DNA of 64,000 nucleotides, taken from NCBI RefSeq assembly GCF_001553935.1, contig NZ_CP014232.1:434001-498000 (forward strand). The letters run 5' to 3'. The DNA is from Actinomyces oris (GTDB lineage: Bacteria > Actinomycetota > Actinomycetes > Actinomycetales > Actinomycetaceae). The position numbers were made by a program, and so were the translations under genes. Shown in pieces: positions 1 to 64,000 of this stretch. The first letter of the stretch is position 1. Every line of letters begins with the position of its first letter. A model generated the notes under the pieces. The model saw only the letters and a program-made list of their open reading frames with translations. It had not been told where the DNA came from and searched no databases.

Positions 1-136
1 TTTCACAGAGCAAGACCTCGCGGGTGGCCGCCGGCCCGCATTGCCCGTCCGCGGCCAAGCGCCAAGAAGTTGTCTCTTCCAGAATTGGTGGCGCGTTCGC
101 CCCTCGCGCTGCCCGCTCACCCGGCACAATGGCCGA

Positions 137-616
137 GTGATCCGCGCTGTAGGGACCGACCTGGTTGATATCCCCCGCCTCGAAGGCTACATGGACCGGG
201 TACCCGGCCTGCGTGAGCGGCTCTTCACCCCCGCCGAGCTGGCCGCCTGCCAGAAGCGGGCCGCCTCACTCGGGGCGCGTCTAGCGGCCAAGGAGGCGGT
301 TCTCAAGGCCCTGGGGTCGGCCTACGCCGAGCTCGGGCTGGACGCGCCCCAGGGGTGGGAGTACCAGGACATCGAGGTGACCTCCACGCCCGGCACCCCA
401 CCGCGCCTGCGTCTGACCGGGGCGGCCGCGATGGCCGCCCGCCAGGCCGGCATCGGCCACTGGCACATCTCCCTGGCACACGACGGCGGTATGGCCCAGG
501 CCTTCGTCGTCGCCCAGGCCGATCACGTCGACAACGACGACGACCTGGCCCTGTCCTCCCAGCGTTCACAGGCCCGCACGAAGCGGCAGATCCGGTCCCT
601 GCGCCCGGCCCTGTAG
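137..616 (+). CDS. acpS: Holo-[acyl-carrier-protein] synthase
   Basis: The product transfers 4'-phosphopantetheine from CoA to the serine of acyl carrier protein, activating it for fatty acid synthesis in the cytoplasm. Family motifs are visible: GTDLVDIPRL at residues 6-15 with the Mg-binding Asp8, RLAAKEAVLKALG around residues 48-60 with Glu53, and HISLAHDGG near the C-terminus. I start at GTG 137 because homology begins there; the open frame continues upstream but looks non-coding. The 159-residue length is slightly long because of a polar C-terminal tail of about 30 residues. It converges on glmS across a shared hairpin terminator. Confidence 0.93.
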   Translation: MIRAVGTDLVDIPRLEGYMDRVPGLRERLFTPAELAACQKRAASLGARLAAKEAVLKALGSAYAELGLDAPQGWEYQDIEVTSTPGTPPRLRLTGAAAMAARQAGIGHWHISLAHDGGMAQAFVVAQADHVDNDDDLALSSQRSQARTKRQIRSLRPAL

Positions 617-620
617 ACGA

Positions 621-653
621 CGGTGCCGAGCCCGGACTGCGGGCTCGGCACCG
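621..653. terminator. Bidirectional hairpin between acpS and glmS
   Basis: A perfect 14-bp inverted repeat (621-634 with 640-653) has a 5-nt loop. It lies 4 nt after the acpS stop and about 32 nt beyond the glmS stop on the other strand, so it can serve both convergent genes. There is no long T-tract. Confidence 0.8.
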
Positions 654-685
654 TTGCGGGGCGAGTCGACGTCTCGGCGTCGGTC

Positions 686-2590
<1,905 letters not shown>

Positions 2591-2647
2591 GCTCCGATCG
2601 AATCATGCCGGCGCGGCGTTGACAACGAGCGTAGGGACACGTCGATG

Positions 2648-2680
2648 TGATCTCGGCGTGATCTCAGTGTGATCTCACCC
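2648..2680. repeat. Three tandem 11-bp units between glmS and coaA
   Basis: Units starting at 2648, 2659 and 2670 share TGATCTC in register, with the next four bases variable. The spacing is about one helical turn, which would suit a repeated protein-binding site in the divergent glmS/coaA promoter region. This is seen directly; the operator role is inference. Confidence 0.5.
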
Positions 2681-2762
2681 CTCGCCGGTGTCCCACCGGC
2701 GTCCCGAGGAGTCCTGTTCATTCCTCAGGGATTGTCCGCCGGGCGTCTTCATTTGCGACACT

Positions 2763-3746
2763 GTGCCAGTGACATCCGAGCTGAGCGACCCGAGCGACCT
2801 GGGCTTCCCGTGCGCCTCACCCTACATCGAGCTGGACCGGGACCAGTGGTCCGCCCTGGCGTCCTCGGCGCCACTGCCGCTGACCCAGGCCGATGTCGAG
2901 AAGCTGCGGGGACTGGGCGACCCCATCGACCTGGCCGAGGTCGACGCCGTCTACCGGCCCCTGACCGCCCTGCTGGAGGACTACATCGCCACCTCGCGCG
3001 AGCGGGCGCACCGCACTGGCGCCTTTCTGGGGGTGAGGGAGCCGCCCACGCCTTTTATCGTTGCGGTGGCCGGGTCGGTCGCCGTGGGCAAGTCGACGAC
3101 GGCGCGCCTCATCGCCCACCTGCTCGCCCGCTTCCCGGACACGCCCCGGGTGGACCTGGTGACCACCGACGGCTTCCTGCTGCCCAACCGGGTCCTTGAG
3201 GAGCGCGGACTCATGGCCCGCAAGGGATTCCCCGAGTCCTACGACCGTCGCGCCCTGCTGGAGTTCGTCGCGGCAGTGAAGTCCGGCAGCGACCGCGTCC
3301 AGGCGCCCGTCTACTCCCACACGGTCTACGACATCGTCCCGGACCGGCACGTGACGGTGGAGCGGCCCGACATTCTCGTGCTGGAGGGACTCAACGTGCT
3401 CCAGCCCGCCCCGCGGGGGTCGCGGCCGGGGGCCTCAGCGCTGGCGGTGAGCGACTTCATCGACTTCTCGATCTACGTCGACGCCGACCCCGACGACATC
3501 CGCCGCTGGTACCTGGACCGGTTCCTCACCCTCAAGCACACGGCCTTCACCCAGCCGGGCTCCTACTTCCGCCGCTTCGCCGAGATCCCCGACGACGTGG
3601 CCCTGGCTGGAGCAAACGAGATCTGGGAAAGCGTCAACCTGGTCAACCTGCGCGAGAACATCGCCCCCACCCGAGGGCGGGCCACCCTGGTCCTGACCAA
3701 GGACGCCGAGCACCGCATGAGCCGGGTCCTGCTGCGCAAGTCCTGA
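2763..3746 (+). CDS. coaA: Type I pantothenate kinase
   Basis: This ATP-dependent kinase phosphorylates pantothenate, the first and rate-limiting step of CoA synthesis. The P-loop GSVAVGKST, the TTDGFLLPN segment and the YDxVPDxH-like stretch are diagnostic of the bacterial type I enzyme. From GTG 2763 the product is 327 residues, close to the usual size; GTG 2769 is an alternative. The frame extends upstream to 2688 without family similarity. The last 72 bp of the gene plus 11 bp beyond its stop are duplicated at 5820-5902, which suggests that the 3' end served as an integration site. Confidence 0.93.
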   Translation: MPVTSELSDPSDLGFPCASPYIELDRDQWSALASSAPLPLTQADVEKLRGLGDPIDLAEVDAVYRPLTALLEDYIATSRERAHRTGAFLGVREPPTPFIVAVAGSVAVGKSTTARLIAHLLARFPDTPRVDLVTTDGFLLPNRVLEERGLMARKGFPESYDRRALLEFVAAVKSGSDRVQAPVYSHTVYDIVPDRHVTVERPDILVLEGLNVLQPAPRGSRPGASALAVSDFIDFSIYVDADPDDIRRWYLDRFLTLKHTAFTQPGSYFRRFAEIPDDVALAGANEIWESVNLVNLRENIAPTRGRATLVLTKDAEHRMSRVLLRKS

Positions 3747-3757
3747 GCGCCCGTCCC
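3675..3757 (+). repeat. 83-bp direct repeat, copy 1 (functional coaA 3' end)
   Basis: This segment matches 5820-5902 at 78 of 83 positions with a constant offset of 2145 bp. It contains the last codons of coaA, its stop codon and 11 bp beyond. With copy 2 it bounds the AT-richer island, in the manner of attL/attR at the 3' end of a target gene. Confidence 0.85.
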
Positions 3758-4138
3758 CCTCGTCCTCGCGCTGAGACTCCAGCGGGGTGAGCTGCCTGGG
3801 GTGAAGTCATCAGCCGGTTCACCGGACATAGCGGACGCGGTCGCCCGTAGCCGCCTTGCCAGCCTTGGGCGTGCACTGCACGAGGGGCGGGTGCTACTGC
3901 GGGAGGGGCGGGTGCACTCCAGGTAGGTAGGACCTTCGTGCAGTGCGCACAACCCCTGGCCAGTAGATCCCCACCCTCGTGGAATGGACCGACCCAGAAG
4001 ACGAACATGCCCGAACCGACATCAAGCGTGCACCGTCAGCAACCCGAAGAGTCCAGTGCAGCACCCAGCGTTAACACCGTGGTGTCGGCACCGATTTTAA
4101 TTTTCAGAAAACACCCCTACCCCACTCCTTCCACAAGA
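3758..4138. other. Non-coding left part of the island
   Basis: About 380 bp without a convincing gene. It holds GC-rich, partly repetitive sequence (variants of GGGGCGGGTGC) and one copy of an intergenic repeat at 3931-3982. From about 4085 the sequence becomes AT-rich toward the hydrolase stop. Short plus-strand ORFs here look spurious. Confidence 0.6.
3931..3982 (+). repeat. Intergenic repeat family A, copy 1
   Basis: About 52 bp matching the reverse complement of 32502-32553 with few mismatches, including the shared core CCTTCGTGCAGTG. It contains the near-palindrome TGCAGTGCGCA. Both copies sit in intergenic DNA. Confidence 0.7.
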
Positions 4139-5260
4139 TTAACGAAGATCATCGACAGCCTTAATAAAAACCTCAGGCCGTTCAGAATGAATATCATGAC
4201 CGCTTTTAACGTTGTCGACTAGAGTGTTACGAGAGAGAAGCGAGTGGACACGCGACGCGTCACGATCATCCATAGCACCGAGCAGCACCCCACGACCATC
4301 ATAGTAGCCCTGCATATTTGACGGATGAGCAGCATGCAAAAGAATTGACGGACAGCGCACAGCCTTCAACATCTCCTCCTGATCAAAACCAGCAAACCAC
4401 GAGAAATCATAGAAAGTCTCACCAAATCGTAAATCATAAGCGCCCGTACCATCCTGCAAGTTAGCCGTCAAGTCGAAGAACTCATTGACATGCAGCTCAG
4501 GAGGATAATACCAAAGGCGCGGTATTTCGCCAGGGTGGCGCCTCATGTAATCGAGGGCAGGCCGCTTAACAAACACATCAAAGTTCTTTTGCCCAAGAAC
4601 CTGCGCAAGATAGGCGTGCTCAAGCGAGTAGCGAGTGAAATTTCGTTCACCGCTTCGCAAAAAACGATGCATATCGCGAAACCCGAGCCAAGCAAATGTC
4701 TTCTCAGCCCTCCCAGGTTCAGTCGCAAAGAATGGCGCATCCTCAATCAACAAACCAATGACAAGCTGCGGAGCCCTGGCGGCAACGATAGTCGCCAACA
4801 GACCTCCCGAAGAGTGGCCGGAGATCAATACTGGAGACTTGATAACATGCTGGATAAACCACACGAAATCAATCGCATTCTTGATTGCCGTATAATCTGC
4901 CGGATTTTTACTCGATCCACCATGGCCATAACAGTCGACCGCAAACACGTGATAGCGTTGAGATAGTTCTCCGAGCACCGCACTATAGTCCCTCCACGTT
5001 GTTTGCTGGCCGTGGACCAACATGAGCGGCGAACCATTGGCCGGCCCCTCACCATAGTGAATGATTGAACCGCTCGGCAGCGTTACCTGCCTTTCGACAA
5101 AACCAGCACGACGAACAGCCGCCTCAGCAGCCTGATCATACGTCATATTTCGATGAGCAAAATAAGTCACACCTCCCCCAAGCAGGCCAAGCACGGCGCA
5201 CATTATTATCAGCACACGCACCCTCCTTCGCTTAGTTTTCAGTATTGTCACGTGCCGCAC
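4139..5260 (-). CDS. Membrane-anchored alpha/beta hydrolase
   Basis: A 373-residue protein starts with a basic segment and one membrane helix (about residues 14-35), so the catalytic domain probably lies outside the membrane. The fold is alpha/beta hydrolase: the oxyanion LVHG near residue 83, the nucleophile elbow GHSSGG with Ser150, and a C-terminal SGHDIHS that supplies the likely catalytic His. Substrate is unknown; esterase, lipase and peptidase relatives all share these motifs. Its start overlaps the end of the upstream regulator by 13 bp, so the two should be co-transcribed. Base composition is AT-richer than the flanking genes, suggesting acquisition. Confidence 0.75.
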   Translation of the reverse strand: MRHVTILKTKRRRVRVLIIMCAVLGLLGGGVTYFAHRNMTYDQAAEAAVRRAGFVERQVTLPSGSIIHYGEGPANGSPLMLVHGQQTTWRDYSAVLGELSQRYHVFAVDCYGHGGSSKNPADYTAIKNAIDFVWFIQHVIKSPVLISGHSSGGLLATIVAARAPQLVIGLLIEDAPFFATEPGRAEKTFAWLGFRDMHRFLRSGERNFTRYSLEHAYLAQVLGQKNFDVFVKRPALDYMRRHPGEIPRLWYYPPELHVNEFFDLTANLQDGTGAYDLRFGETFYDFSWFAGFDQEEMLKAVRCPSILLHAAHPSNMQGYYDGRGVLLGAMDDRDASRVHSLLSRNTLVDNVKSGHDIHSERPEVFIKAVDDLR

Positions 5261-5673
5261 GATGGCCCCCCCTCCACATGACGAGCAGCCTGCACGAAGA
5301 ACTGCGTATCCATCAAAGCGAGCCCCTGATCGATGTCGCCAATAAGTAGGAGCTCATCACCAGCCTTAATGTTGAAAACCTTTCTGGCACGTACCGGAAG
5401 CGTAAGTCTTCCATCCTGATCGATCACAACGGTGCCAAATATGTATTTGCCGGGGCGATCAAGCATGGAAACAAATGAAGTGTCACCGTTGACAAGATCG
5501 TCGATCGCAACATCGAACGCCTGCGCTAACCGAATACATGAGGAGATGTCGGGATTACCACCCGGAGCCTCCCACTTGGCAATGGTCTGCCGAGAGACGC
5601 CAACCTTGTTTGCCAATGCTTCCTGAGTCCAGCGATGCATTTTACGCAAGGCGGCGATGTTACTACTAATCAT
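5248..5673 (-). CDS. XRE-type HTH regulator with AbrB-like C-terminal domain
   Basis: A 141-residue protein. Residues about 6-62 form a Cro/C1-type helix-turn-helix (ALRKMHRWTQEALANKVGVS, then RQTIAKWE). Residues about 78-120 (FGTVVIDQDGRLTLPVRARK) resemble a SpoVT/AbrB swapped-hairpin DNA-binding domain. I chose ATG 5671-5673 because the HTH starts there and a good promoter sits 6 nt upstream, implying a leaderless mRNA. It precedes and overlaps the hydrolase gene and probably controls this two-gene unit. Pairing two DNA-binding folds in one short protein is somewhat unusual. Confidence 0.75.
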   Translation of the reverse strand: MISSNIAALRKMHRWTQEALANKVGVSRQTIAKWEAPGGNPDISSCIRLAQAFDVAIDDLVNGDTSFVSMLDRPGKYIFGTVVIDQDGRLTLPVRARKVFNIKAGDELLLIGDIDQGLALMDTQFFVQAARHVEGGPSCGT

Positions 5674-5679
5674 GAATGA

Positions 5680-5708
5680 ATGATAAAACGACACACTGTG
5701 GTCGTCAA
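5680..5708 (-). promoter_or_regulatory. Promoter of the HTH/hydrolase pair (leaderless)
   Basis: On the minus strand TTGACG (5703-5708) and TATCAT (5680-5685) are separated by exactly 17 bp. Transcription would start at or next to the ATG at 5673, so the mRNA would lack a Shine-Dalgarno leader, and none is seen. Confidence 0.7.
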
Positions 5709-5819
5709 TCAAACAATACAGACACGATGAGGTTTGCATGTTAAAAATAGTGGCATCCACGCCTGTTTGAATCACACTAGAACCCGCCCTTCACCGATCC
5801 TGATCTGATGACCTTCCCG

Positions 5820-5902
5820 GGGCGGGCAGCCCTGGTCCCGGCCAAGGACGCCGAGCACCGCATGAGCCGGGTCCTGCGGCGCAAGTCCTGAGCGCCCGTC
5901 CC
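5820..5902 (+). pseudogene. Displaced coaA 3' end (direct repeat copy 2)
   Basis: The 83 bp reproduce the last 23 coaA codons, the stop and 11 bp beyond, with five substitutions relative to 3675-3757. Four of the five change an amino acid, as expected if this is the original coaA tail left without function after the island supplied a new one. It lies directly before the native downstream neighbour at 5954. Confidence 0.75.
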
Positions 5903-5953
5903 TGAAGCCACCGTGAAGGCGGTCTGAAACCTGAGGACCACAGGCTCACGGTC

Positions 5954-6991
5954 ATGACAACCCAGGCAACACCTACAGCTCCCATGAACGTCCTCGTCGT
6001 CGGTCTGGGGGTGATCGGGACGACGTACGGATACCTTTTTCAGAAGGCCGGTCACCACGTCGAGCACCTGGTGCGACAAAGCAGTACGAGGGCCTCAGTC
6101 AGCTCGCTCGAGGTCGAGATCCTCGATGGCAGGACTGACCCGAAAGGCTCGCTGTCCCAGGACCAGTACACCGTTCACCACCGGGGACACACGAGCTACG
6201 ACCTCATCGTGGTCTCGGTGCCGCAGGGCAGGATCGCCGAGGCAATGGCCGCCCTCCGTACGGGTGGGATCGAGGGGCCTGTGCTTCTGTTCTGCGGATT
6301 CTGGGGAGAGCGCGAGGAGCTCGACCGTTTGATGGCCGGCCGCGATGTCCTCCTGGGGTACCCGGTGGCGGGCGGGAGCATCACGGGAGAACGGCTCGCC
6401 AGCTGCGTCTTCGACCACATCATGCTGGAGCGGCGCGACAAAGCCCGTTTCCCGGGCTACGAGGGGGTGGAGGCGCTGTTCGGCTCCTGCGGTATCAGCC
6501 TCGAGCGCCCCCATGACATGCTCGAGTGGATCTGGCTGCATATGGCGATCAACGCCGGTGTCGGTGCCGTGGCAGCAATGTACGGCGACGTCGAGGACAC
6601 GACGCGCGCCGCCGAGCAGCTCATGGGCTCTACCAGGATGCTCGCCCGGGTGGTCAAGGCGATCCGGGAAACATCGAGGATCGTGGCCTCGCGCGGCGTT
6701 GATCTGAGGCGCTACCGCAGCGAGATGCTCGCCTACCGGCTGCCGACCGCCGCGTCCGCACCCCTCATGAAGCGGATGTTCGCCAGGAATCTCCTCACCC
6801 GACGGATCATGACGCTGCATGGCAACACCGCTGACCTGTTGTTCGTGTGCCGGACCGTCTACGAGCAGGGCCGGACCAACGGAGTCTCTGCTCCCATCTT
6901 CTACAGAAGCTACGAAGCGGCCCGTGACAAGGCTGCCCGCCGTGATCAGCACCTACCTGGCATGGTCCATGAACGGAACGAAACGGCGTGA
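5954..6991 (+). CDS. Ketopantoate reductase family (ApbA/PanE-like) oxidoreductase
   Basis: A 345-residue NAD(P)-dependent dehydrogenase-like protein. The Rossmann motif VVGLGVIGTTYG begins near residue 15, and the C-terminal helical domain is of the 2-dehydropantoate 2-reductase type. In true PanE enzymes a catalytic lysine precedes the conserved Asn-containing helix. Here the equivalent segment reads WIWLHMAINAG, with no lysine, so classical ketopantoate reduction is doubtful. ATG 5984 is an alternative start. It lies 58 bp before an ABC exporter on the same strand and may be co-transcribed. Physiological substrate unknown. Confidence 0.7.
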   Translation: MTTQATPTAPMNVLVVGLGVIGTTYGYLFQKAGHHVEHLVRQSSTRASVSSLEVEILDGRTDPKGSLSQDQYTVHHRGHTSYDLIVVSVPQGRIAEAMAALRTGGIEGPVLLFCGFWGEREELDRLMAGRDVLLGYPVAGGSITGERLASCVFDHIMLERRDKARFPGYEGVEALFGSCGISLERPHDMLEWIWLHMAINAGVGAVAAMYGDVEDTTRAAEQLMGSTRMLARVVKAIRETSRIVASRGVDLRRYRSEMLAYRLPTAASAPLMKRMFARNLLTRRIMTLHGNTADLLFVCRTVYEQGRTNGVSAPIFYRSYEAARDKAARRDQHLPGMVHERNETA

Positions 6992-7049
6992 AACCGAGTG
7001 GCGTCGCGGTGAAGCCGCGGTGAAACCGCCGGGGTCCAGCCTTGGCGGC

Positions 7050-8120
7050 ATGGCAACACGAACAGCAAACGAATCGCTCTCACCGGGCGAGGCACCGGCC
7101 ATGAGGACCGATGGCCTGACCCGCACCTTCGGCTCCTTCACCGCCGTCGACCGCCTGGACCTGGAGATCCCCACCGGCATCGTCTACGGCCTGCTCGGCC
7201 CCAACGGTGCCGGCAAGTCGACGGCGCTGCGCATGATGACCACCCTGCTGGCCCCCACCCGGGGCCGGGCGATGGTCCTGGGGCACGACGTCGTCCGCGA
7301 GCGCCACGCGGTGCGCGGCCTCATCGGGGTGACGGGACAGTACGCCAGCGTCGATGAGACGCTCACCGGCTCGGAGAACCTGCGCCTCTTCGGGCGCCTG
7401 CTGGGCCTTGGCCGGCGTCGGGCGCGGGAGCGGTCCGAGGAGCTGCTGGCCGCCTTCAGCCTGACCGAGGCAGGCGGCAAGCGGGTGAGCGGATACTCCG
7501 GTGGGATGCGGCGGCGACTGGACCTGGCGGTCTCGCTCATCTCCCGTCCCCCGCTCATCTTCCTCGACGAGCCCACCACTGGTCTGGACCCGCGTACGCG
7601 TGAGCAGATGTGGGACGTCATCCGTTCCCTGGTGGAGGGCGGCTCGACGATCCTGCTGACCACTCAGTACCTGGAGGAGGCTGACCGCCTGGCTCACCGG
7701 GTCGGCATCATCGATGCCGGACGGCTCATCGCCGAGGGCACCCCCGATGAGCTCAAGGACCGGGTGGGCAGCAGCTCTCTGGTGCTGACGCCGGCGACCC
7801 CCGAGGACCAGGGGGCCACCGCGGCGATCATCGAGCGGGTGACCGGTCACGCCCCGGCGACCGTCGACCAGGGCACCCACCTGCAGGCGCCGCTGAGCGA
7901 GGCGTCGGTGGCCACCGAGGTGCTCGTGGCCCTGCGCGACGCCGGCCTGTCCCCCAGAACCGTCTCGGTGGACCGCCCCAGCATGGACTCGGTCTTCATG
8001 GCCCTGACCGGGCAACCCACGAAGCACGATGACGCGGCCTCACCTGATGCCGCCGCGCTGTCGGCGCCATCACTCGCTTCCTCGTCCTCCCGTCCCGCAG
8101 ACTCTCAGGAGCAGTCATGA
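7050..8120 (+). CDS. ABC exporter ATP-binding protein (daunorubicin-resistance DrrA type)
   Basis: The 356-residue ATPase has the full motif set: Walker [10 protein letters not shown], signature [10 protein letters not shown], Walker [12 protein letters not shown] and the switch His region ([11 protein letters not shown]). The [11 protein letters not shown] segment and the C-terminal extension of about 100 residues are typical of the DrrA subgroup that drives drug, antibiotic or lipid export. ATG 7050 is used; ATG 7101, just before the domain, is possible. Its stop overlaps the permease start (ATGA), so the two are translationally coupled. Confidence 0.9.
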
Positions 8121-8950
8121 CCGTCCCCACCACCGCGACCGCACCGACCAGTAGCTCCCTCTCCCCCGGCGTCTGGCGTTTCAGCGAGGCCCGGCTCGTC
8201 CCGGACACCCTGGCCATGGCCTGGCGCTCACTCATCACCATGGTGCGCAACCCCGGGGAGTTCTACGACATCCTCATCCAGCCGGTCATGTTCACTGTCC
8301 TGTTCGGCGAGCTCTTCGGCGGCGCCATCGCCGGCGACGTCAAGGCCTACCTGCCCACGATCGTCCCGGGTCTCATCATCATGAATGCCTTGACCACGAG
8401 CCAGAGCGTGGGCGTGGACCTGCGCGAGGACATGGACAAGGGCGTTTTCGACCGCTTCCGCACCATGCCGATGTCCCGTATCGCGCCGGTCCTGGGGCCC
8501 ATGGTCTCCGACGTGCTGCGCTACCTCATCTGCACCTCACTGACCGTACTCACCGGCTACATCCTGGGCTACCGGCCTGCCAACGGCTGGTCGGGAACGA
8601 TTGGCGCCATCGCCCTGGCGGCGGGCTGCGCCTGGGCCATCGCCTGGATCTTCCTCTTCCTGGGGACGGTGTTCTCCTCGGCCCAAGCGGTCACCTCCTT
8701 CACGGTGATCGTCCTGTTCCCGCTGACCTTCCTGTCCAACGCCATGGTGCCCACCTCGACGCTACCGGGCTGGCTCAAGGCCTTCGTGCGCCACAACCCG
8801 GTCTCGCACATCGTCGACGGCGACCGGTACCTGCTGGACGGAACAGCGGGCTCGGCCGGGGACGTGCGGGCCGCGATCATCGGCTCGCTGCTGATCCTGG
8901 CCGTCATGGCTCCCCTGACGGTCGTGCGCTACCAGCGGCGCAACGCCTGA
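8117..8950 (+). CDS. ABC-2 type exporter permease (DrrB type)
   Basis: A 277-residue integral membrane protein of the ABC-2 family. After a short cytoplasmic N-terminus it has about six hydrophobic segments, and the family landmarks include RNPGEFYDILIQPVMF near the start, GVDLREDMDKGVFDRFRTMP in the middle and the LSNAMVPTSTLPGWLKA stretch. It forms the channel of the exporter with the preceding ATPase, with which it overlaps by 4 bp. Cargo is unknown. It is convergent with the large regulator gene. Confidence 0.88.
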   Translation: MTVPTTATAPTSSSLSPGVWRFSEARLVPDTLAMAWRSLITMVRNPGEFYDILIQPVMFTVLFGELFGGAIAGDVKAYLPTIVPGLIIMNALTTSQSVGVDLREDMDKGVFDRFRTMPMSRIAPVLGPMVSDVLRYLICTSLTVLTGYILGYRPANGWSGTIGAIALAAGCAWAIAWIFLFLGTVFSSAQAVTSFTVIVLFPLTFLSNAMVPTSTLPGWLKAFVRHNPVSHIVDGDRYLLDGTAGSAGDVRAAIIGSLLILAVMAPLTVVRYQRRNA

Positions 8951-8966
8951 GCCGCGCCTCAGGGAC

Positions 8967-11900
8967 TCAGCCGACCTCGCCCGCCAGACGGCCGGCGAGG
9001 TCGGCGGCGTGAGCCACGAGCCCACCGCGGTCCAGGGACCGAATCCTCTCCTCGGCCTGCGCCAGTGCCCGGGCGTCCAGCCGCTCAGTGCGGCTGCGCA
9101 GGTAGTCGTGGGAGAGCAGGCGGCAGGTCTGGTTGGTGCCCACCGCCAGGGCGGTGGCGACCAGCTCGCCCCCTACTGCCCGCCGGTCGGAGCCCGCGTC
9201 CTCAGCAGCCACGGCGGACAGGCCAACGGCCGCCGCGAAAGCCATGAGCGTGGGAATGTCACGCTGCCGTGGAGCCGGATCGGAGAGGATCTCGCGCAGC
9301 AGGGAGGTGGCTCGGGCACGGACGGCTCGGGCATCGAGCTCGACGGCGTCGTCGGGGCTGAGCTCGACGTCGGTGACCAGGCACATGCTCAGGATGTAGA
9401 GCTCCCACTGGGAGCCCGATCCCAGGATGGAGCGCCAGTTCCCGGCGTAGCGCAGGCTCACGCGCTGGATGAGGGCGGCGGTGCGCACGTTCCCGCGGGT
9501 GAGCTCCAGCTCACCGCGCACGGAGCGGGCGATGAAGCGCATGGTTCCCGGCAGGTCGATCGGTTCCAGGCTCTCCAACAGCCTGCCCGCCGTCTCGGGG
9601 CGCGGATCGAGGTAGACCGCGCAGTAGGCCCCCTCCATGTGCAGTGTCGTGCGGAAGAACTCGCCCCAGCTGGGCAGGACCCGTTCCAGGAGCACCTGGG
9701 CGCGCGAGCAGGCGTCGACGACCTGGCTGTAACGCCCCAGGGACATGAGCACCTGCAGCCGGTGGAGGTGCAGCTCGAGCAGGTGAATGCCGGCCAGGTC
9801 GTGGCCATGGAGCCGCCCCAGGAGGGCCTCGATGGTCTCCAGGGAGGCCTGAGGATCGCCGTCGTCCTCCTGCTGGGCGGCCAGGCAGCGGGTCGCCGCC
9901 CAGGCGACCCAGGGGTCGGCGTCGCCGGTCAGCTCGGGCCACTGCTCGTCGCTCGCACGCAGGAAGCGCCTGACCCGGCTGAACGGTCCCTCTCCGTCGA
10001 AGGAGGCCGGCAGCAGGGAGCGGACCTGTTCGGGCACGTGGCTCAGGAGCCCGAAGAGGGTGACGCACAGGGCCAGGACGCTCAGGCCTGCCTCGTTGCC
10101 GCGTGAGTCCTGGGCGGGTTGGACAGCGGCAGCGATGAGGCGCGCACCATAGTCGGCGATGCGCTCATAGCTCCAGGTGACGCTCCACAGGCGCATGAGG
10201 GCGGCACCGATGAGGCAGATGGCGTCGCGCAGTTCCGCCGGCAGGTGATCCGTGCCGTGGCCGTCGGCCTGTGCCAGGAGCCGGTCGAGCTGTTGAAGGA
10301 TGACGGCCTCATCGTGGGCGACCTGCCGGAAGAGGCGGTCGTGGCGGCGCGCCTCGGGGTGACGGGCGTCGCCGAAGTCGCCGGCGTCCACGGGAAAACG
10401 GATCTGGGAGCACAGGTCCACCGCCCACTGGCGCAGGGTCGCGCGGGCCTCGGCCTCGTCACCGGAGGCGGACAGCTGCTCCAGGGCGAAGTCTCGGACG
10501 GTGACGAGCATGTGGAAGCGGGGCAGGCCGTGGTCGCGCACCACGAGCAGGGAGTGGGAGACCAGGGCGTCGAGGAGGTCGGCGGCCTGCGCGCCGATGA
10601 GCGCCTCCGCGGGCAGGAGGGTGAAGCCGTCGGGGAGCAGGGCCAGCCGAGCCAGGGCGCGGCGTTCGGCGGCGTCGAGCAGGTTCCAGGACCACTCGAT
10701 GACCGCTGTCAGGGTGCGTTGACGGGCGGGGGCGTCGCGGGCGGCGGTGAGCAGATCGGGTCTGCCGGGCAGTCGCTCGGCGATCTGGCCGACCGACAGG
10801 CTGCGGGTGCGCGCGGCGGCCAACTCGATGGCCAAGGGGATGCCCTCCAACCGGCTCAGGAGCTCGCCTAAGTCGTCATCGTCGATGACCTGGCCGGGGC
10901 GAGCGGCCAGAGCACGGGCGCGGAAGAGCTCGGCGGAGGAGGCAGCATTGAGGGCCTCAAGGCGGTGGACGTGCTCCGCGGCCAGGTCGACGGGGCGGCG
11001 CGAGGTCGCCAGCACGCGCAGGTCGGGGCAGGCGACCAGGAGCGGCCCGATGAGGTCGGCCGCCTCGCCGGCCAGGTGCTCGCAGTTGTCCAGCACCAGG
11101 ACGGTTCCGGGCTGGGAGAGGGCGGCGGCCAGATCGCGGTGCGGGTCACCGTTGACGACTGCGGAGCCTCCGATCGCATCGAGCACGACCCTGGCCAGAT
11201 CGGCTCCGGGTGACACCTCGGCGAGGGCGACGACGTAGACGGCGGGGCGGCGGCTGCGGGCCGCCACCACCTGGGCCAGGGTGGTCTTGCCGACCCCACC
11301 GGGGCCGGTGAGCGTCACCAGACGGTGGGTGCTCAGGGCCTTGAGAACACCGGTCACGTCCGCCTCGCGCCCCAGGAAGTGCTCGGGCTCGGTCTGCAGT
11401 CCGTGGCGCACAGGGCTCTCGGCGGCCAGGACGGCCTCGTGGGCGGCGCGCGCGGCCGGTCCGGGCACGGCTCCCAGCTCGCGCAGCCGACGGCGGTACT
11501 GCTCGTAGATCTCCAGGGCCGCAGCCGGTGAGCGCACCCAGGACTCGGCGCGCATGAGGGCGGCCAGGACGGTCTCGTCGCCGCCGTCGCGCTGGGAGGC
11601 CTCACGCAGCAGGTCCACGGCCCGCTCGTGCTCACCGGTGGCCTCCAGGGCGAGCCCCCGGTCGCGGCGGGCCCCCTCGGTCAGGGCTGCAGCCCGCTCT
11701 CGCAAGAGGGCCATAGGGGCGGCTCCTGCTCCACCGTTGTCATCGACCTCGTCGGGAACGGGCACCTGGGGCAGTCGGTCGGTGAGATCGAGGACCTGCT
11801 CCCACTGGCCGGCGGCGGCGCAGGCTCGGGCGCGCTCCGCCCGATACGACAGGTCCCGGACATCAGCCTCCGCCTCCGCCAGCTCCAGTCGGTAGCCATC

Positions 11901-12164
11901 GCCGCTGCGCTCGACGACACCCTCCCCTACGACGGCACGCAGCCGGGAGACGACGACGTGAAGCGCCCGCAGCGGCCGGGCCGGGGCGTCGTCGGGCCAC
12001 AGGGCCTCAATGAGGGCGCCGTCGCTCACCCTGGCGTCCTGGCTGCCGGCGAGCACGGCGAGCAGGTCAAGGCTCCTACCGCTCAAGGGCCGGCCTTGCC
12101 AGGTCGGCGGCTCCGTCAGGAGAGCCAGGCGGTACGAGGAGGTCACGAGGCCATTCTCACCCAT
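8967..12164 (-). CDS. AfsR/SARP-like transcriptional regulator with NB-ARC ATPase
   Basis: A large multidomain regulator of about 1065 residues. The N-terminus is an OmpR-like winged helix (ALIEALWPDDAPARPLRALH region), followed by a bacterial transcriptional activation (BTAD) helical domain. Next comes a STAND-type NTPase with P-loop GPGGVGKTTLAQ and a GIPLAIELAAARTR motif. The C-terminal half is helical and TPR-like. Such proteins switch on neighbouring secondary-metabolism or transport genes after ligand-driven oligomerisation. I choose ATG 12164, but GTG 12185, 12167 and 12146 are in frame. It may regulate the convergent ABC exporter, which is inference from position only. Confidence 0.85.
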   Translation of the reverse strand: MGENGLVTSSYRLALLTEPPTWQGRPLSGRSLDLLAVLAGSQDARVSDGALIEALWPDDAPARPLRALHVVVSRLRAVVGEGVVERSGDGYRLELAEAEADVRDLSYRAERARACAAAGQWEQVLDLTDRLPQVPVPDEVDDNGGAGAAPMALLRERAAALTEGARRDRGLALEATGEHERAVDLLREASQRDGGDETVLAALMRAESWVRSPAAALEIYEQYRRRLRELGAVPGPAARAAHEAVLAAESPVRHGLQTEPEHFLGREADVTGVLKALSTHRLVTLTGPGGVGKTTLAQVVAARSRRPAVYVVALAEVSPGADLARVVLDAIGGSAVVNGDPHRDLAAALSQPGTVLVLDNCEHLAGEAADLIGPLLVACPDLRVLATSRRPVDLAAEHVHRLEALNAASSAELFRARALAARPGQVIDDDDLGELLSRLEGIPLAIELAAARTRSLSVGQIAERLPGRPDLLTAARDAPARQRTLTAVIEWSWNLLDAAERRALARLALLPDGFTLLPAEALIGAQAADLLDALVSHSLLVVRDHGLPRFHMLVTVRDFALEQLSASGDEAEARATLRQWAVDLCSQIRFPVDAGDFGDARHPEARRHDRLFRQVAHDEAVILQQLDRLLAQADGHGTDHLPAELRDAICLIGAALMRLWSVTWSYERIADYGARLIAAAVQPAQDSRGNEAGLSVLALCVTLFGLLSHVPEQVRSLLPASFDGEGPFSRVRRFLRASDEQWPELTGDADPWVAWAATRCLAAQQEDDGDPQASLETIEALLGRLHGHDLAGIHLLELHLHRLQVLMSLGRYSQVVDACSRAQVLLERVLPSWGEFFRTTLHMEGAYCAVYLDPRPETAGRLLESLEPIDLPGTMRFIARSVRGELELTRGNVRTAALIQRVSLRYAGNWRSILGSGSQWELYILSMCLVTDVELSPDDAVELDARAVRARATSLLREILSDPAPRQRDIPTLMAFAAAVGLSAVAAEDAGSDRRAVGGELVATALAVGTNQTCRLLSHDYLRSRTERLDARALAQAEERIRSLDRGGLVAHAADLAGRLAGEVG
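8970..9005. terminator. Bidirectional hairpin between the ABC permease and the AfsR-like gene
   Basis: A perfect 12-bp stem (8970-8981 with 8994-9005) has a 12-nt loop that can fold further. It begins 19 nt after the permease stop and overlaps the last codons of the convergent regulator. Confidence 0.6.
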
Positions 12165-12262
12165 CACCGTGAGGCGGTGCTCCACATGCCGGCGCCGGTC
12201 GCGACGCCGGCCACCGTCATGACGGTACGCCGGTTCCGAGATCCTCAGATGAGACTCAGGCG

Positions 12263-12430
12263 TTAGGAAGCAGCGAAGGCTTGAGACGACATGCGCTTGA
12301 GCAGGGCAGACACGTCCGGGACGTCATCGTGGGGACCATCGTCAGAAAGAGTAAAACGTTGAGCCTTCATCGTATCCATGACAGCACCGATGGACGATGC
12401 GTGGCCCTGAGGTCCGGTCCCAAGCGTCAC
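12263..12430 (-). CDS. Small ORF downstream of the 87-codon gene, possibly a broken extension
   Basis: A 55-codon frame (GTG 12430, inner ATG 12379) ends at TAA 12263-12265. Its product contains KAQRFTLSDDGPHDDVPDVS and is acidic and soluble. It is in the same frame as the upstream 87-codon gene, separated from it only by that gene's TAG, so it may be the tail of a once longer protein split by a nonsense mutation. I do not recognise it. Confidence 0.35.
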   Translation of the reverse strand: MTLGTGPQGHASSIGAVMDTMKAQRFTLSDDGPHDDVPDVSALLKRMSSQAFAAS

Positions 12431-12460
12431 CCCTTCGGCAGCACACCAACCTTCGGGGGC

Positions 12461-12724
12461 CTACTTTGAAGGCATCTCCCACCTGAAAAAGCCGAAGCGC
12501 TTGCTGCCCTGGCGATCGGGGAAGAACACGGCGACTATCGTGTCGGCACCGTGGTCGAGGTGATCGGCGATCACGGAGTCGATGGGCTCGGACTCAGGGA
12601 CCGCAAGGATCCTGGTGTCATTGAGGTAGTGGTTGCGCCTGAACAGCTCCCGCCCCTGAGTCGTACCGAGGAAGAGCCCCACAGCGCGCGCCGCATCACG
12701 CCGCGTCGTCTTGGTGTCACTCAT
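12461..12724 (-). CDS. Hypothetical small protein
   Basis: An 87-residue protein of unknown function with charged N-terminus MSDTKTTRRDAARAVGLFLG and a hydrophobic strand TIVAVFFPD near the end, suggesting a small alpha/beta domain. ATG 12724 is preceded by AGGAG at 9 nt spacing, a good ribosome site. The ATG overlaps the stop of a truncated upstream frame (TGA at 12721-12723), the usual sign of a former operon. Lies between the AfsR-like gene and glmM. Confidence 0.5.
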   Translation of the reverse strand: MSDTKTTRRDAARAVGLFLGTTQGRELFRRNHYLNDTRILAVPESEPIDSVIADHLDHGADTIVAVFFPDRQGSKRFGFFRWEMPSK

Positions 12725-12816
12725 CTCTGCCAACTCCTGAAGTGCTGTTCCATCCAGTCGATTACCTGCTTGTATGACTCGTCGTAAGACGCCCCCAGTA
12801 TGGCATGGTCATTTTG
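12721..12816 (-). pseudogene. C-terminal remnant of a lost gene
   Basis: In the frame ending at TGA 12721-12723, 31 codons look coding (AILGASYDESYKQVIDWMEQ region) but are closed upstream by TAA 12817-12819 and have no suitable start. The stop overlaps the ATG of the 87-codon gene. I read it as the decayed tail of the first gene of a former pair. Confidence 0.4.
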
Positions 12817-12939
12817 TTAGACGCTGTATCCCAACGGTTATATCAGAAGTAGATCGGCAATAACATTGGGGCTGAGGCATAGACCCCGACCACTACACGG
12901 CCACGCCGTGCACCTGCAGTCCCAGAACCTTCAATGGCC

Positions 12940-12972
12940 TGTGCCCCGCCCATAGGTTCTGGGCGGGGCACA
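12940..12972 (-). terminator. Terminator-like hairpin after glmM
   Basis: A perfect 13-bp inverted repeat (12940-12952 with 12960-12972) with a 7-nt loop, about 50 nt downstream of the glmM stop. There is no T-tract. Confidence 0.7.
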
Positions 12973-13022
12973 TAGATCGGGCATGATGCCTTTTGAAGGC
13001 AGGGGAGGAAACCGCCGTCAGC

Positions 13023-14384
13023 TCACAGGCTGAGGTCGTTCTTGACGGTGTCGGCCAGGGAGCGGGCCACGCGGTCGGCCTCCTCCTGGGTGGCGGCCTC
13101 GACCATGACGCGCACGAGCGGCTCGGTGCCCGAGGGGCGCAGCAGGACCCGGCCGGTCTCGCCCAGGTCCTTCTCCGCGGAGGCCACGGCGTCCTGCACG
13201 GCCTTGTTGGTGCTGGCGGCGCCCTTGTCGACATTCTTGACGTTGATGAGGGTCTGGGGCAGGCGGGTGACGACGCTGGCGAGCTCGGCCAGCGTCTTGC
13301 CGGTGCGCTTGACGCGCGCAGCCACGTGCAGGGAGGTGAGCACGCCGTCACCGGTGGTGGCGTGGACGGTGTCGATGACGTGCCCGGACTGCTCGCCGCC
13401 CAGGGTGTAGCCGCCCTGGAGCATCCGCTCGAGCACGTAGCGGTCGCCCACGCCGGTCTGGACGGTGCGGATGCCGTGCTCACGCATGGCCAGGATGAGG
13501 CCGAGGTTGCTCATGACGGTCACGACGAGCGTGTCGGAGCCGAGAGTGCCGTCGGCCTTCATGCCGATGGCGAGCATGCCCATGATCTGGTCACCGTCGA
13601 CGAGCTTGCCGTCGGCGTCCACGGCCAGGCAGCGGTCGGCGTCGCCGTCGTAGGCCACGCCCATGTCCGCCCCGACCGCCGTGACGTAGTTCTGCAGCTG
13701 CTCGGGGTGGGTGGAGCCGCAGTTGTCGTTGATGTTGAGGCCGTCCGGGGAGGCGTTGATGACGATGACCTCGGCGCCGGCGGCCCGCAGCGCGGCCGGA
13801 CCGACGACGGAGGCGGCGCCGTTGGAGGCGTCGACGACGATGCGCAGGCCGGACAGGTCAGTGGCGACGGAGTCGACGAGGTGGTTGATGTAGTTCTGAT
13901 CCGCGACGGTCTCCCCCTTGATGACGCGGCCGACGTCGGCGCCGGTGGGGCGGTCGTTGACCTTGCCCAGGAGGGCCTCGATCTCGTCCTCGACGGCGTC
14001 GGCGAGCTTGTAGCCGCCGCGGGCGATGAACTTGATGCCGTTGTCCGGGAAGGGGTTGTGGGAGGCGGAGATCATGACGCCCAGCTCGATGTCCTGGGTG
14101 GCCGTCAGGTGGGCGATCGCCGGGGTGGGTAGGACGCCCACGCGGGTGACGTCGATGCCGGAGGAGGCCAGGCCCGCGCTGATGGCGTGGTCGAGGAATT
14201 CTCCGGAGGCGCGGGTGTCGCGGCCCACGATCGCGCGGGGGCGGCCGCTGCGTGAGGTCCGTGCGGCGGACGTGTCCTTGGTCAGGACGCGGGCCGCGGC
14301 CTCACCGAGCTGTACGGCCAGGGTGGGCGTGAGCAGGTCGTTGGCCAGGCCGCGTACGCCGTCGGTTCCGAAGAGACGAGCCAT
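13023..14384 (-). CDS. glmM: Phosphoglucosamine mutase
   Basis: It converts glucosamine-6-phosphate to glucosamine-1-phosphate in UDP-GlcNAc synthesis, the step after GlmS. The start MARLFGTDGVRG and the phosphoserine loop ISASHNP (Ser108) identify the family, and the Mg-binding DGDADR loop is present. Length 453 is standard. ATG 14384 has a strong AGGAGG ribosome site, which rules out the upstream extension of the frame. Orientation and spacing suggest transcription after or beside rplM-rpsI, a common actinobacterial arrangement. Confidence 0.96.
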   Translation of the reverse strand: MARLFGTDGVRGLANDLLTPTLAVQLGEAAARVLTKDTSAARTSRSGRPRAIVGRDTRASGEFLDHAISAGLASSGIDVTRVGVLPTPAIAHLTATQDIELGVMISASHNPFPDNGIKFIARGGYKLADAVEDEIEALLGKVNDRPTGADVGRVIKGETVADQNYINHLVDSVATDLSGLRIVVDASNGAASVVGPAALRAAGAEVIVINASPDGLNINDNCGSTHPEQLQNYVTAVGADMGVAYDGDADRCLAVDADGKLVDGDQIMGMLAIGMKADGTLGSDTLVVTVMSNLGLILAMREHGIRTVQTGVGDRYVLERMLQGGYTLGGEQSGHVIDTVHATTGDGVLTSLHVAARVKRTGKTLAELASVVTRLPQTLINVKNVDKGAASTNKAVQDAVASAEKDLGETGRVLLRPSGTEPLVRVMVEAATQEEADRVARSLADTVKNDLSL

Positions 14385-14693
14385 GGAAATCCTCCTGAGG
14401 GGTGACGAAACAGCACCATCCTGCCACGGGGCGCCGAACATCGGGGCCCAACCTTCGGCCAGCGCACAAGGTCTGATGTCCTGCGCCGACCCCGGCCCGG
14501 CGGCTCGCGCCTGAGATCGCGCCCCTCACCGCCGCGCCTCGGACGTCTGTCGGCCGCTTATCGACTGATGCGCCGCCGCCCGGGAGGCTCTCCACACCCC
14601 CTGACACATGACGACGACGGCCGCCCCGGGAAGGGGACGACCGCCGTCGTAGCGGAGGGGAGGCCCGGCCGGCTCGGCCAGGACCTGACCCGA

Positions 14694-15188
14694 TCAGCGC
14701 TTGGAGTACTGGGGGGCGCGGCGGGCCTTGTGCAGACCGGCCTTCTTGCGCTCCACGATGCGCGAGTCGCGAGTGAGGAAACCGGCCTTCTTCAGGGTGG
14801 CGCGGTTGGCCTCACGGTCGATCTCGTTGAGCGCGCGGGCGATGCCCAGGCGCAGGGCGCCGGCCTGGCCGGAGACGCCACCGCCGTTGATGCGGGCGAC
14901 GACGTCGAAGCGGCCCTCGAGGTCCAGGATGGTGAAGGGGGCGCGCACGAGCTGCTGGTGCAGCTTGTTGGGGAAGTAGTCCTCCAGGGAGCGGCCGTTG
15001 AGCGTCCACTGGCCGGTGCCGGGAACGAGGCGCACGCGAGCGACGGCCTCCTTGCGGCGACCCAGGCCGGAGCCGGGGGCGGTGATGGACTGGCCGCGAC
15101 CCGGAGCGGACTCCTCGGTCTCGGTGGTGTAGCTGGAGGGGGCGTTCTCCTCGTCCAGCGCGTCAATGTCGACAGTGGTCTCAGCCAC
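14694..15188 (-). CDS. rpsI: 30S ribosomal protein S9
   Basis: A protein of the 30S head whose C-terminal tail reaches the P-site tRNA. The C-terminus ends [11 protein letters not shown] as in all S9 proteins, and [16 protein letters not shown] marks the domain start near residue 41. The GTG 15188 start is preceded by AAAGGA. The 164 residues include an acidic, disordered N-terminal extension of about 40 residues, common in actinobacteria. It follows rplM by 43 bp, the conserved L13-S9 pair. Confidence 0.96.
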
Positions 15189-15231
15189 GATATGTCCTTT
15201 GCTTGTCGCGGGGTGCCGAGCGCTGGAGCGC

Positions 15232-15675
15232 TTACTGGGCGACCTGGGTGATCTCGAACGTCTTCGGGCTCTGGGAGGCGTGCGGGTGCTCGGCACCTGC
15301 GTAGACCTTGAGCTTCTTGAGCTGGGCGCGACCGAGCTTGGTGTGGGGAACCATGCCCTTGATGGCCTTCTCAACGGCGCGCTCCGGGCGGGTGGCCAGC
15401 AGCTCGCGGTAGGAGACGGCGGTCAGGCCACCCGGGTGGCCGGAGTGGCGGTAGGCGAACTTCTTGTCAGCCTTGCCGTTGGTGAGAGCCACCTTGTCGG
15501 CATTGATGATGACGACGTAGTCGCCGCAGTCCTCGTTGGGGGCGAACTGGGGCTTGTGCTTCCCACGGAGCAGGGTGGCGGCCTGGGCCGCGAGTCGACC
15601 CAGGACGACGTCGGTGGCGTCGATGACGTACCAGTTCTTCTCGACGTCGCCGGGCTTCGGTGTGTACGTGCGCAC
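15232..15675 (-). CDS. rplM: 50S ribosomal protein L13
   Basis: An early-assembly protein of the large subunit. It starts at GTG 15675 ([10 protein letters not shown]), giving 147 residues, the usual size. [22 protein letters not shown] and the [17 protein letters not shown] block are family signatures. It is first of the L13-S9 pair, with the promoter expected in the about 260 bp between it and truA. The longer open frame upstream of the GTG lacks similarity. Confidence 0.96.
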
Positions 15676-15933
15676 GGGCGTTGCCTTCGTTTCTCTTGGC
15701 GAGTGGGCACGCCGAAGCGCGGTGAAGCGTTCGCGGTTCGGCGAGACCACCATGGTCAGGTGAGTGGTCGGAGCACAGGCGATCCGGGGCGAGTGGGACG
15801 GCACCGCGGACACGCACACGTGTGCTGCACGACGATTGCCAACAGTACCGGGCGCCCCGCGGAAGGGTCAAAAGGTGCGGCTTCCCAGTTCCGTGAATCG
15901 CACCACGCGGCCAGGCGAGCCCCTGACCGCCGA

Positions 15934-16833
15934 TCAGCAGCTCAGACGCCGGGTGGTGCGGGCCCGCTCGGCCTGGGCGGCGAGCTCGTCGTCGGCCGGG
16001 TAGGTGACCTCCTCCAGGGTCAGCCCGTGCGGCGGGGCGACGGGGGCGGCGCTCTGGCGCGTGCGGGCGTCCAGGAGCTCGCGCGGCCAGGTGACCGGCT
16101 TGCGTCCCTGCCCGACGGCCAGGCCGGCCCCCACCAGGGAGCGGACCATGGAGTGGCAGAAGGCGTCAGCGACGACGCTCAGGGTCACGAGCCCGGCCTC
16201 CGGCCCTGCGTCCGGCCCGGCCTCGGCCCGGCGCCACTGCAGGGTGCGCAGGGTGCGGATGGTCGTGGCACCCTCGCGGGGCTTGCAGTAGGACAGGAAG
16301 TCGTGCTCGCCGAGCAGGGCGCGGGCGGAGGCGTCCATGGCCTCGACGCCGAGCACATCGGGCAGCCACAGGACGGTGGCGCGCCGGGCGGGGTCGCGCG
16401 GGGCGGCGGCGTCGGCGATCCGGTAGGTGTAGCGGCGGCTCAGGGCGCCGAAGCGGGCGTCGAAGGCCTCCGGCACGGTGCGCGCCCCGGTGACGACGAC
16501 GTCGCCGGCCCCACGCGGCGTGCGCGCCAGGCTCTCCTGGGCCTCGCGGGCCAGGACGCCCGCCACCCGGGCGAGCAGGGCGGTCTCGGGGAGGCGCTCG
16601 GAGCGTCCGGGCAGTGCGTCCCAGGCCTCGGGGCTCACATCGAGGTGGGCCACCTGGGCGGCGGCGTGGACGCCGGCGTCGGTGCGTCCGGCCACGGTGA
16701 GGCGGACGGGCTCACGCAGCACGGTGGCCAGGGCGGAAGTGAGGACCCCCTCGACGGTGCGCAGCCCGGGCTGGGCGGCCCACCCGGAGAAGAAGGTGCC
16801 GTCGTAGGCCAGGTCGAGGCGGATGCGTGGCAT
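15934..16833 (-). CDS. truA: tRNA pseudouridine(38-40) synthase
   Basis: It isomerises uridines 38-40 of the tRNA anticodon arm. The catalytic aspartate is Asp52 in VAGRTDAGVHA, and MPRIRLDLAYDGTFFSGWA at the N-terminus and CHSMVRSLVGAGLAVG later are typical. ATG 16833 gives 299 residues; the frame runs on to 17442 but that part is the shadow of the opposite kinase gene. In most actinobacteria truA follows rplQ directly. Here four kilobases with three other genes separate them. Confidence 0.93.
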   Translation of the reverse strand: MPRIRLDLAYDGTFFSGWAAQPGLRTVEGVLTSALATVLREPVRLTVAGRTDAGVHAAAQVAHLDVSPEAWDALPGRSERLPETALLARVAGVLAREAQESLARTPRGAGDVVVTGARTVPEAFDARFGALSRRYTYRIADAAAPRDPARRATVLWLPDVLGVEAMDASARALLGEHDFLSYCKPREGATTIRTLRTLQWRRAEAGPDAGPEAGLVTLSVVADAFCHSMVRSLVGAGLAVGQGRKPVTWPRELLDARTRQSAAPVAPPHGLTLEEVTYPADDELAAQAERARTTRRLSC

Positions 16834-16868
16834 GCCCCCATTGAACCGCACCGTCTTCGCGCTTCCAC

Positions 16869-16874
16869 TAGGCT
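16869..16874 (+). promoter_or_regulatory. Likely -10 box for the ROK kinase (leaderless)
   Basis: TAGGCT ends 7 nt before the GTG start at 16882, placing the transcription start at the start codon. No ribosome-binding site is present. The -35 is unclear: TTGAAC at 16841 is 22 bp away. Confidence 0.4.
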
Positions 16875-16881
16875 CGCGGCC

Positions 16882-17637
16882 GTGAGCACAACGACTCTGT
16901 CCGTGGACTGCGGAGGCGGCGGCATCAAGGCCTCGGTGCTGGACTGCGAGGGCAACATCATCTCCCGCGCCGTGCGCACCCCGACCCCCTACCCGCTGCC
17001 GCCGGAGAAGCTGGTGGAGACCATCGCCTCGCTGGCCTCCCAGCTGCCGGGCGCGGACCAGGTGACGGTGGGGATGCCGGGCATGATCCGCCACGGGGTC
17101 GTCGTCGCCACGCCGCACTACATCACCAAGGACGGCCCGCGCTCCAGGGTGCTGCCCGACCTGGTGGAGGCCTGGGGCCGCTTCGACATGGGTGCCGCCG
17201 TCTCCAGGGCCCTGGGAATCCCCTCCCTGGTCCTCAACGACGCCGAGGTCGCCGGGGCCGGTGTCGTCACGGGCCACGGCCTGGAGATGATCGTGACCCT
17301 GGGCACGGGCCTGGGCAACGCCGTTTTCGACAACGGGGTCCTGGCCCCGCACGTGGAGGTCTCCCAGGGGCCGGTGCGCTGGGGACTGACGTACGACGAC
17401 TATATCGGCGAGCACGAGCGCCTGCGCCTGGGCGACGCGCACTGGTCGCGCCGGGTGCGCCGCGTCGTCGACGCCCTGCGCCCCATGTACCTGTGGGACC
17501 GCCTCTACCTGGGCGGCGGCAACTCGCGGCGGATCACGGCGGCCCAGCTCGCCAAGATCGGCGACGACGTCGTCGTGGTCCCCAACGAGGCCGGCATGAC
17601 CGGGGGCGCCCGCTGCTGGGACATGGCCCGCCCCTAA
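16882..17637 (+). CDS. ROK-family sugar kinase, polyphosphate glucokinase-like
   Basis: A 251-residue kinase of the ROK/actin-like ATPase fold. The N-terminal phosphate loop is VDCGGGGIKASVLD, the catalytic aspartate lies in LNDAEVAG, and TLGTGLGNAVFDNG and LYLGGGNSRR correspond to phosphate-2 and adenosine elements. Size and these motifs are closest to actinobacterial polyphosphate/ATP glucokinases (PpgK), but the usual Asp-Ile-Gly-Gly-Thr start is altered, so the phosphoryl donor is uncertain. The GTG start appears leaderless. It overlaps neither truA (divergent) nor the convergent MgtC gene. Confidence 0.82.
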   Translation: MSTTTLSVDCGGGGIKASVLDCEGNIISRAVRTPTPYPLPPEKLVETIASLASQLPGADQVTVGMPGMIRHGVVVATPHYITKDGPRSRVLPDLVEAWGRFDMGAAVSRALGIPSLVLNDAEVAGAGVVTGHGLEMIVTLGTGLGNAVFDNGVLAPHVEVSQGPVRWGLTYDDYIGEHERLRLGDAHWSRRVRRVVDALRPMYLWDRLYLGGGNSRRITAAQLAKIGDDVVVVPNEAGMTGGARCWDMARP

Positions 17638-17681
17638 CTCCCGTTACTCCGTCCGTCGCCGGAGCCCTCCCCGGAGCGGGC

Positions 17682-18386
17682 TCAGTCGAGCCGGCCTCCC
17701 TCGAGGCACTCGACGCCGTCGACGCCGTCGAGCCCGGAGAGGGCCTCGATGAGGTTGACGGCGGGGCGCTGCCCGTGGAAGCGCATGACGGCGTTCATGG
17801 TGCGGCCGTGCTCGCCGCGAGTCACCTCGGTCTCCTCCAGGGTGGCGGTGAAGCCCGATGCGGTGGCGACCTGGAGGATCTCTGGCATGACGGCGCTGCC
17901 GATCTCGTAGTCGATGCGCACGGTCACCTCGCCGCGGCGGCGCTGCAGCCGCGAGGTGAGAGGGCCCAGGAACAGGACGACGACGTAGTCCAGCGCGACC
18001 GCCGTGGCCGCCAGGGGGATCATGCCCGCCCCGCAGGCCATGCCGATGGCGGCGCTGAGCCAGACGGTCGCGGCGGTGGTCAGGCCCCGGACAGTGTCGT
18101 TGTTGACGAAGATGACCCCGGCTCCCAGGAAGCCGATACCGGAGACGATCTGCGCGGCCACACGGCTGGGGTCCACTGCAACATCCGAGCCGGTGATCGG
18201 GGCGAAGCCGTAGGCGGACACGAGGGTGAACAGGCACGAGCCCAGTCCCACCAGGACGTGCGTCTTGACGCCGGCGTCCTTGTGGCGCAGGTGGCGCTCG
18301 GCGCCCAGCGTCAGGCACAGGACGAAGGTGGCGAGCATCGCGACGACCTGGACCCCCACGTGGTTCAGGCTGAACAGCGTGTCCAC
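17682..18386 (-). CDS. MgtC/SapB family membrane protein
   Basis: A 234-residue protein with four to five N-terminal membrane helices and a soluble C-terminal domain of about 80 residues. Family landmarks are TLGAERHLRHKDAGVKTHVLVGLGS, written here in part as TLGAERHLR, plus IVSGIGFLGAGVI and VRGLTTAATVW. MgtC proteins support growth at low Mg and modulate F-type ATPase or phosphate handling in some pathogens. The GTG 18386 start is chosen for the AAGGGAG ribosome site about 6 nt upstream; in-frame extensions upstream lack similarity. Divergent from the TPR gene. Confidence 0.88.
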   Translation of the reverse strand: MDTLFSLNHVGVQVVAMLATFVLCLTLGAERHLRHKDAGVKTHVLVGLGSCLFTLVSAYGFAPITGSDVAVDPSRVAAQIVSGIGFLGAGVIFVNNDTVRGLTTAATVWLSAAIGMACGAGMIPLAATAVALDYVVVLFLGPLTSRLQRRRGEVTVRIDYEIGSAVMPEILQVATASGFTATLEETEVTRGEHGRTMNAVMRFHGQRPAVNLIEALSGLDGVDGVECLEGGRLD

Positions 18387-18578
18387 ACCGGCTCCCTTCC
18401 GTGTCGTCACCGTGCCTGTCCTGCCGGCAGCCGCCGGCCCCCTGCCGGCCCGCTGCCAGCACAGCGACGATTCTAAAGGAGCCCTTGGCCGGGCGCGCCT
18501 TTGGTGATGTCTCCCCATCGCGGCGGCGCTCAGGCACCGTTTAGCGTGAGCACACCATCTTCCCCCTGTTCCTGAGGC

Positions 18579-20417
18579 TTGTCAGACGTGTTGCTCTCCC
18601 CCTGCGCCACTTCCGAGGGAGCTGCTCGCGCCGGTCGGCTGCTGGAGCTCAGTGAGCGCCTGGCCGAGTCGGGCCGTCGGGGGGAGGCTTTGGATGCCGC
18701 ACGGGAGGCCTGCCAGGCTCTCCGGGACCTGGCCCGGCTCGATTCAGGCACGTACCTGCCAGATCTTGCCGAGGGGCTGTCCGTCATGGCGGACCGCCTG
18801 CGCGAGGCCCGCCACATGCGTGAGGGGGTTGCGGTCTCGCAGGAGACGGTCCGGCTCCGACGGCGCCTGACCCGGCACGACTACGACGCCCACGCCTCCG
18901 GGCTGGCGCAGGCTCTGTGCCGCCTCGCCGTCGACCTGAGCGCTTCCGGCGATCTGCGTGACGCCCTGGCGAGCGCTCAGGAGTCCGTGGACCTCTACCG
19001 GGGTCTGCGCCGGGATGGTCCCTTCGACGAGGAGACCGGGTTGGCGCAGGCCCTGGTCACGCTCGCCTGCTGCCTGAGTGAGTCCGGTCGGCCGAGCGCC
19101 GCTTTCATCACCGCCCAGCAGGCCCTCACTGTCCGACGGCGTCTGGTCCGGGCCGATCCGGATGTACACACGCCCCGACTCGCAGCGGACCTGGCACGTC
19201 TGGCTCCCAGACTGCGCACGGTGGGCTATGTCGATGAGGCCCTCGAGATGGCCCGGGAAGCCGCGGGTCTCTACCGCCGCCTCGATGAGGAGGAGATCGG
19301 TTCCTGCACCGGCGATCTTGCCGGAGCTCTGGAGGTGCTGGCCGCCTGTGGGGCCGCCGTCGGGCGCCGAACCGAGGCACTGGAGGCGGCCGAGGAGGCC
19401 GCTGCACTCTACCGGGGACTGGCCCGCCGCACGCCGGCGCTCTCCTCGCCGAAGGCCGCCCATGCCCTGGCGACACTGGCTCGGCGCCTGAGTGACGTGG
19501 GACGGCACCGCGAGGCACTCGCCGCGGGCGAGGAAGCAGTCAACCTCGCTCGCGCTCTGGCCCACAGCGCCCCCGACAGCCATCTGCCTGACCTGGCCGA
19601 CACCCTCACGGTCCAGGCCGCCTGTCTGCGTGACGGCGGCAGCCTGAACCGCGCTCTGGCTTCGGCGCGGGAGGCGGTCAGCATTCGACGCGCTCTGGAG
19701 CACAGCCGCCCCAGCACTGAGACCCCGGCCCTGGCTGAGTCCCTGTACGTCCTCGCCGTCTACCTGTACACGGCCGGGCAGCTGCAGGAGTCCTTCGCGA
19801 TGGCCTGGGAGGCCATCGACATCTACCGGCAGCTGGTCCGTACCAACCCTGCCCCTCATACCGCCGACCTGGCTCGGGCGCTCAACATCCTCACCTTGAA
19901 CCTCAGCCGGGCCGGGCGTGCGCACGAGGCCCTGGCTGCGGTGCAGGAGGCGGTCACCTTCTACCGGAGCCTGGCCCAGATCGATCCGACCGCCTACAAG
20001 CCGGACCTGGCGGCATGCCTGCACAACCTGGCCACGTGCCTGGGTGACGTCGGGGACCGCTCTGCCGCGCTCGCCGCGATCCGAGAGACGGCGGAGCTCC
20101 GTCGGGAGCTGGCAGCGCGCGACCCAGCGACGCACGCCCCGGCGCTGGCCCCGTGCCTGCACCGGCTCACCAAGCGCCTGGCCGAGGCCGGTCACCGAGG
20201 CGAGGCCCTGGAGACCGCACGGGAGGCGGTCGCCGCCTACCGGAGCCTGGCCCGCAGGCGCCCGGAGGACTTCGGCCGGGGGCTCGCCGGCGCGCTGCGA
20301 ACCTATGCGTCAGTCCTCGAGTGGGCGGGCAGGAAGGCCGACGCCGCCCGCATCCGCCAGGAGAGCGAAGCCATGACGGAGGAAACGGCCTTGGAGGACT
20401 CCATCCGGGGATTCTGA
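18579..20417 (+). CDS. Protein of about twelve tandem 46-residue TPR-like repeats
   Basis: A soluble 612-residue protein composed almost wholly of helical repeats. Units begin with EAL-like motifs (EALDAA, EGVAVS, DALASA, AAFITA, EALEMA, EALEAA, EALAAG, RALASA, ESFAMA, EALAAV, AALAAI, EALETA) spaced about 46 residues apart. The shared pattern is EALxxxxEAVxLYRxLAxxxP followed by LAxxLxxLAxxLxxxG. There is no signal peptide or enzyme domain. It is a likely protein-binding scaffold; partner unknown. The start may be TTG 18579 or GTG 18588. The repeats are diverged, so the array is not a recent expansion. Confidence 0.8.
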   Translation: MSDVLLSPCATSEGAARAGRLLELSERLAESGRRGEALDAAREACQALRDLARLDSGTYLPDLAEGLSVMADRLREARHMREGVAVSQETVRLRRRLTRHDYDAHASGLAQALCRLAVDLSASGDLRDALASAQESVDLYRGLRRDGPFDEETGLAQALVTLACCLSESGRPSAAFITAQQALTVRRRLVRADPDVHTPRLAADLARLAPRLRTVGYVDEALEMAREAAGLYRRLDEEEIGSCTGDLAGALEVLAACGAAVGRRTEALEAAEEAAALYRGLARRTPALSSPKAAHALATLARRLSDVGRHREALAAGEEAVNLARALAHSAPDSHLPDLADTLTVQAACLRDGGSLNRALASAREAVSIRRALEHSRPSTETPALAESLYVLAVYLYTAGQLQESFAMAWEAIDIYRQLVRTNPAPHTADLARALNILTLNLSRAGRAHEALAAVQEAVTFYRSLAQIDPTAYKPDLAACLHNLATCLGDVGDRSAALAAIRETAELRRELAARDPATHAPALAPCLHRLTKRLAEAGHRGEALETAREAVAAYRSLARRRPEDFGRGLAGALRTYASVLEWAGRKADAARIRQESEAMTEETALEDSIRGF

Positions 20418-20800
20418 GGGGCGGCACCGGCCCGGCAGTGCCGCGGTGCAAGCGCAGAGAGTGCGGAACGCGAAGCCGGGCGAATCGGGAACTGCGTTCT
20501 GCGCCCAGAACGTACCTTTCCTCCACACGACTGCGGCCCGCCCCCAGCGATCTGGAGGACACCGCAGTTCTCGTCGAAAAAGTACGTCCCCGATCACGAT
20601 GTCCGACGCACAAGGCCCCGATCTACCGGCCTGCCCTGAGTTTCCCGCTTGCCCCGTCAGCCCCACCCCATCGCGGGATACCTGGGTGGTCATCTTCTAC
20701 TAGTGCGGGGAGTCAACACGGGCAGGCCGCATTCTCCTCTGGTGCGTGCCAGGCCCCGGCCAGTGCCGATGCCGTCGGCCACCATCTGCCGACTAACACA
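20418..20800. other. Intergenic region after the TPR gene
   Basis: About 380 bp with no convincing gene. It contains one copy of intergenic repeat family B (20520-20588). An 85-codon plus-strand ORF here has no coding character. Confidence 0.6.
20520..20588 (-). repeat. Intergenic repeat family B, copy 1
   Basis: The reverse complement aligns with 32328-32395. The best-conserved part reads ACTGCGGTGTCCTCCAGA here and ACTGCGTTGTCCTCCAGA there, and GACGTAC is shared at the edge. It lies in intergenic DNA. Confidence 0.6.
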
Positions 20801-20836
20801 GGGAGGGCCGGTCACCATCAGGTGACCGGCCCTCCC
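20801..20836 (-). terminator. Terminator of the rpoA-rplQ operon
   Basis: A perfect 16-bp inverted repeat (20801-20816 with 20821-20836) with a 4-nt loop, 30 nt beyond the rplQ stop, the end of the ribosomal superoperon. Confidence 0.85.
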
Positions 20837-20866
20837 GGAGTTCTTGCTCAGAGCGTCAGCTCTGGC

Positions 20867-21592
20867 TCACTTCTCGACCTTCTGGGCGGCGGCGCCGCCG
20901 GCGGGGGCGAAGCCCGCGGCCTCGGCGTCCTCGGCGCTGGCGAACCAGACCTCGGCGACCGTGGCGTCGTACCAGCGCGAGCCGGGAACGTGGTACTTCA
21001 TGGAGTCCTCGTTGCCCTTGACCAGGTGGTCGTCGTCGGGAGCGTCGGTGGCTCCCTCCTCGAGGCGGACCGCGCCGGCGTACTCGGCCTTGTCAGCCTT
21101 TTCAGCCTTGTCGGCCTTCTCCTCAGCCTTCTCGGTCGTGGCCTTCTTCTCGGCCTTGTCCTCGTCGGCGACGGCCTTCTGGGCGGCCTTCTTGGCGGTG
21201 GCGACCGCGTCCTCCACGATCTCCTTGCGGGCAACCGGCTCCAGCACCAGGGAGATGACCGCCATGGGGGCGTTGTCGCCCTTGCGGGGGGTCGTCTTGA
21301 TGATGCGGGTGTAACCGCCCTCGCGGCCCTCGAACTTGGGGGCGAGCTCCTCGAAGAGGCGGTAGACGGCGTACTTGTCCGTCACCTTCTTCAGCACGGT
21401 ACGGCGGGCGTGCAGGTCACCGCGCTTGCCCTTGGTGATGAGCTTCTCGACGTAGGGACGCAGGCGACGAGCGCGAGCCTCCGTGGTCTTGATCGACTCG
21501 TGAACGATGAGCTGCGTGGCCAGGTTGGCGAGCAGGTGACGCTCGTGCTGGGCGCTGCCGCCCAGACGGGGACCCTTAGTGGGGCGAGGCAT
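20867..21592 (-). CDS. rplQ: 50S ribosomal protein L17 with a C-terminal extra domain
   Basis: Residues 1-120 are a normal L17 ([20 protein letters not shown] at the start). The protein continues to 241 residues through a charged Ala/Lys/Glu linker and a terminal domain holding [19 protein letters not shown] and [15 protein letters not shown]. From memory this matches the small 'sunset'-type domain (KGN...YHxPG..YY..T..E.WF...E.A..AGF) that also occurs at the ends of nucleases and other proteins. It is the last gene of the alpha operon, followed by a strong hairpin. Confidence 0.93.
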
Positions 21593-21622
21593 GGTTGTCT
21601 CCTAGGTGAATAACGAGCCGGC

Positions 21623-22624
21623 TCAGGCCTGGGTCTCGTCGCTGAACGTGGGGTTGGCGTAGTCGTCGTCCGAGACGTAGTCGACCGGGGAGCCCTTGAG
21701 GGAGAGCCCCAGCTCGGCCAGCTTGTCCTTGATCTCGGAGATGGACTTGGCGCCGAAGTTACGGATGTCGAGCAGGTCGGCCTCGCTGCGCGAGACGAGC
21801 TCACCGACGGTGTGGATGCCCTCGCGCTTAAGGGCGTTGGAGGAGCGGGCCTGCAGGTCGAGCTCGTCGATCATGAGGGCCAGGTCCTGCTGGAAGGCCT
21901 CGTCGATCGGCGAGGGGCCGACCTCGATGCCCTCAGCCTCGACGTTGAGCTCACGGGCCAGGCCGAAGAGCTCCACGAGCGTCTTACCGGCGGAGGCCAG
22001 GGCGTCACGCGGGGTGATGGAGGACTTGGTCTCGACGTCGACGATGAGACGGTCGAAGTCGGTGCGCTGCTCCACACGGGTGGCCTCGACGGAGTAGGAG
22101 ACCTTCTTGACCGGCGAGTAGATCGAGTCCACCGGGATGCGGGAGATCTCCGCGTTGGGGTCCTTGTTCTGGTTGGCAGAGACGTAGCCGCGGCCGCGCT
22201 CGACCGTCAGCTCGATCTCCAGCTTGCCCTTCTCGTTGAGAGTGGCGATGACCAGATCGGGGTTGTGGATCTCGACGCCGGCCGGCGGGGTGATGTCACC
22301 GGCAGTGACCTCGCTCGGACCGGACTTGCGCAGGTACATGACGACCGGCTCGTCGTTCTCCGAGGACAGGACGATCTCCTTGATGTTGAGGATGATCTGG
22401 GCGACATCCTCCTTGACCCCGGGGATCGTGCGGAACTCGTGGGGCACCCCGTCGATGCGGACGCTGGTCACGGCCGCCCCCGGGATGGAGGACAGCAGCG
22501 TGCGGCGCAGGGAGTTGCCGAGCGTGTAGCCGAAGCCGGGCTCGAGGGGCTCGAGCACGAAGCGCGAGCGGCGGTCCTCGACCACGACCTCCTCGGTGAG
22601 CGTGGGTCGCTGTGCAATGAGCAC
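21623..22624 (-). CDS. rpoA: DNA-directed RNA polymerase alpha subunit
   Basis: The 333-residue subunit nucleates polymerase assembly through its N-terminal domain ([21 protein letters not shown]) and contacts UP elements and activators with its C-terminal helix-hairpin-helix domain ([20 protein letters not shown]). Standard length. It sits between rpsK and rplQ; rpsD, which separates rpsK and rpoA in many bacteria, is not here. Confidence 0.97.
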
Positions 22625-22781
22625 GTGGTTTCCTTTCGTCGCGGCGCCCGCTATATGACGCCGTTCCTCATGGGTGGAGCAGCCGGCCCGACCGGGCCGG
22701 CCCTACTCCGCGTCCCGCCGTGGGGGCGGAACGTGGTGAGACGACGACGCAGCAACCGGCTGCGCCGTCGTCCCTTGAAGC

Positions 22782-23183
22782 TCAGACGCGACGGCGCTTG
22801 GGCGGGCGGCAGCCGTTGAAGGCCTGGGGGGTGACGTCGGTGATCGAACCGACCTCGAGGCCAGCGGCCTGGAGGGAGCGGATCGCGGTCTCGCGGCCGG
22901 AGCCGGGACCCTTGACGAAGACGTCAACCTTCTTCATGCCGTGCTCCTGGGCGCGCCGGGCGGCGGCCTCGGCGGCGAGCTGGGCGGCGTAGGGGGTCGA
23001 CTTGCGCGAGCCCTTGAAGCCGACCTGGCCGGAGGAGCACCAGGCAATGACGGCGCCCTGCGGGTCCGTCAGCGAGACGATGGTGTTGTTGAAGGTGGAC
23101 TTGATGTAGGCGTGACCGTGGGTAACGTTCTTGCGGTCCTTGCGGCGCGTCTTGCGCGCGGCGGCGCGGGTCTTGGGAGGCAT
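22782..23183 (-). CDS. rpsK: 30S ribosomal protein S11
   Basis: A component of the 30S platform at the mRNA exit site. The 133-residue sequence shows [19 protein letters not shown] and the terminal [11 protein letters not shown], both invariant features. It follows rpsM by 61 bp and precedes rpoA, with a 157-bp gap before rpoA that could hold an internal regulatory site. Confidence 0.97.
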
Positions 23184-23244
23184 TCTTCCTTCTTCGTGAT
23201 GAGGTCGTCACTGCGCCCTGCGCTGGGCGGGCGCGAGCTGCTGC

Positions 23245-23619
23245 TTACTTGGCCTTCTTCTTACCGGCCACGGTGCGCTTGGGGCCCTTGCGGGTACGCG
23301 CGTTGGTCTTGGTGCGCTGACCGTGCACCGGCAGGTGGCGGCGGTGGCGCAGGCCCTGGTAGCAGCCGATCTCGATCTTGCGGCGGATGTCCGCCTGAAC
23401 CTCGCGACGCAGGTCACCCTCAACCTGGTAGTTGCCGTCGATGTGGGTGCGGAGCTTGACCAGCTCCTCCTCGGTGAGGTCCTTGACGCGGGTGTCGGGG
23501 TTGACGCCCGTCGCCTTCAGGGTCTCGTCCGCGCGGGTGCGTCCGATCCCGAAGATGTAGGTGAGTGCGATCTCGACTCGCTTCTCGCGAGGCAGGTCGA
23601 CACCGGAAATGCGTGCCAC
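23245..23619 (-). CDS. rpsM: 30S ribosomal protein S13
   Basis: A protein of the 30S head contacting L5 and the P-site tRNA. GTG 23619 ([20 protein letters not shown]) gives 124 residues and is preceded by AGGAG; the 12 codons upstream in frame are not part of the family. The basic C-terminus [16 protein letters not shown] is typical. Confidence 0.96.
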
Positions 23620-23784
23620 GGTGTGGTTCTCCTGTGTGCTCCCGGAGGTCGTCACCCATCTCCCCCACCTCGCCTGGTGGCCCCGGCCTCCGAGAACCGG
23701 GGGTTGCGGACCCGCGGTGCGGGTGCGCTGGGATGGGTGCTGGAAAGGGCCGTCCAGCTTACTGGGCGGCCCGGCGCCGGGGAC

Positions 23785-23898
23785 TCAGCCCTGACGCTGC
23801 TTGTGCCGCGGGTTCTCGCAGATGACCATGACGCGGCCGTGGCGACGAATCACCTTGCAGCTGTCACAGATCTTCTTGACGCTCGGCTTGACCTTCAT
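23785..23898 (-). CDS. rpmJ: 50S ribosomal protein L36
   Basis: A 37-residue protein reading [20 protein letters not shown] at the start and ending NPRHKQRQG. The zinc-binding form is encoded (Cys11, Cys14, Cys27 and His32 pattern). It lies in its usual place between infA and rpsM, with GGAGGAACAT just upstream of the ATG as ribosome site. Confidence 0.95.
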
Positions 23899-23931
23899 GA
23901 TGTTCCTCCGCCGGCTCTGAGAGCCGACATG

Positions 23932-24153
23932 TCACTTGTACCGGTAGACGATTCGGCCGCGGGACAGGTCGTAGGGGCTCAGCTCCACGACCACCCGGTC
24001 CTCGGGGAGGATGCGGATGTAGTGCTGCCGCATCTTTCCGGAGATGTGCGCGAGCACGACGTGCCCGTTGCTCAGCTCCACCCGGAACATCGCGTTCGGA
24101 AGGGCCTCGACGACCGATCCCTCGACCTCGATGACTCCGTCCTTCTTAGCCAT
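23932..24153 (-). CDS. infA: Translation initiation factor IF-1
   Basis: A 73-residue OB-fold protein that binds the A site of the 30S subunit during initiation. [20 protein letters not shown] and the ending GRIVYRYK are near-identical across bacteria. It is placed between map and rpmJ, with a GAGGAACATG ribosome site. Confidence 0.97.
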
Positions 24154-24440
24154 GTTCCTCCATCGGTGCTTTCTCGCTCGAGTTCACCCCGACGACGTCG
24201 CCGCCGGGCAGCCGCGGTCGCCGTTGCGCAGGCCCACCGCGGGCGGATCCCCGTTGCCAGGGTCGTGAATGCGGTATGAGGGCATGCGTCATCGACGGAC
24301 GCGCGTCCAGCGGATAACTTTACGGCAGACGGCCCGGGCTCCACCATGCCAGATGGCGCGATCACGCGGTGTTTCCTGACACACCGCAGGCGCGTGCGTC
24401 GTCGAGGACGCACCCCCGCAGCAGTTCCCGCATCAGCGAC
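24154..24440 (-). other. map-infA spacer
   Basis: A 287-bp spacer inside the operon. A 7-bp hairpin (24366-24372 with 24381-24387) follows map as a weak terminator candidate. A minus-strand TAAAGT at 24315-24320 could be a -10 for an extra infA promoter; the matching -35 is poor. Confidence 0.35.
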
Positions 24441-25322
24441 TCAGCCCAGCGCCTTGGGCTCGATGCCGTAGGGTGCCAGGCCCTCGGCTCCGCCGTCGGG
24501 CGCGGTGAGGACCCAGACGCCCCCGGGGACGATGGCCACGGTGTGCTCCCACTGGGCGGCGTGGGAGCCGTCCCGGGTGACGACGGTCCAGCCGTCGTCG
24601 AGTTCGCGGGTGGCCGGGCTGCCGGCGGTGAGCATGGGCTCGATGGCCAGCACCATGCCGGGGCGCAGTCGGGGGCCGCGCCGTTTGACGGAGTAGTTGA
24701 GGACGTCGGGGGCCATGTGCATGCTCGTGCCGATGCCATGGCCGACGTACTCCTGGAGGATCCCCAGCTCGTGGCCCTCCCGCTCGGCCACGTCCGCAAC
24801 AACGGTCTCGACGGCGTCGCCGACCACATTGAGGCACAGCTGGCGTCCGCGCCCCTCCCCCGCTGCGGCACGGGCGACGGCGGCAATGGCCTCCCACAGG
24901 GCCTGTCGGGTGGTGGTGTCCACGAGCCGGTCGGTCTCGCTCAGGTAGTTACCGCCGACGACGGTGGTGAAGGCGGCGTCGCCGTGCCACTGAGTGCCGT
25001 CCTCGTCGACGATGTAGGCGCCGCAGTCGAAGGTGACCAGGTCGCCGTCGGCCAGGACCCGCTCACCGGGGATGCCGTGGACGACCTCGTCGTTGACGGA
25101 GATGCACACGGTGGCCGGGTAGTCGTAGTAGCCCAGGAAGTTGGAGTGAGCGCCGGCGGCCTTGATGACCCCGGCTGAGACGGCGTCGAGCTCGGCGGTG
25201 GTGATGCCGGCGCGCACCGCCTCGCGCAGGGCGGCGTGGATGTCGGCGACGACGAGCCCGGCCCGGCGCATGAGGCGAACCTGCCCGGGCGTCTTGATCT
25301 GGATCTGTTCGCGTGAGAGCAC
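24441..25322 (-). CDS. map: Methionine aminopeptidase type I
   Basis: It removes the initiator methionine from nascent proteins using two metal ions. Metal ligands are recognisable in VTFDCGAYIVDEDG, GHGIGTSMHMAP, AIEPML and the C-terminal QWEHTVAI. GTG 25322, preceded by AGGAGG, gives 293 residues; the open frame upstream is unrelated. It follows adk in the secY-adk-map order. Confidence 0.95.
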   Translation of the reverse strand: MLSREQIQIKTPGQVRLMRRAGLVVADIHAALREAVRAGITTAELDAVSAGVIKAAGAHSNFLGYYDYPATVCISVNDEVVHGIPGERVLADGDLVTFDCGAYIVDEDGTQWHGDAAFTTVVGGNYLSETDRLVDTTTRQALWEAIAAVARAAAGEGRGRQLCLNVVGDAVETVVADVAEREGHELGILQEYVGHGIGTSMHMAPDVLNYSVKRRGPRLRPGMVLAIEPMLTAGSPATRELDDGWTVVTRDGSHAAQWEHTVAIVPGGVWVLTAPDGGAEGLAPYGIEPKALG

Positions 25323-25463
25323 GGGTGCCTCCTGGGTCGTGTGGAGCGGGCTGGGCCTGGGGCCTGGGGCGGTTCCGACTCCCCCGTCAGGGACGGGGAC
25401 GGGCCGGAGCATGCGCAGGCGGGTCGTCCGCTTAAGCAGACGACCCGCCGGTGAGCGTGGGCT

Positions 25464-26051
25464 TCAGGAGCCGGTGATGCCGCGGGAGGCGAGGGCCTCC
25501 ATGATGCGGCCGGTGACGACATCGATCTCGCCCATGCCGTCGACCTGGACGAGCAGGTCGCGCTCGGCGTAGAGATCGGCCAGCGGCGCGGTGGACTCGG
25601 CGTAGACCTCGAGGCGGCGGCGGATGACGGGCTCGGTGTCGTCGGCCCGCCCCTGCTCGCCGGCCCGCTTGAGCAGGCGGGCGACGACGGCCTCAGCGTC
25701 GGCGGTAATCTCGACGACGACGTCGAGGGCCAGGCCCGAGGCCTTCAGCATGGAGTCGAGCTCGCCGACCTGCGCGGTGGTGCGCGGGTAGCCGTCCAGG
25801 AGGAATCCGTTCTCGCAGTCGGCCTGGGCGATGCGGTCAGCGACCATGGCGTTGGTGATGGAGTCGGGGACGTACTCGCCCTTGTCCATGTAGGCCTTGG
25901 CCTGGGTGCCGAGCTCGGTGGCGCCGGCGACGTTGGCGCGGAAGATGTCTCCGGTGGAGATGGCCGGGATGCCCAGGCGCTCGGCGATCCGGGCGGCCTG
26001 GGTGCCCTTACCCGCTCCGGGGGGACCGAGAAGAACCATGCGTGCGCTCAT
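25464..26051 (-). CDS. adk: Adenylate kinase
   Basis: It interconverts ATP plus AMP with two ADP. The P-loop GPPGAGKGTQA, the ISTGDIFRANV AMP site and the LDGYPRT motif are present. The LID is short, without the four-cysteine zinc site, as expected for actinobacteria. Length 195. ATG 26051 overlaps the secY stop (ATGA), so translation is coupled; the in-frame extension into secY is a shadow. Confidence 0.95.
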   Translation of the reverse strand: MSARMVLLGPPGAGKGTQAARIAERLGIPAISTGDIFRANVAGATELGTQAKAYMDKGEYVPDSITNAMVADRIAQADCENGFLLDGYPRTTAQVGELDSMLKASGLALDVVVEITADAEAVVARLLKRAGEQGRADDTEPVIRRRLEVYAESTAPLADLYAERDLLVQVDGMGEIDVVTGRIMEALASRGITGS

Positions 26052-27349
26052 GACAAGAACCCTTCGTAGTGACGCTGCTGCAGCTGGGAGTTGACTTCCT
26101 TGACGGTCTGGAGGCCCACACCCACCATGATGAGGATAGTGGTTCCACCGAAGGGCAGGTGCTGAGCCAGGTCCAGCCAGATGACGGCGAGCGTCGGGAT
26201 GAGGGCGAGGACCACCAGGTAGATGGAGCCCGCCGTCGTGATGCGGTTGATGACGTAGGACAGGTAGCGCACGGTGGGCTCGCCGGCGCGGATGCCGGGG
26301 ATGAAGCCGCCGTAGCGCTTCATGTTGTCCGCGATCTCCTCGGCGTCGAAGGTGATGGCCGTGTAGAAGAAGGCGAAGAACAGGATGAGGACGCCGTAGG
26401 CAGTCAGGTAGATCGGGCTCGTCTGCTGCAGGTTCGTCAGGATCCACTGCACCCACTTGCTCGCCTGATTGCCGAAGCCGGCGATGAGCTGGGGCATGGC
26501 CAGGATCGAGGAGGCGAAGATGACGGGGATGACGCCGGCGGTGTTGATCTTGACCGGGATGTAGGTGGTCGATCCGCCGTACTGGCGCCGCCCAATCATC
26601 CGCTTGGCGTACTGCACGGGGATGCGCCGCTGGGCCTGCTCGATGTACACGACCGCGAGGGTGGCCAGGAGGACGACGGCCACGATGATGGCGAAGTTGG
26701 CCGCCCCGTTGTTGCCTCCGGCGATGGAGAACATGTTGGAGGGGAACTGGGCCACGATGGAGGTGAAGATGAGCAGTGACATGCCGTTACCGATGCCGCG
26801 CTCGGTGATGAGCTCACCCAGCCACATGATGAGGCCGGTGCCGGCGGTCATGGTGATGATGATGAGCAGCGGAGTGACGATCGAGTCGCCGGGGACAATG
26901 TCCTGGGCGCGAGCGCATCCCTGGAAGAGCTGGCCGCTCTTGGCCGTGGCCACGATGGTGCTGGACTGGAGCAGCCCCAGGCCGATGGTGAGGTAGCGGG
27001 TGTACTCGGTGAGCTTGGCGGTGCCCGCCTGTCCCTCCTTGTGGAGCTCCTCGAATCGGGGGATGACGACCCGCAGGAGCTGGATGATGATGGAGGCCGT
27101 GATGTAGGGCATGATGCCCAGCGCGAAGACGCTCAGCTGGAGCAGCGCACCACCGGAGAAGACGTTGACCAGGCTGAGGAGGTTCTGCTCCTTGCCGGCC
27201 TCCCCGATGCAGTACTTGGCGTTGGCCAGGTTGACGCCGGGCGCCGGCAGGATCGACCCGAGCCGGAACAGGGCCATGATGCCGAGGGTGAAGAGCAGCT
27301 TCGCCCTGAGGTCTGGCGTTCTGAACGCCTGAGTGAACGCGCTGAGCAC
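26048..27349 (-). CDS. secY: Preprotein translocase subunit SecY
   Basis: The 433-residue channel of the Sec translocon, with ten hydrophobic segments. Typical stretches are FRLGSILPAPGVN near the first helix, ALGIMPYITASIIIQLL around the second, and the cytoplasmic loop AQRRIPVQYAKRM. It begins the third block of the superoperon, after a strong hairpin that follows rplO. Confidence 0.96.
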   Translation of the reverse strand: MLSAFTQAFRTPDLRAKLLFTLGIMALFRLGSILPAPGVNLANAKYCIGEAGKEQNLLSLVNVFSGGALLQLSVFALGIMPYITASIIIQLLRVVIPRFEELHKEGQAGTAKLTEYTRYLTIGLGLLQSSTIVATAKSGQLFQGCARAQDIVPGDSIVTPLLIIITMTAGTGLIMWLGELITERGIGNGMSLLIFTSIVAQFPSNMFSIAGGNNGAANFAIIVAVVLLATLAVVYIEQAQRRIPVQYAKRMIGRRQYGGSTTYIPVKINTAGVIPVIFASSILAMPQLIAGFGNQASKWVQWILTNLQQTSPIYLTAYGVLILFFAFFYTAITFDAEEIADNMKRYGGFIPGIRAGEPTVRYLSYVINRITTAGSIYLVVLALIPTLAVIWLDLAQHLPFGGTTILIMVGVGLQTVKEVNSQLQQRHYEGFLS

Positions 27350-27592
27350 TCGATCTCCTGTGGACTCGGGGGTGGGTTCGGCCTTGCGGGCAGCAAGGCG
27401 GAGCGCAGGGGAACTGCGCCCGGCCCAGACTACCCCGCCGAGCTCGCCACCTGGGCGCTGAGACGGGCTTGCAACGTGGCTGAGGTGCGGGTTTTCTCAC
27501 GTCTCGTCCCGGTACGGTAGTCCGGGGTGATCCAAGGCACCTCGCCGCCGACGCGCAAGAGCCGTCTTGCTGCGCGCCGGCCGCGCACGACG
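27350..27592 (-). other. secY leader and promoter region
   Basis: About 240 bp between the rplO terminator and secY must contain the secY-adk-map promoter. I see no confident -35/-10 pair. The secY ribosome site AGGAGATCGAG precedes its start. Confidence 0.4.
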
Positions 27593-27630
27593 GACCCCGG
27601 CGGCCCAGGTTTCCCTGGACCGCCGGGGTC
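27593..27630 (-). terminator. Terminator after rplO
   Basis: A 17-bp stem with one mismatch (27593-27609 with 27614-27630) and a 4-nt loop TTTC, about 65 nt beyond the rplO stop. It separates the spc block from secY. Confidence 0.8.
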
Positions 27631-27695
27631 AGCGATCTGGCGATGCGTCAGAACCGCTCCGTCAGGCAGTCCCTGCCGGGCGCGGCTCGACGGCG

Positions 27696-28172
27696 TTAGC
27701 GCGTGGCGATGGAGCCGCCGGCAGCCTCGATCTTCTCCTTGGCGGAGCCGGACCAGGCGTCGACCGTGAGCGTCAGGGCCACGGTGACGTCGCCGCCGCC
27801 GAGGACCTTGACGAGCTGGTTCTTGCGAACCGCACCCTTGGCGACGAGGTCCTCCACGGTCACCGTGCCGCCCTCGGGGAACAGCTCGGCGATGCGGCCG
27901 ACGTTCACAGGCTGGAACTCGACCCGGTTGGGGTTGCGGAAGCCGCGCAGCTTGGGAAGACGCATGTGCAGCGGCATCTGGCCACCCTCGAAACCGGGAC
28001 GGACCTGGTAACGAGCCTTGGTGCCCTTGGTACCGCGACCGGCGGTCTTACCCTTGGACGCCTCACCACGACCCACACGGGTCTTGGCCTTCTTGGCGCC
28101 GGGGGCGGGACGCAGGTGGTGCAGCTTGACGACGCGCACCTTCTCCTCCTGCGTGTTCTCGGTGTCAGCCAT
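27696..28172 (-). CDS. rplO: 50S ribosomal protein L15
   Basis: A 158-residue late-assembly protein. The glycine-rich [21 protein letters not shown] segment (here quoted in part) and [19 protein letters not shown] are diagnostic. ATG 28172 follows the rpmD stop region with GAGGAGG immediately upstream. It is the last gene before the internal terminator. Confidence 0.96.
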
Positions 28173-28173
28173 C

Positions 28174-28380
28174 TCAGACCTCCTCAACGGTGACCAGGTG
28201 GTGCACCGTGGCAATCAGGCCGCGCACACTGGGGCTGTCCTCGCGCACGACGGACTGGCGGATCTTGCGCAGACCCAGGGTCTTGAGGGACTCGCGCTGG
28301 CGGTGGGTGCCCCCGATGCCAGAGCGGACCTGAGTGACCTTGAGCTGCTTGGTCATCTGCTTCGATGCGGACTCAGCCAT
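28174..28380 (-). CDS. rpmD: 50S ribosomal protein L30
   Basis: A 68-residue protein; [10 protein letters not shown] and [13 protein letters not shown] are family signatures. ATG 28378-28380 overlaps the rpsE stop (TGATG), so the two are translationally coupled. It lies between rpsE and rplO as usual. Confidence 0.95.
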
Positions 28381-29087
28381 CACGCACCCACTCCTTCAGC
28401 GGCCTTCTCGGCCTCCTGCTTCTCAGCCTGAGCGCGCTTGTCAGCCTCACCCTCGGCGCGGGCCCGCAGCATGGACTGCGGGGCGACGTCCTCCAGCGGC
28501 AGGCCACGGCGGGCCGCAACGGCCTCCGGCTGCTCGAGCTGCTTGAGGGCGTCCACCGTGGCGTGCACGATGTTGATCGCGTTGGAGGAGCCCAGCGACT
28601 TGGACAGGATGTCGTGGACACCGGCGCAGTCCAGCACGGCGCGCACCGGGCCACCGGCGATAACACCGGTACCGGGGGACGCCGGGCGCAGGAGGACGAC
28701 TCCGGCGGAGTCCTCGCCCTGGACCAGGTGCGGGATGGTGCGGCGGATCATCGGGACGTGGAAGAAGTTCTTCTTCGCGATCTCGACGGCCTTGGCGATG
28801 GCGGCGGGAACTTCCTTCGCCTTGCCGTAGCCCACGCCGACGGTGCCCTCACCGTCACCGACGACCACGAGGGCCGTGAAGGTGAAGCGGCGGCCGCCCT
28901 TGACGACCTTGGACACGCGGTTGATGGTGACGACGCGCTCGATGTACTTGTCGTCGTTGCCGCGACCACGGTCGCGGCGGTCGTTGTTGCGGTCGCGGCG
29001 GCCGCGGCCCTCGCCCCGGCGCTCGTCGTTCTCGCGCTGGGCCGAGCCGTCGGACGACGCGGACCTGTCTCGCTGCGGTGCAGCCAT
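28380..29087 (-). CDS. rpsE: 30S ribosomal protein S5
   Basis: The 235-residue S5 protects decoding accuracy at the mRNA entry channel. The double-stranded RNA-binding domain ([20 protein letters not shown]) and the [11 protein letters not shown] region are present. The first 45 residues are a Gly/Arg/Asp-rich extension typical of actinobacteria, and the C-terminus is an Ala/Glu tail. Confidence 0.96.
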
Positions 29088-29121
29088 CAGATGTTCCTCT
29101 GCTTTCTCGTCGTCTTAGTGC

Positions 29122-29502
29122 TCACAGCTTCAGGCCGCCCTCACGGGCGCCCTCGGCGACGGCCGCGACACGGCCGTGGTACTTGTTGCCGCCGCGGTCG
29201 AACACGACTGCCTCAATGCCCAGCGCCTTGGCACGCTCGGCGATGAGCTCGCCGACCTTGTGGGCGGCGCCCACCTTGTGGCCCTCGACGCCCTTGGCGG
29301 CCTCCTCCAGGGTGGAGGCGGCGCACAGGGTGTGGCCGATGGTGTCGTCCACGACCTGAGCCACCATGTGGCGGTTGGATCGGGTGACCACCAGGCGGGG
29401 ACGCTCGGGCGTGCCGGAGATGTGCTTGCGCACGCGCTGGTGACGGATCTTGCGGGCGATGGCACGGGGGTTGCCCTTGCCCCTCTTGATCGAGTAAGCC
29501 AT
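29122..29502 (-). CDS. rplR: 50S ribosomal protein L18
   Basis: A 126-residue 5S rRNA-binding protein. [20 protein letters not shown] and [20 protein letters not shown] are conserved. ATG 29502 is used, but an in-frame GTG at 29508 overlapping the rplF stop has the better spaced AAAGG and may be the true start. Confidence 0.95.
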
Positions 29503-29504
29503 GG

Positions 29505-30044
29505 TCACTTACCAGCCTTTCCGACCTTGCGGCGCACGTTCTCGCCGGCGTAGCGCACGCCCTTGCCCTTGTAGGGCTCCGGCGGACGGATCTTGCGGAT
29601 GTTCGCCGCGACCTCGCCGACCTGCTCCTTGGAGATACCGGAGACGGTGATCTTCAGGTTGCCGTCGACCGTGAAGGTGATGCCCTCGGGGGGCTCAACG
29701 GTAACGGTGTGGGAGAAGCCGAGGGAGAGCTCGATGCCCTGGCCCTTGGCGGCGACGCGGTAACCGGTGCCGACGATCTCGAGCTGCTTGGTGTAGCCCT
29801 CGGTGACGCCGATCACCATGTTGTTGATGAGGGTGCGCGACAGTCCGTGCAGCGAGCGCGAGCGGCGCTCGTCGTCGGGGCGCGTAACCAGGATGGAGCC
29901 GTCCTCCTGGCGGATGACGCTCAGGGGCTCGCTGATCGTGCGGGACAGGGTGCCCTTGGGGCCCTTGACCGTCACGTCCTGGCCGTCGATGGTGACGTCC
30001 ACTCCGGCAGGGACCGGAACGGGGAGCCGTCCAATACGAGACAT
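29505..30044 (-). CDS. rplF: 50S ribosomal protein L6
   Basis: A 179-residue protein at the factor-binding side of the large subunit. [20 protein letters not shown] at the start and [16 protein letters not shown] near the end are standard. The stop overlaps the possible rplR GTG. Confidence 0.96.
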
Positions 30045-30065
30045 GGTTTTCCTCCGTTCCTTCTC

Positions 30066-30464
30066 TTACCAGACGTAGGCGAGGACTTCGCCGCCCACGC
30101 CACGCGACTCGGCCTGCTTGTCGGTCAGGAGGCCGGAGGAGGTGGACAGGATCGCCACTCCCAGGCCGCCGAGGACCTTGGGCAGGTTGGTGGACTTGGC
30201 GTAGACGCGCAGGCCGGGCTTGGAGATCCGGCGCAGGCCCTGGATGGCCCGCTGGCGGTTGGCTCCGTACTTGAGGCTCAGCGTGAGCGTCTTGCCGACC
30301 TCGGCGTCCGTGACCTCGTAGCCGGCGATGTAGCCCTCGGCCTTGAGCATCTCAGCGATGTTCACCTTGAGCTTGCTCGACGGCATCGACACGGTGTCGT
30401 GGTAGGCGCTGTTTGCGTTGCGCAGACGGGTCAGCATGTCTGCGATGGGGTCTGTCATTGTCAT
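30066..30464 (-). CDS. rpsH: 30S ribosomal protein S8
   Basis: A 132-residue central-domain 16S rRNA binder, in many bacteria also the translational repressor of the spc operon. [19 protein letters not shown] and the C-terminal GGEVLAYVW are typical. A second ATG two codons in (30458) could be used. Confidence 0.96.
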
Positions 30465-30522
30465 GAGTGGGCCTTAGCCCTTCCTCGTCGTGGTTTCCTC
30501 AGCGGACCTGCGACGTAAGTTC

Positions 30523-30708
30523 TTACCAGCTGGACTTGCTCACGCCCGGGAGCTCGCCGCGAAGGGCCATCTCACGCAGGCAGATACGGCACAGGCCGAA
30601 CTTGCGGTAGACCGAGTGCGGGCGGCCGCAGCGCTGGCAGCGCGTGTAGGCACGGACACCGAACTTGGGCTTGCGGTTCGCCTTCTCAATCAGTGCGGTC
30701 TTCGCCAT
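30523..30708 (-). CDS. rpsN: 30S ribosomal protein S14, zinc-binding type Z
   Basis: A 61-residue short S14. The zinc knuckle is intact: CQRCGRPH and CRICLREMA give the CxxC-x(12)-CxxC pattern. The short zinc form is usual in this operon position; zinc-free paralogs elsewhere often serve under zinc starvation. Confidence 0.96.
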
Positions 30709-30709
30709 C

Positions 30710-31273
30710 TCACTTCTCCTTGAAGGGGAAGCCGAGCTGCTTGAGCAGCGAGCGGGCCTCCTCGTCGGTCTTGGCCGTGGTCACCACGGTGATGTCCATG
30801 CCGCGGACGCGGTCGATCTGGTCCTGGTCGATCTCGTGGAAGACAGCCTGCTCGGTCAGACCGAAGGTGTAGTTGCCGTTCCCGTCGAACTGCTTGGGGC
30901 TCAGACCCCGGAAGTCGCGGATACGGGGAAGGGAGATCGAGACAAGGCGGTCCAGGAACTCCCACATGCGGTCGCCGCGCAGCGTGGAGTGCGCACCGAT
31001 CGGCATGCCCTCACGCAGCTTGAACTGCGCGATGGACTTGCGGGCCCGGGTGACCTGGGGCTTCTGTCCGGTGATGGCGGCGAGGTCGCGCACGGCGCCC
31101 TCGATCATCTTGGAGTCGTGGGCGGCCTCGCCCACACCCATGTTGACGACGACCTTGACGACGCGCCCGACCTCCATCACGTTGCCGTGCTGGAACTCCT
31201 TGAGCAGGGCGGGGCGCACCTCCTCGGTGTACTTCGTCTTGAGACGGGGGGTGGTCTTCTCAGCCATGGTCAC
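30710..31273 (-). CDS. rplE: 50S ribosomal protein L5
   Basis: A 187-residue 5S rRNA-binding protein that also contacts S13. [20 protein letters not shown] (here [17 protein letters not shown]) and [20 protein letters not shown] are conserved. Its start overlaps the rplX stop by 4 bp. Confidence 0.96.
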
Positions 31274-31614
31274 AGGTCCTCCCCGCTCTTCTTGGCGTAA
31301 CGCACGCGGACGGTGCGCTTGCGGCCGTCGGGACGCACGCCCTCCTCGACGCGGAAGCCCACGCGGGTGCGCTTCTTCGTCTTGGGGTCGACGAGCATGA
31401 CGTTGGAGGCGTGGATGGGCGCCTCAACGGTCTCGATGCCGCCGGTGCGGGCGCCCTGCTGGGACTGCCCCACCTTGGTGTGCTTGGTCACGCGCTGGAC
31501 GCCCTCGACGATGACACGGTCAGTGCCCTTGAGGACCTCCAGAACGCGGCCGGTCTTGCCCTTGTCCTTACCGGCGATGACGATGACCTGGTCGCCCTTC
31601 TTGATGCGTGCCAT
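31270..31614 (-). CDS. rplX: 50S ribosomal protein L24
   Basis: A 114-residue assembly initiator of the large subunit with a KOW motif, [20 protein letters not shown]. It begins 2 nt after the rplN stop and overlaps rplE. Confidence 0.96.
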
Positions 31615-31616
31615 GT

Positions 31617-31985
31617 TCAGATCACCTCCGGGGCGAGCGAGACGATGCGCATGAACTTCTTCTCGCGAAGCTCACGGCCGACGGGGCCGAAGATGCGCGT
31701 ACCGCGCGGCTCCCCATCGTTCTTGAGGATGACGGCGGCGTTCTCGTCGAAGCGGATGTATGAGCCGTCGGGACGACGACGCTCCTTGCGGGCACGCACG
31801 ACGACGGCCTTGACGACCTCGCCCTTCTTCACGTTGCCGCCGGGAATGGCGTCCTTGACGGTGGCGACGATCGTGTCGCCGATACCCGCATAGCGCCGAC
31901 CCGATCCACCGAGAACACGGATGCAAAGGATCTCCTTGGCACCGGTGTTGTCGGCGACCTTCAGTCGCGACTCCTGCTGGATCAT
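31617..31985 (-). CDS. rplN: 50S ribosomal protein L14
   Basis: A 122-residue protein starting [20 protein letters not shown], with [15 protein letters not shown] in the middle. ATG 31985 is preceded by ACAGGAGAACAC. The frame continues upstream to 32558 without similarity. It is the first gene of a separately transcribed spc block, because a 790-bp gap with a terminator precedes it. Confidence 0.96.
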
Positions 31986-32327
31986 TGAGTGTTCTCCTGT
32001 CGTCGAGCCGGTTCTCAGGAAGCTCCTGAGCCTGGCCGAACGTTCTTCTGGTCTTGCACACGTCTCCCCCGGCCACAGGCCGCACGAGGCTGACCCAGGG
32101 ATAGGGGATTCCCGCGATACGCTGTCCCGACAGACACAGGCGCAGACTGCACGAGGTCTCTGCCGGACGCACCGAGGGCGCGCGCAACTCCATAAGCCTA
32201 GTCCAGCCGCCGCATCACGCGGAACCTGAGATGACCAGCCCGCCCTGTGCCTTTGCTCACCGGCTTTTCCCGGGCCTCCGACGCCGACGCTCGAAGCACC
32301 CGGTCGGCCCATCGACCCCTGGCCGAC

Positions 32328-32395
32328 GACGTACCTGCCCGCCGAGGACTGCGTTGTCCTCCAGACGACTGAGGCGCGACCGTCGTCCTTTGGGG
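32328..32395 (+). repeat. Intergenic repeat family B, copy 2
   Basis: Matches the reverse complement of 20520-20588; the core ACTGCGTTGTCCTCCAGA differs by one base from the other copy. Confidence 0.6.
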
Positions 32396-32501
32396 GAACA
32401 GGGCATCCTCGTCGCACACCGCAGTCCCCGATCCGTCTGCCTGACTGTCGGCGGTGGTCCGCAGCCGGCCCTGGCCCGGGCCTTTTCAGAACCGCCTCTA
32501 C

Positions 32502-32553
32502 TCCACGACGGTCGGGATCTACTGGCCAAGGGTTGTGCACACTGCACGAAGGC
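32502..32553 (-). repeat. Intergenic repeat family A, copy 2
   Basis: Its reverse complement matches 3931-3982 over about 52 bp with roughly six mismatches. It includes the near-palindrome TGCAGTGTGCA, and the shared segment GGCCAGTAGATCCC follows it. Confidence 0.7.
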
Positions 32554-32697
32554 CCCATCTACCCGCAGTACACCCCATCCTCCTCCAGTAGTGCCCAACC
32601 CTCGTGGAGTACTACGCGGTCCGGCACCGGCGCCGCACCGCAAGGCTGCTCACATCCCGTGGGGCCGCCGCCCCTGAGAACCTCGCCGTCAACAACG

Positions 32698-32737
32698 CCG
32701 ACGCCGCAGCCTCCCGGGTGGGATGCTGCGGCGTCGG
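32698..32737 (-). terminator. Terminator after rpsQ
   Basis: A perfect 13-bp stem (32698-32710 with 32725-32737), extended inside the loop by TCCC/GGGA, about 40 nt beyond the rpsQ stop. It ends the S10 block. Confidence 0.8.
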
Positions 32738-32778
32738 GGGCCGGCTCGACCGAGTCGAGGGCGGCGTTCAGCCGAGGA

Positions 32779-33072
32779 TCACTTGGCGCGCTCGAGGATC
32801 TCCAGGAGGCGGAAGTGCTTGGTGGCGCTCAGCGGGCGGGTCTCCATAATGGAGACGAGATCGCCGACACCGGCCTCGTTGTTCTCGTCGTGGACCTTGA
32901 CCTTCTTGGAGCGACGGAGGACCTTGCCGTACAGGGAGTGCTTGTAGCGCTCCTCGACGAGGACGACCACCGTCTTGTCCATCTTGTCGGAGACGACGTA
33001 GCCGCGACGCACCTTGCGCTGGGGGCGCTCGGTGGACTGCTCGACGTTCTCAGTGCTGGTCTGCTCGCTCAC
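32779..33072 (-). CDS. rpsQ: 30S ribosomal protein S17
   Basis: A 97-residue OB-fold protein. [20 protein letters not shown] and the [15 protein letters not shown] block are conserved; the first 20 residues are a polar extension. Its start overlaps rpmC by 4 bp. It is the last gene of the S10 block. Confidence 0.96.
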
Positions 33073-33314
33073 TTGGACTCCTCCGTGCTCGGGGCGGTGC
33101 GAATACCGAGCTCACGCTCGCGCACGATCGTGTAGATGCGGGCGATGTCGCGACGCACAGCCTTGAGACGTCCGTGGTCCTCGAGCTGGCCGGTCGCCGA
33201 GGCGAACCGGAGGTTGAACAGCTCGGCCTTGGCCTTGGAGAGCTCCTCGGAGAGGCGCTCGTTGTCCATGCCGTCGAGGTCGGCGGGGGTCAGGCCCTTG
33301 GAACCGATTGCCAT
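33069..33314 (-). CDS. rpmC: 50S ribosomal protein L29
   Basis: An 81-residue two-helix protein near the exit tunnel. [20 protein letters not shown] and the [15 protein letters not shown] region are typical. It overlaps rplP by one base and rpsQ by four. Confidence 0.95.
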
Positions 33315-33733
33315 CAGACGTCACCACCCTCACGAGTCACGAAACGGGTCTTCATCGGAAGCTTGTGCTGTGCGCGGCGCATGGCCTCGCGGGCGAGGGC
33401 CTCGTCGACACCGCCGAGCTCGAACAGGATGCGTCCGGGCTTGACGTTGGCGATCCACCACTCGGGTGCACCCTTACCGGAACCCATACGGGTCTCGGCG
33501 GGCTTCTTGGTCAGGGGGCGGTCCGGGAAGATGTTGATCCACACCTTGCCGCCACGCTTGATGTGGCGGGTCATGGCGATACGGGCCGCCTCGATCTGGC
33601 GGTTGGTGATGTAGGCGGGCTCGAGGGCCTGGATGCCGTACTCACCGAAGGCGATCTGGTTGCCGCCCTTGGAAAGGCCCGTGCGGTGCGGGCGGTGCTG
33701 CTTGCGGAACTTGGTCCGGCGGGGGATGAGCAC
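33314..33733 (-). CDS. rplP: 50S ribosomal protein L16
   Basis: A 139-residue protein that organises the A-site tRNA region. [19 protein letters not shown] at the start and [20 protein letters not shown] are diagnostic. Confidence 0.97.
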
Positions 33734-33736
33734 GGC

Positions 33737-34558
33737 TCAGGCCTCCGTTCCCTGGTCTGCGGCAGCGGTCTCGGCGGCCGGCGTCTGCTCGGCTGCCTGC
33801 TGCTGCTCGGTGTTCTGACGCGAACCGCGCTCACCGCGGTCGCCACGACGGCCGCCGCGGCGCTCGCCCCGGCCCCGGCCACGGGAGCCGGACTCGGCCT
33901 GCTGGCGGGCGAACTCGCGCTCGGTGATGTCGCCCTTGTAGATCCACACCTTGACGCCGAGGCGGCCGAAGGTGGTCTTGGCCTCGTAGAAGCCGTAGTC
34001 GATGTTCGCGCGCAGGGTGTGCAGCGGCACGCGCCCCTCGCGGTAGAACTCGCTGCGGCTCATCTCGGCGCCGCCCAGGCGACCGGAGCACTGCACCCGG
34101 ATGCCCTTGGCGCCGGCACGCATCGCGGACTGCATGCCCTTGCGCATGGCGCGACGGAAGGACACGCGGGAGGCGAGCTGCTCAGCGATGCCCTGGGCGA
34201 CCAGCTGGGCGTCCAGGTCGGGGCTCTTGACCTCGAGGATGTTGAGCTGGACCTGCTTGCCGGTCAGCTTCTCGAGCTGACCGCGCAGGCGCTCGGCCTC
34301 GGCCCCACGGCGACCGATAACGATACCGGGACGGGCGGTGTGCAGGTCGACACGCACGCGGTCACGGGTGCGCTCGATGTCGACCTTGGAGATACCGGCC
34401 CGCTCCATGCCGTCCTCCATGAGGCGGCGGATCTTGACATCCTCCTCCACGAAGTCGCGGTAACGCTGACCGGGCTTAGTGGAGTCGGCGAACCAGCGCG
34501 AACGGTGGTCCGTGGTGATGCCCAGGCGGAACCCGGTCGGGTTGACCTTCTGCCCCAT
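33737..34558 (-). CDS. rpsC: 30S ribosomal protein S3
   Basis: A 273-residue mRNA entry-site protein with a KH domain ([20 protein letters not shown]). [15 protein letters not shown] and [20 protein letters not shown] are typical. The last 60 residues form an Arg/Gly then Gln/Ala/Glu tail, an actinobacterial extension. The start overlaps the rplV stop by one base. Confidence 0.97.
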
Positions 34559-34935
34559 TACCGGGCTCCTTCCTTCGTTGCGGCGTCGGACTTGTCCCCG
34601 ACGATGACGGTGATGTGGCTGGTCCGCTTGAGGATCCTGCTGGCCCGGCCCTGCGCACGGGGACGGAACCGCTTCAGGGTGGGACCCTCGTCGGCGAACG
34701 CCTCGATGATGAACAGGTCGTTCTCGTCGAAACGCTCACCGTCACGCTCAGCCTTGAACCGGGCGTTGGCGATTGCGGACTCGAGGACCTTGCGCACCGG
34801 CACCGCAGCGGCCTGCGGGGCGAATCGGAGCACGTTGACGGCCTCGACAGCGCGCTTGCCGCGGACGACGTCCACGACCCGGCGCGCCTTCATCGGCGTG
34901 CAGCGCACGTACTTGGCCTGCGCCTTGGCTTCCAT
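34558..34935 (-). CDS. rplV: 50S ribosomal protein L22
   Basis: A 125-residue protein lining the exit tunnel. [20 protein letters not shown] and [20 protein letters not shown] are conserved. Confidence 0.96.
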
Positions 34936-34966
34936 GTTCTCTGCCTCTCAAACTTTCCGACGTCCG

Positions 34967-35245
34967 TCAGCGACGCGACTTGCGGTCGTCCTTGACGTGC
35001 CCGCGGAAGGTGCGGGTCGGAGCGAACTCACCGAGCTTGTGGCCCACCATGGACTCGGTAACGAAGACCGGCACGTGCTTACGACCGTCGTGGACGGCGA
35101 AGGTGTGCCCCAGGAAGTCCGGCGTGATGACCGAACGGCGGGACCAGGTCTTAATGACGTTCTTGGTGCCCTTCTCGTTCTGAGCGTCCACCTTCTTAAG
35201 GAGGTGGTCGTCGACGAAGGGACCCTTCTTCAGACTACGCGGCAT
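34967..35245 (-). CDS. rpsS: 30S ribosomal protein S19
   Basis: A 92-residue protein of the 30S head. [19 protein letters not shown], the TWSRRS motif and the ending [12 protein letters not shown] identify it. Confidence 0.97.
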
Positions 35246-35259
35246 GATTCAGGCTCCTA

Positions 35260-36096
<837 letters not shown>

Positions 36097-36122
36097 ATCG
36101 ATCCTTTACCTTCCGTGGCGCA

Positions 36123-36425
36123 CTAGGCCACATCACCGAAGATGTCGATGGTCCCCTCGCGCAGGGTGACGATCGCACGGCGGGTGTCCTTGGACTTGCC
36201 GATCCCGGTACGGGTGCGGTGCGTCTTGCCCTTGCGGTTGATGGTGTTCACCGAGGAGACCTTGACATCGAAGATGGCCTCGACGGCCTGCTTGATCTCG
36301 GTCTTGTTGGATCCCGGCGCCACAATGAACGTGTACTGGCCACGGTCCATGCAGGCGTAGGACTTCTCGGAGACCACCGGCGCAATGATGACGTCGCGGG
36401 GGTTCTTGGACTTCTCGAGGCTCAC
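36123..36425 (-). CDS. rplW: 50S ribosomal protein L23
   Basis: A 100-residue protein at the tunnel exit, the docking site of trigger factor and [22 protein letters not shown] and [16 protein letters not shown] are conserved. Its start overlaps rplD by 4 bp. Confidence 0.96.
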
Positions 36426-37066
36426 TTGGACTCCTCCTCACCCTTGCCCAGGAACGCGTCCAGGCCAGAGGCCGTGAAGACGACGTCGTCGGACTTCAGG
36501 ACGTCGTAGGTGTTGAGCTGGTCGGCCCACAGGACGTGCGCCTCGGGGGCGTTGCGCAGGCTGAGCCTGGACAGGTCGTCCTGACGGTCCACGATCACCA
36601 GGGCCTTGCGGTCGGTGAGGTTGCGCAGCGCGACCAGGGCGTTCTTGGTGGAGGGCACCGTGGTGGTGACGAACTCGGTGATGACGTGGACGCGGCCGTT
36701 GCGGGCGCGGTCGGACAGGGCGCTGCGCAGGGCGGCGGCCTTCATCTTCTTGGGGGTCCGCTGGGTGTAGTCGCGCGGCTGCGGGCCGTGGACGGTGCCA
36801 CCGCCGACGAACTGCGGGGCGCGGGTCGAGCCCTGGCGGGCGCGGCCGGTGCCCTTCTGGCGGTAGGGCTTGCGACCACCACCGCGGACGTCGCCGCGGG
36901 TCTTGGTGGCGTGGGTGCCCTGGCGGGCCGCGGCCAGCTGGCCGACGACCACCTGGTGCATGAGCGGAATGTTGAGGGGGGCGTCGAAGACCTCGGCGGG
37001 CAGCTCGACGCTGCCGGTCTTCTTGCCAGCGGAGTCGACGACGTCGACGGTGAGTGCCTCAGTCAT
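36422..37066 (-). CDS. rplD: 50S ribosomal protein L4
   Basis: A 214-residue protein lining the exit tunnel; in enterobacteria it represses the S10 operon. The loop [19 protein letters not shown] with KPYRQKG is diagnostic. Confidence 0.96.
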
Positions 37067-37070
37067 GGTC

Positions 37071-37739
37071 TCAGGCTCCCTTCACGGCGGTGCGGACGAC
37101 GACGACCGAGCCCTTGGGGCCGGGGATCGCGCCGTTGACGAGCAGAACGCCCTTGTCAACGTCGATGCCGCGGATCTTGAGGTTCTGGACGGTGCGGCGC
37201 GCGTGGCCCATACGACCGGCCATGCGCAGGCCCTTGAAGATGCGCCCGGGGGTGGCGCAGGCGCCGATGGAGCCGGGCTTGCGGTGGTTGCGGTGAGCAC
37301 CGTGGGAGGCGCCCACACCGGCGAAGCCGTGGCGCTTCATGACACCGGCGAAACCCTTACCCTTGGAGGTTCCGGTGACGTCGACCAGCTGGCCGACCTC
37401 GAAGGTGTCAGCGGCCAGCTCCTGGCCGGGGGTGAACTCCGACGCCAGGGAGGTGCGAATCTCCGCCACGTGGCGGCGGGGCTCGACCCCGGCCTTGGCG
37501 AAGTGGCCGGCGAGCGGCTTGGTGACCTTGCGGGCGTCGATGTCGCCGAAGGCGAGCTGAACGGCCTCGTAGCCATCGGTCTCGATGGTGCGGACCTGGG
37601 TCACGACGTTGGTGTCGACCCGGACGACGGTCACGGGGCGCAGGACCCCGTTCTCGTCCCAGATCTGCGTCATGCCGAGCTTGGTGCCGAGCAGCGCCTT
37701 GGCAGGCGCGGCGGCAGCCGGCGTGTTAAGCGTTGTCAT
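37071..37739 (-). CDS. rplC: 50S ribosomal protein L3
   Basis: A 222-residue early-assembly protein whose central loop reaches the peptidyl transferase centre. [33 protein letters not shown] and [15 protein letters not shown] are conserved. Confidence 0.97.
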
Positions 37740-37747
37740 GGCAGTCC

Positions 37748-38056
37748 TCAGAGCTTGATCTCGATGTTGACGTCAGCGGGCAGGTCGAGACGCATGAGCG
37801 AGTCGACGGCCTTGGGCGTCGGGTCGACGATGTCGATCAGCCGCTTGTGCGTGCGCATCTCGAAGTGCTCGCGGCTGTCCTTGTACTTGTGCGGCGACCG
37901 GATCACGCAGAACACGTTCTTCTCGGTCGGCAGCGGCACCGGGCCCACGACCGTCGCGCCAGCGCGGGTCACGACATCGACGATCTTGCGCGCCGAGGAG
38001 TCAATGACCTCGTGGTCGTAGGACTTGAGCCGGATGCGGATCTTCTGTCCCGCCAT
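37748..38056 (-). CDS. rpsJ: 30S ribosomal protein S10
   Basis: A 102-residue protein that also serves in antitermination as Nus[20 protein letters not shown] and [20 protein letters not shown] are typical. ATG 38056 is the family start; the frame runs on upstream without similarity. It is the first gene of the S10 block, preceded by hairpins that separate it from srtC2. Confidence 0.97.
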
Positions 38057-38171
38057 GGCGCCTAACCTCTCTTGTACTTGCTTCTGGCCGGTCCACGCGC
38101 TCGGGCGTGTCGCTTCAGGACGCGCGCCACTCCCGTGATGGAAGGCGGTGAACCGGTCTGGACACACGGAA

Positions 38172-38223
38172 ACCCGTTCAGAAGGAACGGGTCCGTCAGA
38201 ATGAATCCCGGGGTGACCCCGGG
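38172..38223 (-). terminator. Double hairpin between srtC2 and rpsJ
   Basis: Two inverted repeats lie in tandem: 38172-38179 with 38185-38192 (8 bp, then TTT on the minus strand) and 38207-38213 with 38217-38223 (7 bp, GC only). Together they probably stop fimbrial transcripts before the S10 block, or form part of its leader. Confidence 0.6.
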
Positions 38224-38314
38224 GCGGCACAACCAGGGGCGTACAGGCGCACACCCTTGGCCGGCCGGATTACGGTATCAGGGCTCCCACGGGCAGCGGA
38301 ACCCAGGATGGGGC

Positions 38315-39553
38315 CTAGAGCCTGTGAGTCCGCCCACTGGTCCCCGCGCTCGGGCGTGTCGCATCCAGTACCGGGATCTCAGCGGTGTCGATGAGCTCCT
38401 GATCATCCCAGCGGCCGGACGGCGCGGACAGCGAGGCGATCTCCTCCAGGAGCGCCAGGTTCTCCATCTCGGAGGGCTGGGGAGGTACCGGAAGGTCGGT
38501 GAACCACCGTTGGGGCTCGACACCGGCGTCGTCGTCCATCCAGATCCGCATCTGCTCCGCCCAGGTCTGTGGCTGCGGTTCCTCCTGCGCGGCCCGGGCT
38601 CTGGCCAGGGCGCGCTCCTTGGCCCTCGCCGCCGCGTAGCCCGAGCGCCACAGGTACAGCCCGACGACGATGAGTCCCGCCGCCAGGCCCACGGCCCACC
38701 AGGGGAAGTGGGGAACGTCAGGGCGCTTGCCCGCCGCCGCGAGGTCCTTGGCCGGGGTCGGGTAGATGCGCTCACCGGTCAGCAGGATGCGGTGGGTGTT
38801 GATGCCCAGGGGCGTGCAGGTCACCAGGGTGAGCAGGTCCTTGCCCTCCTCGACGCGCAGGGCCTCGGTCTCCTCGGGCTCGACGACCTTGGTACTGGTG
38901 ACCCGGTAGGTGAGGACCTCTCCGAAGACCTCGACGATGAGGCTGTCACCGGTCTTGACCTTGTCCAAGTTGGTGAACATGGTGGCCTCGGCCAGACCTC
39001 GGTGCCCGGTGATGACCGAGCGGGTCCCCTCTCCCCCGACCGGCAACGAGGTGCCCTCCAGGTGCCCCAGGCCCTTGAGCAGGGTGTCGTCGGCCGTGCC
39101 GTGGTAGACGGGCAGGTCCAGGGAGATGGAGGGGATCTTGAGACGGGCCATGAGGCCCTCGTTATTGGCCTTGAGGATGTTGGCGTACTGCAAGGAGCTG
39201 TCCTTGCTGGAGCCGGCACCGGTGGGGACGTGGTTGTTGGCCTCCAGGACCGCCCCGGCCGAGAGCGCGTCGTTGTAGGCGTGCGCCTGCTCGACCTGGG
39301 TCTTGGCATCTGGACGAGCCCCATCGACCTGGGCGGAGTAGTCGGCAGTCACCTTCGACTGGTTGTACTGGGAGACCCAGGAGGCCGCCGTCGGATAGGT
39401 CAGCAGCCCCATGCCCACCACCGCCATGATGGAGGTGACCAGGGCGGAGACCGACAGGCGCCAGGCCCGGGGACGACGATGCTTCTGGAGGCTCGAGGCG
39501 CGGGTGCGCGGAGTCCGGGCGGTGCGGGGTGTGCGTGCTTTGCGAGAGATCAT
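38315..39553 (-). CDS. srtC2: Class C pilus-specific sortase of type 2 fimbriae
   Basis: A membrane transpeptidase that links FimA subunits into the fimbrial shaft by cutting LPxTG and joining it to a pilin lysine. From ATG 39553 it is 412 residues: N-terminal membrane helix (about 28-52), sortase domain with His in TGHRGL (near 183) and catalytic Cys in TLVTCTPLG (near 246), a second helix (about 285-305) and an unusually long cytoplasmic tail of about 100 residues. It follows fimA as in the A. naeslundii/oris fimB-fimA-srtC2 operon; the older name there is ORF365. The frame reaches 39661, but the extra codons look non-coding. Confidence 0.88.
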   Translation of the reverse strand: MISRKARTPRTARTPRTRASSLQKHRRPRAWRLSVSALVTSIMAVVGMGLLTYPTAASWVSQYNQSKVTADYSAQVDGARPDAKTQVEQAHAYNDALSAGAVLEANNHVPTGAGSSKDSSLQYANILKANNEGLMARLKIPSISLDLPVYHGTADDTLLKGLGHLEGTSLPVGGEGTRSVITGHRGLAEATMFTNLDKVKTGDSLIVEVFGEVLTYRVTSTKVVEPEETEALRVEEGKDLLTLVTCTPLGINTHRILLTGERIYPTPAKDLAAAGKRPDVPHFPWWAVGLAAGLIVVGLYLWRSGYAAARAKERALARARAAQEEPQPQTWAEQMRIWMDDDAGVEPQRWFTDLPVPPQPSEMENLALLEEIASLSAPSGRWDDQELIDTAEIPVLDATRPSAGTSGRTHRL

Positions 39554-39745
39554 GGGGGCCTCGTGCGCTTCCAGGGTCGGGTGTGTCGGGGTGGGGATGG
39601 TGCGGGTTCGCACATGGCGGTGCAGGCGCCCGGCGGATCGGGGTCCGTCGAGTGCCTGCACCGGTTCCGCTCAGGCCACCACCTCACGATCGAGACGGGT
39701 TCAGAACCGGTCACGACGTGGGTGAGGTGGTGCCCTTGCGGTCGT

Positions 39746-39783
39746 GGCTGTCGGCCGGGGCTCACTGGTCCCGACCGACAGCC
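39746..39783 (-). terminator. Hairpin between fimA and srtC2
   Basis: A 9-bp stem (39746-39754 with 39775-39783) plus an inner 4-bp stem, starting 8 nt after the fimA stop. It could attenuate transcription so that the shaft pilin exceeds its sortase. Another inverted repeat (CACCACCTCAC at about 39680 with GTGAGGTGGTG at about 39723) lies just downstream. Confidence 0.6.
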
Positions 39784-39790
39784 GGTGTCA

Positions 39791-41398
39791 TCAGAGCGCG
39801 AGGTTCGCGTTCTGCTTGCGCTCGCGGTAGCGGGCCACGAGGACGGAGCCGACGGCGATCATCAGCAGGGACGCGCCGGAGGCGGTCAGGATGAGCATGC
39901 CGTTGGCACCGGTCAGGGGCAGGCCCGGAACCGACTGCTTGGTGTTCTCGATGGTGACGTTGTCCGTGGTCACCGCACCGACCTCAATCTTGACGGGGGT
40001 CACGGCGCCGTCACCGGCGGGCAGGACGTAGCCGGCCGGAGCCTTGGTCTCGACCAGGACGTAGCAGCGCGCGGTGGCATCCTTCTGGTTGTCACGGTTC
40101 GCACCGTCGATGGAGTCGGAGATGAACAGTCCCTTGACGTTGATGGCGCCCTGGGCGTCCGTGGTCAGCGTGGTCTCGCCGTTGATGGCGATGGGGTCGC
40201 CTTCCTTGTCCTTGGTGCAGGTACCGGCGTAGGCGTTCTTGGCCTTGTACAGCTGGAACTGAGCGCCCTGGAGGCCGGCTTTGTCCTGGCCCTGCTGGTG
40301 GTTGTCCACCTTCTTGATGAGCAGGTCGCCCCAGCGGGAAGTCACCTCGTTAGAGGTCGGCGGGTTCTCAGGGTTCGCCGGGGGCTCCTCGGGCGTCGGG
40401 GGCTGTTCGGCGTAGACGGTGTCGCTGATCACCTGAGCCCGGTTCGTGATGGCGCCGTTGCGGGCCTCGGTCACCTTGCCCTGGAAGACGGCGGACACCT
40501 TCTTGCCGGGGGCGGCCTTGATCTTCTTCAGACCCTCGGCGGTGAAGGTGACGGTGACGGTCTGCCCCTTGGTGTCCACCTTGTAGTCGGTGGGATCCAG
40601 GGTCGTGCCCTCGAGGGAGACCTCAGTGGCGGTCACCGCCGTGAGGCGGTCGTCCAGGGTGTCCCTGAGCTGGAAGTACTTGTAGAAGGACTTGGCGTCG
40701 AGAGTCGGCGCCGTCGAGCTCACCGGGAACTTGATGAGGGAGCCGACACCGTAGCCGTTGAGCTTCTGCTCCTGGATGCTCTTCTCAACGCTGATGGCCT
40801 CGTTCTTGGGGTAGACGTGGACATCGTAGATCCACTGGCCGTCGGCGCCCGCAGCGGTGTTCGGGTGAGGAACCGTCACCACGAAGGGCTTGGCCTTCTG
40901 GACGATGTTGCCGGGGGTCGTGGTCTCGCACACGAGGTAGGCCTGAACCGGCATCTCCGTGATCGTGGCGAGTCCCTCGTCGTTGGTGGCCGGGGAGACC
41001 TTGGGGGTGCCGAACTTGTGCGCTCCCAGCGTGGGGGCGGCGGGGTTGGTGCAGGCGCTGTCCGGCACGCCGGCCTTGGACAGGTCACTGATCGTGTCCC
41101 ACCCGGCGGGGTCCTTCAGGTTGATGTCGGTGATCGGGTAGGCGGTGAAGACGACGCCCTGGACGGGAGTCCCCTTGCTGTCCGCGTTCTGCGGGGTACC
41201 GGTGGGGTTACCGATGTCCTTGCCACCACCGTTGAGGTGCTTGTGGATGGCGAGGGAGCCCGTCGCATCCGTCTTGATGTTGCCGTAGTTAGGCGTTTCC
41301 GTGGCCACGGCCGAAGGGGCCAGGCCGAGGAAGGCCAGGGTGAGGACACCGGCTGCGGCAGCAGCCCGACGCCCCAGCGTGCTGGCGTTGTGCTTCAT
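39791..41398 (-). CDS. fimA: Type 2 fimbrial shaft pilin FimA
   Basis: The major subunit of type 2 fimbriae, which mediate lactose-sensitive coaggregation and biofilm formation in oral Actinomyces. The 535-residue precursor has a signal peptide (about 1-32, MKHNASTLGRRAAAAAGVLT start), pilin motif WIYDVHVYPK with linkage Lys198, E-box YVLVETKAPAGY with Glu450, sorting signal LPLTG at 493-497, and a membrane helix with basic tail. The N-terminus resembles the type 2 pilin as I remember it and not the type 1 FimP. ATG 41398 has AAAGGA upstream; the longer frame does not add a better signal. Confidence 0.9.
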   Translation of the reverse strand: MKHNASTLGRRAAAAAGVLTLAFLGLAPSAVATETPNYGNIKTDATGSLAIHKHLNGGGKDIGNPTGTPQNADSKGTPVQGVVFTAYPITDINLKDPAGWDTISDLSKAGVPDSACTNPAAPTLGAHKFGTPKVSPATNDEGLATITEMPVQAYLVCETTTPGNIVQKAKPFVVTVPHPNTAAGADGQWIYDVHVYPKNEAISVEKSIQEQKLNGYGVGSLIKFPVSSTAPTLDAKSFYKYFQLRDTLDDRLTAVTATEVSLEGTTLDPTDYKVDTKGQTVTVTFTAEGLKKIKAAPGKKVSAVFQGKVTEARNGAITNRAQVISDTVYAEQPPTPEEPPANPENPPTSNEVTSRWGDLLIKKVDNHQQGQDKAGLQGAQFQLYKAKNAYAGTCTKDKEGDPIAINGETTLTTDAQGAINVKGLFISDSIDGANRDNQKDATARCYVLVETKAPAGYVLPAGDGAVTPVKIEVGAVTTDNVTIENTKQSVPGLPLTGANGMLILTASGASLLMIAVGSVLVARYRERKQNANLAL

Positions 41399-41548
41399 GG
41401 GTTGGGATTTCCTTTCACTGTGCGCCGCGGGGAGATGCGAACGCGTGGTATGGAGATGGATAGGGAGTCTTTCTCCGGTGGACGGCTCCGTCTTGTCCGA
41501 CGGCGTCACCGGCGCCTCCGACCTTTCATGCGTGGGTCGGTGGGCGGA

Positions 41549-44479
41549 TCAGTCGAGGTTGCAGTGACGGCGCCTCCTGAGGAGTCCGGTGGAGATCGCC
41601 AGAGCGGAGACGACCGCTCCTGCGATCAGGAAGATGTGCGCACCGCGCCCGCCTGTCAGGGGCAAGCGGGGGGTGGCCGCCTTCTCGTTGGTGAAGGCCT
41701 TCGAGAAGGAGTACTGGAGGGCGTTGGGCTTGATGGCGAAGCTGCGGCTCGTCGTGTCAAGCCGGTATCCCGCGGGAGCCCGCTTCTCCACCAGGGAGTA
41801 GGAGCGCGTGTCCCAGGGCAGGCCGGTCACGGTGAAGGAACCGGCCGCGGGGTCCGTATCGGCGTAGGGGCCGCCCGGGCACCGTCCCCTGCCACCGGCG
41901 ATGACGCAGTCGGTGACGGTGGTCCTGGCCGGGACTCCGGGGCCGCTGAGCGTCCACTCCGAGCCGCCCAGGGCATGTCCGCTCGTGTCCTGCTTCTTCC
42001 AGGACACGGCTCCGGTCAGACGCTGGTTGGTCACGGCTCCCCTGGTGACACCGGTGGTGTCCTTGAGCCCAGCCTTGAGGTTGGCGCCGGAGACGTCGTT
42101 GAAGGCCAAGGTCTTGTCCAGGCGCTGGTATCCACTGGGGGCGGTTCTCTCGGTGACGGAGTAGCTCCCCCACGCCAGTCCACTGACCTCGAAGACACCC
42201 GGAGCCGGGTTGGTGTCCCGGTAGGCGCCGCCGCGGCAGCCCGCCGCCTGGCAGTCCTCGACGACGGTGCCGGCGGGGACGCCGGGACCGGTCAGGGTCC
42301 AGCTGGTACCGCCCAGGGGTGTCTGACCGTCCTGGTCGACCTTGGTCCAGGACAGCGCTCCGGGCTTGGTCGTGTTGGTGACCCAGCAGGTGAGGCGATC
42401 GGTGCCCCGCACCTGGATGTTGGATCCTGTCAGGCTCGAGCTGCTCCAGCTGCCGCGCGTCCCGGGGGTCTGGGCGCACTGCCATGCGCTCGCCTCGTAG
42501 CCCGGTGCCTGGGGGTTCGTGGAGGACTCGCTGAGCACGTACTGTCCTGGACGCACCGCCTTGATCCCGGTGTCAACGTTGCCGGTCACCTGCTGGGACG
42601 CCGCCCCACCGTTGCCCTGCTGGGCCTTGAGGGTCCACTGGTCGGCCCCGAGGGCCCTGACCTGCCCGGTGTAAGGGGCCTGGACGTTCTTCACGAGCCG
42701 GATCGTGGGGACGCGCACCGCGATCCGGTAGTCCTCCACCTCGCCGCCCATCGTGCTGCCGGTGGGCTTGAGGTTCACTCCTGCCTCAGCTGTCCTCACC
42801 CGTAGGTAGGTGTGGGGCTGGGATCCGGCCTCTCCATCGATGCTGCGCACGACGTCCTCGGGGACGGTCCAACGCAGTGTGGCATTGCCCCAGCCGTCAC
42901 AGGTGGTCTGACCGCTCTTCTCGGTGGCGTCAAAGACGCCGTTGTGGTTCCAGTCGATCCAACCGGCCACCGCTCCCCGGCCGCCGCAGCGGACGTTGGT
43001 GGTGTACTGCTGTCCCGGGGCGGTCTCAATGCCTGAGGCGGGGATGGAGACACCGTCCTCGTCGTTGCCGTACCAGCCGTCGTTGTCGTCGCCGTCGGCC
43101 CCGTCGCTGAAGCGCTGCTGGGACTCGGCGTCAGTACCCGAGCCCAGGTAGGGCCCGGTGGGCTGCATGCGGGTGGTGTTGATGAGGCGGCCACCGAACA
43201 GGTCATAGCCGTTGCGGTTCGTGACCTCACCACCGTCCCACCTGGGCTGCAGGAGGGCGGAGGCGCTGCCGTAGGAGACCGGCGCGTCACCGAAGTCGGT
43301 GACCAGGACCAGCCCGAGGGCGACAGCGGAGTAGCCCGATCCCTGCATGGTGATGGTGGCGCTGGTGGCCCCTTCCATGAACATGGAGACCGCGGGACCA
43401 CCGATGCCGTTGGGCTTGGAGTAACCTCCGCCGTTCTGGTAGACGCACTCCTGTGCCGTATTGTCCAGCCTCAGGGTGTGGTTCCCGTTGGAGAAGGACG
43501 CGCGGGTCGTGACCGGCCGCCCGGTACGTCCTCTGGTGTCCGTGCAGTTACTGGAGCGCCCACCGTCCAGGAGGCGCCAGGTGACTCGCTGGTTGCTGGG
43601 GACCTCGGCCTGGATCCACTCGCCGTCGAAGGGCTCATTGGTGCTGCCGGGGTTGGAGGCCTCCGCGTCGGCGAAGACCAGGCCGTTGAGGGCCACCGGT
43701 GTGGAGCTGCCGTCGGGGGCCTGGACAGCTGCCGAGCAGGAGACGTCAAAGCTGATGCGTGAGTATCCGCCGGTGGGCGTGCGGTTGGCCCGGCGGTCGT
43801 TCTTGTCCCTGCCGTCCCAGGTCTTGTCCCCGTTGTAGGCGTAGCCGTTGGCCAGTCCGATGACCATCCGGTTGTGGTTGGTGTAGTTGTCCGGGTACTT
43901 CAGGCCGTTGTGCCACTCCGAGCTGCCATCGCTCCAGCCCCCGGCGCCACCGGTGTTGTAGAGGTTGTCGAGGATGTCACCGGCCCAGGTGCCCGGAATA
44001 GTGGCGACCAGCGGGCCGCGGGAAAGATCGTCGGGGAAGCCCTTCTGGTGACCAAGGTGCTTGAGATTGGACAGATTGCAGGTGGTGACCAGGTATCCGG
44101 CCTCTCCCAGGTCGCGGTAGTTGGTGAAGGTCCTGCGCTGCCCGTAGTCGAGCACGGGGACATTCGGCTTGGTCTGGCCGGCGAAGTTCTGGTCGTAGTC
44201 CGCCCACTGGAGCCACTGGATGGTGTCCCGGTACCAGCTGGTGCCGCCCTGAGCGAAGACCGCCGGAAGCGCGTCGGCGGGGAGCCCGCTCGGGGCCGCC
44301 CCGGCAGAAGGCTGCTCAGTGCCCACGAGCGCCGCAGCGACGCAGGCGAGTGCCGCAGCGCCGGCGACGAGCCTACGCAGGCGAGGTTTGATGGCACGAC
44401 GAGACAGCAAAGGGAACACACTCCAATTCATGAGGAACCAACAGCGCTGGGACCGCCCTCTCTTAGGCGTCGACTCCAT
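41549..44479 (-). CDS. fimB: Type 2 fimbrial tip adhesin FimB
   Basis: The minor tip subunit of the fimbria. The 976 residues agree with the 977-residue ORF known upstream of fimA. After a basic N-terminus and signal helix (about 37-55) comes a large domain with a VTDFGDAP motif, an acidic DGADGDDNDG stretch that may bind calcium, and GEVEDY near residue 578. Three SpaA-like repeats follow, with E-box-like motifs near 645, 771 (YSVTERTAPSGY) and 893 (YSLVEKRAPAGY). It ends with LPLTG near 938, a membrane helix and RRRRH. It is the first gene of the operon. Confidence 0.88.
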   Translation of the reverse strand: MESTPKRGRSQRCWFLMNWSVFPLLSRRAIKPRLRRLVAGAAALACVAAALVGTEQPSAGAAPSGLPADALPAVFAQGGTSWYRDTIQWLQWADYDQNFAGQTKPNVPVLDYGQRRTFTNYRDLGEAGYLVTTCNLSNLKHLGHQKGFPDDLSRGPLVATIPGTWAGDILDNLYNTGGAGGWSDGSSEWHNGLKYPDNYTNHNRMVIGLANGYAYNGDKTWDGRDKNDRRANRTPTGGYSRISFDVSCSAAVQAPDGSSTPVALNGLVFADAEASNPGSTNEPFDGEWIQAEVPSNQRVTWRLLDGGRSSNCTDTRGRTGRPVTTRASFSNGNHTLRLDNTAQECVYQNGGGYSKPNGIGGPAVSMFMEGATSATITMQGSGYSAVALGLVLVTDFGDAPVSYGSASALLQPRWDGGEVTNRNGYDLFGGRLINTTRMQPTGPYLGSGTDAESQQRFSDGADGDDNDGWYGNDEDGVSIPASGIETAPGQQYTTNVRCGGRGAVAGWIDWNHNGVFDATEKSGQTTCDGWGNATLRWTVPEDVVRSIDGEAGSQPHTYLRVRTAEAGVNLKPTGSTMGGEVEDYRIAVRVPTIRLVKNVQAPYTGQVRALGADQWTLKAQQGNGGAASQQVTGNVDTGIKAVRPGQYVLSESSTNPQAPGYEASAWQCAQTPGTRGSWSSSSLTGSNIQVRGTDRLTCWVTNTTKPGALSWTKVDQDGQTPLGGTSWTLTGPGVPAGTVVEDCQAAGCRGGAYRDTNPAPGVFEVSGLAWGSYSVTERTAPSGYQRLDKTLAFNDVSGANLKAGLKDTTGVTRGAVTNQRLTGAVSWKKQDTSGHALGGSEWTLSGPGVPARTTVTDCVIAGGRGRCPGGPYADTDPAAGSFTVTGLPWDTRSYSLVEKRAPAGYRLDTTSRSFAIKPNALQYSFSKAFTNEKAATPRLPLTGGRGAHIFLIAGAVVSALAISTGLLRRRRHCNLD

Positions 44480-44553
44480 GCCCTTGGCAACAGGGATTAA
44501 CTTAGTTGACGTATCCGGGCAATACAGGATCGGTGATGGATCTGAAATCGTCC

Positions 44554-44559
44554 GTTATA
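44554..44559 (-). promoter_or_regulatory. Candidate extended -10 of the fimB-fimA-srtC2 operon
   Basis: On the minus strand TGCTATAAC gives an extended -10 about 75 nt upstream of fimB, in an AT-rich stretch of otherwise GC-rich DNA. No good -35 is seen. Confidence 0.35.
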
Positions 44560-44673
44560 GCATTGCGACACCATTCATTACATCGGAATCACGAAGACGC
44601 GGAAATCGTGTCATTCATATTTCTATTCATGCTGACGGTCGGCTGTGCCCTTTTCCGTCATGGGACACGAAAA

Positions 44674-44715
44674 AGACCTCCCCGGTCAGAGCAGATGCTC
44701 TGACCGGGGAGGTCT
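44674..44715 (-). terminator. Strong intrinsic terminator of tuf
   Basis: A perfect 20-bp inverted repeat (44674-44693 with 44696-44715) is followed on the minus strand by TTTTT, 33 nt after the tuf stop. It insulates the fimbrial operon from the very active str operon. Confidence 0.95.
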
Positions 44716-44747
44716 GGTGCTACGCGGAGGCGCGGAGCGTCAGTGGG

Positions 44748-45938
44748 TCACTTGATGACCTTGGTGACGCGGCCGGAGCCGACGGTGCGGCCACCCTCAC
44801 GGATGGCGAAGCCGAGGCCCTCCTCCATGGCGATGGGCTGGATGAGCTGGACGGTCATCTCCGTGGTGTCGCCGGGCATGACCATCTCGGTGCCCTCGGG
44901 GAGGGTGATGACACCGGTGACGTCCGTGGTACGGAAGTAGAACTGCGGACGGTAGTTCGAGTAGAAGGGGTTGTGGCGGCCGCCCTCGTCCTTGGTGAGG
45001 ATGTAGACGTGGCCCTCGAACTCGGTGTGCGGGGTGATGGAGCCGGGCTTGCAGACGACCTGACCGCGCTCGACGTCCTCGCGACGGGTGCCGCGCAGGA
45101 GCAGACCGCAGTTCTCGCCGGCCCAGGCCTCGTCCATCTGCTTGTGGAACATCTCGATACCGGTGACCGTGGTCTTCTGGGCCTCGCGGATACCGAGAAT
45201 CTCGACCTCAGAGTTGATCGGGAGCTTGCCGCGCTCCACACGACCGGTGACGACGGTGCCGCGACCGGTGATGGTGAAGACGTCCTCGATGGGCATGAGG
45301 AAGGGCTTGTCCATGTCACGCTCGGGGGTGGGGATGAAGTCATCCACCGCGTCCATGAGCTCCTTGATCTTGCCGGCCCACTCGGCGTCGCCCTCGAGGG
45401 CCTTGAGAGCGGAGACGCGGATGACGGGAGCCTCGTCGCCGTCGTAGTCCTGGGAGGACAGCAGCTCACGGACCTCCATCTCAACCAGGTCGAGGAGCTC
45501 CTCGTCGTCCACCATGTCGGACTTGTTGAGGGCCACGAGGAGGGCGGGGACGCCCACCTGACGGGCGAGCAGGACGTGCTCACGGGTCTGGGCCATCGGG
45601 CCGTCGGTGGCGGCGACCACGAGGATCGCGCCATCCATCTGGGCGGCACCGGTAATCATGTTCTTGATGTAGTCGGCGTGCCCGGGGGCGTCGACGTGCG
45701 CGTAGTGGCGCTTGTCGGTCTCGTACTCGACGTGCGCGATGTTGATGGTGATACCGCGCTGACGCTCCTCGGGAGCCTTGTCGATCTCGTCGAAGGGGGT
45801 GAAGGGGTTCAGCTCGGGGTACTCGTCGTGCAGAACCTTGGAGATCGCAGCGGTCAGCGTCGTCTTACCGTGGTCGACGTGACCGATCGTTCCGATGTTG
45901 ACGTGCGGCTTGGTCCGCTCGAACTTGGCCTTGGCCAC
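44748..45938 (-). CDS. tuf: Elongation factor Tu
   Basis: The 396-residue GTPase that delivers aminoacyl-tRNA. G1 [15 protein letters not shown]3 [13 protein letters not shown]4 NKSDM and the switch-[13 protein letters not shown] are intact. The start is GTG 45938 with AGGAGG upstream. A 200-bp spacer to fusA contains a hairpin, so tuf probably also has its own promoter. It is the last gene of the str operon. Confidence 0.98.
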
Positions 45939-46086
45939 TGGTGTCCTCCTGGGACTCGGGTAGTTCTCTTCGTCGGGATTCGACTAGCACACATGCTAGC
46001 CGCCCGGGCGTCGAGAGTCTCTACTGGTGGATGTTGGAAATCTTACTGAACTGGGTCCCGGTCGGCACCCGAGGGGCGCCGTCGGG

Positions 46087-46128
46087 CCGGGGTCCGCCGC
46101 GGTTGCGTGCAGCCGGTGCGGACCCCGG
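46087..46128 (-). terminator. Hairpin between fusA and tuf
   Basis: An 11-bp perfect stem (46087-46097 with 46118-46128), 10 nt beyond the fusA stop. It is probably an attenuator or processing site. A separate 6-bp palindrome CTAGCA/TGCTAG (45984-45999) lies closer to tuf. Confidence 0.55.
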
Positions 46129-46138
46129 AGGCAGGGCG

Positions 46139-48280
<2,142 letters not shown>

Positions 48281-48325
48281 TGGTGGTGTCCTTCGTTCGT
48301 GTGGGGTACGGAGCTGATTCCGGCA

Positions 48326-48796
48326 CTACCAGCGGTAGTGGGCGAAGGCCTTGTTGGACTCGGCCATGCGGTGCATGTCCTCACGGCGCTTGACCGCGGC
48401 GCCCAGGCCGTTGGAGGCGTCGAGAATCTCGTTCATGAGACGCTCGGTCATGGTGTTCTCGCGGCGCTGGCGGGAGAAGTCCACGAGCCAGCGCAGCGCC
48501 AGGGTGGTGGCGCGGCCGGGGCGGACCTCGACGGGCACCTGGTAGGTGGCGCCACCGACGCGACGGGAGCGGACCTCCAGGGCGGGGCGGATGTTGTCCA
48601 GAGCGCGCTTGAGGACCGAGACCGGGTCCTGGTCCGTCTTGGAGCGCACGCCCTCCAGGGCGCCGTAGACGATCCGCTCGGCGGTGGACTTCTTGCCGTC
48701 CAGCAGGACGCGGTTGACGAGCTGGGTGACGACCGGCGAGCCGTAGACGGGGTCGACGACGAGCGGACGCTTGGGTGCGGGACCCTTACGAGGCAT
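48326..48796 (-). CDS. rpsG: 30S ribosomal protein S7
   Basis: A 156-residue head assembly protein. [20 protein letters not shown] and the ending [13 protein letters not shown] are typical. It begins exactly at the rpsL stop (one-base overlap). Confidence 0.97.
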
Positions 48797-49170
48797 TACT
48801 TCTTCTCCTTCTTGGCGCCGTACTTGGAACGTGCCTGCTGGCGGCCCTTGACACCCTGGGTGTCGAGGGCGCCGCGCACGATGTGGTAGCGGACACCGGG
48901 AAGGTCCTTCACACGACCACCGCGCACGAGCACGATGGAGTGCTCCTGGAGGTTGTGGCCCTCACCGGGGATGTAGGCCGTGACCTCGATACCGGTGGAC
49001 AGGCGCACACGGGCGACCTTACGAAGGGCGGAGTTCGGCTTCTTAGGGGTCGTGGTGTACACGCGGGTGCACACGCCACGGCGCTGCGGACTGGCCTTGA
49101 GCGCCGGCGTCTTGGACGCGGAGCGCTTCGTCGAGCGGCCCTTGCGGACCAGCTGCTGAATGGTAGGCAC
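48796..49170 (-). CDS. rpsL: 30S ribosomal protein S12
   Basis: A 124-residue decoding-site protein. [19 protein letters not shown] and [12 protein letters not shown] carry the lysines at the streptomycin-resistance positions, so the allele looks wild type. It starts at GTG 49170 ([11 protein letters not shown]) with GGAG 8 nt upstream. It is the first gene of the str operon. Confidence 0.97.
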
Positions 49171-49586
49171 TACTGATTCTCCATGGGGACGTGAGTCTGT
49201 ATCTGGCTGCTGCCTGCGTGCCGGGCCGCTCCCCCATTGGTGGCTCGACGGCGCACGTCACCGCGGAGAGGGCCGGCCCGCCGGGGTCGGGGCGAGCCCG
49301 ATGACGACGTCCGGAGCCCCGCAGTCAGGGGCCCGTCGGTTCCCGCCGCGGCAGACCCGCGTCACGATGTCGCACTTGAGCCGAGCAGGCCTGAGGCCTG
49401 GACGAAGCCGACGTCGCTGGGAACGGAATGGAGATGCGGTGACCCGTCTGCGGGCACCGTCGGCCAGGCTACCCGTTCGCCGCGTGAAGGCGCCAGGGCG
49501 GAGGGCGAGGTGAGGGCGTGGTGCTGGACACGCCATACTCGAACAGCGCCACCGGCCGCACCCCGCAACGACGGGGCGAACGCCCC
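49171..49586. other. Divergent region upstream of rpsL
   Basis: About 415 bp between the str operon and the plus-strand locus. It must hold the rpsL promoter; a minus-strand TAGCCT at 49466-49471 is a possible -10 without a clear -35. No credible gene is seen; ORFs on both strands lack family features. Confidence 0.5.
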
Positions 49587-49616
49587 TGACATTACTCAGG
49601 CTGCTCCCCCTACCAT
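49587..49616 (+). promoter_or_regulatory. Promoter of the DUF192 gene (leaderless)
   Basis: TGACAT (49587-49592) and TACCAT (49611-49616) are 18 bp apart. The -10 ends 8 nt before the ATG at 49625, so the transcript would start at the start codon; no ribosome site is present. Confidence 0.5.
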
Positions 49617-49624
49617 CGCTGGGT

Positions 49625-50071
49625 ATGAGTACGACGACTCCCACCTGGTCCACCGATCCGGTAGACACGCTTCCCCGCCTCACCGTGGACGGGCAGGATA
49701 CCGGGCTGGCGCTGTGGACCGCACACACCCGGCGCGAGCGCAATATCGGCCTGCTGGGTACCGACTCCATCGACGGGGCTCTGTGGATCACTCGTTGCAA
49801 CTGGGTGCACTGCTTCCGCATGCGCCACACGATCGACGTCATCTACGTGGGGCGCCGTGGGAGGGTCATCGCGGTGACGACGATGCCGCCGAACCGGATG
49901 GGCATGCCGCGACTGTTCGCACGGGCCGTCGTCGAGATGCGACAGGGAGACGCTTCTCGCCTGGGAATCCGTAGCGGGAGCATTCTGGCGCCATCCCCTG
50001 CCGAGCCACACCCACGAGCCGCCCCCGATTCAGCGGAAGCCCAGAACACCATGCTCGGCTCGACTCACTGA
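49625..50071 (+). CDS. DUF192 family protein
   Basis: A 148-residue protein of the DUF192 (UPF0127) family. The conserved block is visible as ALWITRCNWVHCFRMRHTID, then VIYVGRRGRVIAV, a proline-rich turn and LGIRSGS. The fold is a small beta barrel of unknown biochemical role. Unlike many relatives it has no N-terminal signal peptide. DUF192 genes often sit beside Tad loci in actinobacteria as I recall, and here it is 10 bp before the prepilin peptidase gene, suggesting co-transcription. Confidence 0.8.
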   Translation: MSTTTPTWSTDPVDTLPRLTVDGQDTGLALWTAHTRRERNIGLLGTDSIDGALWITRCNWVHCFRMRHTIDVIYVGRRGRVIAVTTMPPNRMGMPRLFARAVVEMRQGDASRLGIRSGSILAPSPAEPHPRAAPDSAEAQNTMLGSTH

Positions 50072-50081
50072 AAGGCCCCTC

Positions 50082-50891
50082 ATGTCTCCCCAACCTTGGG
50101 TGCTCGGCGCCGTGGCGCTCGGCTCCGTTGCGCTCATCGCCGGCCCGGTCTCCGCGTGGACAAGGCGCTACGTGCGAGAACCCTTCAAAGACGAGGGCGA
50201 GTCTAACGCAGGCGCGCGCTCCGAGACGGCCACCTCAGAAAACGCTGCGGATGGCACCACAGCCCGTGCAGGGGGCACCACCGAGCCACTCTCAGAAGCC
50301 TCAGGACCTCCCGCCTCGCTTGAGTATCCGACGCTCAAGCATCCCGGCCTCCTGGGCACGGCACCACAAGGACTACTGGCCCTGACTCTGTGCTTCCTGT
50401 GCCTCTGGTGGGGCAGTCGGATAGGCACCACCGCCGCGACTCTCACTGCCATCCCCGTGTACGCGCTGCTCGGATGCGCCGGAAGTGTCGATGCCGTGGC
50501 GCGCCTACTCCCCAACCGCCTCCTAGGGGCGACGACGGCCTGGCTGACTTCATGCGGCATCGTTGCGGTCATCTTGGATCCCAGCAGGGCACATTCGGCA
50601 CTCACTGCCGTGCTGTGCGCACTTTCAGCCGGCGGAATCAGCCTGCTGCTAGCGCTCTTTCGTAGCGGCCTGGGACTGGGAGACGTCAAACTGACCGCAG
50701 TGATCGGTCTCTGGCTGGGATGGTTCGACCCCTGGATGCTCGTCTTCGGACTGTGCATCGGAGTCTTCCTCGGCGGGATCGCCGCACTGTTCCTGCTCAT
50801 CACCCGTAGGGCTTCACGCAAGGACCCCATGGCCTACGGCCCATACCTCATCGCAGGAGCCCTGCTCACCTGGCCGCTGGCGATCGTTTGA
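50082..50891 (+). CDS. A24-family prepilin peptidase (TadV/CpaA type)
   Basis: A membrane aspartic peptidase that would cut the leader of Flp and TadE/F-type pseudopilins at a G-x bond. The two catalytic aspartates are recognisable in SVDAVARLLPNR and GLGLGDVKL. About seven hydrophobic helices are present after a polar 70-residue segment following the first helix. The N-terminal methyltransferase domain of PilD is missing, as in TadV. It heads the Tad gene set. Confidence 0.85.
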   Translation: MSPQPWVLGAVALGSVALIAGPVSAWTRRYVREPFKDEGESNAGARSETATSENAADGTTARAGGTTEPLSEASGPPASLEYPTLKHPGLLGTAPQGLLALTLCFLCLWWGSRIGTTAATLTAIPVYALLGCAGSVDAVARLLPNRLLGATTAWLTSCGIVAVILDPSRAHSALTAVLCALSAGGISLLLALFRSGLGLGDVKLTAVIGLWLGWFDPWMLVFGLCIGVFLGGIAALFLLITRRASRKDPMAYGPYLIAGALLTWPLAIV

Positions 50892-51096
50892 CATGACGAC
50901 GACCGTCACACCCTATGGGGAGAAGTACACAAACATTCCCGAGGAGCGTCGTGATAACGTCATAGACCGTTACAACTTCGTGATCCGCCAACACGACCGC
51001 GACTGTTGTGCAGATCACTTTCACACCATCGCCCACCAGCCCCAACCCCCCTTGGCCTCGCGCTCGACGCACCGCCAAGACATGTAAGGCCGTCTC

Positions 51097-51882
51097 ATGC
51101 TCGTGCTCACCGGTTCCCAGTCTCAGACGAACGCGACCAAGGACTGGGATCTGGGCGATGTGGCGTCCATACTCGAGCAGTCTCACCAGGCACCCACGTT
51201 GCTGCTGTGCCGAACTGGATCAGACGAGCACGCTGCCCGAACCATTCAGGGAGTCTTCAAACGCAGGGACCTTGGTGTCCTGGCCTTGGACGAACCTGAG
51301 ACTCGTTTCCGCGCCTTGGCCTACTGTCTCACCCAGCTTCACCCGCGGGCTTATGGTCAGGCCCCAATGGTTGTCGAGGCGCTGCAGCCTACACTACGAA
51401 CGACAGTTGCCCTCACCTCTGTCACTAAGCTGACCAACCCCTCACCCACGATCGGCCAGCATCTGCAGTCAATGATGCCCGGCTCTCGCTTTGCCCTCAC
51501 CTTGGGGCAAGGCCAAAGCCGCGTCACCAAGGTGAAAGCTGTCACCTGGGACCGGCCCCCACAGGGGACACTGGCGATCTGGGCCGCCGATGACAAGCAG
51601 AACCGGGTCACAGGAAGTTTACCTTCTCTGGGCATTCACCGTGAACCCTTACTTTCCGTATCCCACACCTGGCCGGCTAAGTGTTGGGCCGAGATGACGG
51701 CGCTCATTGCCGATCCCGGACCGCTCGTGTCACAGACACTTGCTCAGCTATCTCAGACGTTCTGCACATATTGCGGACACATGAGTTTACCTCAGGGGTG
51801 TCTGCTGTGCGGTACGTGGCCCAACATGTCAGCTTCGACGCTCCACACGTCAACCTCTCACCTCTACAAGGAGTCCCGATGA
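51097..51882 (+). CDS. Tad-linked hypothetical protein with C-terminal zinc ribbon
   Basis: I do not recognise this 261-residue protein. It is soluble, and the N-terminal part has alternating beta and helical stretches (APTLLLCRTGSD, VLALDEPETRFRAL). It contains a C-terminal CTYCGH-x(7)-CLLCG four-cysteine knuckle near residue 230 that could bind zinc. Its stop overlaps the cpaB start (ATGA), so it belongs to the Tad operon. About 205 bp without a gene precede it and may contain the operon promoter. Confidence 0.6.
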   Translation: MLVLTGSQSQTNATKDWDLGDVASILEQSHQAPTLLLCRTGSDEHAARTIQGVFKRRDLGVLALDEPETRFRALAYCLTQLHPRAYGQAPMVVEALQPTLRTTVALTSVTKLTNPSPTIGQHLQSMMPGSRFALTLGQGQSRVTKVKAVTWDRPPQGTLAIWAADDKQNRVTGSLPSLGIHREPLLSVSHTWPAKCWAEMTALIADPGPLVSQTLAQLSQTFCTYCGHMSLPQGCLLCGTWPNMSASTLHTSTSHLYKESR

Positions 51883-52598
51883 ATCCACGTCAACGACGAG
51901 GCGTCCTCCTCATTCTCGTCACGATCCTCGGTGCAGTGGTGACCTTCGTGGCTGTCTTCAGTTACGTTCAGTCGGTCTCATCCCAGGTGGGCCCCATGAC
52001 AACTGTTCTCAAGCTGTCGCAGCAGGTGACTGAGCTCAAGGAAATCAAAGCGGAGGACGTGGTCTCCGAGCAGGTTCCCAAGCGCTGGGTTCCCGACGAT
52101 GCAGTGCACGACATCAAGGACGTCCAGGGAAAGGTCACGGCGGCCACATACAGCAAAGGCGCAGTGCTGCAGTCCAGCATGCTTCAAGACCCTCCACAGT
52201 TAACAGAGGGATATCGTGAGATATCCATCATGATCGATGCAGAGACAGGCGTTGCCGGCAAGGTAACTCCAGGATCGCGTGTCGACATCGTCGCCACCTT
52301 GGAGGATCCGAACTCTAAAGCCCAAAAGGCTGAGATCATTATTGAGAATGCCCTCATCACTGAAGTCGGCGTTGTGACGAAGGTACAAGAAAAGGACAGC
52401 GACGGTAATTTCTCAGAAGAAAAAGACAGCCTTCCCGTGACCTTCTCGCTGACGCCTGAGCAATCACTCAAGCTTGCCTACGCCGAGAGCTACTCAACAA
52501 AGGTCCGTCTCCTATTGCGCCGCGACGGAGACCAGGGAAGTGCCAAGACCCAAGAATACTCCGCCAACAACGGAACTCCTGCTCAAGGAGCAAGCTGA
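51879..52598 (+). CDS. cpaB: Flp pilus assembly protein CpaB/RcpC
   Basis: A 239-residue protein with one N-terminal membrane helix (about 8-30), an SAF-like domain (IKAEDVVSEQVPKRWVPDD) and the RcpC core (ISIMIDAETGVAGKVTPGSR, VDIVATLEDP). In Gram-negative Tad systems it works near the secretin; in Gram-positives, which lack one, it probably spans the envelope between membrane and wall. AGGAG precedes ATG 51879. It abuts the tadZ fusion gene by one base. Confidence 0.87.
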   Translation: MNPRQRRGVLLILVTILGAVVTFVAVFSYVQSVSSQVGPMTTVLKLSQQVTELKEIKAEDVVSEQVPKRWVPDDAVHDIKDVQGKVTAATYSKGAVLQSSMLQDPPQLTEGYREISIMIDAETGVAGKVTPGSRVDIVATLEDPNSKAQKAEIIIENALITEVGVVTKVQEKDSDGNFSEEKDSLPVTFSLTPEQSLKLAYAESYSTKVRLLLRRDGDQGSAKTQEYSANNGTPAQGAS

Positions 52599-54127
52599 TG
52601 CTGTATCTAGTGACGAACCACGAAGAGACGCGTCAGCAGGTACTGGCGGCCATTGCGGAAGCAGAAGGGATCGGCGAAGTCCGCACGGTGGCCTCGCCCG
52701 AGAAGCTGAGAGAATACATAGATCCCGACGTCACATCATGCGTCTTGGTCGACGAGGCATTGGCGCCGCACGCGGCTATGCCCACCGTTCAAGAGTTTTC
52801 CCGTGCCTACCCACTCATCCCGGTCGTCCTGTTGAGCCGGACTCACACGTCCGAGAGTGTTGTCGCAGCAATGGACTCCGGCGCAAGGACCGTCCTGGCT
52901 CTTCCGTTGTCACTCGAGGAGATAACAAACCGTCTTCTTCCTGTTCTGGCATGGTCACGTGCAGTTCGGAGCGAAGCGTCAAGCAGAGAAGAGCTCACCA
53001 CACGTCGCCAGGGCACGATTACCGCCATCGTGGGCGCCAAGGGAGGTGTGGGAACATCAACGATGGCACTCATGGCTGCAGCGCAACTCGCTCAGGGAAC
53101 TCGCACCTGCTTGGTGGATCTCGATGTCCGTAGCGGCGATCTCGCTGCAATGACAGGTATCTCGGTGCGTCGATCCATCGCCGATCTGGCCGACATAGCA
53201 GCCGAGGCCAGTACACGAGAAATTGCCGAAGTCATGTATCCGCTCCCCGGTGGCATCTCCCTTCTCCCCGCCCCAGAACAGGGTGAAACAGGCGAGGCCC
53301 TTACTGAGTCCGCCACACGCCAGATTCTTGCCATGCTGCGCTACCAGTTCGACCATGTGATTCTGGACTGCGGTTGCCGGCTCGACGACGTTCTGGCCAT
53401 GGGCCTTGACTCTGCCGACCAAGTGCTCATCGTGGCAACGCCCGACGCACCGGCTCTGCGCTCCGTACGTCGCCTGACTGACGCTCTCGATCGGCTCGAC
53501 ATATCACTTGGGCGCTCTTTCGGGCTGGTGGTCAATATGACCACACGGCGACGCGAGATCCAGCCCACCACAGCTGCGAAAATGACCGGAATAGCGTTGG
53601 CCACCAGCGTTCCCGACCTCACAGCACACATCGAGATGGCAGTGAACTCGAACACTCTACTGACCTCGAAAGTCCCCTCGATGGCTAAAGCTGCCCGCTC
53701 TCTGTCCGACAGCATCTCAAGATACACTGCAGCGTCTCCGGATGCCGCTGTCCATCAAACGACCAGTCCGACCAAGTCGACACGACGACGCTGGCTTCGT
53801 CGCACAGAGCGAGGGCAAATCACCGTAGAGTTCCCCATTGTGTTCGCTCTGGCAACAGCCGCAATCTTGATGTGCGTCCAGGCGCTCAGCATCGGGGTGA
53901 CATACATGTATGCCACAAACGCAGCCAACGAAGCGGCACGTGCTTACGGGACTGGTAAGACTCCAACCCAAGTACAACAGGTCGTCGCACAAAAGCTACC
54001 TGACACGTACGTTCAAGGATTGAAGATCACCCGTTCTGGCTCCAACAACGTAACCGTTACTCTTCCCATCCCGTCGGTCATTGACATCACCACTTCCGCC
54101 GACGCCGGAATCGTTTGGGAGAAATAA
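52598..54127 (+). CDS. TadZ/CpaE ATPase fused to a TadE-like pseudopilin
   Basis: A 509-residue fusion. Residues 1-125 form a receiver-like domain and 138-375 a ParA/MinD-type ATPase with deviant Walker A GAKGGVGTST (146-155), together a TadZ that would localise the Tad machine. After a Ser/Thr/Arg linker, residues about 405-509 read RRTERGQITVEFPIVFALAT with a single membrane helix, a TadE-type segment including a G-x4-E prepilin site. No ATG, GTG or TTG exists in frame in the linker, so a separate TadE cannot be started upstream of the helix. The next gene overlaps its stop by one base. Confidence 0.8.
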   Translation: MLYLVTNHEETRQQVLAAIAEAEGIGEVRTVASPEKLREYIDPDVTSCVLVDEALAPHAAMPTVQEFSRAYPLIPVVLLSRTHTSESVVAAMDSGARTVLALPLSLEEITNRLLPVLAWSRAVRSEASSREELTTRRQGTITAIVGAKGGVGTSTMALMAAAQLAQGTRTCLVDLDVRSGDLAAMTGISVRRSIADLADIAAEASTREIAEVMYPLPGGISLLPAPEQGETGEALTESATRQILAMLRYQFDHVILDCGCRLDDVLAMGLDSADQVLIVATPDAPALRSVRRLTDALDRLDISLGRSFGLVVNMTTRRREIQPTTAAKMTGIALATSVPDLTAHIEMAVNSNTLLTSKVPSMAKAARSLSDSISRYTAASPDAAVHQTTSPTKSTRRRWLRRTERGQITVEFPIVFALATAAILMCVQALSIGVTYMYATNAANEAARAYGTGKTPTQVQQVVAQKLPDTYVQGLKITRSGSNNVTVTLPIPSVIDITTSADAGIVWEK

Positions 54128-54537
54128 TGCGTTCAGCAATCATAAGCAACAACGGTCTTGATATCGCGTCGTGCGGTAGAAAGCTGTCACGCCGACTACG
54201 TCGTGACGAACAGGGGATCCTTGATATAGAACTTGTGGCGTTCATTCCAATCCTTGTGCTAGTCACGATATTTCTTGTACAAGGGTTCTTCGCAGTATCC
54301 ACCGTAACGTCGGTGAGTGCAGCCGCCCGAGATGGCGCTCGTGCAGCGATGCTAGGCCGTTCCCCCGAACAGGCGGCACGTGATGCACTTCCTAAATGGG
54401 TGCAGTTGGAGTCCGTGTCGGACACATGCAAAGACAAGCACTGCGTCAAAGTAACCGCCCGCGTACCTATCGGTATTCCATCGTTCACGAGCAAGAATGT
54501 CACAGTGACAAGAACAGCAGACTTCCCCAAGGGCTGA
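54127..54537 (+). CDS. tadE: TadE-like pseudopilin
   Basis: A 136-residue protein with a basic N-terminus ending RRDEQG (Gly30), then ILDIELVAFIPILVLVTIF, giving Glu at +5 after the presumed cut and a single membrane helix. The rest is extracytoplasmic with two cysteines (SDTCKDKHC) that may form a disulphide. ATG 54127 overlaps the fusion gene stop (TAATG). It is probably a minor pilin or assembly pseudopilin. Confidence 0.75.
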   Translation: MRSAIISNNGLDIASCGRKLSRRLRRDEQGILDIELVAFIPILVLVTIFLVQGFFAVSTVTSVSAAARDGARAAMLGRSPEQAARDALPKWVQLESVSDTCKDKHCVKVTARVPIGIPSFTSKNVTVTRTADFPKG

Positions 54538-54538
54538 C

Positions 54539-55828
54539 ATGGCACTCCGAGATCGTATTTCCGTCCCGATTTCTAAATCAACTCGATCCTCCAAAGACAA
54601 GGAGGACCTCGTCACGCTCTACAAAGCTCGCCTTCTTGACGAAATCAATTTGGAGGAGGTTGCCGAGCTTGAGCTGGCTCAGCAACGTGCACGCCTAGAA
54701 AGAGTGCTTTCAAGGCTGCTCTCGCTTGAAGGCCCCGTCATGACGCCTCGCGAGCGCGCTTGGCTCATCAAAAGAGTCATCGATGACGCCGTTGGCTTAG
54801 GAGTGCTCGAACCCCTGATCGCAGATGAAACGGTCACTGAAATCATGGTCAACGGAGTCGACGATGTGTTCATTGAACGTTCCGGCCGAATCGAACGGGT
54901 ACCAACAAAGTTCACGTCGGAAGCCGAGATATACCGGCTTATTGACCGCATCGTCTCATCGGTGAATCGCCGCGTCGACGAATCAAGTCCTATGGTGGAC
55001 GCCCGTCTGGCAGGAGGCGAGCGTGTTAACGTCATTATCCCTCCATTGGCTCTCGACGGACCCAGCATCACCATTCGTCGATTTCCTCAACCGTTCCAAC
55101 TCTCTGACCTCGTCAACCGCAACAGCATTCCTTCAGAAGCTGCCGAATTTCTTGAGGCACTGGTTGCCGCACGTTTCAGCATTCTAGTCTCCGGAGGAAC
55201 TGGCACAGGAAAAACAACCTTCCTCAACGCCCTTTCCGGCGTGATTTCAGACCATGAACGTATCATCACAATCGAAGATGCCGCGGAGCTCTCGTTGCAA
55301 CAGCCTCACGTCGTGCGTCTTGAAGCAAGACCGCCCAATATTGAGGGCAAGGGGCAGGTAACTATCCGTGACTTGGTGAAAAATTCACTGCGCATGCGCC
55401 CCGATAGAATCATTGTTGGTGAAGTTCGTGGGGGCGAGGCGCTGGACATGCTGCAGGCCATGAATACCGGCCATGAAGGCTCACTTACAACAGTCCACGC
55501 CAATTCGCCGATCGACGCCTTAAGCCGGCTTGAAACACTAGCCACGATGTCTGACGTGACACTTCCAGTGGATACCATCAGGGATCAAATCAACGGAGCT
55601 ATTGACATCATAGTACAACTTGAAAGAGATTCTCAAGGCATGCGTCGCGTCAATACGATCGAAACGGTGGTTTCAGAACATCGTGAACACTATTCAACAA
55701 CTGTTCTTTTACGCCACGTCAAGAACGACGGAGAACTGGGGGACCATTTCGAGTTCCGCGGACTGCCCGACAACGTAAAACAACGTCTTCAAAGAAGCGG
55801 CATCCGTGTCGAAACTTCTGCGAGTTGA
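54539..55828 (+). CDS. tadA: Tad secretion ATPase TadA/CpaF
   Basis: A 429-residue hexameric type II/IV secretion ATPase that powers pilus polymerisation. Walker [16 protein letters not shown] is near residue 218, the Asp box ([18 protein letters not shown]) and Walker [14 protein letters not shown] follow, and the His box is [15 protein letters not shown]. The N-terminal [18 protein letters not shown] stretch ([16 protein letters not shown]) is typical of the family. Codons are AT-richer than in the ribosomal genes. Confidence 0.93.
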
Positions 55829-55842
55829 GCGAGGGTCTTACA

Positions 55843-56766
55843 ATGATCGATACGCCATTGATTTTCGTTTGCACGTTAGTCACTTTGATGACTGGCTGTT
55901 TTGCGGTCATCACTTTAAGCAGCAATACCTCGCGGACCAGCGTGATTGAATATGGTCTAGGTGCGACATCCAACAGCAAACGACAGCCACTGAGAGAGTT
56001 GGCATTCAAGTACAACAATCTGTTCTTCAACCTACCATTACGTAGACGCCTGTCTCGGGCTGGACTACGATGGAGTGCACTATCGACTGAGCTAGTTCTT
56101 GGAAGTACGATGTTGCTCGTATACCTGGCATGCCGCCAGTTTATTGGGAATATTGCCGGCATGATTATGGCGCTTTCTACTCCGTTATTTTTCTTTCGTT
56201 GGCTTCAACGAAAGATACTACAACGTACCGAGCGGTTCGTAGACCAACTTCCCGAGGTGTCTAGAACTCTCTCTAACGGGACGTCCGCAGGCTTGTCAAT
56301 AGAGAGGGCGCTTGCACTTGCTTCGCAAGAATCGTCGGATCCAGCTCGAACCGAGCTCCAGCAGGTGGTCGCTCAACTATCCTTGGGGCGATCGTTGGAG
56401 TACGCCATGAACAGCATGTCTGATCGAATGCCGTCCCGTGAGCTCAACATACTCGTGCGCACCATTGTCATCCAGTCTCGGTCGGGTGGTGCTCTTGTCT
56501 CAGCGCTACAGGACATAGCGAGAGCCTTAGAGGATCGAAAGCAACTCCGTCGAGAAGTGCGTACCGCGATATTGAGTGCCTCCGTGAGCGGATACATCGT
56601 TCCTTTCATCGGGATAGCGGCTGTTCTACTGATCAATGCAATGAAGCCTGGGGTTCTTGACGAGATGGCAAGGACAACTTTGGGACAGATTATCCTGCTG
56701 TCCTCACTGTTGTGTATTTTCTCGGGAATCATCCTGATGCGTATATTCTCGCGAGTTGAGGTGTGA
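55843..56766 (+). CDS. tadB: Tad inner-membrane platform protein TadB
   Basis: A 307-residue GspF-type membrane protein. It has two N-terminal helices, a cytoplasmic domain with LPEVSRTLSNGTSAGLSIER and SGGALVSALQDIARALEDRK, and two C-terminal helices. ATG 55843, with GAGGG 7 nt upstream, is preferred over TTG 55825 at the tadA stop. With TadC it forms the platform on which TadA works. Confidence 0.88.
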   Translation: MIDTPLIFVCTLVTLMTGCFAVITLSSNTSRTSVIEYGLGATSNSKRQPLRELAFKYNNLFFNLPLRRRLSRAGLRWSALSTELVLGSTMLLVYLACRQFIGNIAGMIMALSTPLFFFRWLQRKILQRTERFVDQLPEVSRTLSNGTSAGLSIERALALASQESSDPARTELQQVVAQLSLGRSLEYAMNSMSDRMPSRELNILVRTIVIQSRSGGALVSALQDIARALEDRKQLRREVRTAILSASVSGYIVPFIGIAAVLLINAMKPGVLDEMARTTLGQIILLSSLLCIFSGIILMRIFSRVEV

Positions 56767-56768
56767 CA

Positions 56769-57668
56769 ATGCTGCCAGTCATCATTGCTTCTTTGTCCTC
56801 TTTTTTGGTTCTCATGTCTGCGTACGGCGTTCGCATCATTCGGAGAGAAGGCGCCGAAAAGTATGTTGAGGTCACTGCCGGAAGCGACGTCGACTCGCCT
56901 GAAGAAAGACGTCGTCCATTTTATGCTATCATCGACGGCCTTGGATTACGCGCGCAAAGAACCCTTCGAAGGGTATACGGCGAGAAGCGTCTAGACGCGC
57001 TGGGCAAGCGAATCAGGCGTGCAGGTAATCCCGAGAACCTTACTTTGGATCAGTATATTCAAAGAGAATCGGGTTTCATAGTCCTGTCCGCAATCATACT
57101 GGTTCTATTTACGGCAGTGGGGAACATTTACTTAGGAGTCGCGTTCGGACTGCTTTTTTCTACCTGGATGCAGATCTGGCTATTCTACGAACTGCGGCGC
57201 AGGCGAAGTAGGATAGATCGAGACCTACCAGACTTTCTGGACGTTCTGACCGTCACAGTTCGCTCCGGAACACCATTCCGAAACGCGCTCGAGCGAGTGT
57301 GTGGGCACTACGCTAGTCCTCTTTCCGATGAAATGATGACTACACTTCGTGAAATACGAATGGGAGTGCCCTTCAGGACGGCATTCCTCAATGTCAAGGA
57401 CCGATGCGACTCTGACAACTTCGATTCGTTCGTGGTGGCGCTCCTGCAGTCCGAAGAACTCGGCACTCCTATTGCAGATGCACTCCAATCCATAGTAAAA
57501 GAGATCAGAAGCGAGCGTGCAGAACAAGTCCGTCAAGCCGCCGCGAAGACATCACCGAAGGTCGCTTTCATTGCAACAGTCACAATGATGCCTGGCACTA
57601 TGATTCTCATGATGGGAGGAATGTATTACGCGTATGGAGATGTGTTTAGCAAGATTTTTAAAGGGTAG
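56769..57668 (+). CDS. tadC: Tad inner-membrane platform protein TadC
   Basis: A 299-residue paralog of TadB with the same fold: RDLPDFLDVLTVTVRSGTPF, then EELGTPIADALQSIVKEIRS and C-terminal helices ending near MMPGTMILMMGGMYY. ATG 56769, just after the tadB stop, is used; GTG 56763 is in frame. Confidence 0.88.
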   Translation: MLPVIIASLSSFLVLMSAYGVRIIRREGAEKYVEVTAGSDVDSPEERRRPFYAIIDGLGLRAQRTLRRVYGEKRLDALGKRIRRAGNPENLTLDQYIQRESGFIVLSAIILVLFTAVGNIYLGVAFGLLFSTWMQIWLFYELRRRRSRIDRDLPDFLDVLTVTVRSGTPFRNALERVCGHYASPLSDEMMTTLREIRMGVPFRTAFLNVKDRCDSDNFDSFVVALLQSEELGTPIADALQSIVKEIRSERAEQVRQAAAKTSPKVAFIATVTMMPGTMILMMGGMYYAYGDVFSKIFKG

Positions 57669-58916
57669 ATGATGTCAGAGGTGACTTCAGGCGTGTTCAA
57701 ACAGTCCCATTCTCAGTTGATTCTAAATCGTTCGCTCTCGGGGGCGGTCGGTATGGTCTGTGATGTTCGGCTTGGAATACTACTTGCCTGTGAAATCGCA
57801 TTGTTGACCGCCGAAGCAAATTTCTTTGACATTCTACAGATTCTATTGACGATGGCGATGAGCTGGCTGCCATTGCATCTGTTTTCGAAGTTCCCACAAG
57901 CGCTAGTGAATGGATTTTATTTCCCTCTTTCGGATCTCGCGATTAGTGTGATCTTGATATTCTCTCTGCGCGAGAACTACTACGGAATTCAGCATCTTCT
58001 ATTCGCTTACATTCTGACTTCTGCGCTTTTAGAGGGACTTCTAGTTAACTTATCATATAAAGTTATCTGGTCTAGCGCCGTCATTGTTGCCTTGGCCTTA
58101 TCGCGCTCTCAGTCACAGACATTGGCGACATCACTTACTGTGTTTGTGGTGCTTTCCTTGGGCGTGGTTTTCGCGATAGTTTTGGGTGATCGTTTACGTA
58201 GCCAGTTTGAAGACATTGATAGACTTACTGAAGAAACTATGAGTATTCGAGCAGAAGAACGGGCTCTTGCAGAACGCCTAGTCATTGCAAGAGACTTACA
58301 TGATTCTCTTGCGAAGAGTGTTCATGGTATTCGTATGTTGGCAGAGACACTGACCGCCGACCTCGAGGAGACTCAGCACCAAGACTCCACTCTAAGTCGC
58401 ACTCTCTTTGAGTCAGCAGATGAAGCTAGCAGGGAGGCGCGTCTTATTCTAGACGGATTGCGCGTCACCGACCATGGGCAAAGTAGCCTATTGGATTGGC
58501 TCATCGATCAAGTATATCGTTGGGGTGCTCGCACGGGAGTCGAGGTTGTCTGTTCTCAAACCAGAGGCAGTTCCGATCACCAGCCATTTTCTTCTGAGGT
58601 TGTATGGCACATCCAACGTATTCTTGGCGAAATACTGACCAACATTGAGAAGCATGCTCACGCAACTACCGTTTTCGTCGATCTTAGCGTCGACTCGACG
58701 TCATTGACACTAGAAATTCGCGACAACGGCATTGGTTTGTCTTCAGGCTGCGTTCACACTCCCGCTGAGGGTCACTACGGAATTGAAGGGATGTTCGAGC
58801 GCGCTCACATCCTCAATGCGACACTGACGATAGATGGCCACTCTGCCGCTGGCGGCGTGCATACCGTCCTGACGGTGCCTCTCGATTCACTGGATTCCGT
58901 TGAAGGAGCAGCATGA
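57669..58916 (+). CDS. NarX/LiaS-type sensor histidine kinase
   Basis: A 415-residue membrane kinase. The N-terminus has about five to six hydrophobic helices without an obvious ligand domain. A coiled linker (IDRLTEETMSIRAEERALAE) leads to the HisKA_3 dimerisation segment ARDLHDSLAKSVHG with His211, and the ATP-binding domain shows NIEKHAHATTV and EIRDNGIGL. It follows tadC directly and overlaps the response regulator (ATGA), so it probably senses an envelope cue controlling pilus genes. Confidence 0.88.
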   Translation: MMSEVTSGVFKQSHSQLILNRSLSGAVGMVCDVRLGILLACEIALLTAEANFFDILQILLTMAMSWLPLHLFSKFPQALVNGFYFPLSDLAISVILIFSLRENYYGIQHLLFAYILTSALLEGLLVNLSYKVIWSSAVIVALALSRSQSQTLATSLTVFVVLSLGVVFAIVLGDRLRSQFEDIDRLTEETMSIRAEERALAERLVIARDLHDSLAKSVHGIRMLAETLTADLEETQHQDSTLSRTLFESADEASREARLILDGLRVTDHGQSSLLDWLIDQVYRWGARTGVEVVCSQTRGSSDHQPFSSEVVWHIQRILGEILTNIEKHAHATTVFVDLSVDSTSLTLEIRDNGIGLSSGCVHTPAEGHYGIEGMFERAHILNATLTIDGHSAAGGVHTVLTVPLDSLDSVEGAA

Positions 58917-59581
58917 AGGTTCTGGTTGTTGATGATAATCCTATTGTGCGTGCAGGTCTTTCGGCGGTATTGGGACGAATGGCAGATGTCAGCGAGATTT
59001 TTGAGGCAGAAGACGCCTTCACCGCACTTGAAATGGCTGCGCTTCATTCTCCGGAGGTCATCCTGCTTGACGTCCTTATGCCGCCAGGACGTTCTGGCAT
59101 CGATATTCTTCCGGAGCTTCCGCAATCTTCCTCAGTCATTATGCTGACATCTACTCAAGATTCGTCAACGATTCGTCTTGCCTTGGAGAGAGGAGCAAGG
59201 GGGTACTTAGTTCACGGTCAACTCGGTACTAACGAGATCTCTGGGGCTATTGAGACCTGTCGAAATGGTGGGTTAGTTCTGGGGCAGGAAGCTGCCGATG
59301 TATTCTTTTGCGACCCACAGAATGAAGAATACAATCCGCTGCTATCAGAACTTTCAGACCGAGAGGCTGAAATTTTGTCATTGGCTGCGCAGGGTTTAAC
59401 GAATCAGGAGATCGCCTCTCGACTATTTCTTTCGGAACGAACGGTAAAAAACTACATCAATGCTACGTACCCCAAGATCGGGGTTCATGACAGGTCTGAG
59501 GCGGTCGCCGCCTGGCACAGGGCGGCAACAGGGCGCCGGCAGGGGCGATCGCCCCAAGACAGGGCTGACCAACACCCGTAG
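58913..59581 (+). CDS. NarL/FixJ-type response regulator
   Basis: A 222-residue regulator. The receiver domain starts MKVLVVDDNPIVRAGLSAVL with phospho-acceptor Asp53 in VILLDVLMPP. The LuxR-type HTH lies at about 145-200 (LSDREAEILSLAAQGLTNQE). A basic 20-residue tail follows. It is the partner of the overlapping kinase. The next gene, the Flp-like pilin, has its own upstream region and is a natural target. Confidence 0.9.
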   Translation: MKVLVVDDNPIVRAGLSAVLGRMADVSEIFEAEDAFTALEMAALHSPEVILLDVLMPPGRSGIDILPELPQSSSVIMLTSTQDSSTIRLALERGARGYLVHGQLGTNEISGAIETCRNGGLVLGQEAADVFFCDPQNEEYNPLLSELSDREAEILSLAAQGLTNQEIASRLFLSERTVKNYINATYPKIGVHDRSEAVAAWHRAATGRRQGRSPQDRADQHP

Positions 59582-59590
59582 TGTTTTCTT

Positions 59591-59620
59591 TTGACAGGGC
59601 ATTCGCAGACCGCATCGCAT
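59591..59620 (+). promoter_or_regulatory. Possible promoter of the Flp-like pilin gene
   Basis: A perfect TTGACA at 59591-59596 lies 10 nt after the regulator stop. The -10 is weak (TCGCAT, 18 bp away), as expected for an activator-dependent promoter. An imperfect GCATC/GATGC inverted repeat overlaps the -10 side. Confidence 0.4.
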
Positions 59621-59678
59621 CCTGATGCAGCGTTTCGGGTGCCGCTCAACTCATCACAAAACAGAGAGGTACATCAAC

Positions 59679-59921
59679 ATGAACAACAACGCCCTGCTCC
59701 GACTCCAGGTCCGCATTCAGACTGCTTGGACGAGGTTGCGTGACAGCGAGCGCGGCCAGGCCGTCGTCGAGTACGTCGGCGTAGCCTTCGTCGTAGTCGC
59801 CATTATCGGTATGATTCTCTACGTCATCAGCGGTGACTCCGGAGAGAACATCGGGAGGTCCCTCGCCGGTAAGATCACCAACGCGATCAACAAAGTCGAG
59901 TTCGGAAGGGACGGTAAGTGA
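59679..59921 (+). CDS. Flp-like type IVb pilin
   Basis: An 80-residue prepilin and the best candidate for the major Tad pilus subunit. The basic leader ends SERG (Gly26), followed by QAVVEYVGVAFVVVAIIGMI. Glu31 and Tyr32 at +5 and +6 match the Flp signature of G, four residues, then EY. One membrane helix and a short hydrophilic tail (GENIGRSLAGKITNAINKV) complete it. ATG 59679 has GAGAGG upstream. A hairpin follows the gene. Confidence 0.8.
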   Translation: MNNNALLRLQVRIQTAWTRLRDSERGQAVVEYVGVAFVVVAIIGMILYVISGDSGENIGRSLAGKITNAINKVEFGRDGK

Positions 59922-59956
59922 CTCTGAGCTTATGAACAGCTCATCACTCCGCAAGT

Positions 59957-59998
59957 CGCCTAGGTGCCTTCTGGATGACATTCCGTCGCACCTAGGCG
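59957..59998 (+). terminator. Hairpin after the Flp-like pilin gene
   Basis: A perfect 11-bp stem (59957-59967 with 59988-59998) and a 20-nt loop, followed by a T-rich stretch (TCTGGTTGTTTT). It would yield excess pilin mRNA with partial read-through to the lipoprotein. Confidence 0.7.
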
Positions 59999-60026
59999 CA
60001 CTTGTCTGGTTGTTTTGAAAGGACCT

Positions 60027-61754
60027 ATGCCGATGCGTCGTCGTGTGTTTCTGTCCGGATTGTTCCTGACTGGTGTGGGGTTGCCGGTGCTGGCCGGCTG
60101 CAAGCTTCCCTGGCAGTCGAAGGGTCAGGCCGGCTCCACCTCAGCGTCCGCGTCGGCAGACAAGTCGTCAGGGACGGCCGTGCCTGCGGCGTCGGGTGCA
60201 CCTCAGGGCTGGCAGGAGCTCGACGCCCACGTCATGGGTCACCACCTGGGGATCCAGGTCTCACCGCTGGTGCGCCGCGACGAGAAGACCACCGTGCTGG
60301 CCCTGAAGCTGACGCGAGCCAAGGACGACCCCGCAGTCAAGGACATCGCAGATTCCACAAGCGACAGCAGCAGCAACACCTTGGAGGCATCCCGGCCTTT
60401 GTCACGCCCCGGACGCCTGAGGACATCCGACTGGGGCGCCAACGGGGTGCGTCTGCTGGACCTGCCCACCAACCGGGCGTGGCTAGCCACCGCCAGCATC
60501 GAGAACAAGGCCAAAGACAACTACAACAAGCTATCGCTCAAGCCGGGTGAGTCCACCAGCTGCTTCGTGCTCTTCGGGCCGGTGGACGCCAAGGAGGTCA
60601 CCGTCTTCGTCCCCCAAGCAGGATTCGTCACCGTCAACGTCCTCGACAGCAGCGCCGCAGCAGCCTCCGGCATCGACTTCAAGGCCATCGACAAGGCCTT
60701 CGACAGCGTCGCCAACCCCAACTACGAGGCCGAGCCCGACCAGGCGCTGGCCGCCCCGGTGCCCATTGAGCGCTACACCAAGGCCCTGGACGACTCCACC
60801 AGCACCCACACCGGAAGCAAGGACATCACCGTCACCCTCGCATCAGACGTCACCTTCGCCTCCGACTCCGCCGAACTCACCTCGGCCACCGACGCCCAAC
60901 TCCAGACCGTCGCCGGCCAGCTGGCCCAGTACCCCGACGGCGGGACGCTGACGATCGTGGGGCACACCGACGACGTCCAGGACGACGCCTACAACCAGAC
61001 CCTGTCCGAGAAACGAGCCAACGCCGTCAAGACCAGGCTCGAACAGCTCACCAGCCTGGACAAGTGGCAGACATCCGTCTCGGGCAAGGGCGAGTCCGAG
61101 CCCAAGGTCAACGACACCAGCGACGAGGCCCGCGCCGTCAACCGGCGCGTCGAGATCACCCTGACCCCCACCGGCGGCACCACCCCAAAGAACACCACCA
61201 CCCCCACCAACGGCAGCAGCGCGACCCCTAACCCCACCAGCAGCAAGCTGCCCGACCCCAAGGGACCAGTCGCCAAGGGCGCAGACGGCGTCACCGTCAA
61301 GCATGACAACGGCGCCCAGCTCACCATCACCGTCGACCACCTCACCCGCGCCAACGGATACCTCCTCGGACAGCTCCACACCACCATCAACGCGAAGACA
61401 GACTCCGCCCCCAGCGGCCTCGAGCGCTGGCTCGGCGACAAAGAGGTTCTCTTCTCAAACTCCCGCAGCGAGGACGGCAGCAGCGAGCCCACCGAGCGCG
61501 CCGCCGACGGGTTGACCCTCCTGGCCGGAGGCGAACGCATCTACCCCGCCGACTACCTCGACGCCGGCTTCAAGACCCACGTCCCCCTCACCGAGCTCCA
61601 GCTCACTCCCCATATCAAGGCCGGCACCACCACCGTCTGCGTCGTCTGGCCCGACCCCGGCGGCGACACCATCACCCTCGACCACGCAGCACCCACCAAA
61701 CACATCACCGACCTCGCCTTCCGCCTCACCGACATCCCCATCAAAAATACCTGA
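60027..61754 (+). CDS. OmpA-domain lipoprotein in the Tad locus
   Basis: A 575-residue exported protein. The leader MPMRRRVFLSGLFLTGVG ends in lipobox LAGC (Cys25), so it is lipid-anchored outside the membrane. A unique domain (about 60-265) precedes an OmpA/MotB-like domain (about 275-385) with FASDSAELTSATDAQLQ, VGHTDDVQDDAYNQTLSEKR and NRRVEI, which would bind peptidoglycan. A Thr/Pro/Asn-rich linker leads to a C-terminal beta-rich domain. Codons are very C-rich, unlike the genes before and after it. ATG 60033 is an alternative start. It may anchor the pilus base to the wall. Confidence 0.8.
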   Translation: MPMRRRVFLSGLFLTGVGLPVLAGCKLPWQSKGQAGSTSASASADKSSGTAVPAASGAPQGWQELDAHVMGHHLGIQVSPLVRRDEKTTVLALKLTRAKDDPAVKDIADSTSDSSSNTLEASRPLSRPGRLRTSDWGANGVRLLDLPTNRAWLATASIENKAKDNYNKLSLKPGESTSCFVLFGPVDAKEVTVFVPQAGFVTVNVLDSSAAAASGIDFKAIDKAFDSVANPNYEAEPDQALAAPVPIERYTKALDDSTSTHTGSKDITVTLASDVTFASDSAELTSATDAQLQTVAGQLAQYPDGGTLTIVGHTDDVQDDAYNQTLSEKRANAVKTRLEQLTSLDKWQTSVSGKGESEPKVNDTSDEARAVNRRVEITLTPTGGTTPKNTTTPTNGSSATPNPTSSKLPDPKGPVAKGADGVTVKHDNGAQLTITVDHLTRANGYLLGQLHTTINAKTDSAPSGLERWLGDKEVLFSNSRSEDGSSEPTERAADGLTLLAGGERIYPADYLDAGFKTHVPLTELQLTPHIKAGTTTVCVVWPDPGGDTITLDHAAPTKHITDLAFRLTDIPIKNT

Positions 61755-61768
61755 AAGGAACCACCGTG

Positions 61769-62452
61769 ATGCGACGCATGACTCTATGCGACACAATCGC
61801 ATTTCTCAGACGAGCGCTGGCATCACAGCGTGGAAGCATTCTTCCGTATCTTAGCGTTGCCGTCGGCATTGTCGCCCTGATCGCGTTAACCCTGATGACA
61901 GGTTTAGGTGATGTCATTCTGCATCGTCGCGACGCGAGCAACGCTGCGGACGCTGCAGCTTTGGCGGCAGCAGAAGCATGGGGGAATTCGATTGAATCGA
62001 CATATGGAAACGCTGCGAAGTCTCGCAATGAGCACGACTTCTGGGGAAGCGTCGGGAAAGGGCTCGGTTCATTTGCTGGTCCGACGACCAAGCGGGCCGC
62101 CGAGCACTATGCGAAGCTTAATGGTGCCACAGTGACATCCTATTCGGTGAACGAAACCCGAGGTACTGTGACAGTTTCAGTCCGTACGGATTCTGCGATC
62201 GCCTACACCGACGAAAGAATGACTGCAACGTCAACTGCTCAAGTTGTCTTCGATAGAGGCGCATGCCTCACGGGAGGGAAGGTGGGGGTCGAAATGAACG
62301 GGAAGTGCATGACACAACCCGCCTCACACCAATCTACTCCACGTAAGTCCCCTTCTCCTTCGGCGACCCCTCAGGCGACTCCAACCGCAACACCGTTCAA
62401 GCCGCCCACAGAAATGCGTGGATCCGCAAGGATATCAGCCCGACTGGTTTAG
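61769..62452 (+). CDS. TadG-like pilus assembly protein
   Basis: A 227-residue protein. A basic N-terminus with SQRGSILPYLSVAVGIVALI gives one membrane helix, and the segment DASNAADAAALAAAEAWGNS is characteristic of TadG/TadE-type proteins. The C-terminal 50 residues are Pro/Ser/Thr-rich and may span the cell wall. The +5 glutamate of pilins is absent, so processing is uncertain. AAAGGA precedes the start; GTG 61766 is possible. Confidence 0.7.
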   Translation: MRRMTLCDTIAFLRRALASQRGSILPYLSVAVGIVALIALTLMTGLGDVILHRRDASNAADAAALAAAEAWGNSIESTYGNAAKSRNEHDFWGSVGKGLGSFAGPTTKRAAEHYAKLNGATVTSYSVNETRGTVTVSVRTDSAIAYTDERMTATSTAQVVFDRGACLTGGKVGVEMNGKCMTQPASHQSTPRKSPSPSATPQATPTATPFKPPTEMRGSARISARLV

Positions 62453-62551
62453 CATTGAGGACATGTGGCTCTAATGAACACACAAGCAAACACTAGTCCG
62501 CACCAATTGGGCTGATATAGTTCGCAGACTCTAGGCTCCGAACTCATCCTG

Positions 62552-62580
62552 TTGACTGACACTACTGCTTAGGCTAGCAA
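62552..62580 (+). promoter_or_regulatory. Promoter upstream of the 146-codon membrane protein
   Basis: TTGACT (62552-62557) and TAGCAA (62575-62580) have 17-bp spacing. The start would be near 62587, leaving a short leader with the ribosome site AGGAG before GTG 62600. Confidence 0.65.
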
Positions 62581-62599
62581 ATTCGCATAGGAGAAGATC

Positions 62600-63040
62600 G
62601 TGACGGAAAGTAAAATGAACTACGAAGCAAGTATCACACATTTCTGGTCACTCAAAGCGCTGATTGTTTCGTTCCTACTTCAGCTTCTGTCGCGCTTTGT
62701 TTTGATCCTCATCGTTGTGATCACTCCCCCACTTGCAACCGCCGCACTAAACACTGCTGATTCCATATTCAGTCTCGCGACGTGCTTAAATGCGGTTACG
62801 GTTTTCATTGTCGCGTCGGTCGTTTCGTGGCTATTCAGGTTTAAGCTCCCCACCATTAAGCAACAGATCGTTCACGCAGTGATTCCAACGGTGATAGTCG
62901 GACTACTGTCTACCGGAGTGTACCTCTCTTGGCAGGCCGCCGTAATCATATCCTGTCGTCTACTCCTTTGGGTGATCACGTCGATCGCCGGAAGCTCCTT
63001 AATTGCCGCAAGAATTGAACACCAACAGACTGACTATTAA
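62600..63040 (+). CDS. Hypothetical membrane protein
   Basis: A 146-residue protein with four hydrophobic helices and short loops, starting at GTG 62600 (AGGAG upstream). It resembles no family I know. It begins a new transcription unit and lies 57 bp before a large Flp-headed protein, so it could serve that protein's export or protection. AT-rich codons. Confidence 0.6.
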   Translation: MTESKMNYEASITHFWSLKALIVSFLLQLLSRFVLILIVVITPPLATAALNTADSIFSLATCLNAVTVFIVASVVSWLFRFKLPTIKQQIVHAVIPTVIVGLLSTGVYLSWQAAVIISCRLLLWVITSIAGSSLIAARIEHQQTDY

Positions 63041-63097
63041 GAACTCAGTAGCAACTCTGTTCACAGCTAGTTTATCGTCGCAGATTGGATAAGTGTT

Positions 63098-64000
63098 TTG
63101 AAAGCGATAAATCAACCAAGGTCTCATCAGGAACGAGGATCCGCTATAGTTAGCTATGCTGGCATCCTATGGATAATCGTCATGATTATTCTGTGCATTC
63201 TGCTCGTAGTGGGATACTCGGGAAAATCATTTGGGGGTACATTAGTTTGCAAAATCGCCTCTGCAATTTCTCAGATTGGTGGAGGTCATCCCACATCCTG
63301 TGCAAGCTCTTCTGCATCTTCCTCAGCAAAGAACCCACAAGAACCTACCAAAGCATGTACCAACAAGGAAGTGTCACATAAAGTCGGAGGCAATATTGGT
63401 GTGCTTTTGATGACATTTGAAGGAGATGGATCTATTGTCGTAGAGGAAATGTCAGATGGAACTTATCGGGTAACTGATAAAAGTTCGGCGGCTATTAAAG
63501 TAGGACCAAATGCTGCAGGAGGATTAGATGTTAGTGTGAACGGAAAAAAGTATGGCTCCTATGGTGAGATGGGGACTGGCAGAGGCGTAACCACCGGACA
63601 GGGAGCAACTTACGTAGTTAACTCAGAGAAAGAGAAGAATGATCTTGTCGCTCATCTAACCAGAGAAAAAGTTGTGGATGCCGCAGGAGCGGGGGTCGAT
63701 GCGGCAGGCAACCACGGGGGAAAGGGCATAGGCAGTGTTGGCAGTTGGATTTTCAATGGTGTCGCAGATACGGTAGAGGAGAAAGTTTTCAACTACACTG
63801 CCCCTGAGCCTACCGAATATTATTACACACTAGGCAGAGTAGACTACGCAGGTGCTAGTGCAACCAATAGGAATCCTTTAAATCCCCTTCCCATAGAAAT
63901 CAACCCGGTCGCCCCTTGGAAAGGGGACAATAATGCTGCGGTTAGCTTAACGAGACTCGCAGGACTCCGCATTAACACAAAGGATCATACAGAAACTGTG
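63098..64000 (+). CDS. Large Flp-headed extracellular protein (partial, runs off the window)
   Basis: An open frame of 301 codons from TTG 63098 continues past the end of the window. The first 55 residues mirror the Flp-like pilin of this locus: ERG then SAIVSYAGILWIIVMIILCI, followed by YSGKSFGGTLVCKIASAISQ against DSGENIGRSLAGKITNAINK. After a Ser-rich linker comes a Gly-rich, probably beta-structured domain with EEMSDGTYRVTD and GQGATYVVNSEKEKNDLVAH, a pattern I recall from large uncharacterised actinobacterial proteins with pilin-like heads. The +5 pilin glutamate is replaced by Ser19. Function unknown; the start is uncertain because no strong ribosome site is seen. Confidence 0.65.
   Translation, partial: MKAINQPRSHQERGSAIVSYAGILWIIVMIILCILLVVGYSGKSFGGTLVCKIASAISQIGGGHPTSCASSSASSSAKNPQEPTKACTNKEVSHKVGGNIGVLLMTFEGDGSIVVEEMSDGTYRVTDKSSAAIKVGPNAAGGLDVSVNGKKYGSYGEMGTGRGVTTGQGATYVVNSEKEKNDLVAHLTREKVVDAAGAGVDAAGNHGGKGIGSVGSWIFNGVADTVEEKVFNYTAPEPTEYYYTLGRVDYAGASATNRNPLNPLPIEINPVAPWKGDNNAAVSLTRLAGLRINTKDHTETV

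Follow-up and report, generated by a model that had tools for sequence, protein, structure and literature searches.

The 64,000-nucleotide stretch of the Actinomyces oris genome analyzed here (the window; C1:434001-498000 of the single-contig, 3.04 Mb assembly G000) ends within the gene for a protein that we denote FHP (Flp-headed protein). We propose, with a probability of roughly two in three, that FHP acts in the Tad (type IVc) pilus as a modular minor pilin, with a binding head borne at the tip and a lipoprotein serving as its loader or anchor. What can be read from the sequences themselves is an Flp-type head, an intact gene, a family of relatives, co-occurrence with Tad genes and a neighboring lipoprotein gene. 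The features concerned, in window coordinates, are as follows.

50082-50891, plus strand: A24 prepilin peptidase (PF01478, E 8.7e-8, above the cut-off)
51681-52598, plus strand: RcpC/CpaB (PF16976, E 4.9e-19)
52598-54127, plus strand: in-frame fusion of TadZ and a TadE-like pseudopilin (ParA-type domain and PF07811 in one 509-aa frame; the TadE match is below its cut-off)
54115-54537, plus strand: second TadE-like protein (PF07811, E 2.8e-4, just below the cut-off)
54539-55828, plus strand: TadA ATPase (PF00437, E 6.4e-67)
55825-56766, plus strand: TadB (PF00482, E 7.8e-21)
56763-57668, plus strand: TadC (PF00482, E 6.8e-20)
57669-58916, plus strand: sensor histidine kinase of the Tad locus (PF07730)
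58913-59581, plus strand: LuxR-type response regulator (PF00072 and PF00196)
59679-59921, plus strand: Flp pilin, 80 aa, presumed major subunit (43% identical to FHP head residues 11-64, E 4.4e-6)
60027-61754, plus strand: OmpA-domain lipoprotein-like protein (PF00691, E 5.1e-17)
61766-62452, plus strand: TadE/G-like protein (PF13400, E 1.8e-7)
62600-63040, plus strand: 146-aa protein, by eye a membrane protein (in L030, L031 and L032, relatives sit immediately upstream of FHP; phmmer E 6e-10 to 4e-6)
63098-64000, continuing to window-equivalent 64558 (L002:7098-8558), plus strand: FHP, 486 aa (intact frame; 39-member alignment)
63098-63277, plus strand: Flp-type prepilin head of FHP, with leader MKAINQPRSHQERG, predicted cut after Gly14, hydrophobic helix and, up to residue 60, a post-helix segment (hhalign comparison with 17 Flp pilins; model helices)
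63359-64000, plus strand: first part of the predicted beta-barrel domain of FHP, from residue 88 (domain end at about residue 485, beyond the window)

The first-pass annotation had left the FHP frame open at the window end and named a degraded gene, stopping soon after it, as evidence against its reading. Completed, the frame runs to its stop at 64558 with no internal stop, which rules out degradation. The start codon is TTG, a choice backed by the database protein P0005 (52% identical), the sequence of which begins with Met at the matching upstream place. Of the seven close entries in the database, six (P0003, P0004, P0006-P0009) have the internal Met29 as their start, and the pilin leader is thereby removed. 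The G+C content of the Tad genes and FHP (51681-59921 and 61766-64558) is 48-59% compared to 65% for the window, suggesting either acquisition or a different selection regime for these genes.

Alignment of the FHP N-terminus with the 80-residue pilin at 59679, proposed in the first-pass annotation, was borne out. The sequence motifs that had been quoted are present, with ERG-S-AIVSY followed by SGKSFGGTLVCKIASAI in FHP corresponding to ERGQAVVEY followed by SGENIGRSLAGKITNAI in the pilin, and a search of FHP against its own whole genome (E <= 10) returned FHP itself, this pilin and one 31-residue match at E 1.46. When the heads of 39 FHP family members were compared using hhalign to 17 Flp pilins, all taken from the same or sister loci and including two identical ones from one genome, the probability was 98.7% (E 1.7e-16) over 52 columns. 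By contrast, comparison of the same heads to two TadE profiles and one TadG profile yielded probabilities of 2-59% over only 9-22 columns; because of this difference, we assign the head to the Flp type, and profile comparison lends no support to a relationship with TadE or TadG. By these sequence measures, almost the entire head corresponds to an Flp pilin. In the AlphaFold model, the head contains two helices (residues 13-40 and 46-60).

The family shows the hydrophilic leader ending in Gly, the XXXXE(Y) motif and the hydrophobic helix of Flp pilins. The Gly preceding the predicted cleavage site is present in 39 of the 39 aligned members, and with an A24 peptidase gene in the locus, FHP is predicted to be cut by this enzyme. 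The Glu at position +5 after the cleavage Gly is found in 32 of the 39 FHP members and in all 17 Flp pilins; in the FHP of the window, this position is Ser. By plain counts, the difference between the two groups is not significant (p 0.088). On the FHP family tree, the +5 Glu underwent approximately six changes, and this lability, as opposed to complete retention in the Flp pilins, favors placement of FHP at the pilus tip. Relaxation of position +5 is a mark of the tip pseudopilin GspK.

Single-query searches with FHP (P0001) produced matches in 20 of the 213 genomes of the taxonomic family to which the window belongs, some via a short Flp-like segment only, and a 21-row profile (A1, 453 positions) matched 45 of the 213 at E <= 0.001, many of these being short Flp matches. 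We therefore counted as carriers those genomes in which a match had E <= 1e-10 and extended past A1 model position 100; at least 27 of the 213 genomes qualify under this rule, which leaves out matches confined to the head (for example, in G014, G015 and G040) and a weak partial match in G127. A scan of genome contigs with a single sequence returned 43 pattern matches, none of which was confirmed; the subsequent alignment scan gave nine loci. In an even sample of the class, a long FHP match was present in at least 28 of the 394 genomes, the source genome of the window included (table read by hand), and four of the class-level genomes (G301, G314, G395 and G583) match only from model position 76-86 onward, such that the head may be missing there. 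Several genomes encode two or more divergent copies, some in separate loci, and in G327, at least four copies lie within 9 kb.

The 39-member alignment (A3) includes proteins from the genus and family of the window, from Cellulomonas, Phycicoccus and Flexivirga loci, and from the database; P0013 (a near copy of a member), P0010 (included in A1 and A2), a broken copy from G008, and P0016 and P0017 were left out. The latter two proteins, of 825 and 816 residues, have no pilin head and match the family profile weakly (E 2e-4 and 6e-4). The first-pass annotation asked whether actinobacterial relatives keep an Flp-like head with variable C-termini near Tad genes. The combination of an Flp-like head and a large domain is kept across the actinobacterial relatives. 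Variable C-termini were not borne out: the C-terminal part is a single homologous domain, and matches of most relatives to the A1 profile start in the head and reach at least position 442, with seven (L076, L077, L078, L079, L083, L084 and L086) ending between positions 404 and 427. Nor did the profile searches with the completed protein recover any known family over its length. In Pfam, no family covers the protein across the 39 members, although DUF4244 (E 2.5e-5) and WZC_N (E 0.0055) are each matched by one member; in NCBIfam, no member has a match at E <= 0.01. For the FHP of the window, we took the Pfam match to TraP (E 0.094) and the NCBIfam matches (E 0.15 or worse) as chance. Polymorphic toxins join a constant N-terminus to exchangeable toxin C-termini; in FHP, the C-terminal parts are homologous and match no toxin family in Pfam, NCBIfam or PADLOC, and the suggestion of a toxin or cargo protein with variable ends was accordingly abandoned as the main reading. 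Spread by phages or plasmids was also rejected, given that a tblastn search with P0001 detected no match among 72,556 plasmid and 50,697 phage records.

The association of FHP with Tad, first seen in one locus, extends across genomes. With Tad-positive genomes defined by a match to the TadC of the window at E <= 1e-39 (the next weaker match being 1.2e-22), FHP was counted in at least 26 of the 28 TadC-positive genomes and in at least 1 of the 185 others (Fisher p 6e-30; the genomes are related by descent, so that such p-values overstate independence). The same five of the 36 genera hold both. In the sole counted Tad-negative carrier, G008, FHP is split by an in-frame stop. The L036/L053 locus, probably from the same species, retains the lipoprotein and A24 genes next to an FHP interrupted by a stop, in a genome with no strong TadC match, as if FHP decays once Tad is lost. 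Two TadC-positive genomes, G015 and G040, have no counted FHP match. Outside the count, the Tad-negative G127 shows a partial match to model positions 231-370 (E 3.7e-4), and five genomes (G089, G159 and G190-G192) have a weaker TadC-like match at most 3 kb from a short pilin-like match and lack any long match to FHP; because of the latter group, the link may be specific to this class of Tad systems. Among the 19 FHP loci of the taxonomic family, examined over stretches of 12-20 kb, with L038 covered in part, 12 contain Tad core genes, as does the locus of the window itself, two (L036 and L040) contain only the A24 peptidase, and in five (L030-L034, 12-19 kb) no Tad genes were recognized; L030 and L040 are near a contig end. 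The first-pass annotation had named occurrence far from Tad loci as evidence against its reading, and these five loci do fit that description as far as the stretch is concerned, but the five genomes have TadC elsewhere.

Near-universal presence in this Tad class (26 of 28), together with the bulk of the domain, could also be expected if FHP were an assembly pseudopilin, initiating Tad filaments at the membrane and remaining at their base while its barrel formed a collar through the cell wall. Two genomes nevertheless possess a Tad locus without FHP, and divergent multiple copies, some in separate loci, suit exchangeable heads better than a core component, so that we consider a priming role unlikely. 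Very improbable, in our assessment, is a surface protein that retained a pilin-like membrane anchor and lost entry into the filament. Such a protein could account for the FHP loci away from Tad, and a headless paralogue with a signal-peptide-like start (see below) suggests that export of the domain does not depend on a pilin head; the tight co-occurrence with Tad and the conserved cleavage Gly argue against it.

Structure prediction, which the first-pass annotation recommended for the completed frame, provided a fold for the remainder of the protein: the approximately 400 C-terminal residues are predicted to form a closed beta-barrel with long antiparallel strands, as in outer-membrane barrels. 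The barrel appears in AlphaFold models of two family proteins that are only 19% identical, with mean pLDDT over the five models of 60-71 for the first protein and 64-77 for the second; the best model was used. The closest solved folds are outer-membrane barrels. Foldseek TM-scores are low (0.08-0.31 by query length), and the fold assignment is based mainly on a second comparison using VIA-align. No match was found in a viral fold library (E <= 0.001) or, with the 39-member alignment, among PDB sequences and barrel Pfam families. The 12-stranded autotransporter barrels BrkA, EspP and NalP are 7-8% identical to the FHP domain, with no sequence relation found, and differ in that the FHP domain has no aromatic girdle. 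Cys87 and Cys485 are either both present or both absent in 39 of the 39 members, a pattern that reflects only one or two events on the tree, and are predicted to form a disulfide.

Actinobacteria of this group have no outer membrane. Alternation between the strand faces is strong (face difference 2.10 compared to 0.85 +/- 0.18 in shuffled sequences, 0 of 5000), but a soluble barrel would alternate too, and the interpretation of alternation alone as a sign of a lipid-spanning barrel was dropped. On the hydrophobic strand face, Trp and Tyr make up an average of 3.8% across the 39 members, as opposed to 8.7, 11.7 and 20.5% in the Escherichia coli outer-membrane barrels OmpG, FadL and NanC and 0-3.5% in the soluble beta proteins YceI, LptA and NanM, a crude sequence-window comparison with six yardstick proteins and no coordinates. 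The lipid-facing aromatic girdle of membrane barrels is thus not apparent in the FHP domain. Because the low Trp/Tyr content speaks against a lipid-spanning barrel, we prefer the model of a soluble, disulfide-closed barrel used for binding.

The gene following FHP shares a single base with the FHP stop codon; its product has 228 residues and a lipobox-like start. A lipoprotein gene is located directly downstream of 19 of the 26 FHP genes, of which 18 come from the lipoprotein listing (some lipoboxes identified by eye) and one, in L041, is a relative of LP228 seen in a separate search only. The seven exceptions are the genes in L042, L043, L054, L056 and L058, one of the two in L057, and the first gene in L049, which is followed by a second FHP. 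The lipoproteins were sorted, partly by eye, into three subtypes, the profiles of which are related with probabilities of 93.7% (A-C) and 95.6% (B-C), compared to only 49.6% over 29 columns for A-B. The subtypes go with FHP types: A accompanies the 'VEEMSDGTY' type, B the L039/L040 type and C the L045/L046 type.

A gene downstream of a tip protein could also encode a cognate immunity factor, a putative role that the lipoprotein would have if the pilus served as a contact-dependent weapon delivering the barrel to the membrane of a neighboring cell. The closest solved folds and the pairing of most FHP copies with a lipoprotein gene, along with the extra lipoprotein-like genes that follow the headless paralogue, are in line with an antibacterial tip, and in Myxococcus, Tad pili with exchangeable tips kill prey (PMC12075869, in the part of the article consulted). 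Against this possibility, no toxin, PADLOC or Pfam family was matched, the FHP domain is one homologous family that is not swapped, and its Trp/Tyr content is close to that of the soluble beta proteins; an antibacterial function therefore appears quite unlikely.

Several further observations were made in and around the locus. A headless paralogue of the C-terminal half of FHP is encoded at L002:9489-10562 in the same Tad-linked region of the source genome (bit scores of 46 to A3 and 65 to the L081 member), has a signal-peptide-like start, as judged by eye, and precedes three consecutive lipoprotein-like genes (array L002:9489-12366, window-equivalent 65489-68366). The OmpA-domain lipoprotein-like gene at 60027-61754 has three highly similar relatives in tandem downstream (L002:13807-15696, 15711-17417 and 17432-19111). 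In the TadZ-TadE fusion (52598-54127), the TadZ part combines a receiver-like domain with a ParA ATPase and the TadE-like prepilin site, ERG-QITVEF, is intact, so that the ATPase would be the 'leader' released by the A24 peptidase; the fusion is found in seven of the eight examined cases (the window, L037, L038, L039, L046, L048 and L049) and is absent from L044.

Modular pilins are already known, and comparison with them, limited to the portions of the cited articles that were considered, helps to define what is distinct in FHP. In Streptococcus sanguinis, PilB and PilC similarly join a small pilin module to a bulky grafted domain that is likely exposed at the tip (PMC8179133); FHP instead combines an Flp-type module with a predicted barrel in place of a vWA or lectin domain. 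The modular-pilin census in that article took proteins carrying the IPR012902 head as its starting point, and the main text, as far as considered, contains neither 'Tad' nor 'Flp'. CpaL of Caulobacter crescentus is, like FHP, a Tad-linked pilin-like protein with a large distal domain and a proposed tip location, but pairs a MIDAS-containing vWA domain with a pilin module of the lollipop type, as opposed to the bare Flp-type helix and predicted barrel of FHP (PMC12607857). The Kil tip complexes of Myxococcus xanthus, supported by genetics, also place exchangeable minor-pilin heads on a Tad pilus, with several sets per genome; these are multi-pilin complexes likened to TadE/F/G, whereas FHP is one Flp-headed protein with a lipoprotein, in actinobacteria (PMC12075869). 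The Flp pilins of Micrococcus luteus share the leader, the G-XXXXE(Y) site, the hydrophobic helix and the Tad locus but have 50-80 residues (PMC4322843), compared to 486 in FHP and 412-568 in the A3 rows as entered, some of which are trimmed at the N-terminus. No Flp-headed large protein was found in the considered portions of PMC4322843, PMC10191384, PMC3244431 and PMC13091076, and a survey of literature titles and abstract openings, outside subscription papers, preprints and supplements, found no description of the FHP family. Within this partial coverage, an Flp-type head with a predicted-barrel graft has not been found described.

Taken together, these lines of evidence translate into a model in which FHP would be a complete Flp pilin with a barrel-shaped domain of about 400 residues grafted onto it. 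The hydrophilic leader and hydrophobic helix would insert into the membrane, the A24 peptidase would cut after Gly14, and the Flp helix would then pack into the Tad filament, leaving the bulky domain at or near the tip as a putative ligand-binding head. The Cys87-Cys485 disulfide would staple together the first and last strands of the barrel, and the neighboring lipoprotein may hold or chaperone the domain on the external side of the membrane until loading. We favor this model because the head is of the Flp rather than the TadE/G type and has an invariant cleavage Gly, because FHP tracks Tad across genomes and the lone Tad-negative carrier is broken, and because the barrel recurs in two models, the Cys pair is kept or lost as a unit and a lipoprotein gene follows most copies; the Kil (PMC12075869) and CpaL (PMC12607857) precedents, to the extent considered, favor a tip module as well. 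Weighed against the model are the 5 of 19 loci away from Tad, the TadC-positive genomes without a counted gene (G015 and G040), those with only weaker TadC-like matches and no long FHP (G089, G159 and G190-G192), the partial match in G127, the few events underlying the Cys pattern, the non-significant Glu5 count, and the four class-level genomes in which the head may be missing.

The models raise the question of what an outer-membrane-type barrel is doing on a pilin of bacteria without an outer membrane. One answer, which we regard as a long shot, is that a barrel carried on a monoderm Tad pilus enters another cell's membrane and serves there as a pore, channel or docking port, with the paired lipoprotein protecting or loading the barrel at home; if so, genomes with divergent barrels would keep a set of exchangeable tips, suited to different partners. 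Under the preferred reading, that of a minor pilin with a soluble binding head, the FHP family probably represents the working ends of Tad pili. Flp pilins have been described as tiny proteins; here, one appears to bear a head of some 400 residues, class-wide, with the leader missing from six of the seven close database entries. For the Tad pili of Gram-positive bacteria, FHP offers a concrete candidate for the working end.
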